DNA of 64,000 nucleotides from Thalassia testudinum. Lineage: Eukaryota > Streptophyta > Magnoliopsida > Alismatales > Hydrocharitaceae. The position numbers were made by a program, and so were the translations under genes. The stretch lies in contig JAZHRO010000062.1 of assembly GCA_037157565.1 (NCBI GenBank), positions 5,084,001 to 5,148,000 of the forward strand, given 5' to 3'. Numbering within the stretch: the stretch's first letter is position 1; every line of letters begins with the position of its first letter. This document shows positions 1 through 64,000 of the stretch, piece after piece. The notes under the pieces were generated by a model that saw only the letters and a program-made list of their open reading frames with translations, ran no database searches and was not told the DNA's origin.

Positions 1-600
1 CATCTTTGAATGTTCTTCTCTTGGAGAATCATTCTTCTTCCCACATTTAGCACTGTCTGCATTGGATAGAATATGAAGCTATTAAGATGCTTAAAGAATA
101 TTCGAGCCATTTCATTGCACAATTTAATACTAATCAGCTTTGCACAGAAAGGCATAGATTTCCAAAGAAAAGTCTACTAGATGTGCAATGAAAAAGAACA
201 TAAAGGTTTTGAAGGAAGAAAATGACCATAACTAGAAGTAATAAATGAAAATAAAATCATCTATGCTTCATAAGTGCCAAAACTGGCAAAAAAAGCCACT
301 CGGTCAGCATGTTACTTGATGGTTCCACATAGAAACCACCAAATGGATGTTTAGTCTTCAGCCCATAAGAACAAGAAAAGCGGATCTAATTTTCCAACAC
401 TTTTTCTTCACTAACTTCTCAGTTTGTGAACAACTTAATCTATTTTGTTCTTTGTCAAGTACGAATTAGTTCGATCAAAAGCTAGGCACTTTTCATATTA
501 GCATTGCATTTTTCTTAAAAACCAACATGTTAAAGTTTGTTGTAGTTGAAATTGCATGTCTAGGTCATGGCATGCCATTTTCAACCAAGAGGGGGTTTGA
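1..600. other. no recognisable gene
   Basis: AT-rich sequence with short scattered open frames. I see no domain, RNA gene or repeat that I can support here. It lies beside the LINE remnant that begins near 608. Confidence 0.5.
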
Positions 601-607
601 TTACCAT

Positions 608-1290
608 TCAATCAAGAGGCCAGATCTTAAGCAACCAATAACAAAGATACACTTCTGGAGACATTTTCAACCTAATGTCTACTACCACAAAAGACGGAAC
701 CATTTCTCTCCAACTAAAGGCTCTGATGCACAATTGTTTGTCAAGAATGCACTCTCGCAATCTATAAGTGACTATGCCAGAGGAGAAAACATCCCTTACT
801 GAAGGAGGAAAGCCCTCAAATAGACATAGCCCAAAAAGCTTGAGAACCCACAAGTAAAAATCAAGTGAACTTCCTCCAGATGTTAGTTACAGAAGGTGCA
901 CAAGTTATCAGCATAAAATGCCTCTCACCAAATTAAGCAACCAAAAACAGAGATACTTTTTGGAGACATTTTCCACATAGGATCCATCAACACAAAAGAT
1001 GGAAACATTACTCTCCACCCAAAGACCCTGACAAACAGCTACCTCTCGAGAATGTGCTCTTGTAATCTACAAGTGACCATGCCAAAGGGAAAACATCCCT
1101 CATTGGAGGAGTTGAAACCCAAAACCAGACATAGCAGAACATGCTTGAGAATCCACAAATAAAAATAAGGTGATCAACTTCCTCCAGATGTTGGCTAGAG
1201 AAGATGCACAAGTCATCACCCTAGAGCACAACCTTCCTCCTAAAACCCACCGTCAACAATCTCCTCCAAAATAACCACAGAGATCCTCCC
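608..1290 (-). pseudogene. LINE 3' end, zf-RVT region (decayed, two copies)
   Basis: Read on the minus strand, 1211-1008 gives a stretch with EEVDHLIFICGFSSMFCYVW. This matches the zinc-binding region after the reverse transcriptase of plant L1-type LINEs, where a paired cysteine is followed by E-x-VDHLxxxC-x-FS-x-VW. A few residues on it reads PPMRDVF, as those tails do. A second copy at 853-608 reads PPSVRDVF in the same position. Both are full of stops and frameshifts. The family is clear from the motif order, but the element is only a fragment and opposite in orientation to the LINEs that follow. Confidence 0.6.
629..1225. repeat. tandem duplication, period about 306 bp
   Basis: The segment starting aagcaacca at 629 recurs at 935. 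The two units stay alignable through the blocks ending cctccagatgtt, with many substitutions and small indels. The duplicated DNA is the LINE zf-RVT tail, so part of this LINE end was doubled in place and then drifted. Confidence 0.75.
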
Positions 1291-1879
1291 CTTCAAGGGG
1301 GACATCATTTTCCAAATCAATCAAGAATCTCATAGAGAAGCAGCCTGCAAGTCCCATACCCCATCTCTCAAGTATTCAATGCAAAATGTAACACTTAAAA
1401 GTGGGCATCTAAAAGCCCAAGCCTGGTTCTTAGCAGCAAAATAGTTCAGCTTGTAAGTCAAAGGCATGAATGAATAGGTGTGAACATAGATTTGCTAAAA
1501 CAACCACCACGACCAAGTATCTCTCTGTAAAAGGAAGTCATTTCCACAACCTAAAACTGATCTAAAGAGAGGAGAAACAATAGTCAGGACACCTGCTACC
1601 CTTCCAAAAGAGAGGCACTCCACTAGCCATTCACAAGTAGGATAACAATAGGTAGGGCACTTGCTACCCTCTCTAAGAAGAAAGACACTCAACCACAACA
1701 TTCTAACTTCCCCAGTTGAGTATCTACCAGTAACACATTTCACACAAATAAGATCAGGGGAGCTTTGGGTCTAGCTCAAGCAGCACAATGGTATCCTTGC
1801 TGCAGTGTGCTGAAGATATGATTGTATTTGTTGAGAGCTACATTACCAAGGCACAGAAGATCAAACTATTCAAGATTTT

Positions 1880-2870
1880 TGGCAAGGCTCCTAGACTGCA
1901 AGTGAATTTGTAGAAGTCTGGATTCCTACCTTTTTGCATGTCAAAAGGGAGGCAGCATGGTGGGGAGATCCTGGGATACAATTGTTGCAAACACTCTTCA
2001 AGTATCTTGGCTTCCCAATCACCTCAAGATGCATCGCTGCCGAGGATTACATCTTCGTTGTAGAGAGGATGGAGAAGCACGTATAATTGTGGGCTTCTAA
2101 TCTTCTTGCAAGGGGTGGATGGACAGTCCTTCCTTTCATTCTTTTGGCACTATTGTTAGTCTGAAGAGGGTTATTCGCTTAGGAACAAATTTCTCTGGGC
2201 TTGTTAGGTGACAATTTTATTCCATTGGTGTATTAGGAGGTTTACAAACTGAAGGAGGTTGGCAGGCTGGGCATATTGAATTTGCATGTAACGAATGATA
2301 TACTGCTCTCTAGATGAGTCCTACTTATGGGGCCTCAGCTCCCTTTTGGAAGAGGATTCTCTATGACTGTTATGGAGGTTGGCTGGGATGCAAGGAGGAT
2401 CGCCATTAAGAGCTCATCACAATTGTGAAAGGGGCTGCAGAAGAGGAGAGTGAAGCTTCATTGCAGGAGTCTCTTAGGTGAGGGCACCAAGCTTTGTTTT
2501 TTCAACTCATGATTGGTCTACCACAAGTATTATTGCTTGATATCTATCCTAGGTTAGGGATGATTGTCGGATGTTAGCTCTACCCTAGTCCCTATCTAAT
2601 GCAAGGATGGAAGAGCCGATCCTCTGTCGCGTGAGACCAAGCCTGGCAAAGGAAGGGATGTTGGATCTACAGGCATGGCGAGTTCTCTGTTAGGAAGGCC
2701 TATTTACACTACATGGAGGGTCTCCGTCAAACAGATTAAAGGCTGGATACTGACTATAGGAAATCTGGAAAATATAGGTCCCTTCGAAAGTGAAATTCTT
2801 CTTGTGGCTTTTGAATAAACCAAGGTCCAACTTAATTATCTCTCTCCAAGTTGGAGAGGAGATTGTAACG
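1880..2870 (+). pseudogene. LINE fragment A: end of RT plus zf-RVT start
   Basis: Broken frames on the plus strand read YLGFPITSRCIAAEDY near 2010, then an ERMEKH...LWASNLLARGG block. This is the usual region after the catalytic core of L1-type reverse transcriptase. Further on, near 2660-2830, it reads as a trp-rich GEFSVRKAYLHYMEG stretch and KVKFFLWLLNKPRSN, which open the zf-RVT domain. The order is right for one LINE body, but endonuclease and RT core are missing and stops are frequent. The fragment ends where the next LINE begins, so it may be a truncated copy or a rearranged relative of fragment B. Confidence 0.65.
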
Positions 2871-2884
2871 AACACATCAAACTG

Positions 2885-5320
2885 AGATCGTATTGTGGGG
2901 ACTTTGAGAACTCATTTTCATGAGTTTACCAGGAGACACCCTCCAGGTTTGCAGAGGTTGGTCACATCAGATCTGCCTGTGTTGGGGGATGATATGAAGG
3001 CAAAGTTGATAAGAGAAGTTACCGAGGAGGAGGTCCTCTCTACGGTGAAGAGTCTAAAGGTAGAAGGTTCTCTAAGACCGGATGGCTCCAAGTGTTGTTC
3101 TATAAGGTTTTTTGGGATGTCATAAAGGCTGATCTCATTACTATGATGCGTGAATTCCAAAAAATAATCAAAGTTTTGAGAAGCTGAATAAGTTCTTCTT
3201 ACTACCCAAGAAGGTGAGAGCCCAGACCATCGAGGACTACTGCCCAATAGCTGTGTCAAATACGACATACTTGATTGTCGCAAAGGTGTTTTCTAACAAG
3301 CTGAGTATGTGCCTCCCTACTTTGATCAGCCCGATGCAATCAGCCTTCATTACAAGTCAATCCCTGCAGGAATCTTTTATAATGGTAGATGAGATGATGG
3401 CATCTTGGAGGAGAGCTAGGAAAAAGGGCTTCTTGTGGAAGGTGGACTTCTCTAAAGCCTATGATTATATTTCACAATCCTACTTATGGCAGATCCTACA
3501 ACACAGATACTTTCTAGACATTTAGATTACATGGATGAAACATTGTATTACTACTATGTCATTCTCGATCTTGATTGACGAGCACACTGCTGGGTCTTGG
3601 ACGCAGCCACAACAAGTTTGACAAGGGTGACCTTTGGCAGCACTCCTTTTCATTATTGTCGTCAATACTCTAGGAACCTTGGAGTTTAAGGCCTACGATC
3701 GCAATCTTATCTCTGGTTTCTCACTTAGAGAAATGCTTCCCTACTGACACCTATTCTATAGTACACCAATGATACCTTGTTTCTTATAGAGGGTGGGACT
3801 CGTGAAGTAGAGAATGCCACAGCCACAGTCGGTATTTTTGGTGAACCACTCTAAGTCAGTATACATCCCTTTTGGAATCGGCAATCAAGAAGCAGACTCC
3901 TACTCTGAGCACCTCCAGACACAGATAGGTTGCCTCCTGTTTATCTGCTTGGGCCTCCCACTCAAGGGGAAACAACTTTCTACTGCAAATTAGATGCCTT
4001 TGGTTGAGAGGATGGAGAAGAGGCTGAATGCCAAGAGTGATCATCTATTGTCTAGGGTTGGGAGCTTGTTCTATTGAAGGTCATCCTTTCGACAATTCCC
4101 ATTTTTTTATCTTTCAGAAATTGAGTAGCCAAAAACAATTTTGAACAAGCTAGACGTCTTGTGAAAGAAATTCTTTTGGAAGGGACCGAATCATGCTGGT
4201 AGGTTCCTTCAGTTGGTGTCATGGGATCTACTTTGTCGATCAAAGAAGGTCGCCTTTGTGTTATCTACCTGACAAACTTTAATGATGCTTTATTAACAAA
4301 GCGGATCATCAAGCTCCTTCAAAATGAAGATGGATTATGGCAAAAGCTTATGGGTGATTCTTATGGTTCGTTCTTGAGCCTTGCTGCTTGTGACTTCAAA
4401 GCTCAGGGTATCTCACAATTTTGGCAGAGCCTAAGGTTGGTCATGCTGCAGGTTTCCTCTTTCTTTGACCCAGTCTTGGGCGATGGTAGGAGCCTTTCCT
4501 TCTTGAAGGATGATTGGATGGGCAATGGATCTTTTGATCATCTCATAACCAAGACTTTATGCTCTTGTCACAAATGAACATCATCATGTTGCTTTCCTTT
4601 GGGAAGAGGCTTCTTCGGCATGGGCTCCTGTGATTAATGGTCTTTCTGAGGCACGAGTTCAGGATTTACAATTTTTGTTGGCTTTGCTCGATGATTGTAG
4701 GATCAAGTTGACTTCCCCAGATTCCTTGCAGTGGAACGATGGATCCTTCTCCGTTAAAGAGGTTTACAGACATCTGCAAGGAGATGACAACCTTGAGGAG
4801 AGTGATCTATTTCTGAATTGCCATCTTTGATGGAAGATTAAGATCCTGCTGAAGGTGAAGTTGTACCTTTGGCTTCTCCATCGAAGGAGACTTATTACTA
4901 AGGTTAGCCGGGCTACCTGGGCTAGTGATGACCTAGGCTGTAGCCCTTGCAATAATGGGGATGAAGATGACACACATTGGTTCAGCTCATGCAATTTTAC
5001 TTCAACCATGTGGTAGCAGCTGAATTTAGTAGGCATCAGTGCTGGGTCTTTGGAAGATTTTTGGCTCTCTTTCAGGAATGGTATTCAAACTAATGTCGAT
5101 ACATGGATCAAGGCCTTGGCTGCAGTTTGGACCTTGTGGATTCAACGCAACACAGCAGTGTTTCATGGTAAGCGTCTGTGGGTTGAGAATGTAGTGAGGG
5201 ATTCTGCTATACTTGCCATTTTTTGGACCCATAATTTGTAATTGTTTTCATTATTAATCCAAGTGCAGGATTACTAACCTCCAATAGTTGTCCTTTAAAA
5301 GAAAAAAGAAAAAAAGAGAA
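2885..5320 (+). pseudogene. LINE fragment B: RT, zf-RVT and A-rich tail
   Basis: This is the most readable LINE in the window. An N-terminal RT segment (2895-3100) has EEVLSTVKSLKVEGSLRPDG, a decayed form of the conserved k-PGpDG block. The core (3214-3525) carries QSAFI, then KGFLWKVDFSKAYDYIS, the catalytic-aspartate motif. A later segment near 3760 looks like a damaged active-site region, and 3850-4060 holds the LGLPL block. The zf-RVT domain spans about 4740-5030 (FSVKEVYRHL, KVKLYLWLLHRRRL, C...C...HWFSSC). The end reads WTLWIQRNTAVFHGK, followed by A-rich sequence at 5293-5320. Stops and frameshifts throughout show that it is dead. No endonuclease domain is visible, so it is 5'-truncated. 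Confidence 0.8.
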
Positions 5321-6920
5321 GGTGGTTGCCTATGAGTACAGGTGATGATGAATGCTAGAGGCAAATGCCACTAATGTCTTCTGCAGTGCAGGGTGGAGAA
5401 CACAAACCACTCATTCTTTATGTATTCCATTGCACAAGCTTGCTTGTTAGGTGCTGCGGATTGGTCTATGGATTTCTCTTCACAATCTGCTTTCTATTCC
5501 AACATTCGCAGTGCCCTTGCTGATGGTTTCCCTATAAGGACAGGAGAGCATTTATCCCAATCTCATGTATTCGGTTCAAGTATAACGGTATAGTTTTGAC
5601 AAGGGAGAGATATATTACATCATTATAGATTCTTTTATAACGATTGGTATAATTAGCTCCCCTTTTAATGAAATTTTAACAGTTAACACCCTTTGTTAAC
5701 CACTCTTTTCTTCCTAAAAAAGAAAATAGCACTGATGTTTTCTTTCTTGGAATTTCCAAGCTCTTGGCCACATCATTTGTTATCTGACTCCAAGAGAACC
5801 TCCCAATCCTGTTCTTCCTGTACCTCTCCTTTTCTTGTCACAGACACGTAATCATCCACATTCTTCACTCTTTTCTCCTTTCTTCTCCTCCTCGTTCACT
5901 CCTTACACCATAGAAGCCTAGAGAGAACATCCCAATCCTGTTCTTCCTTTACCTCTCCTTTTCTTGTCACAGACACATAATCATCCATGTTCTTCACTCT
6001 TTTCTCCTTTCTTCTCCTCCTCGTTCACTCCTTCCACCATAGAAGCCTAGAGAGAATTGGAGATAGTGCTTAAAAAGGAAGCCTCAAGGTCTTAAAGCAA
6101 ATTATGAATGGATGTTATGTAAAGCTTTACATGGAGTCAATGAAGCACATATATCTTAGTCAATAACTATAACAAACAATTCTTGATAGAGTTCTTTTCC
6201 ACTGTTTCCATGTATTCTTGGGCAAGCAAACAACTTTCTATTTAACTAATAAATTCCTTGATATAAGGACTCAAATAATGATCTCAACCTACCTATTGCT
6301 TGAATAAAGTAGTGAGACTCATATCAGGCATCTAGTTTCTCAACATCAATCAAAAGGCTTGACCTCGAATTCAGAGTTTTATGGTGCCTTATCTATCATT
6401 TTTATTCTAATGTAACAAAAACAAGCATTTCATGATCCACAATGACAATCATGGAGGATGTGATGTCTCTCTCGAGGCACATGGGAATTAGTTGAACCAC
6501 CATTTGGGCTTTACTTGGATGAGGGATAGCAAGCATGATTACGTGACGTGGCGGGGATAGCATGAATAATGTCATAATCAGTGTCAGGAGCAGTAACAAA
6601 ATGTCACCTCAAATCTTTATACACAACATATTAACTCACCTATTATATCTAACTTTCACTCAGTCCACTTTCCAAGAAAACAATAATTAAAAAATAACCC
6701 AATATCAAATATAAAATAAATAAACTACAACTCTCTCCTCTATATTTAAATCACATCAACTCATCTATCACATCCATTCCCACTATCCCACCACTTACAC
6801 CAACACCACTAAAGTTTATCCCATCTAAAATTCCATCCAAGGCTAAAGTCTATCCAGCATCCAAATGCAGCCTTGATGACGTTCATTATCAACTAGAATC
6901 CTAATCACATTGTAAAGAGG
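5321..6920. other. noncoding, no gene seen
   Basis: AT-rich intergenic DNA. The only structure I can support is the 129-bp duplication listed separately. A 66-residue open frame at 5393-5593 shows no motif I recognise. Confidence 0.5.
5793..6050. repeat. near-perfect 129-bp tandem duplication
   Basis: Unit one begins agagaacctcccaatcc at 5793 and unit two agagaacatcccaatcc at 5922. They differ at only a few positions over about 129 bp. The unit is rich in CTCCTT runs. The low divergence makes this a much younger event than the surrounding decayed repeats. Confidence 0.9.
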
Positions 6921-6924
6921 TATA

Positions 6925-7145
6925 ACGCTCAAACTGAGACAAAGAGCTATACTCAAGTTTATGTTGATTTCTTTGGCACTTCCTCTGATTGGATTCTTGT
7001 CTCAATAGCACTTCATTCTAATAGTCTTCTCTATCAGCTAAATGTCAAGAACACCTTCTTAAATGGTGTTGAATAACTTTACATATAGCAACCTCCTCAA
7101 TTTGAGACATAGGAGTGTTTCAAGGTTTGCAAATTGAAGAACATG
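6925..7145 (+). pseudogene. Copia reverse transcriptase fragment
   Basis: The plus strand reads, with frame breaks, SNSLLYQLNVKNTFLNGV then QPPQFET, CFKVCKLKN. This is the hallmark Copia RT segment: QLDVKNAFLNGxLxEEVYMxQPPGF, followed by VCKL-K-SLYGLKQ. Only about 200 bp is preserved. No LTR, PBS or other pol domain can be tied to it, so it is an isolated scrap. Confidence 0.7.
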
Positions 7146-7149
7146 ACAT

Positions 7150-9230
7150 GGACTACAACAAATCACAAAGGCAAGTTCAAAGAAACTATTTAAGGCCATT
7201 GAGAGGTTTTTTTCTCACAAGTCTTTAGCCTACAGCACCGAAAGCTTTCACGACAAAGATTTAAGATTGTCCAACATGCAATTAGAAACTAGACCAAGCA
7301 AAGTATCATGTGGAATACTTTAAAACAATGGGCACAATAGTTCTTAAGTTTCCACTAACTTATTGCAATCATGGTGGTAGTGGCTCTCTCTAATTTGAGC
7401 AAACATAAAGAGTTCTCCATGGAGGCTTTAATAATGAAAGGAGAAAAGAGGGAGCTTTTGGCTGGCACATCAAGCAATCATTGAATTTACTTTAAAAAAA
7501 AACATGGTTTAGTAGCCAGAGTAACTTTATCACTTTTGTGTATTTGTCACTCCCAATTGGGGCCTTATTCTTTGAGGAACAATGCAATCTATATAAATTG
7601 ACAGGATGCAAGAAGCCTTTCACTAGCAAGAAATCATGTTTTCACCTTATGTGTTTCTACAAAAAATAGCCAAGGGAGAGATTTCAATGCCATATGTCCA
7701 CATCATCCTAACCAGTGAAAATGCTAAAGGCATCACTAACACAAAGTTTGCAGACAAGCATGGCCATGCCCCAATCTATAAGAGGAACAAACAAAAATTA
7801 CATAATCCCCTAATAGTCTCTTGTGTACATTAAAAATTTTGGTGAAGAATATGCTTATATAAGAGTAACTGAAGATGTTACAAGAGGGAAGCACAGTGAT
7901 TCAGATATTTAAACTTTCTTGCATCTTCACAACAAATAAAATTATATTAACTTTTTTGCTCAAAAAATACATCACATTATTCGGCATCCAAATAAAAACA
8001 AGATATTATCCAACAAGCTCTTGGGGAAGCTTACATGATGAATAATGGTAGAAAGGTCTAACTTGCGTATTTTCATCCTCAAGTGTCTTCAGGATGAAAA
8101 TTGAGAAGGGCCCGCCCAGTATCTTTCCTATTGACCATTTTGCAAGAACAAAAAATGGCATCTTCCGAAATACATCATATGCGGAGAATATTTAGCATAC
8201 TGCTGTAGTTTTTTTTTAATTGCAGAATGTGTAGCATACAGCTGTAGGTTTTTCTTTTTTTTTTTTGAATTGCAGTCCTCTCAATAGCTGGGTTTGGAGT
8301 ACCAACATGCTTGTATTTGTGAACCCCTGAGGATATTTTTTTGAAAAGTGAACTCCTCGGGGTATTGAGTAAAGTCTTGGATAGCTAGTAAGCTTGAGTG
8401 GTTATGCTTGCACTTTATAAAGAAAAAAGAAAGAAGAAAGAAAGATAGTGATCACTTCCAATCAGCATTAAATTGGCCATCCTTGAGATACTGCTCAAAT
8501 GGTACACATCTCTTCTTCTCAAACCCAACAAGAAACCAACTTAATGAAGTGGCCCTGGATATGGTGCAAAGAGTTCCAAGTGCAAGGGAATTAGGACCAG
8601 CAGTTGAAGTTCCTTATCTTTAACCATGGTAAGAACAGATTATAAAAACAGACATGAAACAGTACCATCTCGCAAGTACTGGCAGAAGATCTTTGATGGC
8701 AAGCAGGAGTCCAGAACTTCAAAATCTCACCCTCCATGCCAGGGAAAATAATCAGGAAGTCATCTATGTTGGATCAAGAGAAAGACAAACATGCATGAAG
8801 GTGTGTACAAGAAATGGGCACGTCAGCGGAGAATGGCAAGTTGCAGGAGCGTATGGAAAGCAAGGTGTTGCATGGGGCAAGTAATGCAGCACCAAGCTAG
8901 TGCAGAAAGGCCATGGTTTAATAAGCAAGGAGAAGGTGGCAAACAAGAAAGAGCAAGAAACAATACCCGCAGTCCTACACCACACTAGCCTCCAGGGTTA
9001 CTGTACTTCAATACCATGTAGAACAAAGAAGTGGACTGGATTAATTACATGGCCATGCCGTCTTACTTAAAAGAAGGCATAAAAGGAAATTCAGAGCATA
9101 TAAAATGCCAAATGGATGAAAAAATATGGAAAAACTGGTGTTTCCGCCTGCCATACGGTTTCTCTCCAACATTTAAAAAGAGAAGGAAAAAGGCCCATTC
9201 AAGATATTCAAGCTTTTAAATATTTCAATC
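7150..9230. other. noncoding, no gene seen
   Basis: I found no recognisable protein domain on either strand. It could be intron of the minus-strand gene that starts at 9416, because that gene must continue toward lower coordinates. I could not pick out a convincing further exon. Several A- or T-runs occur. Confidence 0.45.
8191..8275. repeat. short tandem duplication with poly-T
   Basis: A block running tagcatac...gctgtag, then a T-run, then aattgcag occurs twice (8193 and 8232), about 39 bp apart. The T-run lengths differ. Probably replication slippage. Confidence 0.7.
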
Positions 9231-9277
9231 AGTAATAAATTTTTTTAGGACCTTGATCTGTAGATAGAAGCAATTAC

Positions 9278-9416
9278 CATCAGAGAGGGATGCATCCGAT
9301 CCCCCCGTGGGTGAATGGCGCCTATAGTTTCTGCCGGATGCATCATTTGAAGGCTTACGGAACGAAGGTTTCGCATCCAACTCATCGGAACTTTGATTCC
9401 TTTCCACGGGCTCCAT
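9278..9416 (-). CDS. first coding exon of an unidentified minus-strand gene
   Basis: The exon runs on the minus strand from 9426 to 9278. It follows a good acceptor (tagcag at 9432-9427) and ends at a GTAATT donor. ATG at 9416 opens 46 codons plus one base, starting MEPVERNQSSDELDAK. The peptide is hydrophilic and rich in Ser, Asp and Arg (SFRKPSNDASGRNYRRHSP), like the disordered N-terminus of a nuclear or RNA-processing protein. I cannot name the family. A spliced 5' UTR exon lies upstream. The rest of the gene should lie at lower coordinates, but I see no further exon before the window edge, so the gene may have very long introns or be truncated. Confidence 0.55.
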
Positions 9417-9994
9417 GCTCTTAGACCTGCTATTACACGTGAACAGATGTGAATTCGAGGCAAACACCGGCACATCTATACCAGACACTTCAGTATCCGA
9501 TAAAATTAACATAAAAGGACGGTTGCAATAAACAGCTATCAAATATATTACAATCGACGACAAATCAGTTATCCTACAACAGCTCGACACTCGCGAGCGA
9601 CTTGTCCTGCTGATGAGAGACAAGCATATGCCACAGCTTGGACTTTTCACCTCAAAGTCAGAAGATGTAATTGAACGAATCTAGTCCGTTATCGATTATG
9701 AAAAACCCCGCCGCTTCCAAGCCTACCAGAAAGCTATTCGTGTAACTCAGGTTCCCCAAATTCCTACCAACTAACCCTAGGTCTTCACTTCAAAGCTACC
9801 ATATAAACAAACATACATCTATAGGCTATTCTCATCCACGAACCAGAGAGGTGGAACGATGACATATCCGATCACGATCTAAAGGAAAGATGAGAAAAGG
9901 AAAAGGAGAATCGGTACAGGTTCCTGCGGGTAAATATAAAGATGCGAGAGACGACTATGGCAACGAGCTGAAACGAACGGGTAGAGGGACTTAC

Positions 9995-10285
9995 CCTCGC
10001 GTTGGCTGTTTGAGATTTGTGGGGGAAGGAGGTGAAGGTGAAGGTGAAGGTGAACCCCTGATTGTCCAGAAGCGAGTCGGATGTCGATGGAGAGAGAGGA
10101 ACGGGCGATTTCACCTGTGGATGTTGGAGAGGTGGCGGACGATTCTTCTAGGGTTTCGGGACCCCTGTCGGGCAGCGAGCGAGGCCGAACGGGTTTGCCG
10201 CCTCGGTGGACGATGGGGGGCCGATCTCACCACTTTGGGTACGTCACTTGGAGCTTCTAGCCTGTTGGTTTCCAAATTAAAAATA
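9995..10285 (-). promoter_or_regulatory. 5' UTR exon with upstream ORF
   Basis: On the minus strand this GC-rich stretch holds an aaaccctag element and ends at 9995 with a strong donor (GTAAGT at 9994-9989). The ATG at 10114 opens 40 codons in this exon, including an alternating FTFTFTFT run from a GGTGAA-type repeat. Splicing to the exon at 9426 puts GTC TAA next, so it would be a 41-codon upstream ORF ending just before the main ATG at 9416. The transcription start is not fixed by sequence. The upper limit is where composition turns AT-rich. Confidence 0.5.
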
Positions 10286-10299
10286 AATAAATAAATTAC

Positions 10300-11840
10300 A
10301 TGCACACTAATTCCATCGAGAAAACAAATACCTCACGTTCCCGATGGGTCAGAAAGATATCCATCCTCCCTCTCATAAAATTTACACGAAAAATAGTGAT
10401 ATATTTTTTCTCTTTATCGTATTACATTAAATTTTTTTGGTATCGTCGATAGAAAATATATTATAATTTTTTTTCTTTAAAAAAAAAAAAATTAACACCC
10501 ACCTCCGACCCATCAACAATATATTATATATTTATAAGATGAACTACATCGATTAGTTGGAATATCATTTCTATATCGATCATATTAAAGACATCAACTA
10601 ATATCACCGTATATTGCTGTATCTTTTTGCAAACTTTATAAAATATCACAGCACGAGATTCATATCTAATGATATGCCGGTTGGATAGGTGCTTTGTAGC
10701 TAGTGTTCAATAAATCAACCAAGTAAACTGAGTATGCAGCTGCATATGTATCAGCACCCACCTTTCCACACCGAGTATCATCGTGCAGTTAATTAAGTAG
10801 AGTGGACCAATTAATGCAGGTCACATGCCTCTATATGCAGGTGCTTAATCATCTAAGTTTGTGATAGAAATCCAATGAAATCTAATCAAGCAAAACAATT
10901 ATCCGACATCCAAAACACAATCAGCCAATCAATCGAAACTCGGCAACCATTCAAAACAAAAAACTCAATTAACAAAAACCCCTGATTGAGAACCCAAAAC
11001 CCCTCCCATAACAAACCAAGAACCCTAAAATCTCATAATCACCCGATTCTCCCCTATGAAAACCCCATTACTCCACACTTACCTGGAGTTCAAGCTTTGA
11101 AGGAGTCGGCAATAAGCAGCACTCATCAGCAGTAGGCTGTCTTCGCAACAAACTTAGTCGGCAGCAATTACATGGACCTTCTCTCAGTCAACAACGATAA
11201 CAACTTCATTCAACTTGGTCCGAGCTCCTAAGGTTAGCCATTTTATACGAGAAAGCTTTTGTTAGGCTGAAATTTAAGTTTTGTCTTTTGTTTCCCTTCC
11301 CATGTTACTCTTAAGTTTCGCTATGAAACCTAGGATTATTTTAGGTCTGCTATATGTTTTAGGTTGATAAAATAGTGGCTTTTGATGATTGGTATGGTTT
11401 AGGATATATTTTATATTTGCTTTTCTTTAAAAAAAGTATTTTTTTATTTTATTGAAAGATTGATTATTATGATTTCAAGTGTGAGTTTAGGTGTGGTTGA
11501 TACTTTTTATTTATGTATTCTTTGTTAGAAAGGTAATAAGCGGGTTTTGATTTAACTAGTTGTTGTAATCAGGTTTAAGCAAATAGTGGCAATAAATTGT
11601 TTTAATTAAATAGTGGTTGATTAGTTCTGAGTTTAGGATTTTTTTTTTAAATTCCTAATATTACGTTGTTGATTTAGGTTTGATTTTAGGTTCTTATTAA
11701 TTGTTGATTGATTTATTCCAATCCCACTAATAATTGACTGCATGATTTTTAAGAGACAATAGCAATGTGGTCATGTCTATTATTTGTGTGCAATAATGTT
11801 TATATATTTATGTTATGCCTTGTGTACATGTTTGATAGAA
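10300..11840. other. intergenic, AT-rich
   Basis: Upstream of the minus-strand gene and of the hAT relic. It should contain the promoter of the 9416 gene, but I could not assign a certain TATA box. No coding signal was seen. Confidence 0.45.
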
Positions 11841-11843
11841 TCC

Positions 11844-13085
11844 ATGGCCAATTCATCAACCCAACTGACTTCTAATACTGCATCCACCTCGAGAATATAA
11901 TTTTATGTTATATAAGGGTCTAGTGATATAATTTGGAAATATTCTTATCTTCAAGTAAAGACTGGCCCAAATATTTTAACATGTCAACTTTGTAGCAAGT
12001 TGGTAAAAGGAGGGATAAACAGAATAAAGCAACATCTTATTTGTATCAAAGCAAATGTCACACCTTATCCAAAAGCCAACCCTAAACTTCAAAAAAGTTA
12101 TCAAGGATTATTTGGAGCAAACTTCAAAGAAGAAGCAGGACATTGTCTTATCTATTCAAGAAATGACAGATGTAATGGTCATTAAAATGAATTCAACACC
12201 CTTAACTAAGGTTAAGAGTGATAGTAAAAAGCCATAAATGTCGAAAACCACTGAGGAGGGTAATATGCATCAAATCACAATCAAAGATGAATTTGCCTAA
12301 GAAGAGAAGGAAAAGGTTAATAATTTCGTGGTTAAATTTTTTATGATTGTGATATCTCTTTCAATGTATTCACTCACTCGTTTTCCATTCATATGTGTAA
12401 GGCAACTTGATAATAGAAAGGGATATAAGCCTCCTTCCTATTATGAGATGATGGAGACGTTATTACGAGATAAAGTGAATGAGACAAAGGAGTATCTAGA
12501 AAGTCACAAAGAGTCATGGAAAAAAAATGGATACACAATCATGATAAATGCATGGACATACATGAGAAGTAGAAGCATCAAAGAAGCATTTGCCAATTCC
12601 CACATTGTAGAGTATATCTACTCTTTGGTTAATAAACACATTAAAGAAGTTGGACCTAATAAAGTCATTCAAGTTGTCATGGACAGTGCCTCGACACCTT
12701 TGGCCGCATGAAGGCTACTTAGGACCAAATATCTAAAGATATATTGGTTATGATGTGTAGCTCATTGCAAAGATTTAATGCTTGAAGAAATTAGTAAAAA
12801 ATCAAAGGTGAATAATGCCATCTCTAAGGAAAAGGAACTAACAACATTCATTTACAATGATGTAAAGATCTTAAACATGATGAGGCAATTTACACAGAAG
12901 GACATTGTGAGACTTGTTCAAGCAAAATTTGCAACAAAATTTCTCAGTTTACGAAGTGTTATGGACAAGAAGGAGAAGTTAAGGATGATGTTTTCTTTTG
13001 ATGAGTAGAGAGCTTGCAAGTGATCTAATAATATAAGGGAGGTGAAAGTGTTTATACCATTGTTTTAACATAGCAAAATTATGTT
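11844..13085 (+). pseudogene. hAT-family transposase relic (BED finger plus DUF659 region)
   Basis: ATG at 11844 is followed by a BED-type zinc finger near 11975-12080 (TCQLCSKLVKGGINRIKQHL, then a decayed C/P segment). At 12410-12711 comes the DUF659-like core (GYKPPSYYEMMETLL, SWKKNGYTIMINAWTYMRSRSI, VGPNKVIQVVMDSAS). At 12730-13010 the downstream part has LMLEEISK, FIYNDVKILNMMRQFT and FATKFLSLRSVMDKKEKL. This is the standard order of plant hAT transposases. Stops and an internal loss (about 12600-12620) disable it. The C-terminal dimerisation domain is absent. The next feature is an LTR, which may have removed it. Confidence 0.85.
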
Positions 13086-13089
13086 TTAT

Positions 13090-13882
13090 TGAAGAATAAT
13101 CATTTCAAGTTATACAATGGTGAAATGATTACCATGATTACCAATTAAAGAATGGGATTCAAGAAGATGTATAATTCTTTAGAGTTGTACTATTTTACTT
13201 TTTTCTGGTCTAGAATTTAATAGAAGGAACCTTAAAATATTAATCGTTACGCTGCCACTCATTAGATAACCAACTTATGCTAAAATCTAACTTTTCAATA
13301 CTGTTGATCAACCAATTATTTAACTTTGATCGACCAATTGCCTTTGATCGATCGATCACATTATTTTAACCAATCAAAATCACCCAACGATCATATCCTA
13401 ATTTTACGTTAAAAGTCGATCAAAATAATATTTTAATCGATCAACAATTAATTAGTCAAAAAATATATTTAATCGATCAAAATTCACTTTGGTCGATCAA
13501 ATAATATTTTTTATCAACCAATATCGCTTTTATAAACTTTCCATTCACAAAACACATATAAATAGGAACCTTCAACTCTCATTTCAAAATACACCTCTCA
13601 GAGCAATCTCAGAGCAAAAAGTGCTCCTACTCTCGTGCTTACGTGCCCTTGCGCTTATGCTCAACACTTTCTAAAGCACGACTTACTGAGGCTCCAAAAA
13701 TCATGATTTGTATATTTCTGAGTTCCATAGGATATATTGTATATCTTTTTATTCCTGTTGTTTTACTTTGGGACTCAAGGTGTTGGGAGTCTCATTGTTT
13801 TTTTCTTGTCATGTGCAAAAGAGAAGAAGGTTTTGTAAAGAGGTTGTGCCACCCCCACTGTTAAGTGGTGCGTTAGTGAATT
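13090..13882 (+). mobile_element. LTR a, left part (SIRE-like Copia, plus strand)
   Basis: Plus-orientation LTR with a TATA box (tataaatag near 13552). Upstream of it is an array of TTGATCGATCAA-type palindromes at 13304-13520. Downstream are tctcagagca repeats and a stem-loop block with gtggtgcgttag. The sequence stops at 13882, where LTR a' enters. It resumes at 16891 with the 3' end typical of this LTR type (taaggtttaggtagtg, then gggtttcca). The left edge is not sharp. It leads into the SIRE gag at 17110, so it is probably the 5' LTR of that element. Confidence 0.65.
13304..13520 (+). repeat. U3 array of TCGA-centred palindromes in LTR a
   Basis: Sites resembling TTGATCGATCAA or TTGATCGACCAA are centred near 13309, 13331, 13349, 13371, 13388, 13417, 13438, 13474, 13494 and 13515. 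Many neighbours are 20-22 bp apart. The array ends about 35 bp before the TATA box. Several sites have lost the central CpG to CA or TG. Confidence 0.75.
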
Positions 13883-14146
13883 TATAAGTGTGTGTAGAGC
13901 CTGAAAGATCTAGGTATACACTAAAGGGGGGCTAAATAGTGTAATATCTATCTCTATTTACAAATTAAAATTTCATTCATCACATATTAAAAAATTAAAT
14001 ATGCACAAACCAAAAGAGAAAACACTTTGATCTAGAGTGGAAACCTTTGGAGATAAAAACCACTATCTAAGCCTCTTAACTTAGTATTTCTTCGACTAGT
14101 TGACATCAGTTAATCTACTAACGTACCACTTGAACAAGGATGGCAC

Positions 14147-15878
14147 TGTTGGTGCTAGAGCACTGTGATCATTTATTTTGATGATAACAAAATACGTGTC
14201 ATTTAACATTTACACTTGAATTCTTAGATTTCAAGTTAATTGCAAATGAAGACGTGGTTAGACGGAATTCGAGCTCGCATCCAGGATGGATTGGAGGAGC
14301 TTGATGGAGAACAAATGAGCTTTGCAAGGAGCGATAGCTTGAAGATGGAAGGACAAGAAGAATATGATAGAATTCTGTTTATCTCTTTCATGTACTTTTG
14401 TCTTTATTTCCTTGCTCTTTATTTTGTTAGTTAAATTTATGTTAAAGAGCCTCAAAGAACCCTAACAGTAGTCATAGGAATACTTGCACAACCCTAGGAT
14501 ACATAGGCTTTCTGTAGAAACTTAGAAAACCAATATAGGGTTCAAACTGCATTTTCAGATGTCCAATCTAAAAATCAAAAGCCTAATAAATACTTTAAAG
14601 ATGTCTGACTGTTGACTCAGAAGTCCGATTATGTTTAGGCTAGACTTAGCTAGTTCTATCTGATGAAATCAGACGTCCAAACCATAGTTCAGACGTCTTA
14701 GAAGACGTCTGATGACTTTGCTAGACATCCAATTAGTAGACCATTGGCTGCTCTAGTAAACACTGCAGGAAATGACCGTTGCCTCGTATCAAATGTCCGT
14801 AGGTGACCCTAGACGTCTGATACATGACCGTTTTGTCTCGGCTGACCCAAAATCTCTTCTCAGAAATCTTATAGCCGTTGCACCCCCTTAGGAACCCATT
14901 TCTGCAGAAAAGTAGGTTTCCAGACGTCCAGACATCATTCCAAACGTCTTGTATGTCGTCTGATAACAATTCACTAGAACTCTGTTTAGATCTGATTCAA
15001 GTCAGGAAGGAAACCTGCCAAAAATCAGACGTCTAACTTTGTTCTCAGACGTCTTAAAGTGTTTTCCAGACGTTCGATGCCAGGATAAGACGTCTAGTAA
15101 CCCTGTCAATGTAATGATTAATCTTGATTTCGACCTGATTTTCTTTGACCTTGCACCCAACGGTTATGAAAGCCTCCCAAGGCCTTCCAAAGGCTTCCTA
15201 GGGCCTCTATAAATAGAGAACCCTTGTCACTTAAAAAAACACCAAGATACACCTAGAAACACCAAGTACAAGCATTTCCACATCCTTGCGTCAAATTGAT
15301 CTATAGAAGAAGCTCTTGCTCTCCAAGCTTAAGTTCTACATTTAGAGAGCATCAATTACTTGTGCACCTGCTCTCCTACCGTAGTTCACGAGAGCATCGT
15401 TGTGCCATCGCGTAGTTCACGCATCCGCGTCGTCGACGCGCTTCTTGCAAAGGGAAACATCCTAACTCCTATAGAAGCTTAGGTTAAGAATATCTTTGTT
15501 GTCTCTATAAGACTATTTTTGTATTTTACTTTGCTTGTGTTGGGTATTCGCTTTGCGAATTCCCGTCTCCTTCGTGAAACAAAATCCTTTTCGTGAAGAG
15601 AAGGATTTTGAGGTACGCTACCCTCGTATAAAGTAGTGTGGTTATAATTGAGGTTGTACTACCCTTGTGTAAGTAGTACGTTAGTGGATTTGATCAACTT
15701 GGTTAATTGGAAAATCCTAACTCAAGAGAGTTAGGTTGTGGTTTTCACCCGGTTTGGGTTTCCACCTAAAAATCATTGTGTACATTGTGTGATTGTCCAT
15801 TTCTGTGTGATTGTTATATTTTAATTCCGTAATTTTTTATGTCACGCTGATCTCACCCCCTCCAAGTAGGGATTTACA
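14147..15878 (+). mobile_element. solo LTR b1, 1732 bp
   Basis: Begins tgttggtgctagagcac and ends gggatttaca. It is flanked by a perfect 5-bp duplication, ggcac (14142-14146 and 15879-15883), inside LTR a'. It aligns along its length with b2 (40908) and b3 (36071). U3 carries the paired GACGTC array (14558-15094), an MSA-like box at 15156 and TATA at 15208. Downstream come three hairpins (15546, 15615, 15656). Eight of the 16 hexamers seen in b2 are intact here, the rest mostly changed at the CpG, so it is older than b2. Confidence 0.93.
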
Positions 15879-15940
15879 GGCACAACCTCTTACAAGACAT
15901 CTTCTCTTTATACACCTGACCAAGAGAAGAATAATAATGG

Positions 15941-16348
15941 GAATTCCAAGACAAGTTGGATCTTTGATCAAGAACAATAGGAATATAAAGTATGTAACAA
16001 AAAGTCCTATGGAACCTCATCAAAATAGAACAAACTAGATTTTCTGATTTGCAAAGAATCGTACTTTGAATCATAGTAATCTCAGGCGCAGAGGCACGAA
16101 AGTACTAGAAAAATATGAGTTTTTCTTGTAGAAAACTCTTGAGGGAATTCCAAGACAAGTTGGATATTTGATCAAGAACAATAGGAATATAAAGTATGTA
16201 ACAAAAAGTCCTATGGAACCTCATCAAAATAGAACAAACTAGATTTTCTGATTTGCAAGGAATCGTACTTTGAATCGTAGTAATCTCAGGCGCAGAGCCA
16301 CGAAAGTACTAGAAAAATATGAGTTTTTCTTGTAGAAAACTCTTGAGG
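15941..16348. repeat. 204-bp tandem duplication inside LTR a'
   Basis: gaattccaagacaagttgga begins at 15941 and again at 16145. The two units differ at only a handful of positions. The duplication lies between the nested b1 and the TATA box of a', in its R/U5 part. Confidence 0.92.
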
Positions 16349-16430
16349 TGTGTTTTGAAGAAGGGGGTAGAGGGTCCTATTTATAGGTGTTTTTCAACCT
16401 GATTTGGAAATACTAGAATATGATGTTGGT

Positions 16431-16640
16431 CAATCAAAACTTATGATTGGTCAATCAAAATGGCTTTTGGTCAATTTATTAAAAGGTTTGATCAATTTAT
16501 GTCAATCGATTAAAATGGGAATTTGATGAACTTCTCAAGTTCAAGGAAAATTTGGCTGTTAGAGGTCTTTGGTCGATTAATCAGAATGGGTTGATAGATT
16601 AATATAGGTTTGGTCGATCAATTTAAATGTTGGTCGATCA
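16431..16640 (-). repeat. U3 palindrome array in LTR a'
   Basis: Sites like TTGGTCGATCAA are centred near 16431, 16452, 16472, 16493, 16507, 16574, 16596, 16615 and 16635. Pairs are 21, 21, 22 and 20 bp apart. This is the same motif as in LTR a, in the reverse element. Confidence 0.75.
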
Positions 16641-16890
16641 ACGGTATGAAGAACTTAGGTTAAAGGGAAAATTTAAGTTTAACAAGTTTAAAAATGCATT
16701 GATTGCTATATTCAGAGGTTCCTTACATTATTATAGACTCAATAAAGATAAAAAGAGTCTTCAATACCTTCACATGGCGTTTGATTATAGTTGATAAGGA
16801 TATCATATCTTGATTTGACTTGAGATATCCTGAAATGGCTAGTTTGCAATAAAAAGATAATTTTGTTACATCAAAATAAGGGTATTAACA

Positions 16891-17060
16891 AAATTAACTA
16901 GCGTTAACTAGTTAGGAACATCCTAAGCTATAAGGTTTAGGTAGTGTTTTTACTTAAAAGGGTTTCCACTATAAATTGATGTGTGATCTGTCTTACTTTT
17001 GTGAATTGAATTTTTTAAATTTCATATACAATTATTGGAAAGCACATATGCAAATTTTCT
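16891..17060 (+). mobile_element. LTR a, right part
   Basis: Continues LTR a after the nested insertion. The blocks gttaactagttaggaac, aggtttaggtagtg and gggtttccac match the 3' ends of LTRs b1 and b2. The exact end is unclear and no primer-binding site was found. Confidence 0.6.
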
Positions 17061-17109
17061 TTGAGTTTATAGACTATAACGTATAGGAAGTTAACACATC
17101 CAAATACAC

Positions 17110-18260
17110 TCATCTAGAGAAAAAGGAAGGAGTAGAAATCACATCTAATGAGAAGAAAAGGGCTACTCACAATGCCAAGGCCATGAATGCTATTTTTTGT
17201 GGCCTTTCTAAAGAAGAGTGTAATAGAGTTTCAGCATGGAAGACAACATATGAAATCCAAAATACATTAGAAGTCACGCATAAAGGAACATCAAAGGTCA
17301 AGAAGACTCAAATTAACCTCCTGACCTAGAAGTACAAGCTCTTCATGATGAAGAAAGGAGAGACAATCAAGGAGGTATACACAAGAGTCGCAAATATTGT
17401 AAAGTCCTTGAGAAATCTCAATCAAGAGATGAAGAACAAAACTCTTATAAGGAAGATTCTCCAATCACTCACAAGTGATTGGGAAACAAAGAAAACAATG
17501 ATCCAAGAATCAAAAGATCTTCCTCAACTTTAGCTAGATGTTGTCATAGGAAGCTTGACGGCATATGAAGTCCAATTAGAACATATGAAGGAACATGAAG
17601 GTAAAGGAAAGAAGAAGGACATTGCGCTAAAAGTTCATACTGATACAAAAGAATCAGAGGAAGAAGATGAAGATAACATTGCTCTACTCTCGAGAAAGTT
17701 TAGAAAATTCTTAAAGAACAAGAAGAATTAAAGGAAGAAGACGAATCAAAGGAACATCAAGTCATCTACTACAACTACAAATAGAAGGGTTATATGAGGA
17801 AGGAATGATTTAGACATAGAAATTAAACTTAAACATAGATTTGCTTCTCAGAATTTTTAGCTTTCACAAGAAATCACCTCTTTGAAAAAGCGCATAGATT
17901 CTCTTCAAGTTGATATACAAACACTCAAGCAAAAATCCATTACTCTTGTAAATGATTTAGCCAAGTTTATCAAGGGTAAAGATAATCTAGAAAAATTGTT
18001 AGGAACACACACCCAAACCACAATTAAATTTGAGTTAGGCTATATTATGGCAAATGATCATGAAGCTTCTAGTTCACAAACCAACACACGTAAGATTTCT
18101 AGCCAAAAGGACAAGAAAAGGTACACACCTAAATAGGCACTTACTAACAAGATTGGATCCAAAAAGAAAAGATAGGTACCACGAGGGAAGAAAAATCCTC
18201 TTAATTGGGCTTCATTAATAAAGCTCATTAAAGGAAATAAGCTCATTGCAGGATGCTTGA
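17110..18260 (+). pseudogene. SIRE-type Copia gag (UBN2) relic
   Basis: Broken plus-strand frames give a UBN2-type gag: KRATHNAKAMNAIFCGLSKEE, then TTYEIQNTLEVTHKGTSKVKKTQINLL, then KYKLFMMKKGETIKEVYTR. Next come QSLTSDWETKKTMIQESKDL and LTAYEVQLEHMKEHE. A coiled-coil stretch at 17882-18040 (LKKRIDSLQVDIQTLKQK) is typical of SIRE gag. No zinc knuckle survives. It follows LTR a directly, so the two probably belong together. The sequence stops near the Tat element at about 18270, so pol is lost. Confidence 0.8.
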
Positions 18261-18269
18261 ATGGACCTA

Positions 18270-18815
18270 CTCTGACAACCCACCTACTCAGTAGGCCGGT
18301 TAAGTCCAGCTACCCAACCTGGCAAACCGATTGAGTTTGGTTTCCTGAAGGTAGATTTTCTCTTGCCTGCTCGATAGCTCGGTTAGATTCGACTACTTGG
18401 AGGCTGACCTTCATTGGAATACCTAGTAGGCCATCTCACTCCAACTACCTAAAAGGTGGATGGATGTGATGATTATTTCAAGAGTGCACCCTCAACATTT
18501 AAGTAGATCATAGGATTGTAAATTAAGACCAGCTATCATCTATTTAATTAACAATGATCTCTATGTTCAAGGCTCGTGTGACCTATATAAACTAAGGTTG
18601 TTTGAGTGGATGGCGTTGGGCAATCAGAGAGAGGAGAAAAGAGAGATTTCTTGTATTCAAGAAAATCAATAGTGAATCATGAGAGTACCACACTCTCCCC
18701 AAATGTACACCAGTTAAGGTCAAACTATGACCGGTTAAGATGGAACTGGGTCACCATTTATGGTCTTCTTTTGTGTGATTACTGTTGAGTCTAGTTCTTT
18801 ATTCTAAGAGGCTCT
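18270..18815 (+). mobile_element. probable 5' LTR end of the Tat element
   Basis: The stretch before the Tat primer site contains repeated aggccggttaagtccagct-like blocks and ends near gctctatca. Its left limit is not marked by a clear TG or duplication. I infer that it is LTR from its position before the PBS. I did not find a matching 3' LTR. Confidence 0.4.
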
Positions 18816-18821
18816 ATCAAT

Positions 18822-18839
18822 TGGTGCTATCTGTGAGAA
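18822..18839 (+). other. Tat-type primer-binding site (decayed)
   Basis: tggtgctatctgtgagaa matches the usual Tat-lineage primer site TGGCGCCGTCTGTGGGAA apart from three C-to-T or G-to-A changes, two of them at CpGs. This fits methylation-driven decay and marks the start of the internal region. Confidence 0.6.
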
Positions 18840-18939
18840 AATATACTTTTTACTCACACTTCCATGTTCACTACTTGCTACTTCAACGGCTCTTTGGACT
18901 CGTCACTCTTCTTGAGCTAACTTTGAGAAGCAGGCCTCT

Positions 18940-20550
18940 ATGGAGTCTAGCCTTTCTGTCTCGAAGAAGTGTCGTCAAGCCGAAGAGATAGGCAAGGCAA
19001 AGGAAGTTTAAGCTAGTGAACAACCTAAGCTATCTCACCAAGAGAATCCTTACGTTGATCCAATCATAGAAATTCATGAGAGGGAGGAGGAGTATGAGGC
19101 TAGGCTCATTGCCCTCAAAAGCAAAGCAAGATCTTATCGCGAACCAACTTAAGGAGGTCAGGCAACTGAAAGAGAAGGCTAAATCTCATCATGAAGAGCC
19201 TCATAACTCCAGTGCTACTAATGATCAAATGAAGTGGCATCGCTTCGTAGAGGAAGAGAATGCTTGTCTGTGTGAATAGCTTGTGAAGCTTAAGCGTGAG
19301 CTTGGTATCCAGAAAGGTGAAGTCCTTCCTAGTCCTCCGAGGGCTCCTCCTCTGTCGTTGTGAGAGTTGGAGTAGTCGAGAGCTATGGCCTTGACACCAA
19401 ACAAAGGAGGTTCCATTCCCAACATCATCTGCCAAGTGACTCTAGCAATGAGGGGCGTACGCCGTCAAGCGTATGTTAGTACGTACCCCTTTACAGAGGA
19501 GGTGATGACCGCTTCTCTCCCTGAGAAGTTCAAGCATCCTATGCTAGGCCAGTATGATGGCACTTTCGATCTTAATAGCTTCGTCGGAAGCTACCGCCAG
19601 ATAATGCTAGTTCACGAGTGCCCAGATGGAGTACTCTATCGGGTATTCCTGTCCTATCTTTCCAGCATGGCTCACGAGGGGTTTAATGAGCTGTTGATTG
19701 GGCAGATCGACTACTTTCAAGAGCTGCCCGATAAGTTTTGCCAGTAGTTTGCTGGCCAACAACGGGTTAGGGACAACCTAGAGTGACTGTCGGAGGTCCG
19801 GCATCGAAGGAATGAATCCTTCTGTTCCTACCTCGATAGGCTTAAGGCCTTGTACTGCGAGTGCAAGAGCCCTCATAACACCATTGTCATCCAGTACTTC
19901 AAGTCAGGTCTTCTGACTCAGAGGTTTTGGTACGACATTGATTATTTTCCACCTAGAGATATGGTAAAATTATGGGACAAGGCCACAAGATTTACGAAAT
20001 AGGATGATTATTTTTGTTCCCATGGTCGTATGCTGGATGGCTACGAGGAAGACTGGCATCATTCCCCATATGACAAGAGAACGACTGTTGAAGCACCCAC
20101 CATCACAATTCATAGTGGCAACCGCTTCAATAAGCGGAAGGGAAATTTTCACGACAAGAAGGGTGACCGGCTAAATCAAGGTTGCAACAACAATCCTTGG
20201 CAACCAAAGAGAGATTTTTATGTAGAAGATACCCCTTTGGCTATAAACCAGGCTGATATCTTAGCTGAGGTCTGGTCGACTAATAAGGAGCTCCTTTCAT
20301 CGCCTTGTCCAATGAAGAAGAAAGTGAATTCCAGGCCTCATTGTAAATACTATCAGGCCTGAGGACATGCCATTGAGAAATGCCAGGATTTGAGTGATCA
20401 AATTGAATTCTAGATCCAACATGGAAATCTGGCATAGTTTGTTAAGCAAAGCAAGTGCCAAGACAAAGGCAAGCAAGCCATGGAGGGTGTAGAGGAGTAC
20501 CATAAAGAAAAGCTTTAGCAGCTTCGTGGTGTACACATGGTAATCCTCAA
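18940..20550 (+). pseudogene. Tat-type Gypsy gag
   Basis: A start at 18940 (MESSLSVSKKCRQAEE) leads through a charged, helical N-terminus. From 19385 the readable core has PFTEEVMTASLPEKFKHPMLGQYDGTFDLNSFVGSYRQIM, the signature of Tat/Ogre-clade gag. It continues through FQELPDKFCQ, NESFCSYLDRLKALYCE and YFKSGL. A degenerate CX2C-type region appears near 20335-20390 (CKYYQA then GHAIEKCQ). At least four stops and frame changes interrupt it. Confidence 0.82.
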
Positions 20551-20750
20551 TGGAGAGTCTTCAATAGACTCCATGGTAGCTCTGGCGGAACAAGGGTTAA
20601 CACCTGAACTTTTGCCCCATGATTACCACCGTTGGGCCCTGTCTTTGTTGGTAACCAGACGACAAGCTACCTAGCTAGTGAGTCACATGAGTGCAACAAC
20701 ATCTCCCTAGGAAATGCTCTAGGTGGGTCCTTTTGTAGGGGATTAGGTGG

Positions 20751-21344
20751 ATGTTATCTTCGGCGCCAACACCACATTCCCGACATGGAAAGCATGCCCC
20801 AATAGTGGGCCTTCACGAAAGGTGTACCCCACTCTTCGTTAGGCCATCCCTAATGATAGAGGCACCGTTCATCAGGGGCTTCCACCTTGTTTGCCTCACT
20901 ACCGAATCCAAGCGACCACCGAATCCACTTCTGATAACCTTGCTTCTAGTAGGCCAAATCCAGCCATGGCTTCTTGTTGATGAAGGTAGTGCGATGAATG
21001 TTGTCTTCTTTAAAACTCTTATTCAGTTGGGGTTTAAGGAAGAAGATCTCTCTCCTTCAGCATATCCAGTGGTCAGATTCGGCAATCATAAAGTGATTCC
21101 CAAAGGAGAGATTGAGCTATTGATCTCTATATGTGATGGTGACCGACACCTTAACAAGACAACTACATTTATTGTGTCCAGTTTGGCGAACGGCATCATA
21201 GGTCACCAACAACTCATGGCTTCGGGGTACTCCCTTCATCTTATTTTTAATTCATACATTTCCAGACCTCGCAAGGAGTCGGAATCATGCACGATGATTG
21301 GTTTGCCAAATGTGAGCTATTACGCATTGAGCTTGAATGCTTGA
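20751..21344 (+). pseudogene. Tat protease region
   Basis: An open frame of 197 codons. The motif LLVDEGSAMNVVF corresponds to the LVDxGSSxxI retropepsin active site of Tat elements, with the aspartate kept. It follows a hydrophobic PLLITLLLVGQIQPW strand. It is then followed by LGFKEEDLSPSAYPVVRFGNHKVIPKGEIEL, the usual flap region. The final GRPWL block is poorly preserved. It sits between gag and RT as expected. Confidence 0.75.
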
Positions 21345-21671
21345 TGGAAAGGAGACCTCCTAAGCAACAAAAATTGGGGAAGAAGCAAAACCAAGTTCAG
21401 ATGATTTGCGAGGAAGACTTGATTGCCTTGTTGGAGGAAGCAGAGGTGGCCCCTCGGTCATCTACTATGGCGATCCAATTATATCCTAACATAGCTCACA
21501 AGCTCGTCTAGGTTGGGGCATATCTTAACCCCCCAAAGGTTCATGATTTACTACTCCTATTGCAAGCTAACACAAAATATTCGCTTGGTTCGCCAACAAT
21601 TTATCGAGAGTAGAACCTTCAATAATTGAGCATCGATTGAATATTCAGTCATGTTGCTTGTCCGATAAAGC

Positions 21672-23390
21672 ATGTGCACAAGCACAACTGAAAAGTGGCA
21701 GGTGACAGTTGTGGAAGTTAACAAGCTGCTAGAGGCAGGTTTCATCGAAACATCACTTTATCCCATCTTGCTATCCAACATAGTCATGGTCAAGAAGGCG
21801 AATGGCAACTGGTGGTTTTGTGTGGATTTCACTAATCTAAATAAAGTCTACCCAAAAGATGAATTTCCCCTGCCCGAGATTGATGCCCTTGTTGATTCAT
21901 CTAGTGGGCAGTCTTATTTGTCTTTTTTGGATGCTTACAGTGGTTATCATCAAATAAACTTGGTGCCAGCAGATAGGCCTCACCTTATTCATCACAGATT
22001 GAGGTCTTTTTCAATATAGAGTTATACCCTTTGACTTGAAAAATGTAGAGGCAACGTATTAGCATCTTGTAAATATGATTTTTTCTCATTTAATTGGAAA
22101 ATCATTTGAAGTGTATATTTATGATATGCATGTAAAGGGCTTGAGTTTCCTTGAGCATTTAATGAATTTAGTTGAGGTGTTTCAGGCTTTAAGGGACACC
22201 TGACTTCGCCACAATCATGAGAAAAGCGCTTTTGATGTATCTTTGGGTAAATTTTTAGGCTTCCTAGTCTCTAACCAAGGGATTGAAGACAACCACGATA
22301 AGATTTAGGTGGTCATGGCATTGATGCCTCAGACTACACATAAGGGAGTTCAGTCATTAAACAGCAAGATTGCGGCTTTAAGCCGCTTCTTATCTCAATC
22401 TTCTGATAAGTGCCTCCCATTTTTTGAGTGCATTAAAAAGGGCAAAGGTTATAATTTGGCTCATTGGACTCCTCAATGCCAAAAAGCACTTGAGGTAGTC
22501 AAGGCAGCCTTACAGCAGCCGCCCATTTTAATCTCCCCTATTCTAGGTGAACCATTGCTCCTTTACCTGGCAAGTTCTTCTTTAGTCGTCAGCATCATCC
22601 TAGTACATGATTTTGGTGGGACTCGAAGGCCTGTCTATTTCATTAGTAAGACCTATCAAGGAGCAGAAGCTAAATAATCCGTAATTGAGAAACTTGGTTT
22701 GGCTTTGGTCACTACTGCTCGAAAGTTGCGTCCTTATTCTCAAGCCTATACAATTCATGTATTATTCGACTACCCCCTACGTAGGATGTTGCATAAACCA
22801 ACGGGATCAGTCTGACAAATGAAGTGGGTTTTGGAGTTGGCAGAATTTGATATCAAATATCAACATCATCGGTCCATTAAAGGGCAAGCCTTGGCGGATT
22901 TCGTCGTTGATTTTACCAAGCTGAATTCCCCATCTACCCTTCCTTGGCGGCTATTTGTAGATGGCTCATCAATGTCTGTCGGAGAGGAGGCCAGGATAGC
23001 TTTAATTGTACCAGACAGTAGTACCCATAAGTATGCCATCAAATTAACCTTTCCCACCTTTAATCATGTAGCAAGTACGAGGCCCTTCTAACAAGCATCC
23101 AAGTGACGAAATCTTTGGAGCACCAGCTTTGGAGGATTTCACATATTCTAAATTGGTGGAAAATCCAATTAATGGTGAATTTCAAGCAAAGGATGACAAT
23201 ATGAGCCTATACGCTAATAGGGCTCGAGAGGAATTGATAGACTTCAAGTCTACTATAGTCAGGTGGGTACCGCATTCCAAAAACCCCCCTGCGGATGCAT
23301 TAGCCGAGCTAGTGTCAACAATCCCTTCTTTAGACACTAACTATGCCCACAGTATCTTCCCCTTAAATATTAGCCCTGCAACCTGTTAAT
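21672..23390 (+). pseudogene. Tat reverse transcriptase and RNase H
   Basis: RT begins near 21690 with EVNKLLEAGFIETSLYP, then NGNWWFCVDFTNLNKVYPKDEFPLPEID and FLDAYSGYHQINL. The YDDM active site near 22115 reads YDMHV, so it is damaged. RNase H follows (PVYFISKTYQGAEAK near 22630, RKLRPYSQAY near 22720). At 22819-23090 LAEFDIKYQHHRSIKGQALADF leads to a second RNase H start (LFVDGSS). The extra RNase H after LADF is typical of the Tat lineage. Stops at several places make it inactive. The 300 bp after 23090 read the archaeal-type RNase H tail (VRWVPHSKNPPADALAELVS). Confidence 0.85.
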
Positions 23391-23435
23391 TCATGGATGA
23401 TACTATGGCTTCCAGGATAAAGGCTTTAGGCTACG

Positions 23436-26182
23436 TGATGGGAATACCAACATGAGCCTTAACTAGCTCATTTTAACCCAATGAAGAGAATAAATGCTCC
23501 TACATAATCGACTAAAGGTCATAATTCACTACATAACCTTTTTGAGAGGAAAATAAAAAACTAGGGTTAAAACTGTAATTTTACCATTGTAGTACAACGA
23601 CGGGTTTTCTTAAGGGCTAAACAAAGGTCAAATGGTCTTAATAAGATAACAAGTGTGTTGAATTTGACAGAAAAGGGTTTGTGTGTGTTCTATGAATTAA
23701 ATGACTTCTTGAAACCCTAAAACAGACCCACTTGATTAACCAAGGTTCTAGTCATGATAAAATTAACTTAAACCTTTTAAAAATCATAAAAAAATATCCT
23801 CTAAAGTTTACTACTTTCAATTTGGTCATTGGAACCCATTTTGACCTAGATTGAGGTCTCAGATAGACATTTACCCTAAATTAGGTTTTTGCATAAATTA
23901 TCCAATCAAACGTGGTCAAACACAAAATTTAACTTCACCATTGGATTCCTTAGGTCCAAATTAGGTTAATACCAAAATTTGGACCTAAGGGGAACTCATC
24001 TTGACCTACTTTGCAAAAAGGTCCAATCTGATTACATTTCTACCCCTAACTTTCAAAAATCCTTGCATTTAACCCCTAACTTCTTCTTCATCTTTGCAAA
24101 TAGGTCCCTCCACCATTATAACGGAGGAATTCTACTCTAGCGAGCTCTAAAAGGAGATTTCTCCATGACTGCTCAGAGAATCCCTTTAAAAATTGGAAGG
24201 GAGATTCTCTGAGTAATCCCCTCCAATCTGAACCCATTTGTGATCCATGATTATTTCACAATCTCTTATGTGAATGCATGAAAGATTTGGGTCACTTTTG
24301 AGTTTCCATCTCCGGCGAAGCCGCCTTGCTTGGAAGCTTGGCTTCCAAGCACGAAACCTCTCCAGAGACCAATTTAAGACTCCTCAGATCCAACCGAGTC
24401 TCCTCAATTTGAAATTAGGCCGGATTTCCTCCATTCTTCTCTCCCTTCCAGCCACAACAACTCCGCAAGCTCCGGCAGTTTCTCCCTCGCTCTCTCGTCG
24501 CCCAACCACAATACCAGTGGTCGGGTTGTCTTCCTCTCAGTCCTCCATGTCACGCAACACCGGCCGACGTCGCCTCTGCCATATCTTCGCCGCCGTTTCA
24601 CCTACGAAGGTATTCGTCTTCCCCATGTCCGGCGACCATACCGACATGGGATTCCCTTTCCTTTTGTCCTTAGATTAGGTTTATTAGATTCCCTCTCTCT
24701 TCCACTTTCTTTCCTCCTCTTTATTTCTCAAAAACACCCACCGACGCCACTAACCACCGTCACCTTCTCCACCTCCGGCGATACATTCGGCGAGGTGCTC
24801 CCGTCACTCCTCACCTCCATAACCTTGCCGACCACCCTACAACCTCTGCCTCGACTCCCTGATTATATCCCCTCACTCCAATCTCTCCATCGACCACCCA
24901 AACACTCCATCGAACATACCCACACATACGCACATAGTGAACCCTGGACATGCCACCCCAGCCACCTTCGCTCCTCGCCACGACAACCATGACATTCGCC
25001 ATGCCACGGTTACCATGCTTAACGTCCTTATGCGGCCATAAGGCCCTTGTTCTTGATTTCAGGTATCCAGCCACCGGCCGCCATTACTGCCAAGCTTGAA
25101 GCTACGCTCCAGGCGTTGCTGCTCTAGGTGATAGTCCTAGGCAATGCGGACTTGAGGTGTGCATACATCCAGGCTCTCAGTTGGAGTCGAATGCCCTTGC
25201 AGCCTCACCAATTGAGGAAGCCATCTACCGATGCAACGTGCGGAAGAAGGTTGGACATTTAGTCCCACCTCGGAAAAGGAAAGACACCCTTGTGCGCATA
25301 AAAGGATTTTGTGTTAGAGGCTTATCACCTCCAACACTTAGGGTGAGGTCCTCCTCCCCCCCTCTCACAGACTCGTCCGTGGCACTGCCCACGAAGACCT
25401 AGCCATGGTCGATTACTCGACCTGTTCACTCGCTCACCACACACACCGGTGAGCCTGGACCTGGGTCTCCATTAGGTCCAATTACCCGACCGATTAAAGG
25501 CTCTGGGAGAGCGATTTTGAAATAGAGAAGAGAGAAAGAGAAAAGAGCTATGCCGAGGAAGGGGAGTTTTGCCTTGGAGAGTTTAGCTTGACACTTAATC
25601 GAATTCAGAGAGTGCTGCAGGGCTTAAGGCAAAGAAGAAGTGAAGGCAGACGATAGAGAAAGAGAAAACGAAGAGAAGGCCAAAGGCAGAGAAAGAAGGA
25701 AGGAGAAGATAGAGAAAGCTAAAGAAAGAAAGAAGAGAAAGAAGAAGAGGGCTTGCAAAGGCAACGGAAGAGAAGGGCCAGAGAAGAAGGAACCAAAGAC
25801 AGAGAAAGAAGAAGAGAAGGCAGAAGAAGCCAAAGGAAGAAGAAGAAGAATCGAGAAAGAGAAATCAAAGCAAGGCATTGTAGCACAATACTTTTAAGAT
25901 GTCAGATTGCAAAATCAGACGTCCAATTTTCATAAGTTCTCCATTATTTTATCTACAATTATTTTTACTCTTCATATACACATGCTTTACACTCCTAATT
26001 AGATTTTGAGTAGTATTATGTGTTCAATTGACATTTATTGTTGAGATTAGTGTGTCAATTCCATTTACTCCCTGTGTTCGACCTCGGAATATATTCGAGT
26101 AATAAAATTGTATTTGTTTTGAACGCTATTTCGGTTATACTACAACGCAACACTCTTAAACACCGATTCAGCGCTCTCAACA
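23436..26182 (+). mobile_element. LTR d1 inserted between Tat RNase H and integrase
   Basis: A 2747-bp unit beginning tgatgggaata and ending gctctcaaca. It is flanked by ctacg (23431-23435) and ctaca (26183-26187), a 5-bp duplication with one CpG-type change. Its left 850 bp align with d2 (37414 on), through blocks such as aaatgctcctacata and taggtccc. Its right end shares ttactccc...gacctc...actacaac with d2 (51890-52071). The interior includes a C-rich promoter-like part, a purine-rich stretch and one GATGTC/GACGTC pair. No coding domain is present, so it is a solo LTR, probably Gypsy. Confidence 0.8.
25505..25875. repeat. purine-rich low-complexity tract
   Basis: About 370 bp of nearly pure A/G (gaga, gaag, aaag runs) inside LTR d1. 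The open frames here are artefacts of composition. Confidence 0.85.
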
Positions 26183-26187
26183 CTACA

Positions 26188-27350
26188 GCTTTCAGGAAAA
26201 AGGCTTCAAGCTATGTCTTGCTTGACAGGTAGTTGTATAAGCGGGGTTATTCAACTCCTTTATTAGGTTGCTTAACTTCAAAAGAGGCTTCATTAGCCCT
26301 TCGAGAGGGTCACAGTGGCATTTGTGGCAATCATAAGGGATCTAGAATCCTCGTTGCCCACTTGCTTTAGTCGGGCTACTTCTAGCCTCAAATGAGATAG
26401 CATTGCAAATCTTTTGTCTCAAAATGCAAAAAGTGCCAGAAGTTTTCAACAATCCCTTGCCTTCCTCCAGACGAGATGGTGCCTATTTTCTCTTCAATCC
26501 CCTTTGCCTAATGGGAAATGGATTTTGTGGTTCCTTTCCTGCTAGCTCCACCTTATAAGCACTTCATCTTGGTAGTTGTTGATTATTTCTCTAAATGGGT
26601 TGAAGCTTAGGCTATGGCTAGTCTGACAATTGACAGTATAATAAGTTTTATTAGAAAGAACATTATTGCTTGTCATGGGATCCCTCAATCCATTGGTACA
26701 GATAGTGGTACTCAATTTGGCTCTAAAAAAATTGATGAGTTTTGCACTATCTGGGGAATTCGCTTACATTTCACCTCTATTGCCCACCCTCAAGCAAATG
26801 GACAGGCGGAAGTAACCAATCAGACAATCATTTCCGCCTTAAAACATCGGCTAGACTCTTGCAAAGGGCAGTGGACTGAAGAGTTGTAGGATGTATTGTG
26901 GGGTTATCGCATCAGTTGGAAAACCTCTACCAACCATACTCTATTCAGCCTAATATATGGGATGGAAGCCTGACTCCCTGTCAAGACTATCCTCCCAACA
27001 TATAGATCACAATGGTGTAACCCACAAACCAACGATGATCAAGTTCGAATGGCCCTAGATCTCATTGATGAAATAAGGGAGGAAGCATCAGCTTCTACCT
27101 CCCATTACAAAGAAGGGGTTGTTGCTACCTATAATAAGCGGGTTCGCAAAAGGAAGTTCGCTGAAGGTGATTTGGTCATAAGGTGAGCTGAAGCCTCAAA
27201 CCCTGTAAAGCTAGGTGGGAAACTTACTATCGCTTGGGAAAGCCCTTATAAAGTTTGTAAAGCTAGTGAAGGTGATTACTATAAGTTGTAGTCATTAGGG
27301 GGCAAGTTAATTCCTTGCATGTGGCATGCAACAAATATGAGATTGTACCA
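26188..27350 (+). pseudogene. Tat integrase
   Basis: Resumes pol after LTR d1. It begins with RKKASSYVLLDRQLYKRGYSTPLLGCL. Next is the zinc-binding region: the two histidines lie in REGHSGICGNH and the paired cysteines in CKKCQKF. The core has WEMDFVVPF and VVVDYFSKWVEA with the first aspartate, TDSGTQF with the second, and HPQANGQAEVTNQTI with the glutamate. The end reads RKFAEGDLVIR and the Tat-typical GGKLIPCMWHATNMRLYHV. Stops at several points show that it is inactive. A frame change near the d1 junction is possible. Confidence 0.87.
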
Positions 27351-27548
27351 TGTATGATAATAACGAGCAAAGCCTCCATTCTTTTTTCATTCATGATATC
27401 TGGTCTCACATTATCATTTTTTCCGTACATATGCGGTATGCTTTTCAAAAAAGAAAAAAAACAGAGAGAAAGATCATCACATAACAAAAGCAGATATTAT
27501 CGGCTCTATGGCTCTTTTGGCAAGTGGATAATTGGTGTAGGTGGTGCC

Positions 27549-28430
27549 TTAGCTTCCATAACAGGGCTTCCTTGTCTGGGAGTCTCTAGCAGTCTCAGAA
27601 TCTGCTAGGGCTTTTGACGGATTTGCTTTTGCCATCTCATCTTCTCGCGAGGGACTGAGATATTGATCCTCTAGCTCTGGAGAGATAGGGTTTTTGTCAC
27701 TTATCAGCTTCTCCTTTACTTGTAGACCATGCTTTGCATTGAGTTTGTTGATCAACCTAGTGCACAATTCTTTTGTTGATGTGTGCCCACCTTCCAGCAC
27801 CACCTGAACGACAGCTAAGTAAACATCTCTATCCCATTCGATAGGAGATCCCGACTATGTTCCATGGAGGGAGATTTAAAAAGAAATCCATCATAGATTC
27901 AGGATCCATCTCCCTCGAGGCAGTTCTTGCAACTCGCGAGCTTTTTGGACTCTTCCTTCGTGATCTTTTTAGCCGTCTCGAGCTGCTTCTTCAGGTCCTT
28001 GGCTACCACCTCTACCTCCTCTCATGCTGCCTTAAATTTAGCGAGCTCATTAATGGTGTTGGCTAGGCGGAGACGTTCATCTTTTAGCGACTCCTTGAAT
28101 ACTTCAATGGCGGAGGCGTGCATAATTTTGAAGATCTGCACCTCTTCTTTCATATTAGATATGTCGGTGCAAGTGAAGTGTACCATGTCACTAAGTTCAC
28201 CTAGCCTTTCTAGATGATTTAGGTGAACTTTGCTCATTTCTCGATCGACTCGACCCCGTCGATCGACTTTCCAGTGGCTTTAAGGGCCAAGCTGGCCTCT
28301 TTCTCTCCCCTCTAGGCGGTTTCTAACTGCCCTGACAGATTATTGGTTTGGGAGATGAGTTCAGTCTTTGCCTTCTCCGCCTCCTTTTCCACCTTGTCCT
28401 TGCTGGAGCTTGCCTCCTTAATCTGGAGGG
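27549..28430 (-). pseudogene. antisense coiled-coil ORF after Tat pol
   Basis: Read on the minus strand, 28430-27549 gives broken frames rich in K, E, L and A: KEAEKAKTELISQTNNL, then KEEVQIFKIMHASAIEVFKESLKDERLRLANTINELAKFKAA, then EEVEVVAKDLKKQLETAKKITKEESKKL, a strong coiled coil. A tail (27803-27549) reads TSTKELCTRLINKLNAKHG. Tat-lineage elements such as Grande are known to carry an antisense gene between pol and the 3' LTR, and this sits exactly there. Several stops break it. The function of such ORFs is unknown to me. Confidence 0.6.
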
Positions 28431-28889
28431 TGTATATCTACTCTTTACTAGGGCAGTAATGGCCGATTTCGTTGCCTTCTTAGTCGCCTAACTGGTGGCT
28501 GACGAGCTGCCCCCATACTCATACTAGCGACAAGGCCACTAGGAACGAAATTTGTCTGCACCTGCAAAGTCGCATGTAAGACAAGCCATTTATTTGTTGA
28601 AATGAAATTTATGAGAATTTCAAATCATCTTACCACATAAAGACCGTAGAAGTAAATATTCTTCAGATTGGCCCTTCCTTGAGGGGGTAGAACCCATCTC
28701 ACAGCAATCCCCAGGTGTCTCAGCATCTGTCTTTTTATTTTTGCCAGTGGTAAACTGATTATACAGCAAAAATACACCAGTAGTTATGTCATCTTGTGTT
28801 ATTTCCTAGCATTACCATTGCATCTTATGTAGCAATAGTTGCATTTGTAAATTGACACTTGCGTGCATTTATTTGAGAAGGGAGGATAA

Positions 28890-29980
28890 TGCGAATAATT
28901 GACCATGTAATTAACGTCTTCATCAAGGGTTGCATTGCAAATTCACCACTCTCATTTTTTTATTTTGACTTTGAATTTCTTCTCCCTAGCGCGGCTCAGG
29001 GCATGGGGCATGCACCTGTTCGTGCCATTCCTCTGCCAACTGCATGGCTGGACTTCCTCTGCCAGCAGCATGGCGATGGCATGCATCTCCTTCTTTAAAT
29101 AGCCTCGCCCTCTCCCTTGCGCAGGGGGAGCCTGGAACAGACACCACCTGCAGACACCTTCCTCCAAGCCATCTTCCTCCCCTCTCCCTCTCCATACGCA
29201 GTCTCTCTTCTCACTGAAGAGACACACTGCGGGCAGGAGCAGGCTTACAGTGGTCCCACGACCACCATTGTGAGTTCCACCATCGCCCAGCTCCTTCGTG
29301 AGCAGGTGGGCGTGGTGGTTTCACCCTCTATTTTCTTCGCTGGAAGCTCTCGCCGCCATTGCCAGAGCTCCAAGGTCGGAAGCTCCAGCAACAGCAGCAA
29401 CGGCCTCCAGCAGCAGCGCAGTCCACCGCGCGCACACCAGCGATGTCCGCAAGCTCTTCCTGCGCGCGTAGGCGCCTTCCAGGGTGCCCGCGCATGCAGA
29501 ACTGGCCGCAACCGGTTGCTCACTTCGCGCGGCACTGTAGCTACTGTTCACGTCTCTCAACGTGGAACTTTAGTTACAGTGCGGTGACCGGTTTGTTTCT
29601 CACTTATCTGGTCACCGCGCGCTCTCTCTCCTCACCGCAACCCGCTCCAACCGGTCGCCCGCGTCAGCGCTAGCGCCCGCACCCATTCCCGCCTGCAGCG
29701 CAGTGCGCTGCGTTGCTCTCTCTCACACTCTCGCACCCGCCTACGCGCGACGACAGTGCGCACGTGCCCTCCAGCGCCTGCGCACAGCCCTTGTGCACCT
29801 GCGCATCCCCTAGCCACCAGACGTCACTCGCGGCCGCCAGATGCCTTAACTCGCCCGCTCTTTCTCACACTCCTCCAGCGTGCACTCCCACACTCATACA
29901 CACACACACACTCGTACACATACACACTCATACACTCACACACCCACTTGTACACACCTATACATACATACATACATACA

Positions 29981-30073
<93 letters not shown>

Positions 30074-30880
30074 CTATATATATATACATAACTACATATA
30101 CACCTATATAGTTACAACCCTATTTATATATATACACACACAAATATATATATATAGATATATATCACCCACCTGTATCCATACGCCCTTGCACTAGTCA
30201 CTCCACCACGCATTATATCACGGGAATATCTGCACCAGTTGCTGATATTCTCCGATACCCGCATAAAGAAAGCGCCTCCGCACACACTCTCACACATCCA
30301 TCCTACACTCTACGCAGCACTTCGTCTTGTTGGTTGCGTCTTACTAGACGTGGACTAACTCGACACTGTTCTACATGCCATTTTCCACTTCCACCCCGAC
30401 CCCTATATATAATATATATATCTATCTATATATAGACTGTATTTATTTCTCTACAAGCAACCTACCTGATTTTTATTTCTCTTCTGTTTCCTACTATTAA
30501 AAAGATAAAAAAAGTAAAAGAGAAAAGATAATCCTTGTCTTGTAGGTACTCGGTCTTGCGAATAGCAAGACCAGTTTTTTTAAAAGCCCTAAGTTGGCTC
30601 AAAGCCAAGAACAATTTGGCTCGAAGCCAATGACCTGATTTTGAGGGTGTATCTCAAGGATAAAATTATCAGCAAAAAAATCTTAAATAGAAAAAATCAA
30701 AAACATAATAAACGCACGGAAGAGATACATTTTAGGTAAGGCATAGAAACTTCTTCACCTTTAATCCTCGCCTCCCTGAGATCGACCCTAGGCCTAAAAG
30801 TGACCAAGATAAAATTAAGTAGGCCAGGTAAAAAAAAATTTGAGAAAGATGGTTAGACTCGATTTAGATCAACCACTATA
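28890..30880 (+). mobile_element. possible Gypsy LTR e with GC-rich leader and AT microsatellite
   Basis: A TATA-like ctttaaatag at 29093 precedes about 750 bp of GC-rich, C-rich DNA. Then come CA-rich runs, the (AT)n tract and AT-rich sequence. Near 30770 ctccctgagatcgaccctagg resembles the conserved ctccctgtg-ttcgacct block at the end of Athila/Gypsy LTRs (also in d1 near 26070). I infer a plus-oriented LTR remnant. Edges and partner LTR were not found. Confidence 0.35.
29984..30065. repeat. (AT)n microsatellite, about 41 units
   Basis: About 82 bp of uninterrupted alternating A and T, preceded by cata and caca repeats from 29885. The open frames of alternating Tyr and Ile here are not genes. 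Confidence 0.97.
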
Positions 30881-31041
30881 CTCACTTCAACGGTCATTTC
30901 ATCATATTAATACAACCTATTCGAGTTCGACCATAAACCCCCGACAGGAATTTCCTCCCTCCCCCTATTCTCAGGCATTTTAGCTCTTCCCTCAAGGAGG
31001 TCGCCTACTTCTTCTAGCAGATTTCTAGGAACAACAGGACC

Positions 31042-31272
31042 TTGCCTCTGAAGAGTTCATACGAGTTTTGGTCCCTCCTCCCCCATTTCCCCTTCCTCTT
31101 CCGTGATGGATCCTTGGATTCTCCCAAAGGTTTGCCTGATGACTCCATAGCCTCTCCGACCACTTGGGTCAATCAATACCTGTTGGTCGGTCAAGCTATG
31201 CCTTATATATGGCTCCTGCATGGGGAAATGTTCGACCACGAAATGCGTAAAAGATTAACTCTATCATTGTAG
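31042..31272 (+). other. unidentified 76-codon open frame
   Basis: An open frame with WSLLPHFPFLF and WVNQYLLVGQAMPYIWL. I recognise no domain. It lies between two LTR-like regions and could be a piece of a retrotransposon ORF. Confidence 0.2.
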
Positions 31273-32340
31273 TGCAAATCACGATAAAACAAATAATATT
31301 TATAAAGTTCGGTGAATACCGAGTTGTTCGCAGGGAGGCAAACTCGATTTCTATGCAGAAGCCTTTAGAGAGTTGTTCAAAAAATATTTATATATTTATA
31401 TATGTATAGACATCAGATATCCAGAGAATAGGAGTTTTATTGATATTGAAATAGTTTCTAAACTAGAATCACCATGCTAAAGAGTGAGAGACAGAGAGAG
31501 AGAGATAGAGATAGAGATAACAGACGATGACGACGCCACTTGTGGGAAGTGCGGTAGCACTTCAGATCTAGAGCATCGAGATGAAGTCCGGAGAGGAGTT
31601 GCAGAGAGGGAGAGAGGCTGGACTTGTATCTGGTGGGAGTTTGGTGGAAGAGATGATCAATAGGGGGCCCTGGTCTTCTTTTATAGCTTTAATGAGGGGC
31701 AAAAGGGCATTTTAGCCCTCCAACTCGTGCAACAACCTAGGTATGATCAAATCCGTCGATCGGGAGATCAACGGCTCAGATCGCACTTAAAAATAGCCTC
31801 CAACGTACCTTATATGCTCGAATTCACTATGGTGACGCCACGTGGCAGCTTATGAACCGCCTGATCGCGATCCGCCACTCACCCGCTTCTCATGCGCGCT
31901 CAATTCAAATCGCGCACCCTTTGTTTTTGGCCATTCGATCTCGCGATCGGACGGCTTAACTCGCACCTGCATCGCCTTTGTTGAAGAGAATGTGTGAGAT
32001 CGCGCATACCGCGCACATCATATTGCGTGTTTCCATCCGATGGCCTTTGCTACGCCACGCGTTCGTCTCCGCGCCATGTGATCTTCATTTAACGGTCAGA
32101 TTTTGCTCGAACGCCACCGCCTTCCTAATTTCAGCACCATGTGGCTTGATCCCGCGCTCTTCGCTTCAGTTGGAGCATGGTAACCACTATGCTATGGGCA
32201 CACTTTGTCGCGTTTCCAAATCCATGCGAGGCTACCCTCAACTGTTGGATGACGATCCAACGGCTGAGGATGATCCTCTTTAGATGGGGCGTGGGGGAGC
32301 AGTTGATGTGGCCTCGATGTGGCCGTTAGACGACAGATTT
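31270..32340 (-). mobile_element. probable minus-oriented Gypsy LTR remnant
   Basis: Begins with tgtagtgcaaatcacg and aaagttcggtgaataccgag. It has GA-rich leader sequence at 31480-31640 and a reverse TATA box (ctataaaag on the minus strand near 31681). The far part has several cgcgctc and gatcg blocks of U3 type. The internal signal at 33990-34075 has the same orientation, so this may be its 3' LTR. Boundaries are uncertain. Confidence 0.4.
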
Positions 32341-34910
32341 CTTATCAAATCTTTCTAGTCCCTAGCAAATGCATTACTAAATGCAAAGTGATCGTATATG
32401 ACAGATTTCTTATCAAGAGTTCGATTAGAGATTTATTTCTTTTTGTTTTCATCCAAGACTTTAGAAATCCAGGCAATCGTAAATGTATATTATTGTAGCC
32501 TATGCAACGGATCCAAATGAAGAGCCAATCCATATCTAAAGTTCGTACTTGACCCTTAGTAAAATTCTATTGGGATAGGGAAACTTCTTCCCTCGATGTA
32601 AAGTTATCTGTAAATTCACCCCCGGCTTTTGGCTTAGGTAGAAGATACTTTGGGTCTAGTGGATTTATATTTGGTGGCTCATACTCATCTGGTGCTACAT
32701 ATAGACTGGTACTTTAGAACCTAGATTTTCATATTATTAAATAAATCAACTCAAAGAGAGGCAGAGAAATAGTGCTCTCTTTAGTTCCTTTGTACTCATT
32801 TTCTCTCTTTCTCTTTCTTTTTTTTTCTTTTTCTTCTTTTTTCTCTTTTCTTTTCTTTCTTTTCGAGCTCATAATCTCACCAGATTTATCAATATATTTG
32901 GTGATCTCTCCTAACATTAACACTTTGATTAGGTTCTATAAACCTATGACTAAGTCAGAATTCCTTAGCCAATACTCAAGCGGCTAGAAATACAAAAAAG
33001 TAGGTTAAGGATGTATTTGGTGGATCGTGAGGGTAGTAGGTGTTGTTTCCTTAATATACTTAAAACAAATTTTAAACTCATAAACTTATTTTTTTTCTAC
33101 TCTTTTATTTTTCTAATTTTTTATATGTATATATATATATATATTTTTCTCTCTTCTTTTCTCTCTTTTTCACATCCGTATATCTACTAACGCAACGCTG
33201 TATAGTATACGAACTTTTATTTACGAGGCATTATCCGGGATTGGGGATGTTCAAGAGGATATCGGGTGGCTTATTTGTTAGAAGTGCCTACTCTCGGCAC
33301 CGGGAAAGGAATGGATAAGACAACGTATTTTTGACATTGACACTAATACCCTCCTTCAGCCGAGAATTCCGTAAAGGATAGTTGTGACCATCCACCTCAG
33401 TCCTAATTTTATCAGAACTCGCTCTCTGCCTATGTGCTTTATTTGATCACTCTCAAAAGATTTGCACTAATAATTTATATGTAGAAACTGAGAGCGAAAA
33501 ACAATGCCTAACTTCGAATATCATTATCTAATTATCCATAATGCAAAATTCCTTATACTAGCCTTAGAGCACCAATAGACTTTCTACTCTCACCTCACAC
33601 TTGTTTGGTGGATCTGCTAGAAGATAGTTTACCGACTCCCTAATTACTGTCCAAGAGCTCAGGAGAAGAAGCATTGTTTATTCCCGACAAACTAAAGATG
33701 TCTATTGGCCTTCACAGAGGATCCATTACAAATTCTACGTATAAGTGTGAAATTGTACTGGATTCTAAACTTAGGAATCAACTTAAAAATAAATCCCTAA
33801 TAAAACATTTTTGATAAAAAAATCTTTATGCTTAAAGGCAATTTTGTTTTCTAACATAAAAATAAGATATGCAATGTCCACCCCCTATGCCTATTCTTTA
33901 CAATGTCCTCATTGAAATGTATGTAGGAAAATCAAAAAGTAATGAGCAAGAGGAGGGGATGTCACCTAACTGAACTTGTTATTCCAAGTCAGCTTGGATG
34001 CAAAAGTACCTGTAAAGAGTACTGGGTTGTCTCCCAGCCAGCGCTAAGTTTAACGTCATTTGCCGGACTTAAACCCAAAAGAAATATGTAATTCAATATT
34101 TTGGGTCAAGAGAAGGAATGATGACTGTCGCTAAGAGATTCAAAATTGATATAAAAATATGATCGTTTTGTCCAAGAATTGGTGATCTACAATGCAGACC
34201 AACTGATGATGTAGTCCTACTCCGAAGAGTTTTTCTTATTTGAGATAGACAATAGGGTTAGATAGATGAGGTTCATGAAGCAAAGCCTGTTCATTAATCC
34301 AGTTCCATAATTCAAGAAGTAGTGGTAGAGAGCCTAGATTGAAATCATGATTGAGGTCTAAATCTGGTTCTGAATCAGAATGATAAGGATCCTCATAATG
34401 GTAGTTGATGTCAAAAATCATGAATTCTCCAAGGTCATATGAGGACAAAGGTAGAGTTGTGCTCTTAAGAGGCAGCAGGTTGGTTGAAGACATTATACAC
34501 TCAATTAACAACCTTCTTAAGGAGTTCCACCAATCATTTTTTCTCTATTTGTTGACATCTACTAAATTTGTATTAGTAAGGGTATATATGGTTAGCTTTG
34601 CCTTGCTTACTGTACCACTTCCGATAATTGTAGCTGCCTTATTTTTCGATAATCATTGGACCAAAGATTCCAGAAGCACTTCCAATGAAAAGCAAAACCT
34701 ACTATGGATGGGTCAAGGAATGTTTAGTTAAAGAACTATGTGCTTGTTTGGGTTACACTCTCGTTTATAGTTGTTCTCATCTTCTACTTTAATTTGGGTT
34801 CTCCATATTCCTCTTCTCAATTGGTAGAAAAAGGTGATGATTGCACCCTTCAATTGGCTTGTGTCTCATGTCTATCAATTACCCATAGGCATCAATTGTC
34901 TTGATCTCTA
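32341..34910. other. retrotransposon internal remains, mostly noncoding
   Basis: AT-rich sequence with a CT-rich run near 32800-32860 and a second near 33150. A 91-codon minus frame at 34236-34511 and a plus frame at 34405-34731 show no motif that I recognise. The only marker I trust is the Athila-like block listed next. Confidence 0.4.
33990..34075 (-). other. Athila-like post-pol signature
   Basis: On the minus strand this reads aaatgacgttaaacttagcg then ctggctgggagacaaccc. Athila-type Gypsy elements carry the same kind of block (taagcgcttgttgggaggcaaccca) just after pol. It suggests a minus-strand Athila remnant around 31270-34100. Confidence 0.5.
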
Positions 34911-34914
34911 GAAA

Positions 34915-35690
34915 AAGATGAGAACTTTGATAACGAGGAGGTAAACCCTTTCTCTATTAATGAGTTACAAGAAGCTTTAGAGGAACTTTATGTTTTTGAG
35001 TAAAGCATTGAAAGTAGAGAATAAAAAATAAAAAAAAAGGAATCTCGGACCTTAAAAATTGAATTAGATAATCTTGTTGCTAAGGATTTATATCTAAATG
35101 CCTCTTTTGAATCAATCAAATGTGAAAAGAATAGTCTGCTCCAGATAATAATGAATAAATCTTATAGAAAATAAAATTAATTGGAGAGAATGCATTACTC
35201 AAATCTGAAATCTCTAGCTTGAAAATCAAAATAAGCTTTATGGAAAAAGAGCTTGCATGTCTTAAGGAAAATTCTAATAATTTGATGAGTAAATTAGATC
35301 ATTTCTCTAATGAAAAAGGTAGCTTTAGGTAAAAGGCTGAGAAAGGATCTTCATCAAGGAGACCAACTAACAATCCCGGATCCAAGCTAACTTGGATACC
35401 ATGAAATCAATTAGAATCTTATTTTGTAGGTTTAAATGAAGATTTTAATGTAAAAGATTGGACTTTCAAGATGAAAAATTGTCAACTCGAATTGGGAGGA
35501 CCAAAGAGTAGACTAAGGAAGAAGACAAGAAGACCAATGAGACGACCGGTGGGTGATCAAACCGCCATACGTAAACCATTCGCTTGGAGACCGGCACCAA
35601 TGGCCGAACTTCCAAACTTCTAATGGGAGCCCCATCAATTTTGCCATCCACCTCAAGCTCATTCTGTTGGTCATGGTGAGTGAGATAATA
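34915..35690 (+). pseudogene. SIRE-type gag C-terminal relic
   Basis: Plus-strand frames read NPFSINELQEALEELY, then a leucine/lysine-rich coiled coil (about 35040-35330). Then comes GSKLTWIPWNQLESYFVG. SIRE gag has this order of coiled coil and post-coil region. Pol is entirely missing: the next recognisable feature is the 3' polypurine region and LTR b3. The element therefore lost about 5 kb internally. Confidence 0.65.
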
Positions 35691-35724
35691 CATTTACTCT
35701 AATTCTTGATAAATAGAATCTAGA

Positions 35725-36070
35725 TAGGGGGAGATAAAACTTATATGTTGTATGTCTAACATTAAAAGGGAGATAGAAAAATATTTCTTATATGTTTGGA
35801 TTTTATTAAAAAGGGGGAGATTTTAAAAATGAATATAACTATATTTCTACTAGAAAGGAGGAGTTAACGGATAAAATGAATAGCTATCTTATTTTGAGAA
35901 AAGTGGGAGAATGTTGTTCTTATTTTATTTTATCAAAAAGGAGAATTAACCCAAATCAGAACAACACGTATTAAGTTTTAGTATAGGATAAATGATTAAA
36001 ATTAATTAAACTTTTTTGATAATGTCAAAAGGGGAGAGAATTTGACATCATTAAAAAAGGGGAGATTATT
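35725..36070 (+). other. multiple polypurine-tract-like motifs before LTR b3
   Basis: Repeated A/G runs (tagggggagataaa, aaaaagggggagat, gaaaggaggag, aaaaggggagaga, aaaaaaggggagat) lie within 350 bp directly before the LTR start at 36071. The last one is the likely plus-strand primer. Minus-strand element c shows the same layout, so it is a family trait. Confidence 0.7.
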
Positions 36071-37413
36071 TGTGTAAGGGCACTACAATTGTTAATTTGA
36101 TGATAAAAAACACTTGGTATTTAACATTTGCATTTGAGTTTAAGCTTTTAGGATAAATGTAAATGGATTCAAGTGTGAAGGAGCTCAAGCTTGCGTCCAT
36201 GGCGAATTGGAGGAGCTTGATGGAGGAAGAACTAAAGACGAAGCTTTGTGTGGAGCGAAAGCATGTAGACATGAAGAATATGATAGATAATTGTCTTTCA
36301 TGTATTTTGTATTTGTCTTATTGCACTTTGCTCTTTTATTTTCTTAGATCAATGTAAAGAGCCCAAAGTACCTTACCTTAGTCCTGGGAACACTAATCCA
36401 TCGCTAGGACTCTTAGATGAACACTTAGGCATTTCATAGAGAACTTAAAAAATAAAAATAGGCTTCAGACAACCAAATAAGACGTCCAATCTGGACTTCT
36501 AACATTTGATCTTAGACTTTAAGATGTATAATAGTTTGTACAGACGTTTAAATACTTAGGCTGAAAACACAAAGTTTGCAACCATTCTTTTAGACGACCA
36601 GCCCATAATCCAGATAACTTACAAGACATCTGTTGACCTTGCCAGACGTCGGACTAGAGGACCATTGGCCTATTAGACAAACATCTTCGAGGATTGACCT
36701 ATGATTGTATTAATAATATTAATCAGACGTTCGTAGAGATTCCTAGACGTCTAATAAATAGACGTTAGCCTAAATTTGACCAAAATCTACTTTTGTCATA
36801 TGATTATTGCCATTAGCCTCTCGGGAAATCCATTCCCGCAGCAAATTCTCTTTCTAGACACTTTGTCAGACGTCCAACCTGTCGTCTTACCTAAAATACC
36901 TAGAACCCTGTTTAGATATGGATAAAATAAAAACACACCCATCTTAAAATTAGACATCTGATATCTTATCCAAATATCTTAAAATGATCTGTTAGACGTC
37001 CGTCTAGATCCAACCTAGTCCAGGATCATCAACCCTTCTAGAGCAGACATCCGACCTTTAGATCAGACGATGACCCAGACATCTGACCATAAATTCAGAT
37101 GTTCGAAAACCATGTCAGACATTTTAATGACCCTGATTTCAGTGGGATTTTGGACCACTCTCTTGAGCCTTGTTCCCAACGGCTATAAGAGCCTTCCAAA
37201 CCCTTCTAGGCACCTTTATAAAAAGAGGAACACCCTTCCTTGGCCAAACACACCTGAAGAAATCATTTCCACATTTATTTGTGTCCAAGAGAAGAAAGAA
37301 ATCACTTAGAAGAATATCTTGCTCTCCAAGTTCTACATTGCAAATCTGAGAGTACCAAAACTTTATCGATTTTACACCGATTCTCTTCCGTTTTAGGGAA
37401 GTCCTTGCCTATA
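36071..37413 (+). mobile_element. 3' LTR b3, left part
   Basis: Starts tgtgtaagggcac. It aligns with b1 and b2 through gatgataa, ggattcaagtg, gaattggaggagcttgatgga and the TATA region (about 37217). An MSA-like box is at 37175. The GACGTC array is heavily decayed but pairs such as 36523/36543, 36625/36645 and 36726/36746 keep the 20-bp spacing. It is cut at 37413 by LTR d2 and resumes at 52077. The two parts total 1740 bp, equal to b1 (1732) and b2 (1714) within a few bases. Confidence 0.88.
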
Positions 37414-38585
37414 TGATTATAACATCATCACGAGCTATAACTAGCTTTAATTAATCAAAATCAAGTGACAAATGCTCCTACATAGTCGCCCGACAGTCGT
37501 AATTCCTTGCATATCCTTTCTAAGAGGAATACATTAAATCAAGGTTAACTCTGCAGTTTTAACAGCACATTATGAAAGCAAAATGATCACAGGATTTCCC
37601 AAGGATTAATCTAAGGTCTATAGAGCATTAAAGTCTAATAAGAGGGTCCACATAGACAGAAACAAGATTTCACGCATTTCAAGAACTGATACATCACCTA
37701 AAATCCTAATTTTAGACCCACTTGAATTATATAGGTTTTGGTTAGGATAAAATTCATCTAAACCTTATAAAATTAATAGAAAAATATTTCATGGGATTTG
37801 GTACCCTTGATTTGACCTTTGGAACCTATTTAGACCTCGAATAGAGTCATAGACACAATTCTACTCTAATTTGGGTTTCTACACAAATTTCCTAGTCAAA
37901 CTTGGTCAAAACTCAAATCTGACTTCACCATTAGATTTTTTGGGTCAAATTAGGTTTGTGCCAAAATTTGGGCCCAATCAGAGATCATCTTGACCAAGTT
38001 TCATTTTAGTCCAGTAAGACTCATTCTCTCTCACATACGCCCCTAGCTTTTGAAATCCTTGCATTCAGGTCCATAGGTTTTTCGTCATCTTTGCAGTTAG
38101 GTCCCTTCCACCATTAGTGTGAACAGAAGCTTCACCATTGAGATTCGAGCGGGGATTTCTCGTTCGATTCTCAACCAAACACTTCTAAAATTGAAAAGGA
38201 GATTCCTTGAGGAATTCTCTTCCAAATGAACCTGGCCATAGACCTTGATTCCTTCTCAATCTCTCATGTGAACGCTTGGAAGATGCAGGTATCCTATGTG
38301 CACAAAATTCTCGAAACTTGAAAGCTTCTTTCCTTGCTTGGGAATGTCTCCTAAGGCCTATAAAAGAGCAGGAAATGCAATTCCGCTCTTCCTTAGTCAC
38401 GTTTAAGCCCAAAATAAGTCTTCTCCTTCAACTCCGGCTAGCTTTAACCTCGACTCCGGTGGCCCTCTCCCCCGTCCTCCTGTGGCCTCCCAACCATCAA
38501 ATTGGGAGTGTTAAAACTCTTCCTTACGCTTATCCACGCCTAATGGGCCAAAGCCAGGGCTTCTAACCCCTTTCGTCGCGCCGTC
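37414..38585 (+). mobile_element. LTR d2, left part
   Basis: Begins tgattataacatc after ctata (37409-37413). It aligns with the left part of d1 over more than 800 bp. It stops at 38585 where element c starts. The right end of d2 is at 51797-52071, followed by a second ctata (52072-52076). Confidence 0.85.
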
Positions 38586-39923
38586 TGTAGGATCTGTAAA
38601 GCATAAGCACACTAGAAGGGGGATGAATAGTGTGATATATAAAAATTTGCAAGAATAATAAACCATAAAAAAACATAAGATATATAGTGGTTCCCCTCAC
38701 TTGGGTACTCCACTACTTAGGTCTTCCGACTTAGGATTTTTAACCCGATTCCCTCAACTCGAAGCGAATCAATTTATTAATACCTGAGGTAATTAACAGG
38801 TTACCTCAACCCAATTACAAGATATCAAAAGGAAATAAAGATACATGTGTAAGCAAGATGCAAATAAAAGCTTACAACAAATTCCTAAGTCTCCAACAAG
38901 TGGATATCTTAATAGATGATAATATACTAATATAATAAAATCAGACTAAAATGAAAGATAATATGATAAAGCGAGATCGCCTGAAAGATGTTTGTTGAGA
39001 GAGTGTTGCCTTGAAGGATGCAACAAAACAATAGACCTTGCAGGTAGAAATGTGAAATCTAGGAATTAGGAGCAAGGAGACAATATTTTGTTGTTGTGTA
39101 CAAATGGCACACAAGGTGTTTATATAAGCCACTAAACACCTTCCCTACAATTACTAGCCATTAGGGGTAATTTGGGAAGATTAGAGATAGGTTTAATTGC
39201 AAAATAGCCGTTCAAATTGGTTACAACAGTTAGTTGGTATCAGTACTAAACTTTTGATACTGGTACTGACTGCCTACAGTCAGGCCAACTAAGTCACTAG
39301 GTACCGGTACTAATGATGAGTACCGATACTTGTGACTCACAGATTTGGGTCCAGTGACCTACTTGTACCGGTACTAGTGATTAGTACCGGTACTTGTAAG
39401 GTCCAGTCAAAACCAAGTGCACAATCTGTGACCACTTGGCACCAGTACTTACGATGAGTATCGATACTTGTTCACAGTTTGGGACTTAGGCCCAAACTTG
39501 TGCCTAGCATGTACCAATACTTATGACCAATATCGATAATTGCTACAAGTACCTAATATTGTAAGTGTAAGTTAATTTTTAGAGTTATCCCATCTACTTT
39601 ATACGACATTATTTTGAAAGAATCGAATTTGAGCTTTGAAACGAATGAATGAACGATATTCTGAACCCTAATTATCTCTACTTTGATTTTAATTCCTAGA
39701 TTATGTTTACTTGTTAGGAGACACACAAAGATTCTACACAAAGCTTCTAAAATACAATGAATACAACAAAAGCTATAGTCTTCTAGCCTTCTTCCTTCAT
39801 ATGCTATCTTGTTGCTTGCATCCGCAGATTCTTTTGACCTGTAATAATGAATAAACACATTAGATTTTAAAACGGTTTTGTTAACACCAAAACACAGAAA
39901 AGAGATGGAACTAGGTTCTAACA
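38586..39923 (-). mobile_element. 3' LTR of element c, 1338 bp
   Basis: On the plus strand it runs from tgtaggatctg to ggttctaaca. The minus strand therefore starts TGTTAGAACC and ends CCTACA. The outer 460 bp match 51338-51796. A TATA box (tatataaac on the minus strand) is at about 39117-39132. The GTACCGGTAC array lies at 39237-39540 upstream of it in element orientation. On the other side is a purine tract (AAAAAGGGGGAGAT). Confidence 0.93.
39237..39540 (-). repeat. U3 array of paired GTACCGGTAC palindromes in LTR c
   Basis: Ten-base sites start at 39237/39257, 39301/39320, 39365/39384, 39439/39458 and 39511/39530. Four of the five pairs are spaced exactly 19 bp and one 20. Intact sites read GTACCGGTAC and the others differ mainly at the central CpG. 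The array lies about 105 bp before the TATA box. Confidence 0.9.
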
Positions 39924-40110
39924 ATCTCCCCCTTTTTGGTGTTGACAAAACAAACAAGATACTCATATTTAAAAATAAACAGAGACTTAATAAGAGAAAA
40001 ATAAAAAACTCCACAAGGAGTAAAAAACCTCCCCCTCAAACTAAGCTCTCCCTATTTTAAATATGAAGTATCCAATCATTTCTCTCCCTTTTTGTCAAGC
40101 AAGTAAAAAT
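39924..40110 (-). other. polypurine tracts before the 3' LTR of element c
   Basis: On the minus strand there are runs AAAAAGGGGGAGAT at the LTR edge and GAGGGGGAGG near 40030. A third, AAAAAGGGAGAGA, lies near 40085. Several tracts ahead of the 3' LTR match the layout before LTR b3. Confidence 0.75.
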
Positions 40111-40907
40111 ATGAGCAAATAATACATTTTTAAGTAATCAAAGCATGATACATGAACAACCAGCTCTATTCAACTTTCATAAAAGCTAAACATGATAAAG
40201 TTAATAAAGATAAAGCTTGAGACAATTTTAGCAAAGCCACACAGAAGAAATCTTAAAAGTCATACAAGTTTAACATGCAACAAAATGAAAACTAAACTAA
40301 TTTCTAGAATGTTTTCTAATAAGCTTTTGTACATGTCCACCATCATCATCGTCGTCGTCGTCATCGTCATCATCGTTGTCATCATCATCTTCATCTTCAT
40401 CATCACTATCTTCATATGAAACTTCTTCATCTTCAGTTCTTCTTCTTCATCATGAAGAATAGGTTCTTCTTCCGCCACTGAAGATGAAACATGAGATGGG
40501 TCTTGAAAGTGCTTTTTCCTTCTTTCACTGTATTCTTGAGGTGCTTTCGGTTGAGTTCGCTTATTTTGTTTAGGTTGTTGAGTGGAAGGAGTGACATGGG
40601 AGGACTCAATAGAAAGAGAAAGGTCATGAAATTTGCATTTCATGTGATGGAAGGCAAAATTGAGATTGGTTAAATTTTGACCAATGTAATTGAAAGTATT
40701 TATTAAATTGGAATCAGTTCCAAACACATTTGACAGATTTACCCAAGGTGTTTCAACTTTTGGGTATGGGTAGGTTATAGGAACGAAGGTGGAGGATGAT
40801 TCACGAGGTGGATGAGAAGAAGATTGAGCATTTGAATCAACTTCTTCATCATTACTAGAGGATTCCTCTTTAGGAAGTTTCACTCCCATTTTTTGGAGAG
40901 TGGACCA

Positions 40908-42621
40908 TGTTGGTGCTAGAGCACCACGATCATTTGTTTTGATGATAACAAAACACGTGTTATTTAACATTTGCACTTTGAGTCCTAGATTTCAGGTCAA
41001 TTGCAAATGTAGACGTGCTTAAACGGAGTTCGAGCTCGCATCCAGGACGGATTGGAGGAGCTTGACGGAAAACAGAGGAGGTTCGCGTGGAGCGATAGAA
41101 TGAAGTAGAAGACAAGAAGAATAGGATAGATTCTTTTTAATCCTTTCATGTATCTCTTGTCTTTATTTTATTGCTCTTTATTTCCTTAGAAAATTATGTC
41201 AAAGAGCCTCAAAGTACCCTAACAGTAGTCCTAGGAACACCGGCACAACCGTAGGATACTTAGGTTTTCTGTAGAACACTTAGAAAACCAAACCAATATA
41301 GGGTTCAAACAGAGTTTCCAGACGTCTAATTCCCAAATCAGACGTCTTATAAAGTATTTTAAGACGTCTAACTGTTGATTCAGACGTCTGATAACTATTA
41401 GGCTGGACATAGTTAGTTCTGTCTGATGAAATCAGACGTCCAGACCTTAGACCAGACGTCTTAGGAGACGTCTGATGACTTTGCCAGACGTCCAATTAGT
41501 GGACCGTTGGCTGACTTTGCAAACAATATAGAATATGACCGTTAGAGCCTCATCAGACGTCCATAGGACTTTCCAGACGTCTGATAATTGACCGTTTTGC
41601 CTCGGCTGACCCAAAATCTCTTCTCAGAGATTTTTTAGCCGTTGCAACGTTTGGAAATCCATTCCCACATAAAAAGTAGGTTTCCAGACGTCCAGACATA
41701 GTGACAGACGTCCTATATGTCGTCTGATGGACTTGCACAAGAACCCTGTTTAGATCTGATTCAAGTCAGGAAGAGATCCGCCCAAAATCAGACGTCTGAC
41801 CTTGGAATCAGACGTCTTAAAGTGAACTTCCAGACGTCTGATGCCAGAATTAGACGTCTGATTAGCCTGCCAGTGCAATGATTGTTCCTGATTTCAGGCT
41901 GATTCTCTTGGGCTTTGCACCCAACCGCTATAGAACCCTTCCTAAGCCTTCCAAAGCCTTCCTAAGGCCTCTATAAATAGTGGGGAACCTTTGCAACACA
42001 AATACACACCTAGAAACACCAAGACACACCTTGCAATATACTTTCAAACCTTTTTGTGTCTCTCTTGCTCTCTAAGCTCAAGTTCTACATCTTGAGAGCA
42101 TCAAGTTGTTGCGCACCCGCTCTCCCGCCGTTGTTCACGAGAGCGAAGTTGCGCCGTCGCGTGGTACACGCATCCGCGTCGTCGACGCACTCCTTTCAAA
42201 GGGAAGCATCCTATTTCCTATAGAAGCTAGGTTTAAAATTACTTTGTTGGCTCTATGAGACTTGTTGTTTATTTTATCTTTGTTATTTGGTTGGGTATTC
42301 GCTTTGCGAATTCCCGTCTCCTTCGCGAGACAAAATCCTTCTCGTGGAGAGAAGGGGTTGAGGTACGCTACCCTCGTCTAAGTAGCGTGGTTGTATTGAG
42401 GTTGAATCACCCTCGTTTAAAGCGATTCGGTTTAGTGGATTTTGATCAACTTGGTTGATCGGAAAATCCTAACTCGAGAGGGTTAGGTGGTGGTTTTCAC
42501 CCGGTTTGGGTTTCCACCTAAAAATACTTGTGTACTTTGTGTGATTGCTTATTTGTGAGATTATTTATATTTTCATTTCCGCAATTATTACGTCACCCCC
42601 TCCTAGTAGGGCGAACTTTCA
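40908..42621 (+). mobile_element. solo LTR b2, 1714 bp
   Basis: Starts tgttggtgctagagcacc and ends gggcgaactttca. It is flanked by a perfect gacca duplication (40903-40907 and 42622-42626) and inserted in the env-like ORF of element c. It is the best preserved b copy: all 16 GACGTC sites are intact. TATA is at 41972. The downstream hairpins are at 42297, 42365 and 42404. It opposes element c in orientation. Confidence 0.95.
41321..41858 (+). repeat. U3 array: eight GACGTC pairs with 20-bp spacing
   Basis: GACGTC starts at 41321/41341, 41363/41383, 41435/41455, 41467/41487, 41556/41576, 41687/41707, 41791/41811 and 41833/41853. Every pair is exactly 20 bp apart, while gaps between pairs vary from 12 to 111 bp. 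The common form is CAGACGTCY-N11-CAGACGTC. The sequence between the two sites differs from pair to pair. The array ends 114 bp before the TATA box. Confidence 0.97.
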
Positions 42622-43481
42622 GACCATTTGAAATAGACCACTTTTCTAAGAGTAGTAAAATTAGATAGGTCAATTTTATTTTTATGAAGAATGTGAGACA
42701 CCAAAATATCCAATAACAAAGCTGATGCACGGTAATGGGGTTTAAGAAAATGAGTGAAAACTGTGTTCCAATTTACCAGAAAGCTTGTAATGATAGCATA
42801 AATTAAGGGTAAAATATAAATAGGAATTTTACGGAATCCTAAATTTTTAGCCCTTAAGTTCCATGCTAAGATACGAAAAAGAACACGAGCAAATAGAGTC
42901 ATGTTTGGGGCAACCAATGCTTTGCCCTGGTAGTTAGGGAGCAAGAGAGTTTTATGGATTTTATGAGTAAGAAATTGCTCATTAAGTGTGTTAAATGCAT
43001 GACCTTCATTAAGACATTCAGTAATGGTTAACAAGAATTTGGATGTGATGGTGATTTTCTGACCAAAAATATTTGTTTTTAAGTCAAGGTGACCTCGATT
43101 TTCTTGCTCTTGGAGGTTAGCAAAGAATAGATAATTGACATCAGGGTATACTCTAGGAACATCGACAAAAAATGATTCATAAAAGAAATGCATGAGTTTT
43201 TGTTCGGGAAGACATGTGGTAAAATTAAAGAGTTGAAGAGAGAAATCTTTTCACTCAACTAGCCTACAATAATGAAGTTTTAGGCCTTTATATCAATCAA
43301 ACTTCGACCTAGCATCCCCATTGATGCAAAACTTGTGAAAAACATTTTTAGGTGCTTTTCCTTTACTCTTAGATTTAGGTGCCATATGAAAACATGCAAT
43401 AACAAGGAATAGGAATACGATTATAAATATAGAAAACTTCATTTCATGTGTTTGTACAAAAAAAAACATTTAAGCCTGCAT

Positions 43482-43638
43482 GTATCGGTACTAGTGATTG
43501 GTACCGGTATTGGTTGGTTTCTATTTCAACCAGAAATTCGAGCTAGTACCGGTATTCATATTCAATACCGATACCTACTCACTAATGCAGGTACTGCTGT
43601 GCCTAGCTAGTACCAATACCAGTGATGGGTATCGGTAC
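43482..43638 (-). repeat. internal GTACCGGTAC pair array in element c
   Basis: Pairs start at 43482/43501, 43546/43565 and 43610/43629, all 19 bp apart, with the same motif as LTR c. It lies outside the LTR, between RNase H and the env-like ORF. A TATAAA-like sequence occurs on the minus strand near 43732. Confidence 0.88.
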
Positions 43639-44059
43639 CATCTGGTACCCGACATGAAGAGGCTCTTGTGAAGAGAACTAGGGTTTGCAAGTGACAAAAT
43701 GAGGCAAGTGTTTGCACTTGGCCTCTTTTATATGGCATGGGTCATGTGCTAGTCACATGACCACTTAAGTAGTTGAGAGAAATGAAATTGACAACTTAGG
43801 TGTTGAAAAAATAATGTAGTCAACAACGTAAGTTAAGCAACCATATTGCAAACAACACCCTAATATTTTCAGACATATGAAAATATTACAATTTACCCCT
43901 TTTTTTAGCAAGCATGGGTAAATTACAGTGAGGCCCTCATGGATTTTTATAAATACAAACAAATAACATATCAATCAAATTATTAGTTTTGAATCTCTTT
44001 TATTGTGCAAAGTCCTAATTTTCTTCTTATAAAGTAGAATCTCTCTGGTGCAAGAGGTT

Positions 44060-44402
44060 TTGTAAAGATGTCTGCCAATTAGTTTTGTGTGTCAATGAAT
44101 TTAATTGAATTGAACCTTGAAGCACATTATCTCTAAGGAAATGATGTCTAACATCTATGTGCTTGATACGTGAATGATGTACTAGATTTTTAGATAAATT
44201 TATTGTGCTTGTATTATCACATAAAATTTTGGATTACGTAAAAATCAATCCAAAGTCGGACAAAGTCTGTCTCATCCAAATGACCTAAGAGCAAGCAAGT
44301 GAAGCAGTAATATACTCTGCTTCAGTCGTAGAAAGTGAAACACAAGTATGTTTCTTAGAGAACCATGAGACCAGAGATTCGCCAATAAAATCACATGTGC
44401 CG
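44060..44402 (-). pseudogene. Copia RNase H, second part
   Basis: The minus strand reads GESLVSWFSKKHTCVSLSTTEAEYITAS, the Copia RNase H core with the conserved STTEAEY. It continues WMRQTLSDFG and the CDNTSTINLSKN block, then KHIDVRHHFLRD. A premature stop interrupts after LACS. The N-terminal part of this domain lies at 47193-47280, separated by a solo LTR. Confidence 0.88.
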
Positions 44403-44407
44403 CTAGT

Positions 44408-47187
44408 TGTTAAGACCCGTGCTGTTTGAGCCTTTTAAGACGTCTGGACTGTGGGTCAGACATCTGGACACCTTCCCAGACGTCTGGAAATAAAAAATTT
44501 TGAGTACGAGCTTACGTCTGCGCACGGGCTGTGTGCAGACAGTACTCTTGTTTTCCTCATTCTCTCTCTCTTTTTCCCCCCTCCAGCTAACCCTAACCCC
44601 AACCTTATAAAACCCCCTCCTCATCTCTCGTTCTCCTCACTTCATAGCCACCAGTTGCTTCTGCCCTTCCCCTTCACCCCAGCGCGAGCGAGTGAGCGCG
44701 ACAACGGCTTCGAGGAGTGGAGTGAGGAGAGGTGGAGAGTGAGCTCGCAAGCTCGTGTGGGGGCTCACGAGGAGCGCATGGCCGGAGTGGCGTGCGCACA
44801 AAGAGGAGTGCGTCAGGGGAGTCCTCCCCGACATTACTGCAGCCGGAGCTGCAGGCGTGGCGCGACCATGCACGCGCGCGGGCGAGCGGAAGTAGGTTCT
44901 GATTTTCAATTTTTCCCAGAATCAGACGTCTGGAGTGACGTCCATACGACGATGCGAACGTCTATGGGTAGTTCCAGAATCTGAGGAGAGAGTTTCGCGA
45001 TGGTACGTTCTCTTTAAGGATACGGCCATGCAGGCCGCTCTGCGGGTGCCCTTTTGCGTACCTATTTTGAGGAGATTTGGTGGATTTCGTGCAGGATTTG
45101 CTTTGGGAAGGCACGGGGCACGCCCGCCCACGCATTTTAGACGTCTAGGCGACGTACCAAACGGTTGGAAGCACTTCCTGACGTCCGGAGGTGGTCGGAC
45201 GACTGGAGTTGGGTCCAGACGGTCCAGAAGAGTTCCTGGATGTCTGGGGTGGACGCAGACTGAGGTACGATACTGGACACTTTTTAGACATTTGGAAGTT
45301 GTTTCAGACGTCTAATTTTACATCAGTAACCCTGTTTTGACCCGTTTAGGGTTCGTTTGAGGTCCGTGTTACACAAATAAGATACTGATGTGTTCCTTGT
45401 GAGTTCCTCTATTTGTTATAAGCCTTTCCATACTATTCTGATAGTTCCCTTGTGGTTGTTCCTTGTTATAGGACTTCGTTCCGTTGCAAGTTCGGGACTT
45501 GCTAAGGCACGTGAGCCTGCCGTTTAAGCCCCCAATACTCCTGGGTTTACTGGTAGAATGGCTTACCCTAATTTAATTACAAACCTGAATGCATGTGTGC
45601 AATGAATGATTTGAACCTAGGATATGGCATGAATCCTAGGACAAGAAATACTGGAAATGTCTGTATTTGATGAATGAATTGCAGTCTTGAATGAGTAGAT
45701 AGAAATGATAACAAATGCCTATAAATGAATAACATTTGCCTGTGAAATATGAAGTACTTGTGCTAGTTAACTGTTGCATGTAACTTTCCTGTTGTATACG
45801 TTAAATGACATAATACGAGCTGCATGTATATAAATTGGGAATGGTAATGTGAATGACGGAAATACGAGCTACCTGTGTACAACCTGAGTATGGAAATGTG
45901 AATGATAGCAATACAAGTTGCATATGTATAACCTAAGAATGGAAATAGAAATGATGAAACCTGGTATGGCATGGCATGAGGAATATGAGCATGAACCTTA
46001 CGGGGAATTAGGAGTAGAGCTCCTGGAAATAAATGGAATGGATCTGGAAATGTTAGTGGGGAAGTGAGCTGGCCCTTGAGTACGGAGTACTAAGGAGAGC
46101 AACTGTCCCCCTGTTTAGTGCAGAGCGGAGCTAGCCACTCTTGGGTTTGGACCTGGGGTTAGGATTGGCCACTCTGTACTGACTTCTTAGCCCTCGCGTA
46201 CATGGTACGGAGGAGAGCTACTAGTGTAGGGAGAGAGCTAGCCACCCCACGGGGCCCGGGGTTTAGCTAGCCGCCCTACACCGACTTGTTAGGCCCACTA
46301 GGCAAACCAAGGTAGTCAGGCGAGGGTGCGCGGACTGTGGAGGAGCGAGACCCCTGTTTGGTTCTTACGGGCTAGACCCCTGTTATTAAGAGGGCTAGGC
46401 CCTATACTGTTCCGTGCTATACTTTCGGCGCACTCGTTAGCGGAAACAATTGACCGCGTGCCCGCGCGGGGTAGCTACTCGTGCGCTTATCGTGCGTATC
46501 GTAGTCACCGTTACGTCTGTCCGTGACCTTGGGGTGGTTGATTGGCTGTAGGATCACCACGGGGGACTCTCCCGGCCAGGAGAGCACCATGTGTGCTTTC
46601 TACTCTTCGGAAAAGACTGAAATCAAGATCGTTCCCACGAGAAACATTCAAGATCAAGAAAGAGATCTGATAAATAAACCAATGGATGAAAATGAATAAA
46701 TTGTGAAATAAAGTAAATGAAATAAATAACTACCTGTCCACTTTTACTACTTTAGTTAGTTGATTGCCACTCTACTCAGCGTTCGCTGACTTTGTGTACT
46801 CATAACCCTTTTCAGATCCAGGTGTTGAGCAGCCAGAGTCTACGACTGCAGAGGGTGCTGGATACAGTAGAGCCCAGTAGCTGTAGTTCTTTTGTTGTAC
46901 TCCTTTGGTAGTAGTGAGTAGACTCTTATTCCTTTATGTTCTATACTTTTACGTTATGTACTTTATGTTCCTATACCTTGTTACTTTCCGATGTTGTAGT
47001 GGTGATATGTACTGTACCTGTTTTTACTTCTTTACTGCTGTACCTTTTTGCTGTTAGTTGCATAGCATAGTGAATGTGGTTTACTTTCCTGCTTTTTGGT
47101 TATTTCTCGTTGGATGACTGGGTCTTGGGATCAGTCGAGTCGGTCTGGTCTCATGTCCTGTAGGGATTCGGGAACCGAGTCGTAACA
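44408..47187 (+). mobile_element. solo LTR, Gypsy-like, 2780 bp, in RNase H
   Basis: Starts tgttaagacccg and ends gagtcgtaaca. It is flanked by perfect ctagt duplications (44403-44407 and 47188-47192). The insertion splits the Copia RNase H right after the DRKST motif. A TATA box (tataaaa) is at 44607. It is GC-rich at 44640-45250 and has no coding domains. TGTTA/TAACA ends and length suggest a Gypsy LTR. Plus or minus orientation is inferred from the TATA box. It contains GACGTC pairs like those of LTR b. Confidence 0.93.
44439..45312 (+). repeat. GACGTC sites in the Gypsy-like solo LTR
   Basis: Hexamers start at 44439, 44459 (gacatc) and 44479, each 20 bp apart. Later ones are at 44925, 44937, 44957 (aacgtc), 45140, 45180, 45198 (gacgac), 45218, 45239 (gatgtc), 45287 (gacatt) and 45307. 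Steps of about 20 bp recur. The first trio lies about 125 bp before TATA; the others lie after it. Confidence 0.75.
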
Positions 47188-47192
47188 CTAGT

Positions 47193-48115
47193 GCTCTTTC
47201 GATCTATGCAACTCCCTACATAGTCTACATCACCAAAGGATAATAAATATAAGGTTTGTGCATTAGGATAGAAAAGACCAAGATCTTTTGTGCTGTTTAG
47301 GTATCTAAATCTTCTTTTTACTGCATTAAAACGAGATTCCTTGGGTTTGGATTGGAATCTCACACATAAACATGTAGCAAAAAGAATATCAGGTCTAGAA
47401 GCTGTAAGATATAGCAGTGAACTTATCATGCCCCGGTATTTCTTTTCATCTACCCTATTGCTGGATAAATCTTTACCAAGAGAAGTAGATAGAGCAATCG
47501 GAGTCTCTTTACCATTTACATTTTCAAAGTCAAATTTCTCGAGAATTTCAATAACATATTTTGTTTGACTAATGTAAATTCTTGTGTCTAATTGTTGAAT
47601 TTGGAGTTCTAAAAAGAATCTGAGTTCATCTATCATACTCATTTCAAACTCAGTCTTCATAGTTTCACAGAAATGTTGACACAGAGACTCCTTAGTTAAT
47701 CCAAATATAATATCGTCGACATATATTTAAACCAGTAGATGTCATTTTCTTATTCTTTTACAAAAAGAGTTGAATCAACAACTCCAATTCTAAATTCGTG
47801 CTGAAGAAGAAAGGTCCTAAGCCTATCATACCAGGCCCTGGGAGCTTGTTTAAGTCCATATAACGCCTTATTGAGCTTATATAAATGCTCTGGGTGTGCT
47901 GAGTCCTCGAACCCGAGAGGCTGATGAACATAAACTTCCTTAATATAACCATTAAGAAAGGTGCTCTTGACATCTATTTGATATAGCTTGAAGTCCTTTG
48001 CACTTGCAAAGGTAAGTTGCATCCGTATGGACTCCAAGCGAGCAACATGAGCATATGTCTCATCAAAGTCCATACCCTCTTGTTGGTTGTAGCCTTGAGA
48101 TAAAGTCTGGCTTTA
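47193..48115 (-). pseudogene. Copia reverse transcriptase and start of RNase H (element c)
   Basis: The minus strand has GMDFDETYAHVARLESIRMQ and YQIDVKSTFLNGYIKEVYVHQPLGFED. It then reads LYKLNKALYGLKQAPRAWYDRL. The catalytic block reads YVDDIIFG at about 47730-47705, intact, although a stop precedes it. After that come LQIQQLDTRIYISQTKY, KYRGMISSLLYLTASRPDILFA and KRRFRYLNSTKDLGL, and the RNase H start DVDYVGSCIDRKST. Stops and frameshifts are few, so element c is fairly young. Confidence 0.9.
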
Positions 48116-48390
48116 TTCCTGATCACTGAACCAGATTCATTTAATTGTTTTCAGAACACCCACTTGGTTCCAATGATGGAATTGCCCTCAGGAGCGGGTA
48201 CCAAGTTTCATGCATTGTTCCTTGTAAATTGGAGTAGCTCCTTCTGCATAGCTATAACCCATGACTTATCCTTTATTGGCTCATCAACTTTCTTGGGTTC
48301 AAGTTGAGAAACAAAGGCATTAAGGACAAAATCAACTTTAAAGTGAGATTGGATTTTTACACCTTATTTAATATCACCTATGATGTGTTC

Positions 48391-49330
48391 TTAAGGGTGA
48401 TCCTTATGGTGTACCCATTCTTTTGGAAGATCATGTACATTTCGTGTATCTTCCATTTTTGATACATCGATGAAGGGGGTATCTTCATCATCAGAATCTA
48501 AATAATTTGGTTCAGGTTCACCTAAGTTTATTTCATCAAATGAAACATGCAGGGATTCTTCTATAACGAAAGTTCTTTTATTAAATACTCGATAAGCTTT
48601 ACTTCTTGTTGAATAGCCAATACAGATGCCTTCATCACCTTTAGCATCACACTTATCAAGCCGATCATGGGTGTTTAATAAATAACATCGACTTCCAAAC
48701 ACCCTAAAATATGAAATGCTAGGAGACTTCTCATAATAAAGCTCACATGGAGTTTTCTTAATAATAGGTCTTAAGAGAGTTTTATTAAGAACATAACATA
48801 CTGTATTAATGGTTTCCGCCTAGAAATATTTTTGAAGCCCAGACTGCAAGAGCAAAGTTCAGGCGCATTCTTGTAGAGTACGATTCTTGCGCTCTACAAC
48901 ACCATTTTGAGATGGTGCCCGTGGAATTGAAAATTTATGGGTTATGCCAGAATTGACACAAAAACTTGAAAATTTTCATTTTCAAGTTCACCGCCCTGAT
49001 CAGTCCTAAGTCTAAGAATTAAGGATGATTTTTCCTTTTGAAGTCTTCGAGCAAGACTTAGGAATGAATCAAATGAGTCATCCTTATGTTTCAAGAAGAT
49101 GACCCAAGTGAACCTAGAGAAGTCATCAACAATAATTAGGCAAAATTTTGATCCATTTAGACTCTCGAATCGTGCTGGTTCAAATAGATCAAGGTGTAAC
49201 AACTCTAAAGGTCGTGTTGTTGAAACTAAATCTTTAGGTTTAAAAGAAGCCTTGTGCATTTTTTCGAGTTCACAAGACTTGCACAAAACATCCTTTTTCT
49301 AAGTTAGTTTGGGTAGACCCCTTACTAACT
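48391..49330 (-). pseudogene. Copia integrase (element c)
   Basis: Read on the minus strand: the paired cysteines of the zinc-binding domain (CKSCELEKMHKASF), then LELLHLDLFEPARFESLNGSKFCLIIVDDFSRFTWV with the first catalytic Asp. Then FKIL-type spacing leads to LRTDQGGELENENF with the second Asp. The glutamate region after 48940 is broken by frameshifts. The C-terminal part at 48702-48391 (MFGSRCYLLNTHDRLDKCDAKGDEGICIGYSTRSKAYRVFN) is well preserved. Confidence 0.9.
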
Positions 49331-49499
49331 CATTTTTGGCTAACCTATTAAGATGTTTGTGATTAATGTGACATAGCCTACGATGCCAAAGATCTACTTC
49401 AACATGGGAGGCAAGCAGACATTTTACAAATTTCTCTTATGAAAAATGAAGAGCATAGATATTCTCATACCTAAAGCCTTCAATTAAAATCGTATTTAT

Positions 49500-49800
49500 T
49501 TTTTATTTTAATATTTTAAATCCAACTTTAGTAAACAAAACATCACATCCATCATCACATATTTGACTAACACTAAGCAAGTTATGTTTTAAGTTTTCTA
49601 CTAAAAGAACATCACGTACCTGTTTAGAAGAATTACATATTGTACCTTCACTAATAATGCGACAACGTTTGTTGTTGCCCAACTTGACGTGACCTCCATC
49701 TTCGATTCTGGTCCACTTGATAAAGAGGTCAGAGTGTCCCGTTATGTGCTTGGAACACGCACTGTCTAGGGTCCATTTGTCCTTTTTGACTTGCAAAATA
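49500..49800 (-). pseudogene. Copia protease / pre-integrase (element c)
   Basis: The minus strand reads KDKWTLDSACSKHITGHSDLFI. The D-S-A triad is the Copia protease active site. It runs on into GGHVKLGNNKRCRIISEGTICN, then KHNLLSVSQICDDGCDVLF, the pre-integrase region. No stop interrupts this 97-codon stretch, although flanking sequence is broken. Confidence 0.87.
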
Positions 49801-49989
49801 ATTTATTAAATCTATTTTAGGTACCCATTTTCTTTTGGGTCCTTGATGGTTAGTACCCTTTAAATCCTTAGGTTTATAGATCACCTTAGTGTTAGACCTA
49901 TAATTCTTAGGATTCTTGAGCTTTTGATAAATCCATACATGCTTAGGTTCATGTGATTTATTTTGTGTGTCCTTTTTATTATTGAACTT

Positions 49990-51286
49990 GGCTTTTAAAT
50001 TATTTCAAAATTCAGTATTCACCCTACTTGTTGTTTTTAGATTATTCAAAGTGCCCTCGAAGTGTTCATAAATATCTTCTAATTCTACTATTTTTGCATG
50101 TAATTGATTGTTTGTTTCTTTTGACATTTCTAATTCTATTTCTAAACAAGATTTTTCTATTTCTAGAGTTTTATAACTATCATGCACGACCTTATTTTCT
50201 TTTTTAATCAACCTAGCTTTGTGATTCAAATCTTCATATGCTTGTAATAATTCATTAAAAGTGACTTCAGAATCTACCTCATTTTTTGAGTTGTCGTTGT
50301 TAGCCGTTAAGCAAAGATGTGCAATTTCCATTTCTTCGGAAGATGATTCCATGCTGGAATCACTATCATCCCAAGTCGCCTTGTTTGCCTTTCTTGAAAT
50401 CTTCTTCTGATCAAGTTCTTTGTCCTTCTTCTTTTCTTCCTTCTTCTTCTTGATCATTAGACAATCTTTTCGTACGTGTCCCTTCTTCTTACACTCAAAA
50501 CAAATAATGTCATTTGTAAATTTATTGACTTTCTTACCTTATTTTCGGATGAATCTTCTCGTTAGAAGAGCAAGCTCTTCTTCTTCGTTGGAGTTGGAAT
50601 CGTCGAAGTTCGACTCCTTTATTGCTTTGAAAGCAAGTTCCTTCTTCTTGCTTACCGATTTTTCTTCATTCTTCTTCATATTTTCCAATTAGACTTCATA
50701 CACCATGAGACTTCTAATCAAGTCATCTAAGGAGAGAGTAGAGAGGTCTTTCGCCTCTTGGATGGATGTGGATTTTGGAGACTAATCGCTTGTAAGGGAT
50801 CTCAAGATCTTCCTTACAAGCTGCTCCTCCTTCAGCTTGACTACAAGGTTCTTCATTGGATTCACGATCTCTCTAAATCTTGTGTACATCTCATTGATTG
50901 TTTCATCTTTCTGCATCCTGAAATACTCATAGCTTTATGTTATAATAGAAATATGTGTTTCTTTTACCTTGTACTTTCATAGGTGACTTGCAGCGTGTTC
51001 CATATCTCGTATGCAGATTCACATGCGAAGATACGGTTAAATTCTTCCCTTGATAATGCATCGCTTTTGCATTTCCTGCGATCTTTTTCTTTTGGTCCGA
51101 GGTCCAAACAACACCTTCCTGTGGCTTCGGATACGTGTATTTCTCTTGAATGAGAGTCCACGAGTCCTCATCCATGGCCTTGAGGAAGATTTGCATCCTC
51201 CTCTTCCAGTATCCATAGTCTGTCCCATCAAGGTAAGGAGGACGTGTGAATGACTATCCTTCAGTGCGCTTGACTGATGATGCCAT
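49990..51286 (-). pseudogene. SIRE-type gag (element c)
   Basis: ATG at 51286 (MASSVKRTEG) is followed by a stop. The frame resumes with RPPYLDGTDYGYWKRRMQIFLKAMDEDSWTLIQ, the usual SIRE gag N-terminus. UBN2 parts follow in shifted frames (GKNLTVSSHVN and ACESAYEIWNTLQVTYES). A zinc knuckle of the CX2CX4HX4C type (CFECKKKGHVRKDC) lies on the minus strand at about 50500-50460. A lysine-rich segment and coiled coil follow (50457-50005). Confidence 0.87.
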
Positions 51287-51320
51287 TGGGAGAGAGAAGG
51301 ATTACTTCTTCTATTCGCAA

Positions 51321-51335
51321 CTCGCTTTGATACCA
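51321..51335 (-). other. initiator-Met tRNA primer-binding site of element c
   Basis: On the minus strand TGGTATCAAAGCGAG starts two bases after the 5' LTR end. The plant iMet site is TGGTATCAGAGC, so this is the usual primer for Copia. Confidence 0.9.
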
Positions 51336-51337
51336 CC

Positions 51338-51796
51338 TGTAGGATCTGTAAAGCACAAACACACTAGAAGGGGGGATGAATAGTGTGGTAGATAAAAATT
51401 TGCAGGAATAACAAACCATAAAAGAAACACAAGATATAAAGTGATTCCCCTCACTTTGGTACTCCACTACCTAAGTCTCCCGACTTAGGATTTTTAACGC
51501 GATTCCCTCAACCCGGAGGGAATCAATTTACTAATACTTAAGGTAATTAACGGGTTACCTCAACCCAATTACAAGATATCAAAAAGAAATAAAGATACAG
51601 GTGTAACCAAGATGCAAATAAAAACTTACAATAAATTCCTAAGTCTCCAACGAGTGGATATTTTAATAGATGATAATATACCAATCTAATGAAATCAGAC
51701 TAAAACGAAAGATAATACGATAAAGCATGAGATTGCCTGAAAGATGTTTGTTGAGAGAGTGTCGCCTTGAAGGATGCAACAAAACAATAAGCCTTG
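51338..51796 (-). mobile_element. 5' LTR of element c, truncated
   Basis: Begins tgtaggatctg on the plus strand. It follows the 3' LTR closely for 460 bp and then diverges at about 51796. Lost sequence includes its U3 array and TATA box, so this copy could not promote transcription. Confidence 0.9.
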
Positions 51797-52071
51797 TGAA
51801 CATATTGGTTCTTATTGAATACTAATCATACATTGGTTCTCATTGTATATATTTTGGCATATATAATTCATTGAATATCCCTATTGTGCTCCATTTATTG
51901 TACTCATTTATTTCAATTGAAGATTATTGTGTGAGTTTCATATTTACTCCATGCGAAGACCTCAGACTCCTTTTAGATTATGAGTTTATAAATTTAAATA
52001 TTTGTTATAAGTTTTTGTCGATTATAGTACAACTCATGCATTTTTTAACATTCAACGAAACCCTACCGACA
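51797..52071 (+). mobile_element. LTR d2, right part
   Basis: Shares tttactcc, gacctc and tatagtacaact blocks with the right end of LTR d1. It ends ccgaca, followed by ctata at 52072-52076, which is the target duplication of d2 with 37409-37413. Confidence 0.8.
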
Positions 52072-52076
52072 CTATA

Positions 52077-52473
52077 GTAGCATAGCTTTATCCCTACTTT
52101 ATGGCTCTATAGGTATTTGTTTTTGCTTTTGTTTTTGGAAGGGTATTCGCTTTGCGAATTCTCGTCTCTTTTGCGAGATAAAATACTCCTTGTGAAGAGA
52201 AGGGGATTGAGGTACGCTACCATCGGTTCAAACTAACGTGGTTATAAGAGGTTGAACTACCTTCGTTTAAGTAGTTCGTTAGTAGATTTAATCTGCTAGG
52301 TAAATAGAGAAATCCTAAATCAAGAGATTTGGGTGGTGGTTTTTACCCGGATTTGGGTTCCTACCTAAAAATCCATTGTGCCATTTGTGAGATTGGTTAT
52401 TTGTAATTGTTGATTTATATTCCACATAATTTATTTATCACATTTGATATCACCACCTTCGTTAGAACCTACA
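52077..52473 (+). mobile_element. LTR b3, right part
   Basis: Resumes LTR b3 after d2. It contains the conserved hairpin ATTCGCTTTGCGAAT at 52145-52159. The perfect 7-bp stem GAACTAC/GTAGTTC lies at 52254-52277. It ends acctaca, like b1 (atttaca). Together with 36071-37413 it makes a full-length b LTR. Confidence 0.87.
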
Positions 52474-54754
52474 CTAATACATTTTACTACAATATTTAAA
52501 TGTTATTTTAACTTACTTTAAAAATACTTAAGCATTATCTTAAATCATATGAAATATTCTTCCTTCCTCGTTGATATTTTTCATATTTAATAAAATACAC
52601 TTGCAACTTTAGTCACACCACTTTTTCAAAAAACTTTAATCACAACACTTATAAAAAAAGATACATTTCTCCCTAAAATCACATCTAATATTTATGTCAT
52701 TCAAAATCAAAATAGATATTGAAATCATTCTTTTATATCAACATACTAAAATAAAAAGTTAATAATCCGAAAAAGAACAATATATAAGGCCATCATAAAT
52801 ATATTTGTTTAACACAAAAAAATTCTTAATCTAACACTATACTAACCTAACTTAAAACTATTACAATTATGACTTCTATTTTGTTGTTTGGATCTATATA
52901 TCCCTTCTTTTAATGTTATTGAGATTGGGATGCAAATAACGTTATTCAAAAAAATATTATCGAATAAATAATGTAATTTAAAAATAAAATTTAGACATTG
53001 ATTATAATTAGTAATCACTTGAATTCATTTCGAGTGAATTAGATAAATTAATAAATGACTCAAACTTCTTCATCCTTTTCTCCATAAACCTTATATACTC
53101 CTTTGATTCCCTTTTATATGCGTCTGCTTACCTTTTATGTTAATATACTTGCTTTTTATTGATGATAGAACACACTCTTTTGCAACAACTCCCAGTAATA
53201 ATGGTAAATTAATAATTGTCATGTAATTACTCAAGAGTCTACGCAATGGTTTAATTTAAAGGAAAGGATGAACTACTAAATAAACGTTAAATGTATGAAA
53301 CAAAGAAATACATCGCTATAAAATTATAACATATAATGCACCAGTCATATGCAAGTGTTTAACTTGAAATTTAGCTACTTATTAAGATATTATGAAATAT
53401 GTTGATAAAAAGGTACTAGAATTTAACTCAGAGGCACAATATTGTGGATGTGATGAAATGTAAAAGCTGACAGTAGATAGACTTAAATAAAAAAAATGAA
53501 AACAAGGCTGATGATATGTTAGTTTTGTCTGATGGCTCCTTTTGGTCCTTGAAATACCTACTTTTGACTTCTTTTTTTTAATGCCCCTGTGACCTCATAA
53601 TTATGTTAGTATAATAACTTGGAGATACTATCTAATGCATGCTTCGGGATATTTTTATTGTAATTAATTTATCCTTCTTAGGAAGCATCACATTTTCGAT
53701 GGGATTTTGGTTTCTTGATTACATAATACCTTTCGTCTGCATGAGGTGTTTGCATGATCTGCTAAACTTCCCTGCAAAGGTAGCTTTGGCCACACATATG
53801 TCGATGGCAAATTGGAGGGAACATTATTATGGGTTTATCACGACATATTGGGATCATGCATTGGCATAGTGACTTGCATACCTACCTCCATGCCTAACAA
53901 CTATAACAACTAAAGAAGCTAGAGAATGTCCATCATACATTGGTTCCATAGATAGTCATGCCTTGTGCAATGTTTGTTATCTCTTTTACACATAAGACTG
54001 TTGATGGAAGACTTCAGTAGTAGTAGGGGAAGGGGGTGTTATTCATGGGTTTGGAAGTACCATTAAAGATAGCAATGGAGAAACACAATTAGTTGGTGGG
54101 GGAGGGGGAGGGTTGTGCAGAAGGGGGATGCTACAAATGGGATGTAGATGCATTACGTGCAACAATAATAATAGAGAGGAGTTTTCTATCTTATACATGC
54201 TGGGAAAGGGGAGGGAGCTTTATTACCTCAAAGATTTTCGTCTAACCTACATCTTGAGGGTTAGAAACAAAGCCCTACAACTAACGTAAACCCCAACCAG
54301 AAATTTTGCACGCTATCTTTGAGTGAGATTTTTGTTATGTGCTTTAGCATGAATTCCATCCATCACCAATTAGTGAATAGCCATGTTAGTGCTTAAAATG
54401 TATGCACGGTTGTTCTTGTGATGCTGGGAAAATGGTAGGGCATTTTTAAAAAAATTCCTACTTGACACATTTTAAATTTCATTTTATTTGAAGTGCATTT
54501 GCATTTTCCACTTAGAATTCAAGCTTCCTTCTACCTTTGGATGATTTCTTTTAGCTTGGATTTCTTTTGTTATATAAATGTAAAAATATATTAGATTAGG
54601 ATTTGATGTTGATGCTTTTGTTAATTTCTAAATGGAAAAGAAATACGTGAGTAGTCATCCTTTCCCTTTCAGAAAAAAAGAAATAGCACTCTCTCATCTC
54701 CAACCTATTACATTATAGGCTCTATTGAAGATCTTATAAATAATAAAATAATAA
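52474..54754. other. AT-rich, mostly noncoding
   Basis: I see no domain or RNA gene. One short exon-like frame (53639-53869) is listed separately. Confidence 0.5.
53639..53869 (+). pseudogene. unidentified exon-like fragment
   Basis: A 76-codon open frame whose second half (CLHDLLNFPAKVALATHMSMANWREHYYGFITTYWDHALA) has the composition of real protein. It occurs in a long noncoding region and ends with a TAG. I do not recognise the family. It may be a gene fragment carried by repeats, or chance. Confidence 0.25.
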
Positions 54755-55571
54755 GTAACAAGTATTGATACCTACGATTAGTATCGTTACTTATTGATAG
54801 TTGATAATTAATAATAAGTTATGAGTATCGATATCGATGATAAGTATTGGTACCCATACTTTTATGTTGGCTAGTTGATATTTCAATTCTTGAACGTGTG
54901 AGACTACCCATTTGATTAAATTTAAATGGCTAATTTAACTTAATTATCACTTGAACATTTGAAATTTAATTCCCAACGGCTACGATCTGTGGTCGCTTGA
55001 TCCTATACCTATAAAAAGATCCCTTAAGGTCTTATCTCACACATCAATCATTCAAAAGCCACTTGCTCTCTAAAAAGCCTTCTACATCCTTTTTCCATCA
55101 AAAGAGAAGCATTGTTGCCCTATTCTAGTATTCCACATCCTCTTTTGTGTTTGAACAAGCGAATAGGTGTGTACGAACTCAAACAATCAAATTCGTTCTT
55201 TGCACACCTAATGTTTCTCGGCTTCCATTTGGTAAAGTTGATTTAATTTACAAGTTGAGAGGCTTAGGACTTCAAGTTGTAAGATTATTTTTCATTATCT
55301 TACAGCTATAATTTTTTTGTATGATTGTTCACTATATTTGGGTTAAGGTAACCCGTTAATTACCTTAATTAACAAAATTTATTCCTTCTGGGATGAGGGA
55401 ATTAGAGTTAAAAATCTTAAGTTGGAAGACTAAGGTAGTGGAATACGTGGGAGTAGAGAACTACTTTACACCTTGAGCATTTGCTAAGGCGTGATTTTTT
55501 TCTTTTGCAATTATTTTTCTACAATACTATTCGTCTCCCTTTTAGTGTACTTGCAGATTTTAGATTCTGCA
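54755..55571 (+). mobile_element. LTR c2, partial, plus strand
   Basis: Reverse-complement match to LTR c over gtaacccgttaattacctt, ttaaaaatcttaagttgga and the end gattttagattctgca. TATA (tataaaaag) is at 55010 and an MSA-like box at 54972. Array pairs lie at 54762/54781 and 54825/54844. The left end and any partner LTR were not found. Confidence 0.7.
54762..54853 (+). repeat. paired GTAC-type palindromes in LTR c2
   Basis: Sites gtattgatac (54762) and gtatcgttac (54781), then gtatcgatat (54825) and gtattggtac (54844). Both pairs are exactly 19 bp apart, as in LTR c, although the motif is decayed. Confidence 0.8.
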
Positions 55572-57480
55572 CCTTCAAGGAAGCAAAAGTCCCCCCAACC
55601 AACTCGTCTTATGAGCGAGCATCAAGAGCAATATTCAGATTAGATGGGCAACAAATCGCTTGGGGAAATTTTGTCTCCATTCCTCCCCGGGCTTTGGGCA
55701 TAACATGAATGCAAACACATCCTCTTAATCTTTGGAACCAAAAACCCTCACTTGAGAATAAACCTCGAATCCTACCTCAAGAATAGGATTGGCGTGGAAA
55801 GGGAGATTCCTCTCATGTCTTCCTACTGCAGGAGGAAGCTCCACCTTTAGCACCTCCTCTTCCTTCTGATAGGTGAAGTAGGGATGTGCTTCTCCTCCCT
55901 CTCTCATCGTTTGATAGTAGAAGAAGAAGAAGATAGGGAATGTTAAGATACTTGTGGGGCATCGATGGTTATTCATGAGACCATAAGGGATTAAAGAGGG
56001 GAGAATTTGCATAATTGATCCTCCCTCTTCTCCCTTATTCCCACATCACCCTTTGTCTAGATCTTTTGCTTTCAAGGCCTCACTCTTTAGTTGCTTATCA
56101 AGATCTCTTCTTCCAGGGTTTAAAACACAATCAAAATTAATTGTTTGGCCTTAATAGTTGGTTAGACTCCTACTAAATAAAAATTCTTAGGCTCTCATCT
56201 TTGTTGCCTAAGAAGTTTAATTATTTAGTCTTATTAGTATATAAGCCCTCTTAGTTTTGTTTTGATCCTCAATTAAGGCGTGAATAACAATAGGGCTCCA
56301 CAACTTGGTTGTAATAGGAAAGACAATGTACATTATGCTCGTGTAGCTCGTTATTGTAAAGAGTTAGGTGTAGAAGGCATTGGACTCGTTATGCCATGGA
56401 TAGGGTGGAGCATTGGGTCAGGTTAACTTAAACCCAACCTATAACCTAACCCAAATTTCCTTGGCTTGACTCGAACCCGAAATTTTTATGGGCCGGGCTT
56501 GGGCCTTCATTTTAAGGCCCATTGAAGTTTGAGCCGGGTTAGGCCACAACTCACTAGAACTCGAACTAAGCTCGATCGTTCAAAAAAAAGGAAAAAAAAT
56601 GATGTTTTTATTTATTTATGTAGGGTTTCACTTGAATATTTTAATGTTTTCAAAACCCACCATAATTGACCCGACTTCTTCTCTACTTCAACAATGGTGG
56701 CGCGATAGAATAAAATCCTCCGACTTCGTGGTGCCCTCCTTTACGGGTAAGTCTCTTCCTTCCCTACTCAAATCCTCATCCCTATGATCTTATATCGCAA
56801 GATAAAATCCTACAATACCCACACTCAAATCTAATCACAAGATCCTACTTTGATTTTTTCTCTTCATCTCTTTGACATATGGGTTGTGGGTTACAACCTA
56901 CAGGAATACACACACACTCATTGTGTTCGTATGCCAAGGCTATAACTTTTCCTTACCAATCAATTAGTACCATTGAATAAATAAGGAGAATGATGTCTCA
57001 TAATTTTTTTTTTTTAACTTGGCAAGTGAAAAGTCAATTGTGTGTTGGGATTTTTAGACATGAAAATGTCACGTAATGTTTTAATTTTTTATTTAATTAT
57101 ATTTTTTGCATTTAAGTTAACCATAGATGTATTTATATTTTCATTTTATTTAAGTTCCTAATATTTGATGGGTACTAAAGTCTAATGAATTGAACTTTTA
57201 TTCTTTTTAGGTTACTTAAAAAAAATTCTTACATGATAAAATTCATAATTTTTTTTGTCAAATTTATTTTTGTAAAAAGAACATCTAAATTGCTCGCACA
57301 TTAAAAAATATAATTATGTCCAATCCAATTGGAACCTAAATAAAAAAAATGGTCATTGAATTTAACTTAGATCTTCAATGATTGAAATTTTCACAAAATT
57401 CAAAAAAATAATTCACAGTTTAGGTCAGATTAGACATTATCCGCTTTAACTATAGGGTTAGGTATAAAAAATATTTGACT
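55572..57480. other. AT-rich intergenic
   Basis: Noncoding. A segment at 56400-56570 with repeated gggcttgggcc and aacccaa words resembles a dispersed plant repeat. A 61-bp stretch of T and A runs occurs near 57000. No gene seen before the PPR gene. Confidence 0.45.
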
Positions 57481-57489
57481 GAAGGTTGT

Positions 57490-57789
57490 TTGAAAAAATT
57501 GATTTTATCTTTTGGAAAAGAAAAAAAAGGTCATACCTTTCGAGAGGGTGGATATCAAGTAAATCATGTATCCAGAGAGATGGGCAGCCTGGATGGCCTC
57601 CATGGGATCAAAGCTACCATACTAAACTTCCGATAAAAGGAAAAAAAAAAGGGATCGAGATAGTCTTTCGTGGGTTTAGGGTTTACGGCACTCCACTCGA
57701 CTCCACTCCACCTCCGCCCGTCGTTGCTCGCCGCATTCGCTGATTCTCCTTCTCCTCCTCCTCCTCCTCCTCCTCCCGCTGAGCGAACC
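57490..57789 (+). promoter_or_regulatory. PPR gene promoter and 5' leader
   Basis: A tagggttta element is at 57676. The leader ends in a CT-rich (TCC)n tract at 57746-57777 just before the ATG at 57790. No TATA box is certain. The transcription start is not shown. Confidence 0.5.
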
Positions 57790-58692
57790 ATGTTGGGGCT
57801 TCGCAGAGCTTCAACTCTCCTGAGGTGATGCCAGTTCTTACCTCCCACTCCTCTCTTCCCTATCTATGATACCATAGATGCGAAATTAATCGTAAAGGTG
57901 AAATTGAACTTCTTGGTTGGCTTTTCATCCTTGGAACTATCAGCTCAGTTTCCTTATTTTCATCGTGTAGCATGTATTATGATGCCTAAGTTACTCATTA
58001 CTTCGTGGTCGTGATTTTTTTTGCTTCTTCTTCGCATTTGGTTTTGATGTATGACTGCTGTGCGGCTTCTAACATGGCCATGACTTTAGTGTCGTTTTGT
58101 TTCTTCTTACAGCAGGAATTGGAGTTATGGTGTGGGTGTTACTAGTGTTTGCTGTGCAAAATTGGACGTGCTTGATGCCACTCGAGAGCATGGACGCTCT
58201 TCCGCACCTGGAAACGCCTTGCCATTAACGATGTTGCCCAATGTTTCTTTCTCGGGGGAGTCTCCTCTGCGAGGTAGACATCTCTCGTCACAGGCTGGTG
58301 AAAAGTCCAGTAATGGAGACGCTGATGTTGAGGAGGACGGATTCTCTGAACTGGATGCGCCTCCCGAAGTTGACAAGACCAAGGAGACAGATTGTGAGGG
58401 GGAGGAAGAGAATTTGCTTTCTGAGCCCACGAACGCAGAAGGGAAGGCTTCTGGTTCTGAATCTGATAGTGAAGAGCTCAATTTGCTGGATGTAGAAGAA
58501 GTAGATGATGACAAGGCAAAAATAAGCTCTGCCATTCCCTCGCTCTTGAAGGCTATAATCAATGCACCAAGTCAATCTGTTAGCAGTGTTCTTGAGAAAT
58601 TTGTGGAGGATGGTCACACTCTTGGTCGTAGTGAGATTTCTGTTACCATGCTGAACCTTAGGAGGCGGCGTCTCTTTGGAAAGGCATTGAAG
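57790..58692 (+). CDS. PPR596-like mitochondrial PPR protein, first two exons
   Basis: Exon 1 is 57790-57824 (MLGLRRASTLL plus two bases). The intron runs GT at 57825 to AG at 58112. Exon 2 is 58113-58692. Together they give 205 codons in frame. The peptide starts with an Arg/Leu-rich stretch like a mitochondrial targeting signal. It has LSSQAGEKSSNGDADVEEDGFSEL, then an acidic region with EEENLLSEP. It ends SLLKAIINAPSQSVSSVLEKFVEDGHTLGRSEISVTMLNLRRRRLFGKALK. That is the N-terminus of proteins like Arabidopsis PPR596 just before the first repeat. Repeats are not in the window. The donor could be AAG/GTTGGG or a few bases on. PPR proteins bind organelle RNA; function here is inferred from the family. 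Confidence 0.78.
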
Positions 58693-59312
58693 GTTGGGTA
58701 AAAAATACTTACTAGATTTTTTCAGACAAGGGTTATTTACATTACATGAAGCTGTTTTCCAGAGTATTGTGGTTTGGAAGATTCTTGATCTTAATTTTTA
58801 CTTTAGTTCTGACATCAGCACACAAAAATCTAATTCTCATCCGTGTGGGTAGGATATTTGGATAACAGATGATACACAATGTTGGATGCTGTCCTCCCAC
58901 AATTATTCTCTTCTCTCCCATTTCAAAAAAACAAATCCTCTTTCTCATAATTTCTTTCTTTCTTTTGCTGCGAGGGTATTTTGTTTCTACTTATTATAAT
59001 TTTTCGGTAAGGCAGAAACATGTCTTGAGTTCATTTGGGACTCCCCATTTCAGGTAATCATGCACTACTGTTTTGTACTTTGCATAGCGACCTGAGGATG
59101 GAGTCATGGAATCAGCTTAGCTTTTTCTATATTACCTTTTTAAAAGGGTTCCTATATTACCTTTTTAAAAGTTGAACCCTTTTGGTCATTGCTTGCATTC
59201 CTTTTAATTTCGTAGAGGTATAATTAGAGTTTTTGTGATAATTGATGTTAATCAGGAGAAAGATTTGGAGAACATATTATTATTAGCATGGGCAAATATT
59301 CATTTTTGATCT
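58693..59312 (+). other. PPR gene intron 2 before the Copia insertion
   Basis: AT-rich noncoding DNA following the exon 2 donor. A short imperfect repeat, ctatattacctttttaaaag, occurs twice near 59128 and 59152. No exon seen. Confidence 0.5.
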
Positions 59313-59439
59313 TGTTTAGTCTAGGGACATTTATTATTTGTGTTTTTTGGGTTATCTTTGTAATTCTCCCAAACCTCTTTAGTATAAAAGAGAGGCTAGG
59401 ATTTCCCTTTTAATAATAAGATTTTTCTTTTCTTCAATA

Positions 59440-59457
59440 TGGTGTTAGGGCAGCGGT
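59440..59457 (+). other. primer-binding site of the intronic Copia element
   Basis: tggtgttagggcagcggt resembles the plant iMet primer site TGGTATCAGAGCAGCGG with a few changes. It directly follows the 5' LTR. Confidence 0.75.
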
Positions 59458-60104
59458 CCTAGGCCGGTGCTCCGATATCCCACCAAATATCCACCCGAAA
59501 CGATGATCAAATCACCAACACAGAGGTGATTTGATCATCCAAAACATTGATGGACCACTATAACAGGGGTAGTGACGATGGAGAAGGGTTCTTCGCTGCC
59601 GCAGCTGTTGCCTCACGTGGTTGCTGGGCATCTGGCGTTGCCGGTTAGACTGCTGTTGGGTGGCTGCAGTCGTGCCAGACCACAGGCTAGGCGCGGATTG
59701 CCACCAACATGCCCAGAGTGGATCTGTCAGTGGCCCAGTAGACCGACTTCTCCTCGTTTGCGATTTCTTATGGTATTTGGTGTGTGAAGGTTGCTTTACA
59801 CGTTGCTTGTGTGATGATGAGTCTTCTCTTACCATTGAATGCCAAGTCTTTCTCCCAAGGCATATGAGTCTTCTCTCATGCAAGGAAGACGTGAGGGATC
59901 CACATAGAGAATTAATTTTAGATTAGAAGGGACTAGTGTGTGCGGTCCAAGAAGATTCAAGGAAGAGAGGACCAGAGGAACGTGAATAATCAACTCCGGT
60001 GCCTCTGTTCATCTCACAGGGGATAGAGAGATGGTCTTTACTATCTCGACACACCTACGTTATTTGCAGGACCAGCCTCCATGGCTACTGATTGCTGGCT
60101 ATGA

Positions 60105-60830
60105 CTTAGGAGGCTTGGACACCCATCGCTTAGGAAGATGTGACAGATGTATCTCAGCTTGCCAGATACATTGACCTTACAGTTTGAGGCCTGCCAGCTT
60201 GGGAAGCACCACAAGAGCACTTACCCACAGAGGAATGCTGGAGTGAGTTCTGTTTCCTTTGCCTTGGTACATTGTGATGTGTGGGGGCCCTCCAGGGTCC
60301 CTACCCTAGGAGGATAAAGATACTATATTGTTATTGTGGATGATCATAGTTTCCTTACTTGGGTTTTCTTGATGAAAACTTGCTCAGAGATTCCCTAGGT
60401 TATTCAACAGTTTTTAGTAAATATTCAGACTTAGTATGATGGCATAATTCAAGTCTTTTGTAGTGATAATGCCTTAAAAGTTTATGTAGCGAGATATTCA
60501 GAGCCTCTTCTGTTCTCGGGGTGTCATTTACCAGATGTCTTGTGCTCACACTTCTTAGCAGAACGGTGTGGCTGAGCGCAAGCTTTGATGCCTCCTGGAT
60601 ATTGCTAGGACCCTAATTATCCATATGAATGTTCTTAAGCAATTATCGGGAGATGCCATACTTGCTGCAACCTATCTGATGAATCGGGTACCTTCGTCAG
60701 CTCTTCGTGGGTAGATTCTCTTCCAAGTGATTCATTCAGATTGTAATAGGTCATTTGCTTTATCCTTGAGAGTTTTTGGCAGGACAAGTTCTCTCCTAGG
60801 GCAGTCAAATGTGCCTTTCTTGGGTATTTC
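60105..60830 (+). pseudogene. pre-integrase and integrase of the intronic Copia
   Basis: Frames read LRRLGHPSLRKM then QFEACQLGKHHKSTYPQR, the zinc-binding His/Cys region. ALVHCDVWGPSRV carries the first catalytic Asp and YIVIVDDHSFLTWVFLMK follows. FCSDNA contains the second Asp. The downstream QNG region with the glutamate is broken. At least ten stops are visible. Confidence 0.85.
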
Positions 60831-61279
60831 AGGACATAAAAGGAATACCGGTGTTATAACTTGAGCTGCAGGAGATACATTATCATTACAGATGTTACTT
60901 TCTTTGAGAAGATTCCATACTTTTTAGAGGAAGGAACATCTATATAGGTAGCCCTAGAAGAGACTTAGGTTTACCACCGGAGGCCACACCCTTCACCTGA
61001 CACTGGGCCTTGTCCTAATTTGGCAGATGCGAGTAGTTCAGACACAGAGGAGCAGCCACCTTTGAGGAGACCCAGTAGAGCGTGATGCTCCATCCTCTTT
61101 CCTAGTACATAGGAGTTGCCCATCTTGAGGATGGGGTCTATCAGTTTGCTTAAGTGATTATTACCTCTACGATTCCTAGGGATTATGCTCAGACTCCCCG
61201 TGATCCCAAGTGGCAAGCTGCGATGTATGAGGAGATACAGGCCTTATAGTCACGATAGACATGGGACGTAGCACCTTGT

Positions 61280-61900
61280 CTTGATGTGCTATTGTGGTTG
61301 GTTGCAGATGGGTCTCTACTATCAAGTACAGACTTGATGGGACAGTAGATATGTATAAGGTCAGGATTGTTGCTAAAGGCTTTATTCAGACATATGAGGT
61401 AGATTATTTGGAGACTTTTTTCCCTGTAGCACGTATTATTTCTGTCAAGATTATTATTTCTATTGCTGTGATCAGGGGATGACCTTTATATCAGCTTGAT
61501 ATTAAAAATACTTTTTTATATGGGTATTTATCTGAGGAGATGTACATGAGACAATCACTTGGTTACAACAAGGGGGAGCATGTTTGTCGCCTACGGAAGG
61601 CAATATATGACTTGAAACAGAGTCCTCGTGCCTAGTTTGAGAGGCTTAGTACAGAGATTGCAAAGACTAGGTTCCAGTGCTTTAGTTTTGATCACTCTGT
61701 CTTCATTAGGAAGATTGAGTATGGAGAGCATACCTATGCTATTGTCTTGGCGGTATATGTGATTCATACTGGTGTTGATGAGGATGGGATTGCCCAAACA
61801 AGTCCTTGTAGTTTTCTTTTGTTACCAAGGACTTGGGAGAGTTGAGATATTTTCTGGGGATTGAGGTAGTGTGACAGTAGTCAGGCTTGTCCTTATCACG
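61280..61900 (+). pseudogene. reverse transcriptase of the intronic Copia
   Basis: A frame starting at 61294 reads GCRWVSTIKYRLDGTVDMYKVRIVAKGFIQTYEVDYLETFFPVARI. It then reads [42 protein letters not shown] and FERLS, with stops between. The YVDD block near 61755 is damaged (AVYVIHTGVDEDG). Confidence 0.87.
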
Positions 61901-61928
61901 GAGATAATATATACTCCAGATTCTTCAG

Positions 61929-62480
61929 GTGACAGGTTTACTTGGGGCTAAGCCATCTGGTATACCTGCAGAGCCACCACTTGCACGTTTGTCTGATAAC
62001 GAGGATCCATTATATGAGGATGTTACTTGTTACCGCAGTACAGTGGGTCACTTGCTCTATCTTACTATCACGAGGCTTGATATCGGTTTTGCACTGAGCA
62101 GAGCCAGGCAGCACATGCAGGCTCCACGTTACAGCCACTGATGTGAGGTTTGCCTCATTTTGAGGTACCTTAAGGGGACATCAGGTAGAGGGTTGTATTA
62201 CAAAGATGATGGTAACCTGGATATCATTGCTTATTCTGATGCCAATTATGTTGGGTCAGTGGCTGGCCAACACTCTACTTCAGGCTTTGCTGTCTATCTT
62301 GGTGGGAATCTAGTTTCCTGGAGGAGCAAGAAGCATAATGTTGTGGCTCGTTCGAGTGCTGAGGCGGAGTATTGAGCGATGGCATAGGTCGTGTGTGAGA
62401 ATATGTGGATTGTCTCTTGCAGGACCTTAGGATCCAAACTCTTATGCCTGCTTCACTTCTTTGTGATAATAAGTCAGCCA
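61929..62480 (+). pseudogene. RNase H of the intronic Copia
   Basis: 61929-62141 reads CYRSTVGHLLYLTITRLDIGFALSRARQHMQ, the link to RNase H. 62160-62375 reads RYLKGTSGRGLYYKDDGNLDIIAYSDANYVGSVAGQHSTSGFAVYLGGNLVSWRSKKHNVVARSSAEAEY with the catalytic acidic residues. It then stops and continues in other frames (CDNKSATYI). Confidence 0.9.
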
Positions 62481-62689
62481 CTTATATCCCTTTGAATCCC
62501 GTCTTTTATGAGAGAGCCAAGCATATTGAGGTTGGTTACCATTTTGTTCGTGATGGTGTTCTTACTGACTAGATTAGCACCTCGTGTCTCCTTAGAGCTT
62601 CAGCTGGATGATATCTTTACTCAAGCTTGGAAGAAGCGTCTTGATTTCTTGTGCAACAAGTTGGGTCTTGTTAATATCTACGTTCCAAC

Positions 62690-62700
62690 TTGAGGGGGAG
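62690..62700 (+). other. polypurine tract of the intronic Copia
   Basis: ttgagggggag ends exactly where the 3' LTR begins at 62701, the usual position of the plus-strand primer. Confidence 0.9.
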
Positions 62701-62837
62701 TGTTGAGCCTATGGACATATTTATTATTTATGTGTTTTTTGAGGTATCTTTGTAATTCTACCAAAACCTCTCTAGTATAAAAGAGAGGTTAGGGTTTCCC
62801 TTCTAATAATAAGACTTTTCTTTTCCTCAACAGATCT

Positions 62838-64000
62838 CTTACAAGACAAGATTCTTACAGGATACCTTCCAAAAAAAATATCGTTACCGGAATTTCTTAT
62901 TTCTATTTTATTATTACTTTTATTAAATTATTGTACTTTTACATCCAGATGCTGGTGTACCTAATATAATTTGGGGAGAAATTCATTGTTCTTTGCTTCC
63001 TTTGTCTTTGGTGGGTTTCTACTTGACTTTAATGGGAGCTGTTTTCAAAGTCCTTTCCATGTTAGAAGGCAATGTGACATGTGTGCTTTGGTTTTTGGTA
63101 GAAGCACTGCCCTCACCTGCACTTGCATGTTTGTTGGTGATGATGTTGAATTAGAGTTGTTAGCATCACTGTAATTATTCCTTGATGAGGTTCTGTCAAA
63201 AAATCCTTGGCTTCTATTTTTCAATATTCTACCACCCCATTTGCATGGTTTTACATAACAAGAATGGGGGGGGGGGGGATTTGCTTGACTGTTTTTTCAA
63301 CGAAAGGGAGATTACTTGACTATTATGAAAGCAAGACCTCAATGGAGACACTTATTTGTAGTAGCAGAACTCAGCTGCACCTCCATTTATATGTTTGATG
63401 GTTGTGATGAAGATTTTGTTTGTTGGTTGAGCCTTTTGTTCTCATTTTCCCCAATGAAATCAACTCAATGGTTGTTACTAGAAAATAAACCAACTTGTCT
63501 TGTTTCTTTAATGAAGGACAATTGTTCTACCATCCCCACTCATGTACAGGTATATTGATTCTTGTACATACTTATATGTAGGTGTTTTACTTGTACTTGT
63601 TCATGTACATACATACACATGTAGTTGTTCATGTGCATGGACACTTTTGCATACGTTCAAGTGTGTGTATGGTGCATGAATCGTGAAAATGTGCCTATGT
63701 AGTATGTATGTAATGTAACTTTGCATATGCTTGAATGTATATCTATGTAAATCCCTATGTATATCCTCATGTATTCATGTAAATCCATGTGTATATGAAT
63801 GCATATCCATATTAACGTCTATTAAACTCAGTTTTTCGAGTTACACACACTAGTCGTAGTTATGCTCTGAATGGTAGCTAAATGGTTGCCAATGCCATGA
63901 GTAGAAGATTAGGAAATTTGTTTTTGCAAACTACTTTTGCATAGTTAGAGATAGCTTATAGGTGGTGATTCATATACTTAAAATGAATCATACTAGTAGT
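62838..64000 (+). other. PPR gene intron continues to the window edge
   Basis: No exon with a PPR motif was found. It includes a G13 run (63266-63278) and a stretch from 63545 to 63810 made of degenerate atgta and tgtacat words. The next exon should lie beyond 64000, unless the gene was disrupted. Confidence 0.5.
63266..63278. repeat. poly-G run, 13 bases
   Basis: Thirteen consecutive G on the plus strand, within the PPR intron. It is the longest G run I noticed in the window. Confidence 0.97.

Follow-up and report, generated by a model that had tools for sequence, protein, structure and literature searches.

Strict 20-bp pairing of GACGTC boxes upstream of the TATA box in a solo LTR from Thalassia testudinum

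Why would an LTR hold sixteen copies of one palindromic hexamer, each with a partner exactly 20 bp away? The question is posed by LTR B2, a 1,714-bp solo LTR that we read as Sirevirus-type (40908–42621, plus strand), which has TG...CA ends and is flanked by the TSD GACCA (40903–40907 and 42622–42626). It lies in a 64,000-nucleotide stretch of Thalassia testudinum DNA, hereafter the window.

Sixteen boxes in eight pairs

The box array occupies 41321–41858 of the plus strand and comprises 16 GACGTC hexamers, with the box consensus YCAGACGTCYNA. They form eight pairs (41321–41346, 41363–41388, 41435–41460, 41467–41492, 41556–41581, 41687–41712, 41791–41816 and 41833–41858), each spaced 20 bp start to start. 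The array begins 413 bp into the LTR, spans 538 bp and stops 114 bp before the TATA box (~41972). Our analysis reproduced the figures of an earlier sequence-only reading, namely the 16 hexamers, the eight pairs at 20 bp, the gaps of 22, 52, 12, 69, 111, 84 and 22 bp between pairs and the distance to the TATA box. The second box of pair 3 lies 12 bp before pair 4, which yields a 20-12-20 module, and pair 6 is followed at +12 by a degenerate box, GTCGTC, that is common to B2 (41719) and its relatives LTR A (14955) and LTR C (36881).

The window contains 40 GACGTC hexamers against 3.96 expected, a number reached in 0 of 100 shuffles. When 16 sites were scattered at random over 538 bp in 20,000 trials, no trial had more than six pairs sharing one spacing (range 6–60 bp), and none reached the eight observed. 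A chance origin of the pairing is ruled out by these two controls. Arrays of the hexamer are also present in LTR A (14147–15878), LTR C (from ~36067) and LTR D (44408–47187).

The unit CAGACGTCY that had been proposed for the boxes holds in part: every box carries A at −1 and Y at +7 (16/16), and the left CA is limited to 13/16. The mirror-image TG on the right occurs in 6/16 boxes as opposed to 13/16 for the left CA (Fisher p 0.029). LTR A has a similar imbalance, with the left CA in 11 and the right TG in 3 of its 16 boxes, as does LTR C with 10 and 4 of 18. We therefore describe the box as a near-palindrome, whose lean has one direction in all family copies. By eye, the LTR D boxes have no left/right lean (4 and 5 of 10).

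The inner 10 bp of the linkers are 28% identical between B2 pairs, compared with 26% by chance, so the pairs are not copies of a 46-bp unit. Over the full 14 bp, identity rises to 39%, against 26% for random 14-mers from the LTR, an excess that we ascribe to the linker ends, which we take to belong to the box. The array is indeed no simple tandem repeat, as had been claimed: TRF returned no array in 41321–41858, and the inner linkers are at chance level. Random spacing in relatives and conserved linkers in a copied unit had been named as outcomes that would count against the pairing; among the copies examined, neither was seen, as both relatives hold 20 bp and the linkers are unconserved.

For the two sites of one pair, which at 20 bp lie close to two turns apart, it is plausible that they face the same side, as had been suggested; helical phasing from pair to pair along the array was not significant (p 0.23). 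The repeated-motif arrays of Sireviruses, discussed below, are described as CpG islands; here the CpG observed/expected ratio is 0.89 in the array (44% GC) versus 0.55 in the window, and the rest of the LTR is similar to the array (0.94 and 0.85).

Related LTRs and Sirevirus-type features

The family comparison rests on three copies (B2, A and C), all from the one 64-kb window. LTR A (14147–15878, plus strand; TSD GGCAC) is a second solo LTR of the B2 family, 80% identical to B2, in which all eight aligned pairs are spaced 20 bp (14558–15094) and 8/16 boxes read GACGTC. LTR C (36067–37428, plus strand; start inferred and 3′ coordinate provisional) is a more distant relative, 67% identical to B2 over ~600 bp. 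Of its eight aligned pairs, seven have the 20-bp spacing and one is shortened by 8 bp to 12, and 4/16 aligned boxes read GACGTC; an extra pair specific to C, at 20 bp (37046/37066), was picked by eye. The gaps between pairs are also largely retained among the related LTRs.

In each of the three comparisons, identity within the array is highest in the boxes, and the LTR beyond the array comes close to them. Between B2 and A, identity is 0.885 in boxes, 0.723 in linkers, 0.780 between pairs and 0.839 outside the array; the corresponding values are 0.771, 0.606, 0.560 and 0.713 for B2 and C, and 0.698, 0.577, 0.557 and 0.699 for A and C. Among the 32 boxes of A and C, 20 are altered, and 15 of these 20 have lost the CpG (6/8 in A, 9/12 in C). 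LTR A retains the CpG in 10/16 boxes versus 11/22 other CpGs of its aligned part, which gives no sign of box protection after insertion. This decay pattern suggests that the box CpG was probably methylated and lost once a copy had been silenced.

Several features point to a Sirevirus-type family. The TATA box CTATAAATA follows the array in both B2 (41971–41979) and A (15207), ~61–62% along the LTR (62% in B2), and thus sits mid-LTR as in Sireviruses. A C-rich stretch, CACCCCCTCC, lies, by eye, 18 bp from the LTR end in B2 (42594–42603) and 15 bp from it in A. It resembles the Sirevirus integrase signal, described with a 19-bp consensus at a mean distance of 21 bp from that end (PMC2829016). 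LTR C alone is preceded by several polypurine tracts of the Sirevirus kind (35726–36066, plus strand), where AGGGGGAG is intact at 35726 and 35812 and decayed at 36030 and 36058. With seven plus-strand and three minus-strand occurrences in the window, the octamer is no rarity, so that these tracts amount to moderate evidence. The LTR C junction reads AAGGGGAG-AT-TA; compared with the Sirevirus AT/TG attachment site, the AT is present and the TG mutated.

In Sireviruses, an inverted repeat is described as spanning the junction of the polypurine tract and the 3′ LTR, its right arm lying on average 28 bp inside the LTR (PMC2829016). At the LTR C junction, such a repeat matches at 11/15 bases (by eye and uncontrolled), with the right arm ~29 bp inside. 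B2 has the right arm, TTTTGATGATAA, at 40937, 29 bp inside, and lacks the left arm, being a solo LTR. LTRs A and B2 are both solo, with no internal domain, and the primer-binding site TATCAGAGC was found on neither strand of the window. From these LTR features, the B2 family is best read as Sirevirus-type Ty1/copia.

B2 and LTR D seem to have inserted into a degraded minus-strand copia element (38585–51796), in which we detected an RVT_2 piece (Pfam), a zinc-knuckle piece below cut-off, an integrase-like piece by eye and AGGGGGAG octamers at 40029 and 39926. Two segments, 38585–39040 and 51337–51796, are 91% alike and may be the LTRs of this element. A protein search with its reverse transcriptase piece gave 2335 matches; the two best of the 120 listed are 85% and 79% identical, and the listed matches that carry an organism label all come from flowering plants, with identity peaking at 58%. 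A reverse transcriptase piece had no related locus in IMG/VR. A relic at 52072–52458 is 76–77% like the R-U5 of B2 and A and has no exact GACGTC nearby.

Elsewhere in the window, an open reading frame (34405–34728) matches Gaa1, a GPI transamidase component (Pfam E 7.3e-18), and is probably a host-gene exon ~1.3 kb upstream of LTR C. Fragments of another retroelement lie at 21669–23386 (plus strand), with RT_RNaseH_2 above its cut-off and RVT_1 and RVT_3 below theirs. Direct duplications occupy 5793–6056 (129-bp unit, 95% matches) and 15939–16348 (204-bp unit, 98%).

Palindromic box arrays are already published for Sirevirus LTRs as the "repeated motif" (RM), which starts 200–400 bp into the LTR, runs for 300–500 bp and precedes the TATA box (Bousios et al. 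2010, PMC2829016). The B2 array shares with RMs its many CpG-bearing palindromic boxes in at least eight copies (16 here), its place in the upper half of the LTR before a mid-LTR TATA box and its family-specific sequence, whereas its start and span lie slightly beyond the published ranges. It differs from the Sirevirus RM core, CGG...CCG, in its own core CAGACGTCY and in the strict pairing of its boxes at 20 bp. Published examples are GTCGGACGTCCGAC in Usier and CGGACCGTCCG in HOPIE (PMC2829016); the inner part of the Usier box, CGGACGTCCG, would become the B2 palindrome CAGACGTCTG through a single symmetric substitution, CGG to CAG, of the kind that CpG decay is expected to produce. Because the CGG...CCG signature is missing from the B2 boxes, we call the array RM-like and not a canonical RM, although Tnd-1, one of the 13 published RMs, also lacks the signature (PMC2829016).

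A word search of the main text of PMC2829016 turned up no box-to-box spacing, and the titles and abstract openings listed in our search contain no report of 20-bp paired palindromes in an LTR, although a spacing rule may have been published elsewhere. The B2 array differs from the published ones in its core sequence and its fixed 20-bp pairing.

Binding, folding and history as possible explanations of the spacing

The reading we favour, with confidence a little above even, is that the array is an RM-like regulatory enhancer in U3 before the TATA box, composed of eight units of paired sites for cooperatively binding dimers of a host factor. Each near-palindromic box would be the putative site of one dimeric DNA-binding protein. 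With the centres of a pair 20 bp, or ~two turns, apart, two boxes would share one face of the helix as a double site, to which two dimers, or a tetramer, may bind cooperatively. Eight such double sites would make a strong enhancer of element transcription, activation being the effect we infer. The plant C-box core GACGTC suggests that the binding protein is probably encoded by the host; the parts of the Sirevirus literature examined name no protein that reads such arrays.

GACGTC is the plant C-box, which HY5 is reported to bind in EMSA (PMC6914869), and a bZIP protein is therefore a candidate reader. The B2 boxes resemble the C-box and as-1/ocs elements in their ACGT-core palindrome and their paired sites, and differ in their A..T flanks. 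The as-1/ocs elements are paired ACGT elements; the as-1 spacing is 12 bp as compared with 20 bp within B2 pairs, although 12 bp does occur between pairs 3 and 4. Many plant bZIPs prefer the flank TGACGTCA, and since the B2 flank is A/T (AGACGTCT), the bZIP assignment is weak.

The sequence-only reading had left the choice between a bipartite protein-binding module and a hairpin-forming one. Bipartite binding is the best fit to the exact spacing, the free linkers, the position before the TATA box and the retention in relatives, whereas the hairpin is real as a fold but does not account for the spacing. That the boxes act as a single-stranded structure, with the U3 RNA (or DNA) folding into a long imperfect hairpin, either useful to the element or processed by the host into small RNAs as has been suggested for the palindromes of maize Sireviruses, is in our view unlikely, strong as the fold is. 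The B2 array RNA folds at −211.7 kcal/mol (z −14.0 and −15.7 in two runs against dinucleotide shuffles). It still folds better than sequences shuffled everywhere but in the boxes (z −5.2 for boxes taken as 8-mers, −3.8 as 12-mers) or with the pair units permuted (−2.0; 60 shuffles each), so sequence context adds to the fold. The other arrays also fold (z −6.3 for A, −3.7 for C, −3.8 and −1.6 for the second and first clusters of D), all eight pairs can self-fold locally (−7.0 to −18.9 kcal/mol, uncontrolled), and palindromes of maize Sireviruses are described as small-RNA hotspots (PMC5311732, PMC10760457). Yet negative z scores extend outside the array, to the 5′ part of the LTR (−4.8) and R-U5 (−2.7), and the predicted structure joins the leading four boxes to the final four instead of to their 20-bp partners. 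Moreover, length changes of 1–3 bp left the energy at −213.3 kcal/mol when made within pairs and −212.4 when made between them (60 trials each). As fold energy is indifferent to length changes inside pairs, the hairpin alone does not explain the 20-bp spacing, and this length-jitter control rules it out as the cause. The array fold may nonetheless matter, by analogy with maize Sireviruses; it does not demand 20 bp.

The spacing could instead record history: one 46-bp pair would have been copied within the LTR, its boxes kept by selection or chance and its spacing functionless. The arrangement in A, B2 and C is common by descent, and the spacing is thus not independent evidence in each. The two end modules of the B2 array have an identical 20-22-20 layout, and in LTR A TRF reports a 20-bp tandem unit of 2.4 copies at 15025–15073, covering two or three boxes, which fits a duplication origin at that spot. 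However, TRF detects no such array in the B2 interval, and the inner linkers of the B2 pairs are saturated, yet no pair has changed in length where ~6–8 changes would be expected from the indel rate of these LTRs (one unconstrained ancestor; rough star model). We regard this as a stronger argument than the indel counts between LTRs, with 0/208 columns affected within pairs versus 9/836 elsewhere (p 0.14) and 1/200 versus 21/807 (p 0.05), which are suggestive only and not significant by themselves. We consider a purely historical origin improbable.

Least probable, and very unlikely in our estimate, is that the boxes are targets of a mobile-element protein comparable to VANC. The VANC proteins of VANDAL transposons counteract silencing: they occupy closely packed copies of a short motif, and DNA methylation is lost as a result (PMC5735166). 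As in VANC targets, a short motif specific to the family recurs at high density in non-coding regions of a plant mobile element, here with a CpG in each box, and just as VANC6 motifs extend to AT9TSD1, unrelated to VANDAL (PMC5735166), LTR D shares the box. VANDAL elements differ in being DNA transposons with their own binding protein, whose motif, YAGTATTAY, is non-palindromic and often lies in recognisable tandem repeats (PMC5735166), whereas the linkers here are unrelated; the word "spacing" is absent from the main text of that study. No candidate protein is known for the boxes; A and B2 are solo LTRs, to which no element genes are attached.

Pairs outside the B2 family

RM boxes are stated to be exclusive to Sireviruses (PMC2829016). 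Similar boxes are present in LTR D, a solo LTR (44408–47187, plus strand; TSD CTAGT) whose ends give the impression of a Ty3-like element. Its boxes at 20 bp, some with 1–2 mismatches, lie at 44439/44459/44479, 44937/44957 and 45287/45307; the first three are upstream of the likely TATA box and the others downstream. Allowing up to two mismatches, the whole LTR holds 20 boxes and the first kilobase 13, among which four pairs are at 20 bp. Under free placement, four pairs have p 5e-5 at 20 bp and 7e-4 over spacings of 8–60 bp; with the boxes held in two clusters, these values become 1.5e-4 and 0.006. A sensitive comparison of LTR D with B2 returned short matches only, the best being 35 bp (E 0.004). 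As this match covers a box pair, exchange of a pair is possible instead of reinvention. The LTR D pairs are a first hint that 20-bp pairs were gained independently.

Outside the four LTRs, 190 boxes with up to two mismatches form four loose pairs at 20 bp (0.64 expected). By eye, the sole real-looking one is a lone GATGTC/GACGTC pair at 25898–25923. A scan of IMG/VR for AGACGTC-N13-AGACGTC returned 49 stretches, 48 with one match and one (L006) with two overlapping matches; two GACGTC pairs at 20 bp were present in 2/49 (L019 and L036).

It is a doubtful but specific proposal that a single host factor reads 20-bp CAGACGTC pairs in unrelated LTR families, the Sirevirus-type B2 family and LTR D, as a shared code acquired independently or by exchange.

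Should cooperative binding to the B2 pairs hold, the strict spacing of two turns, combined with unconstrained linkers, would imply a reader that engages duplex DNA as a pair of coupled dimers, a constraint that leaves fewer candidate proteins. Dependence on the spacing would separate the enhancer from the hairpin or small-RNA explanation. If unrelated elements do use the same pair, this would point to a host factor exploited by several retrotransposons.
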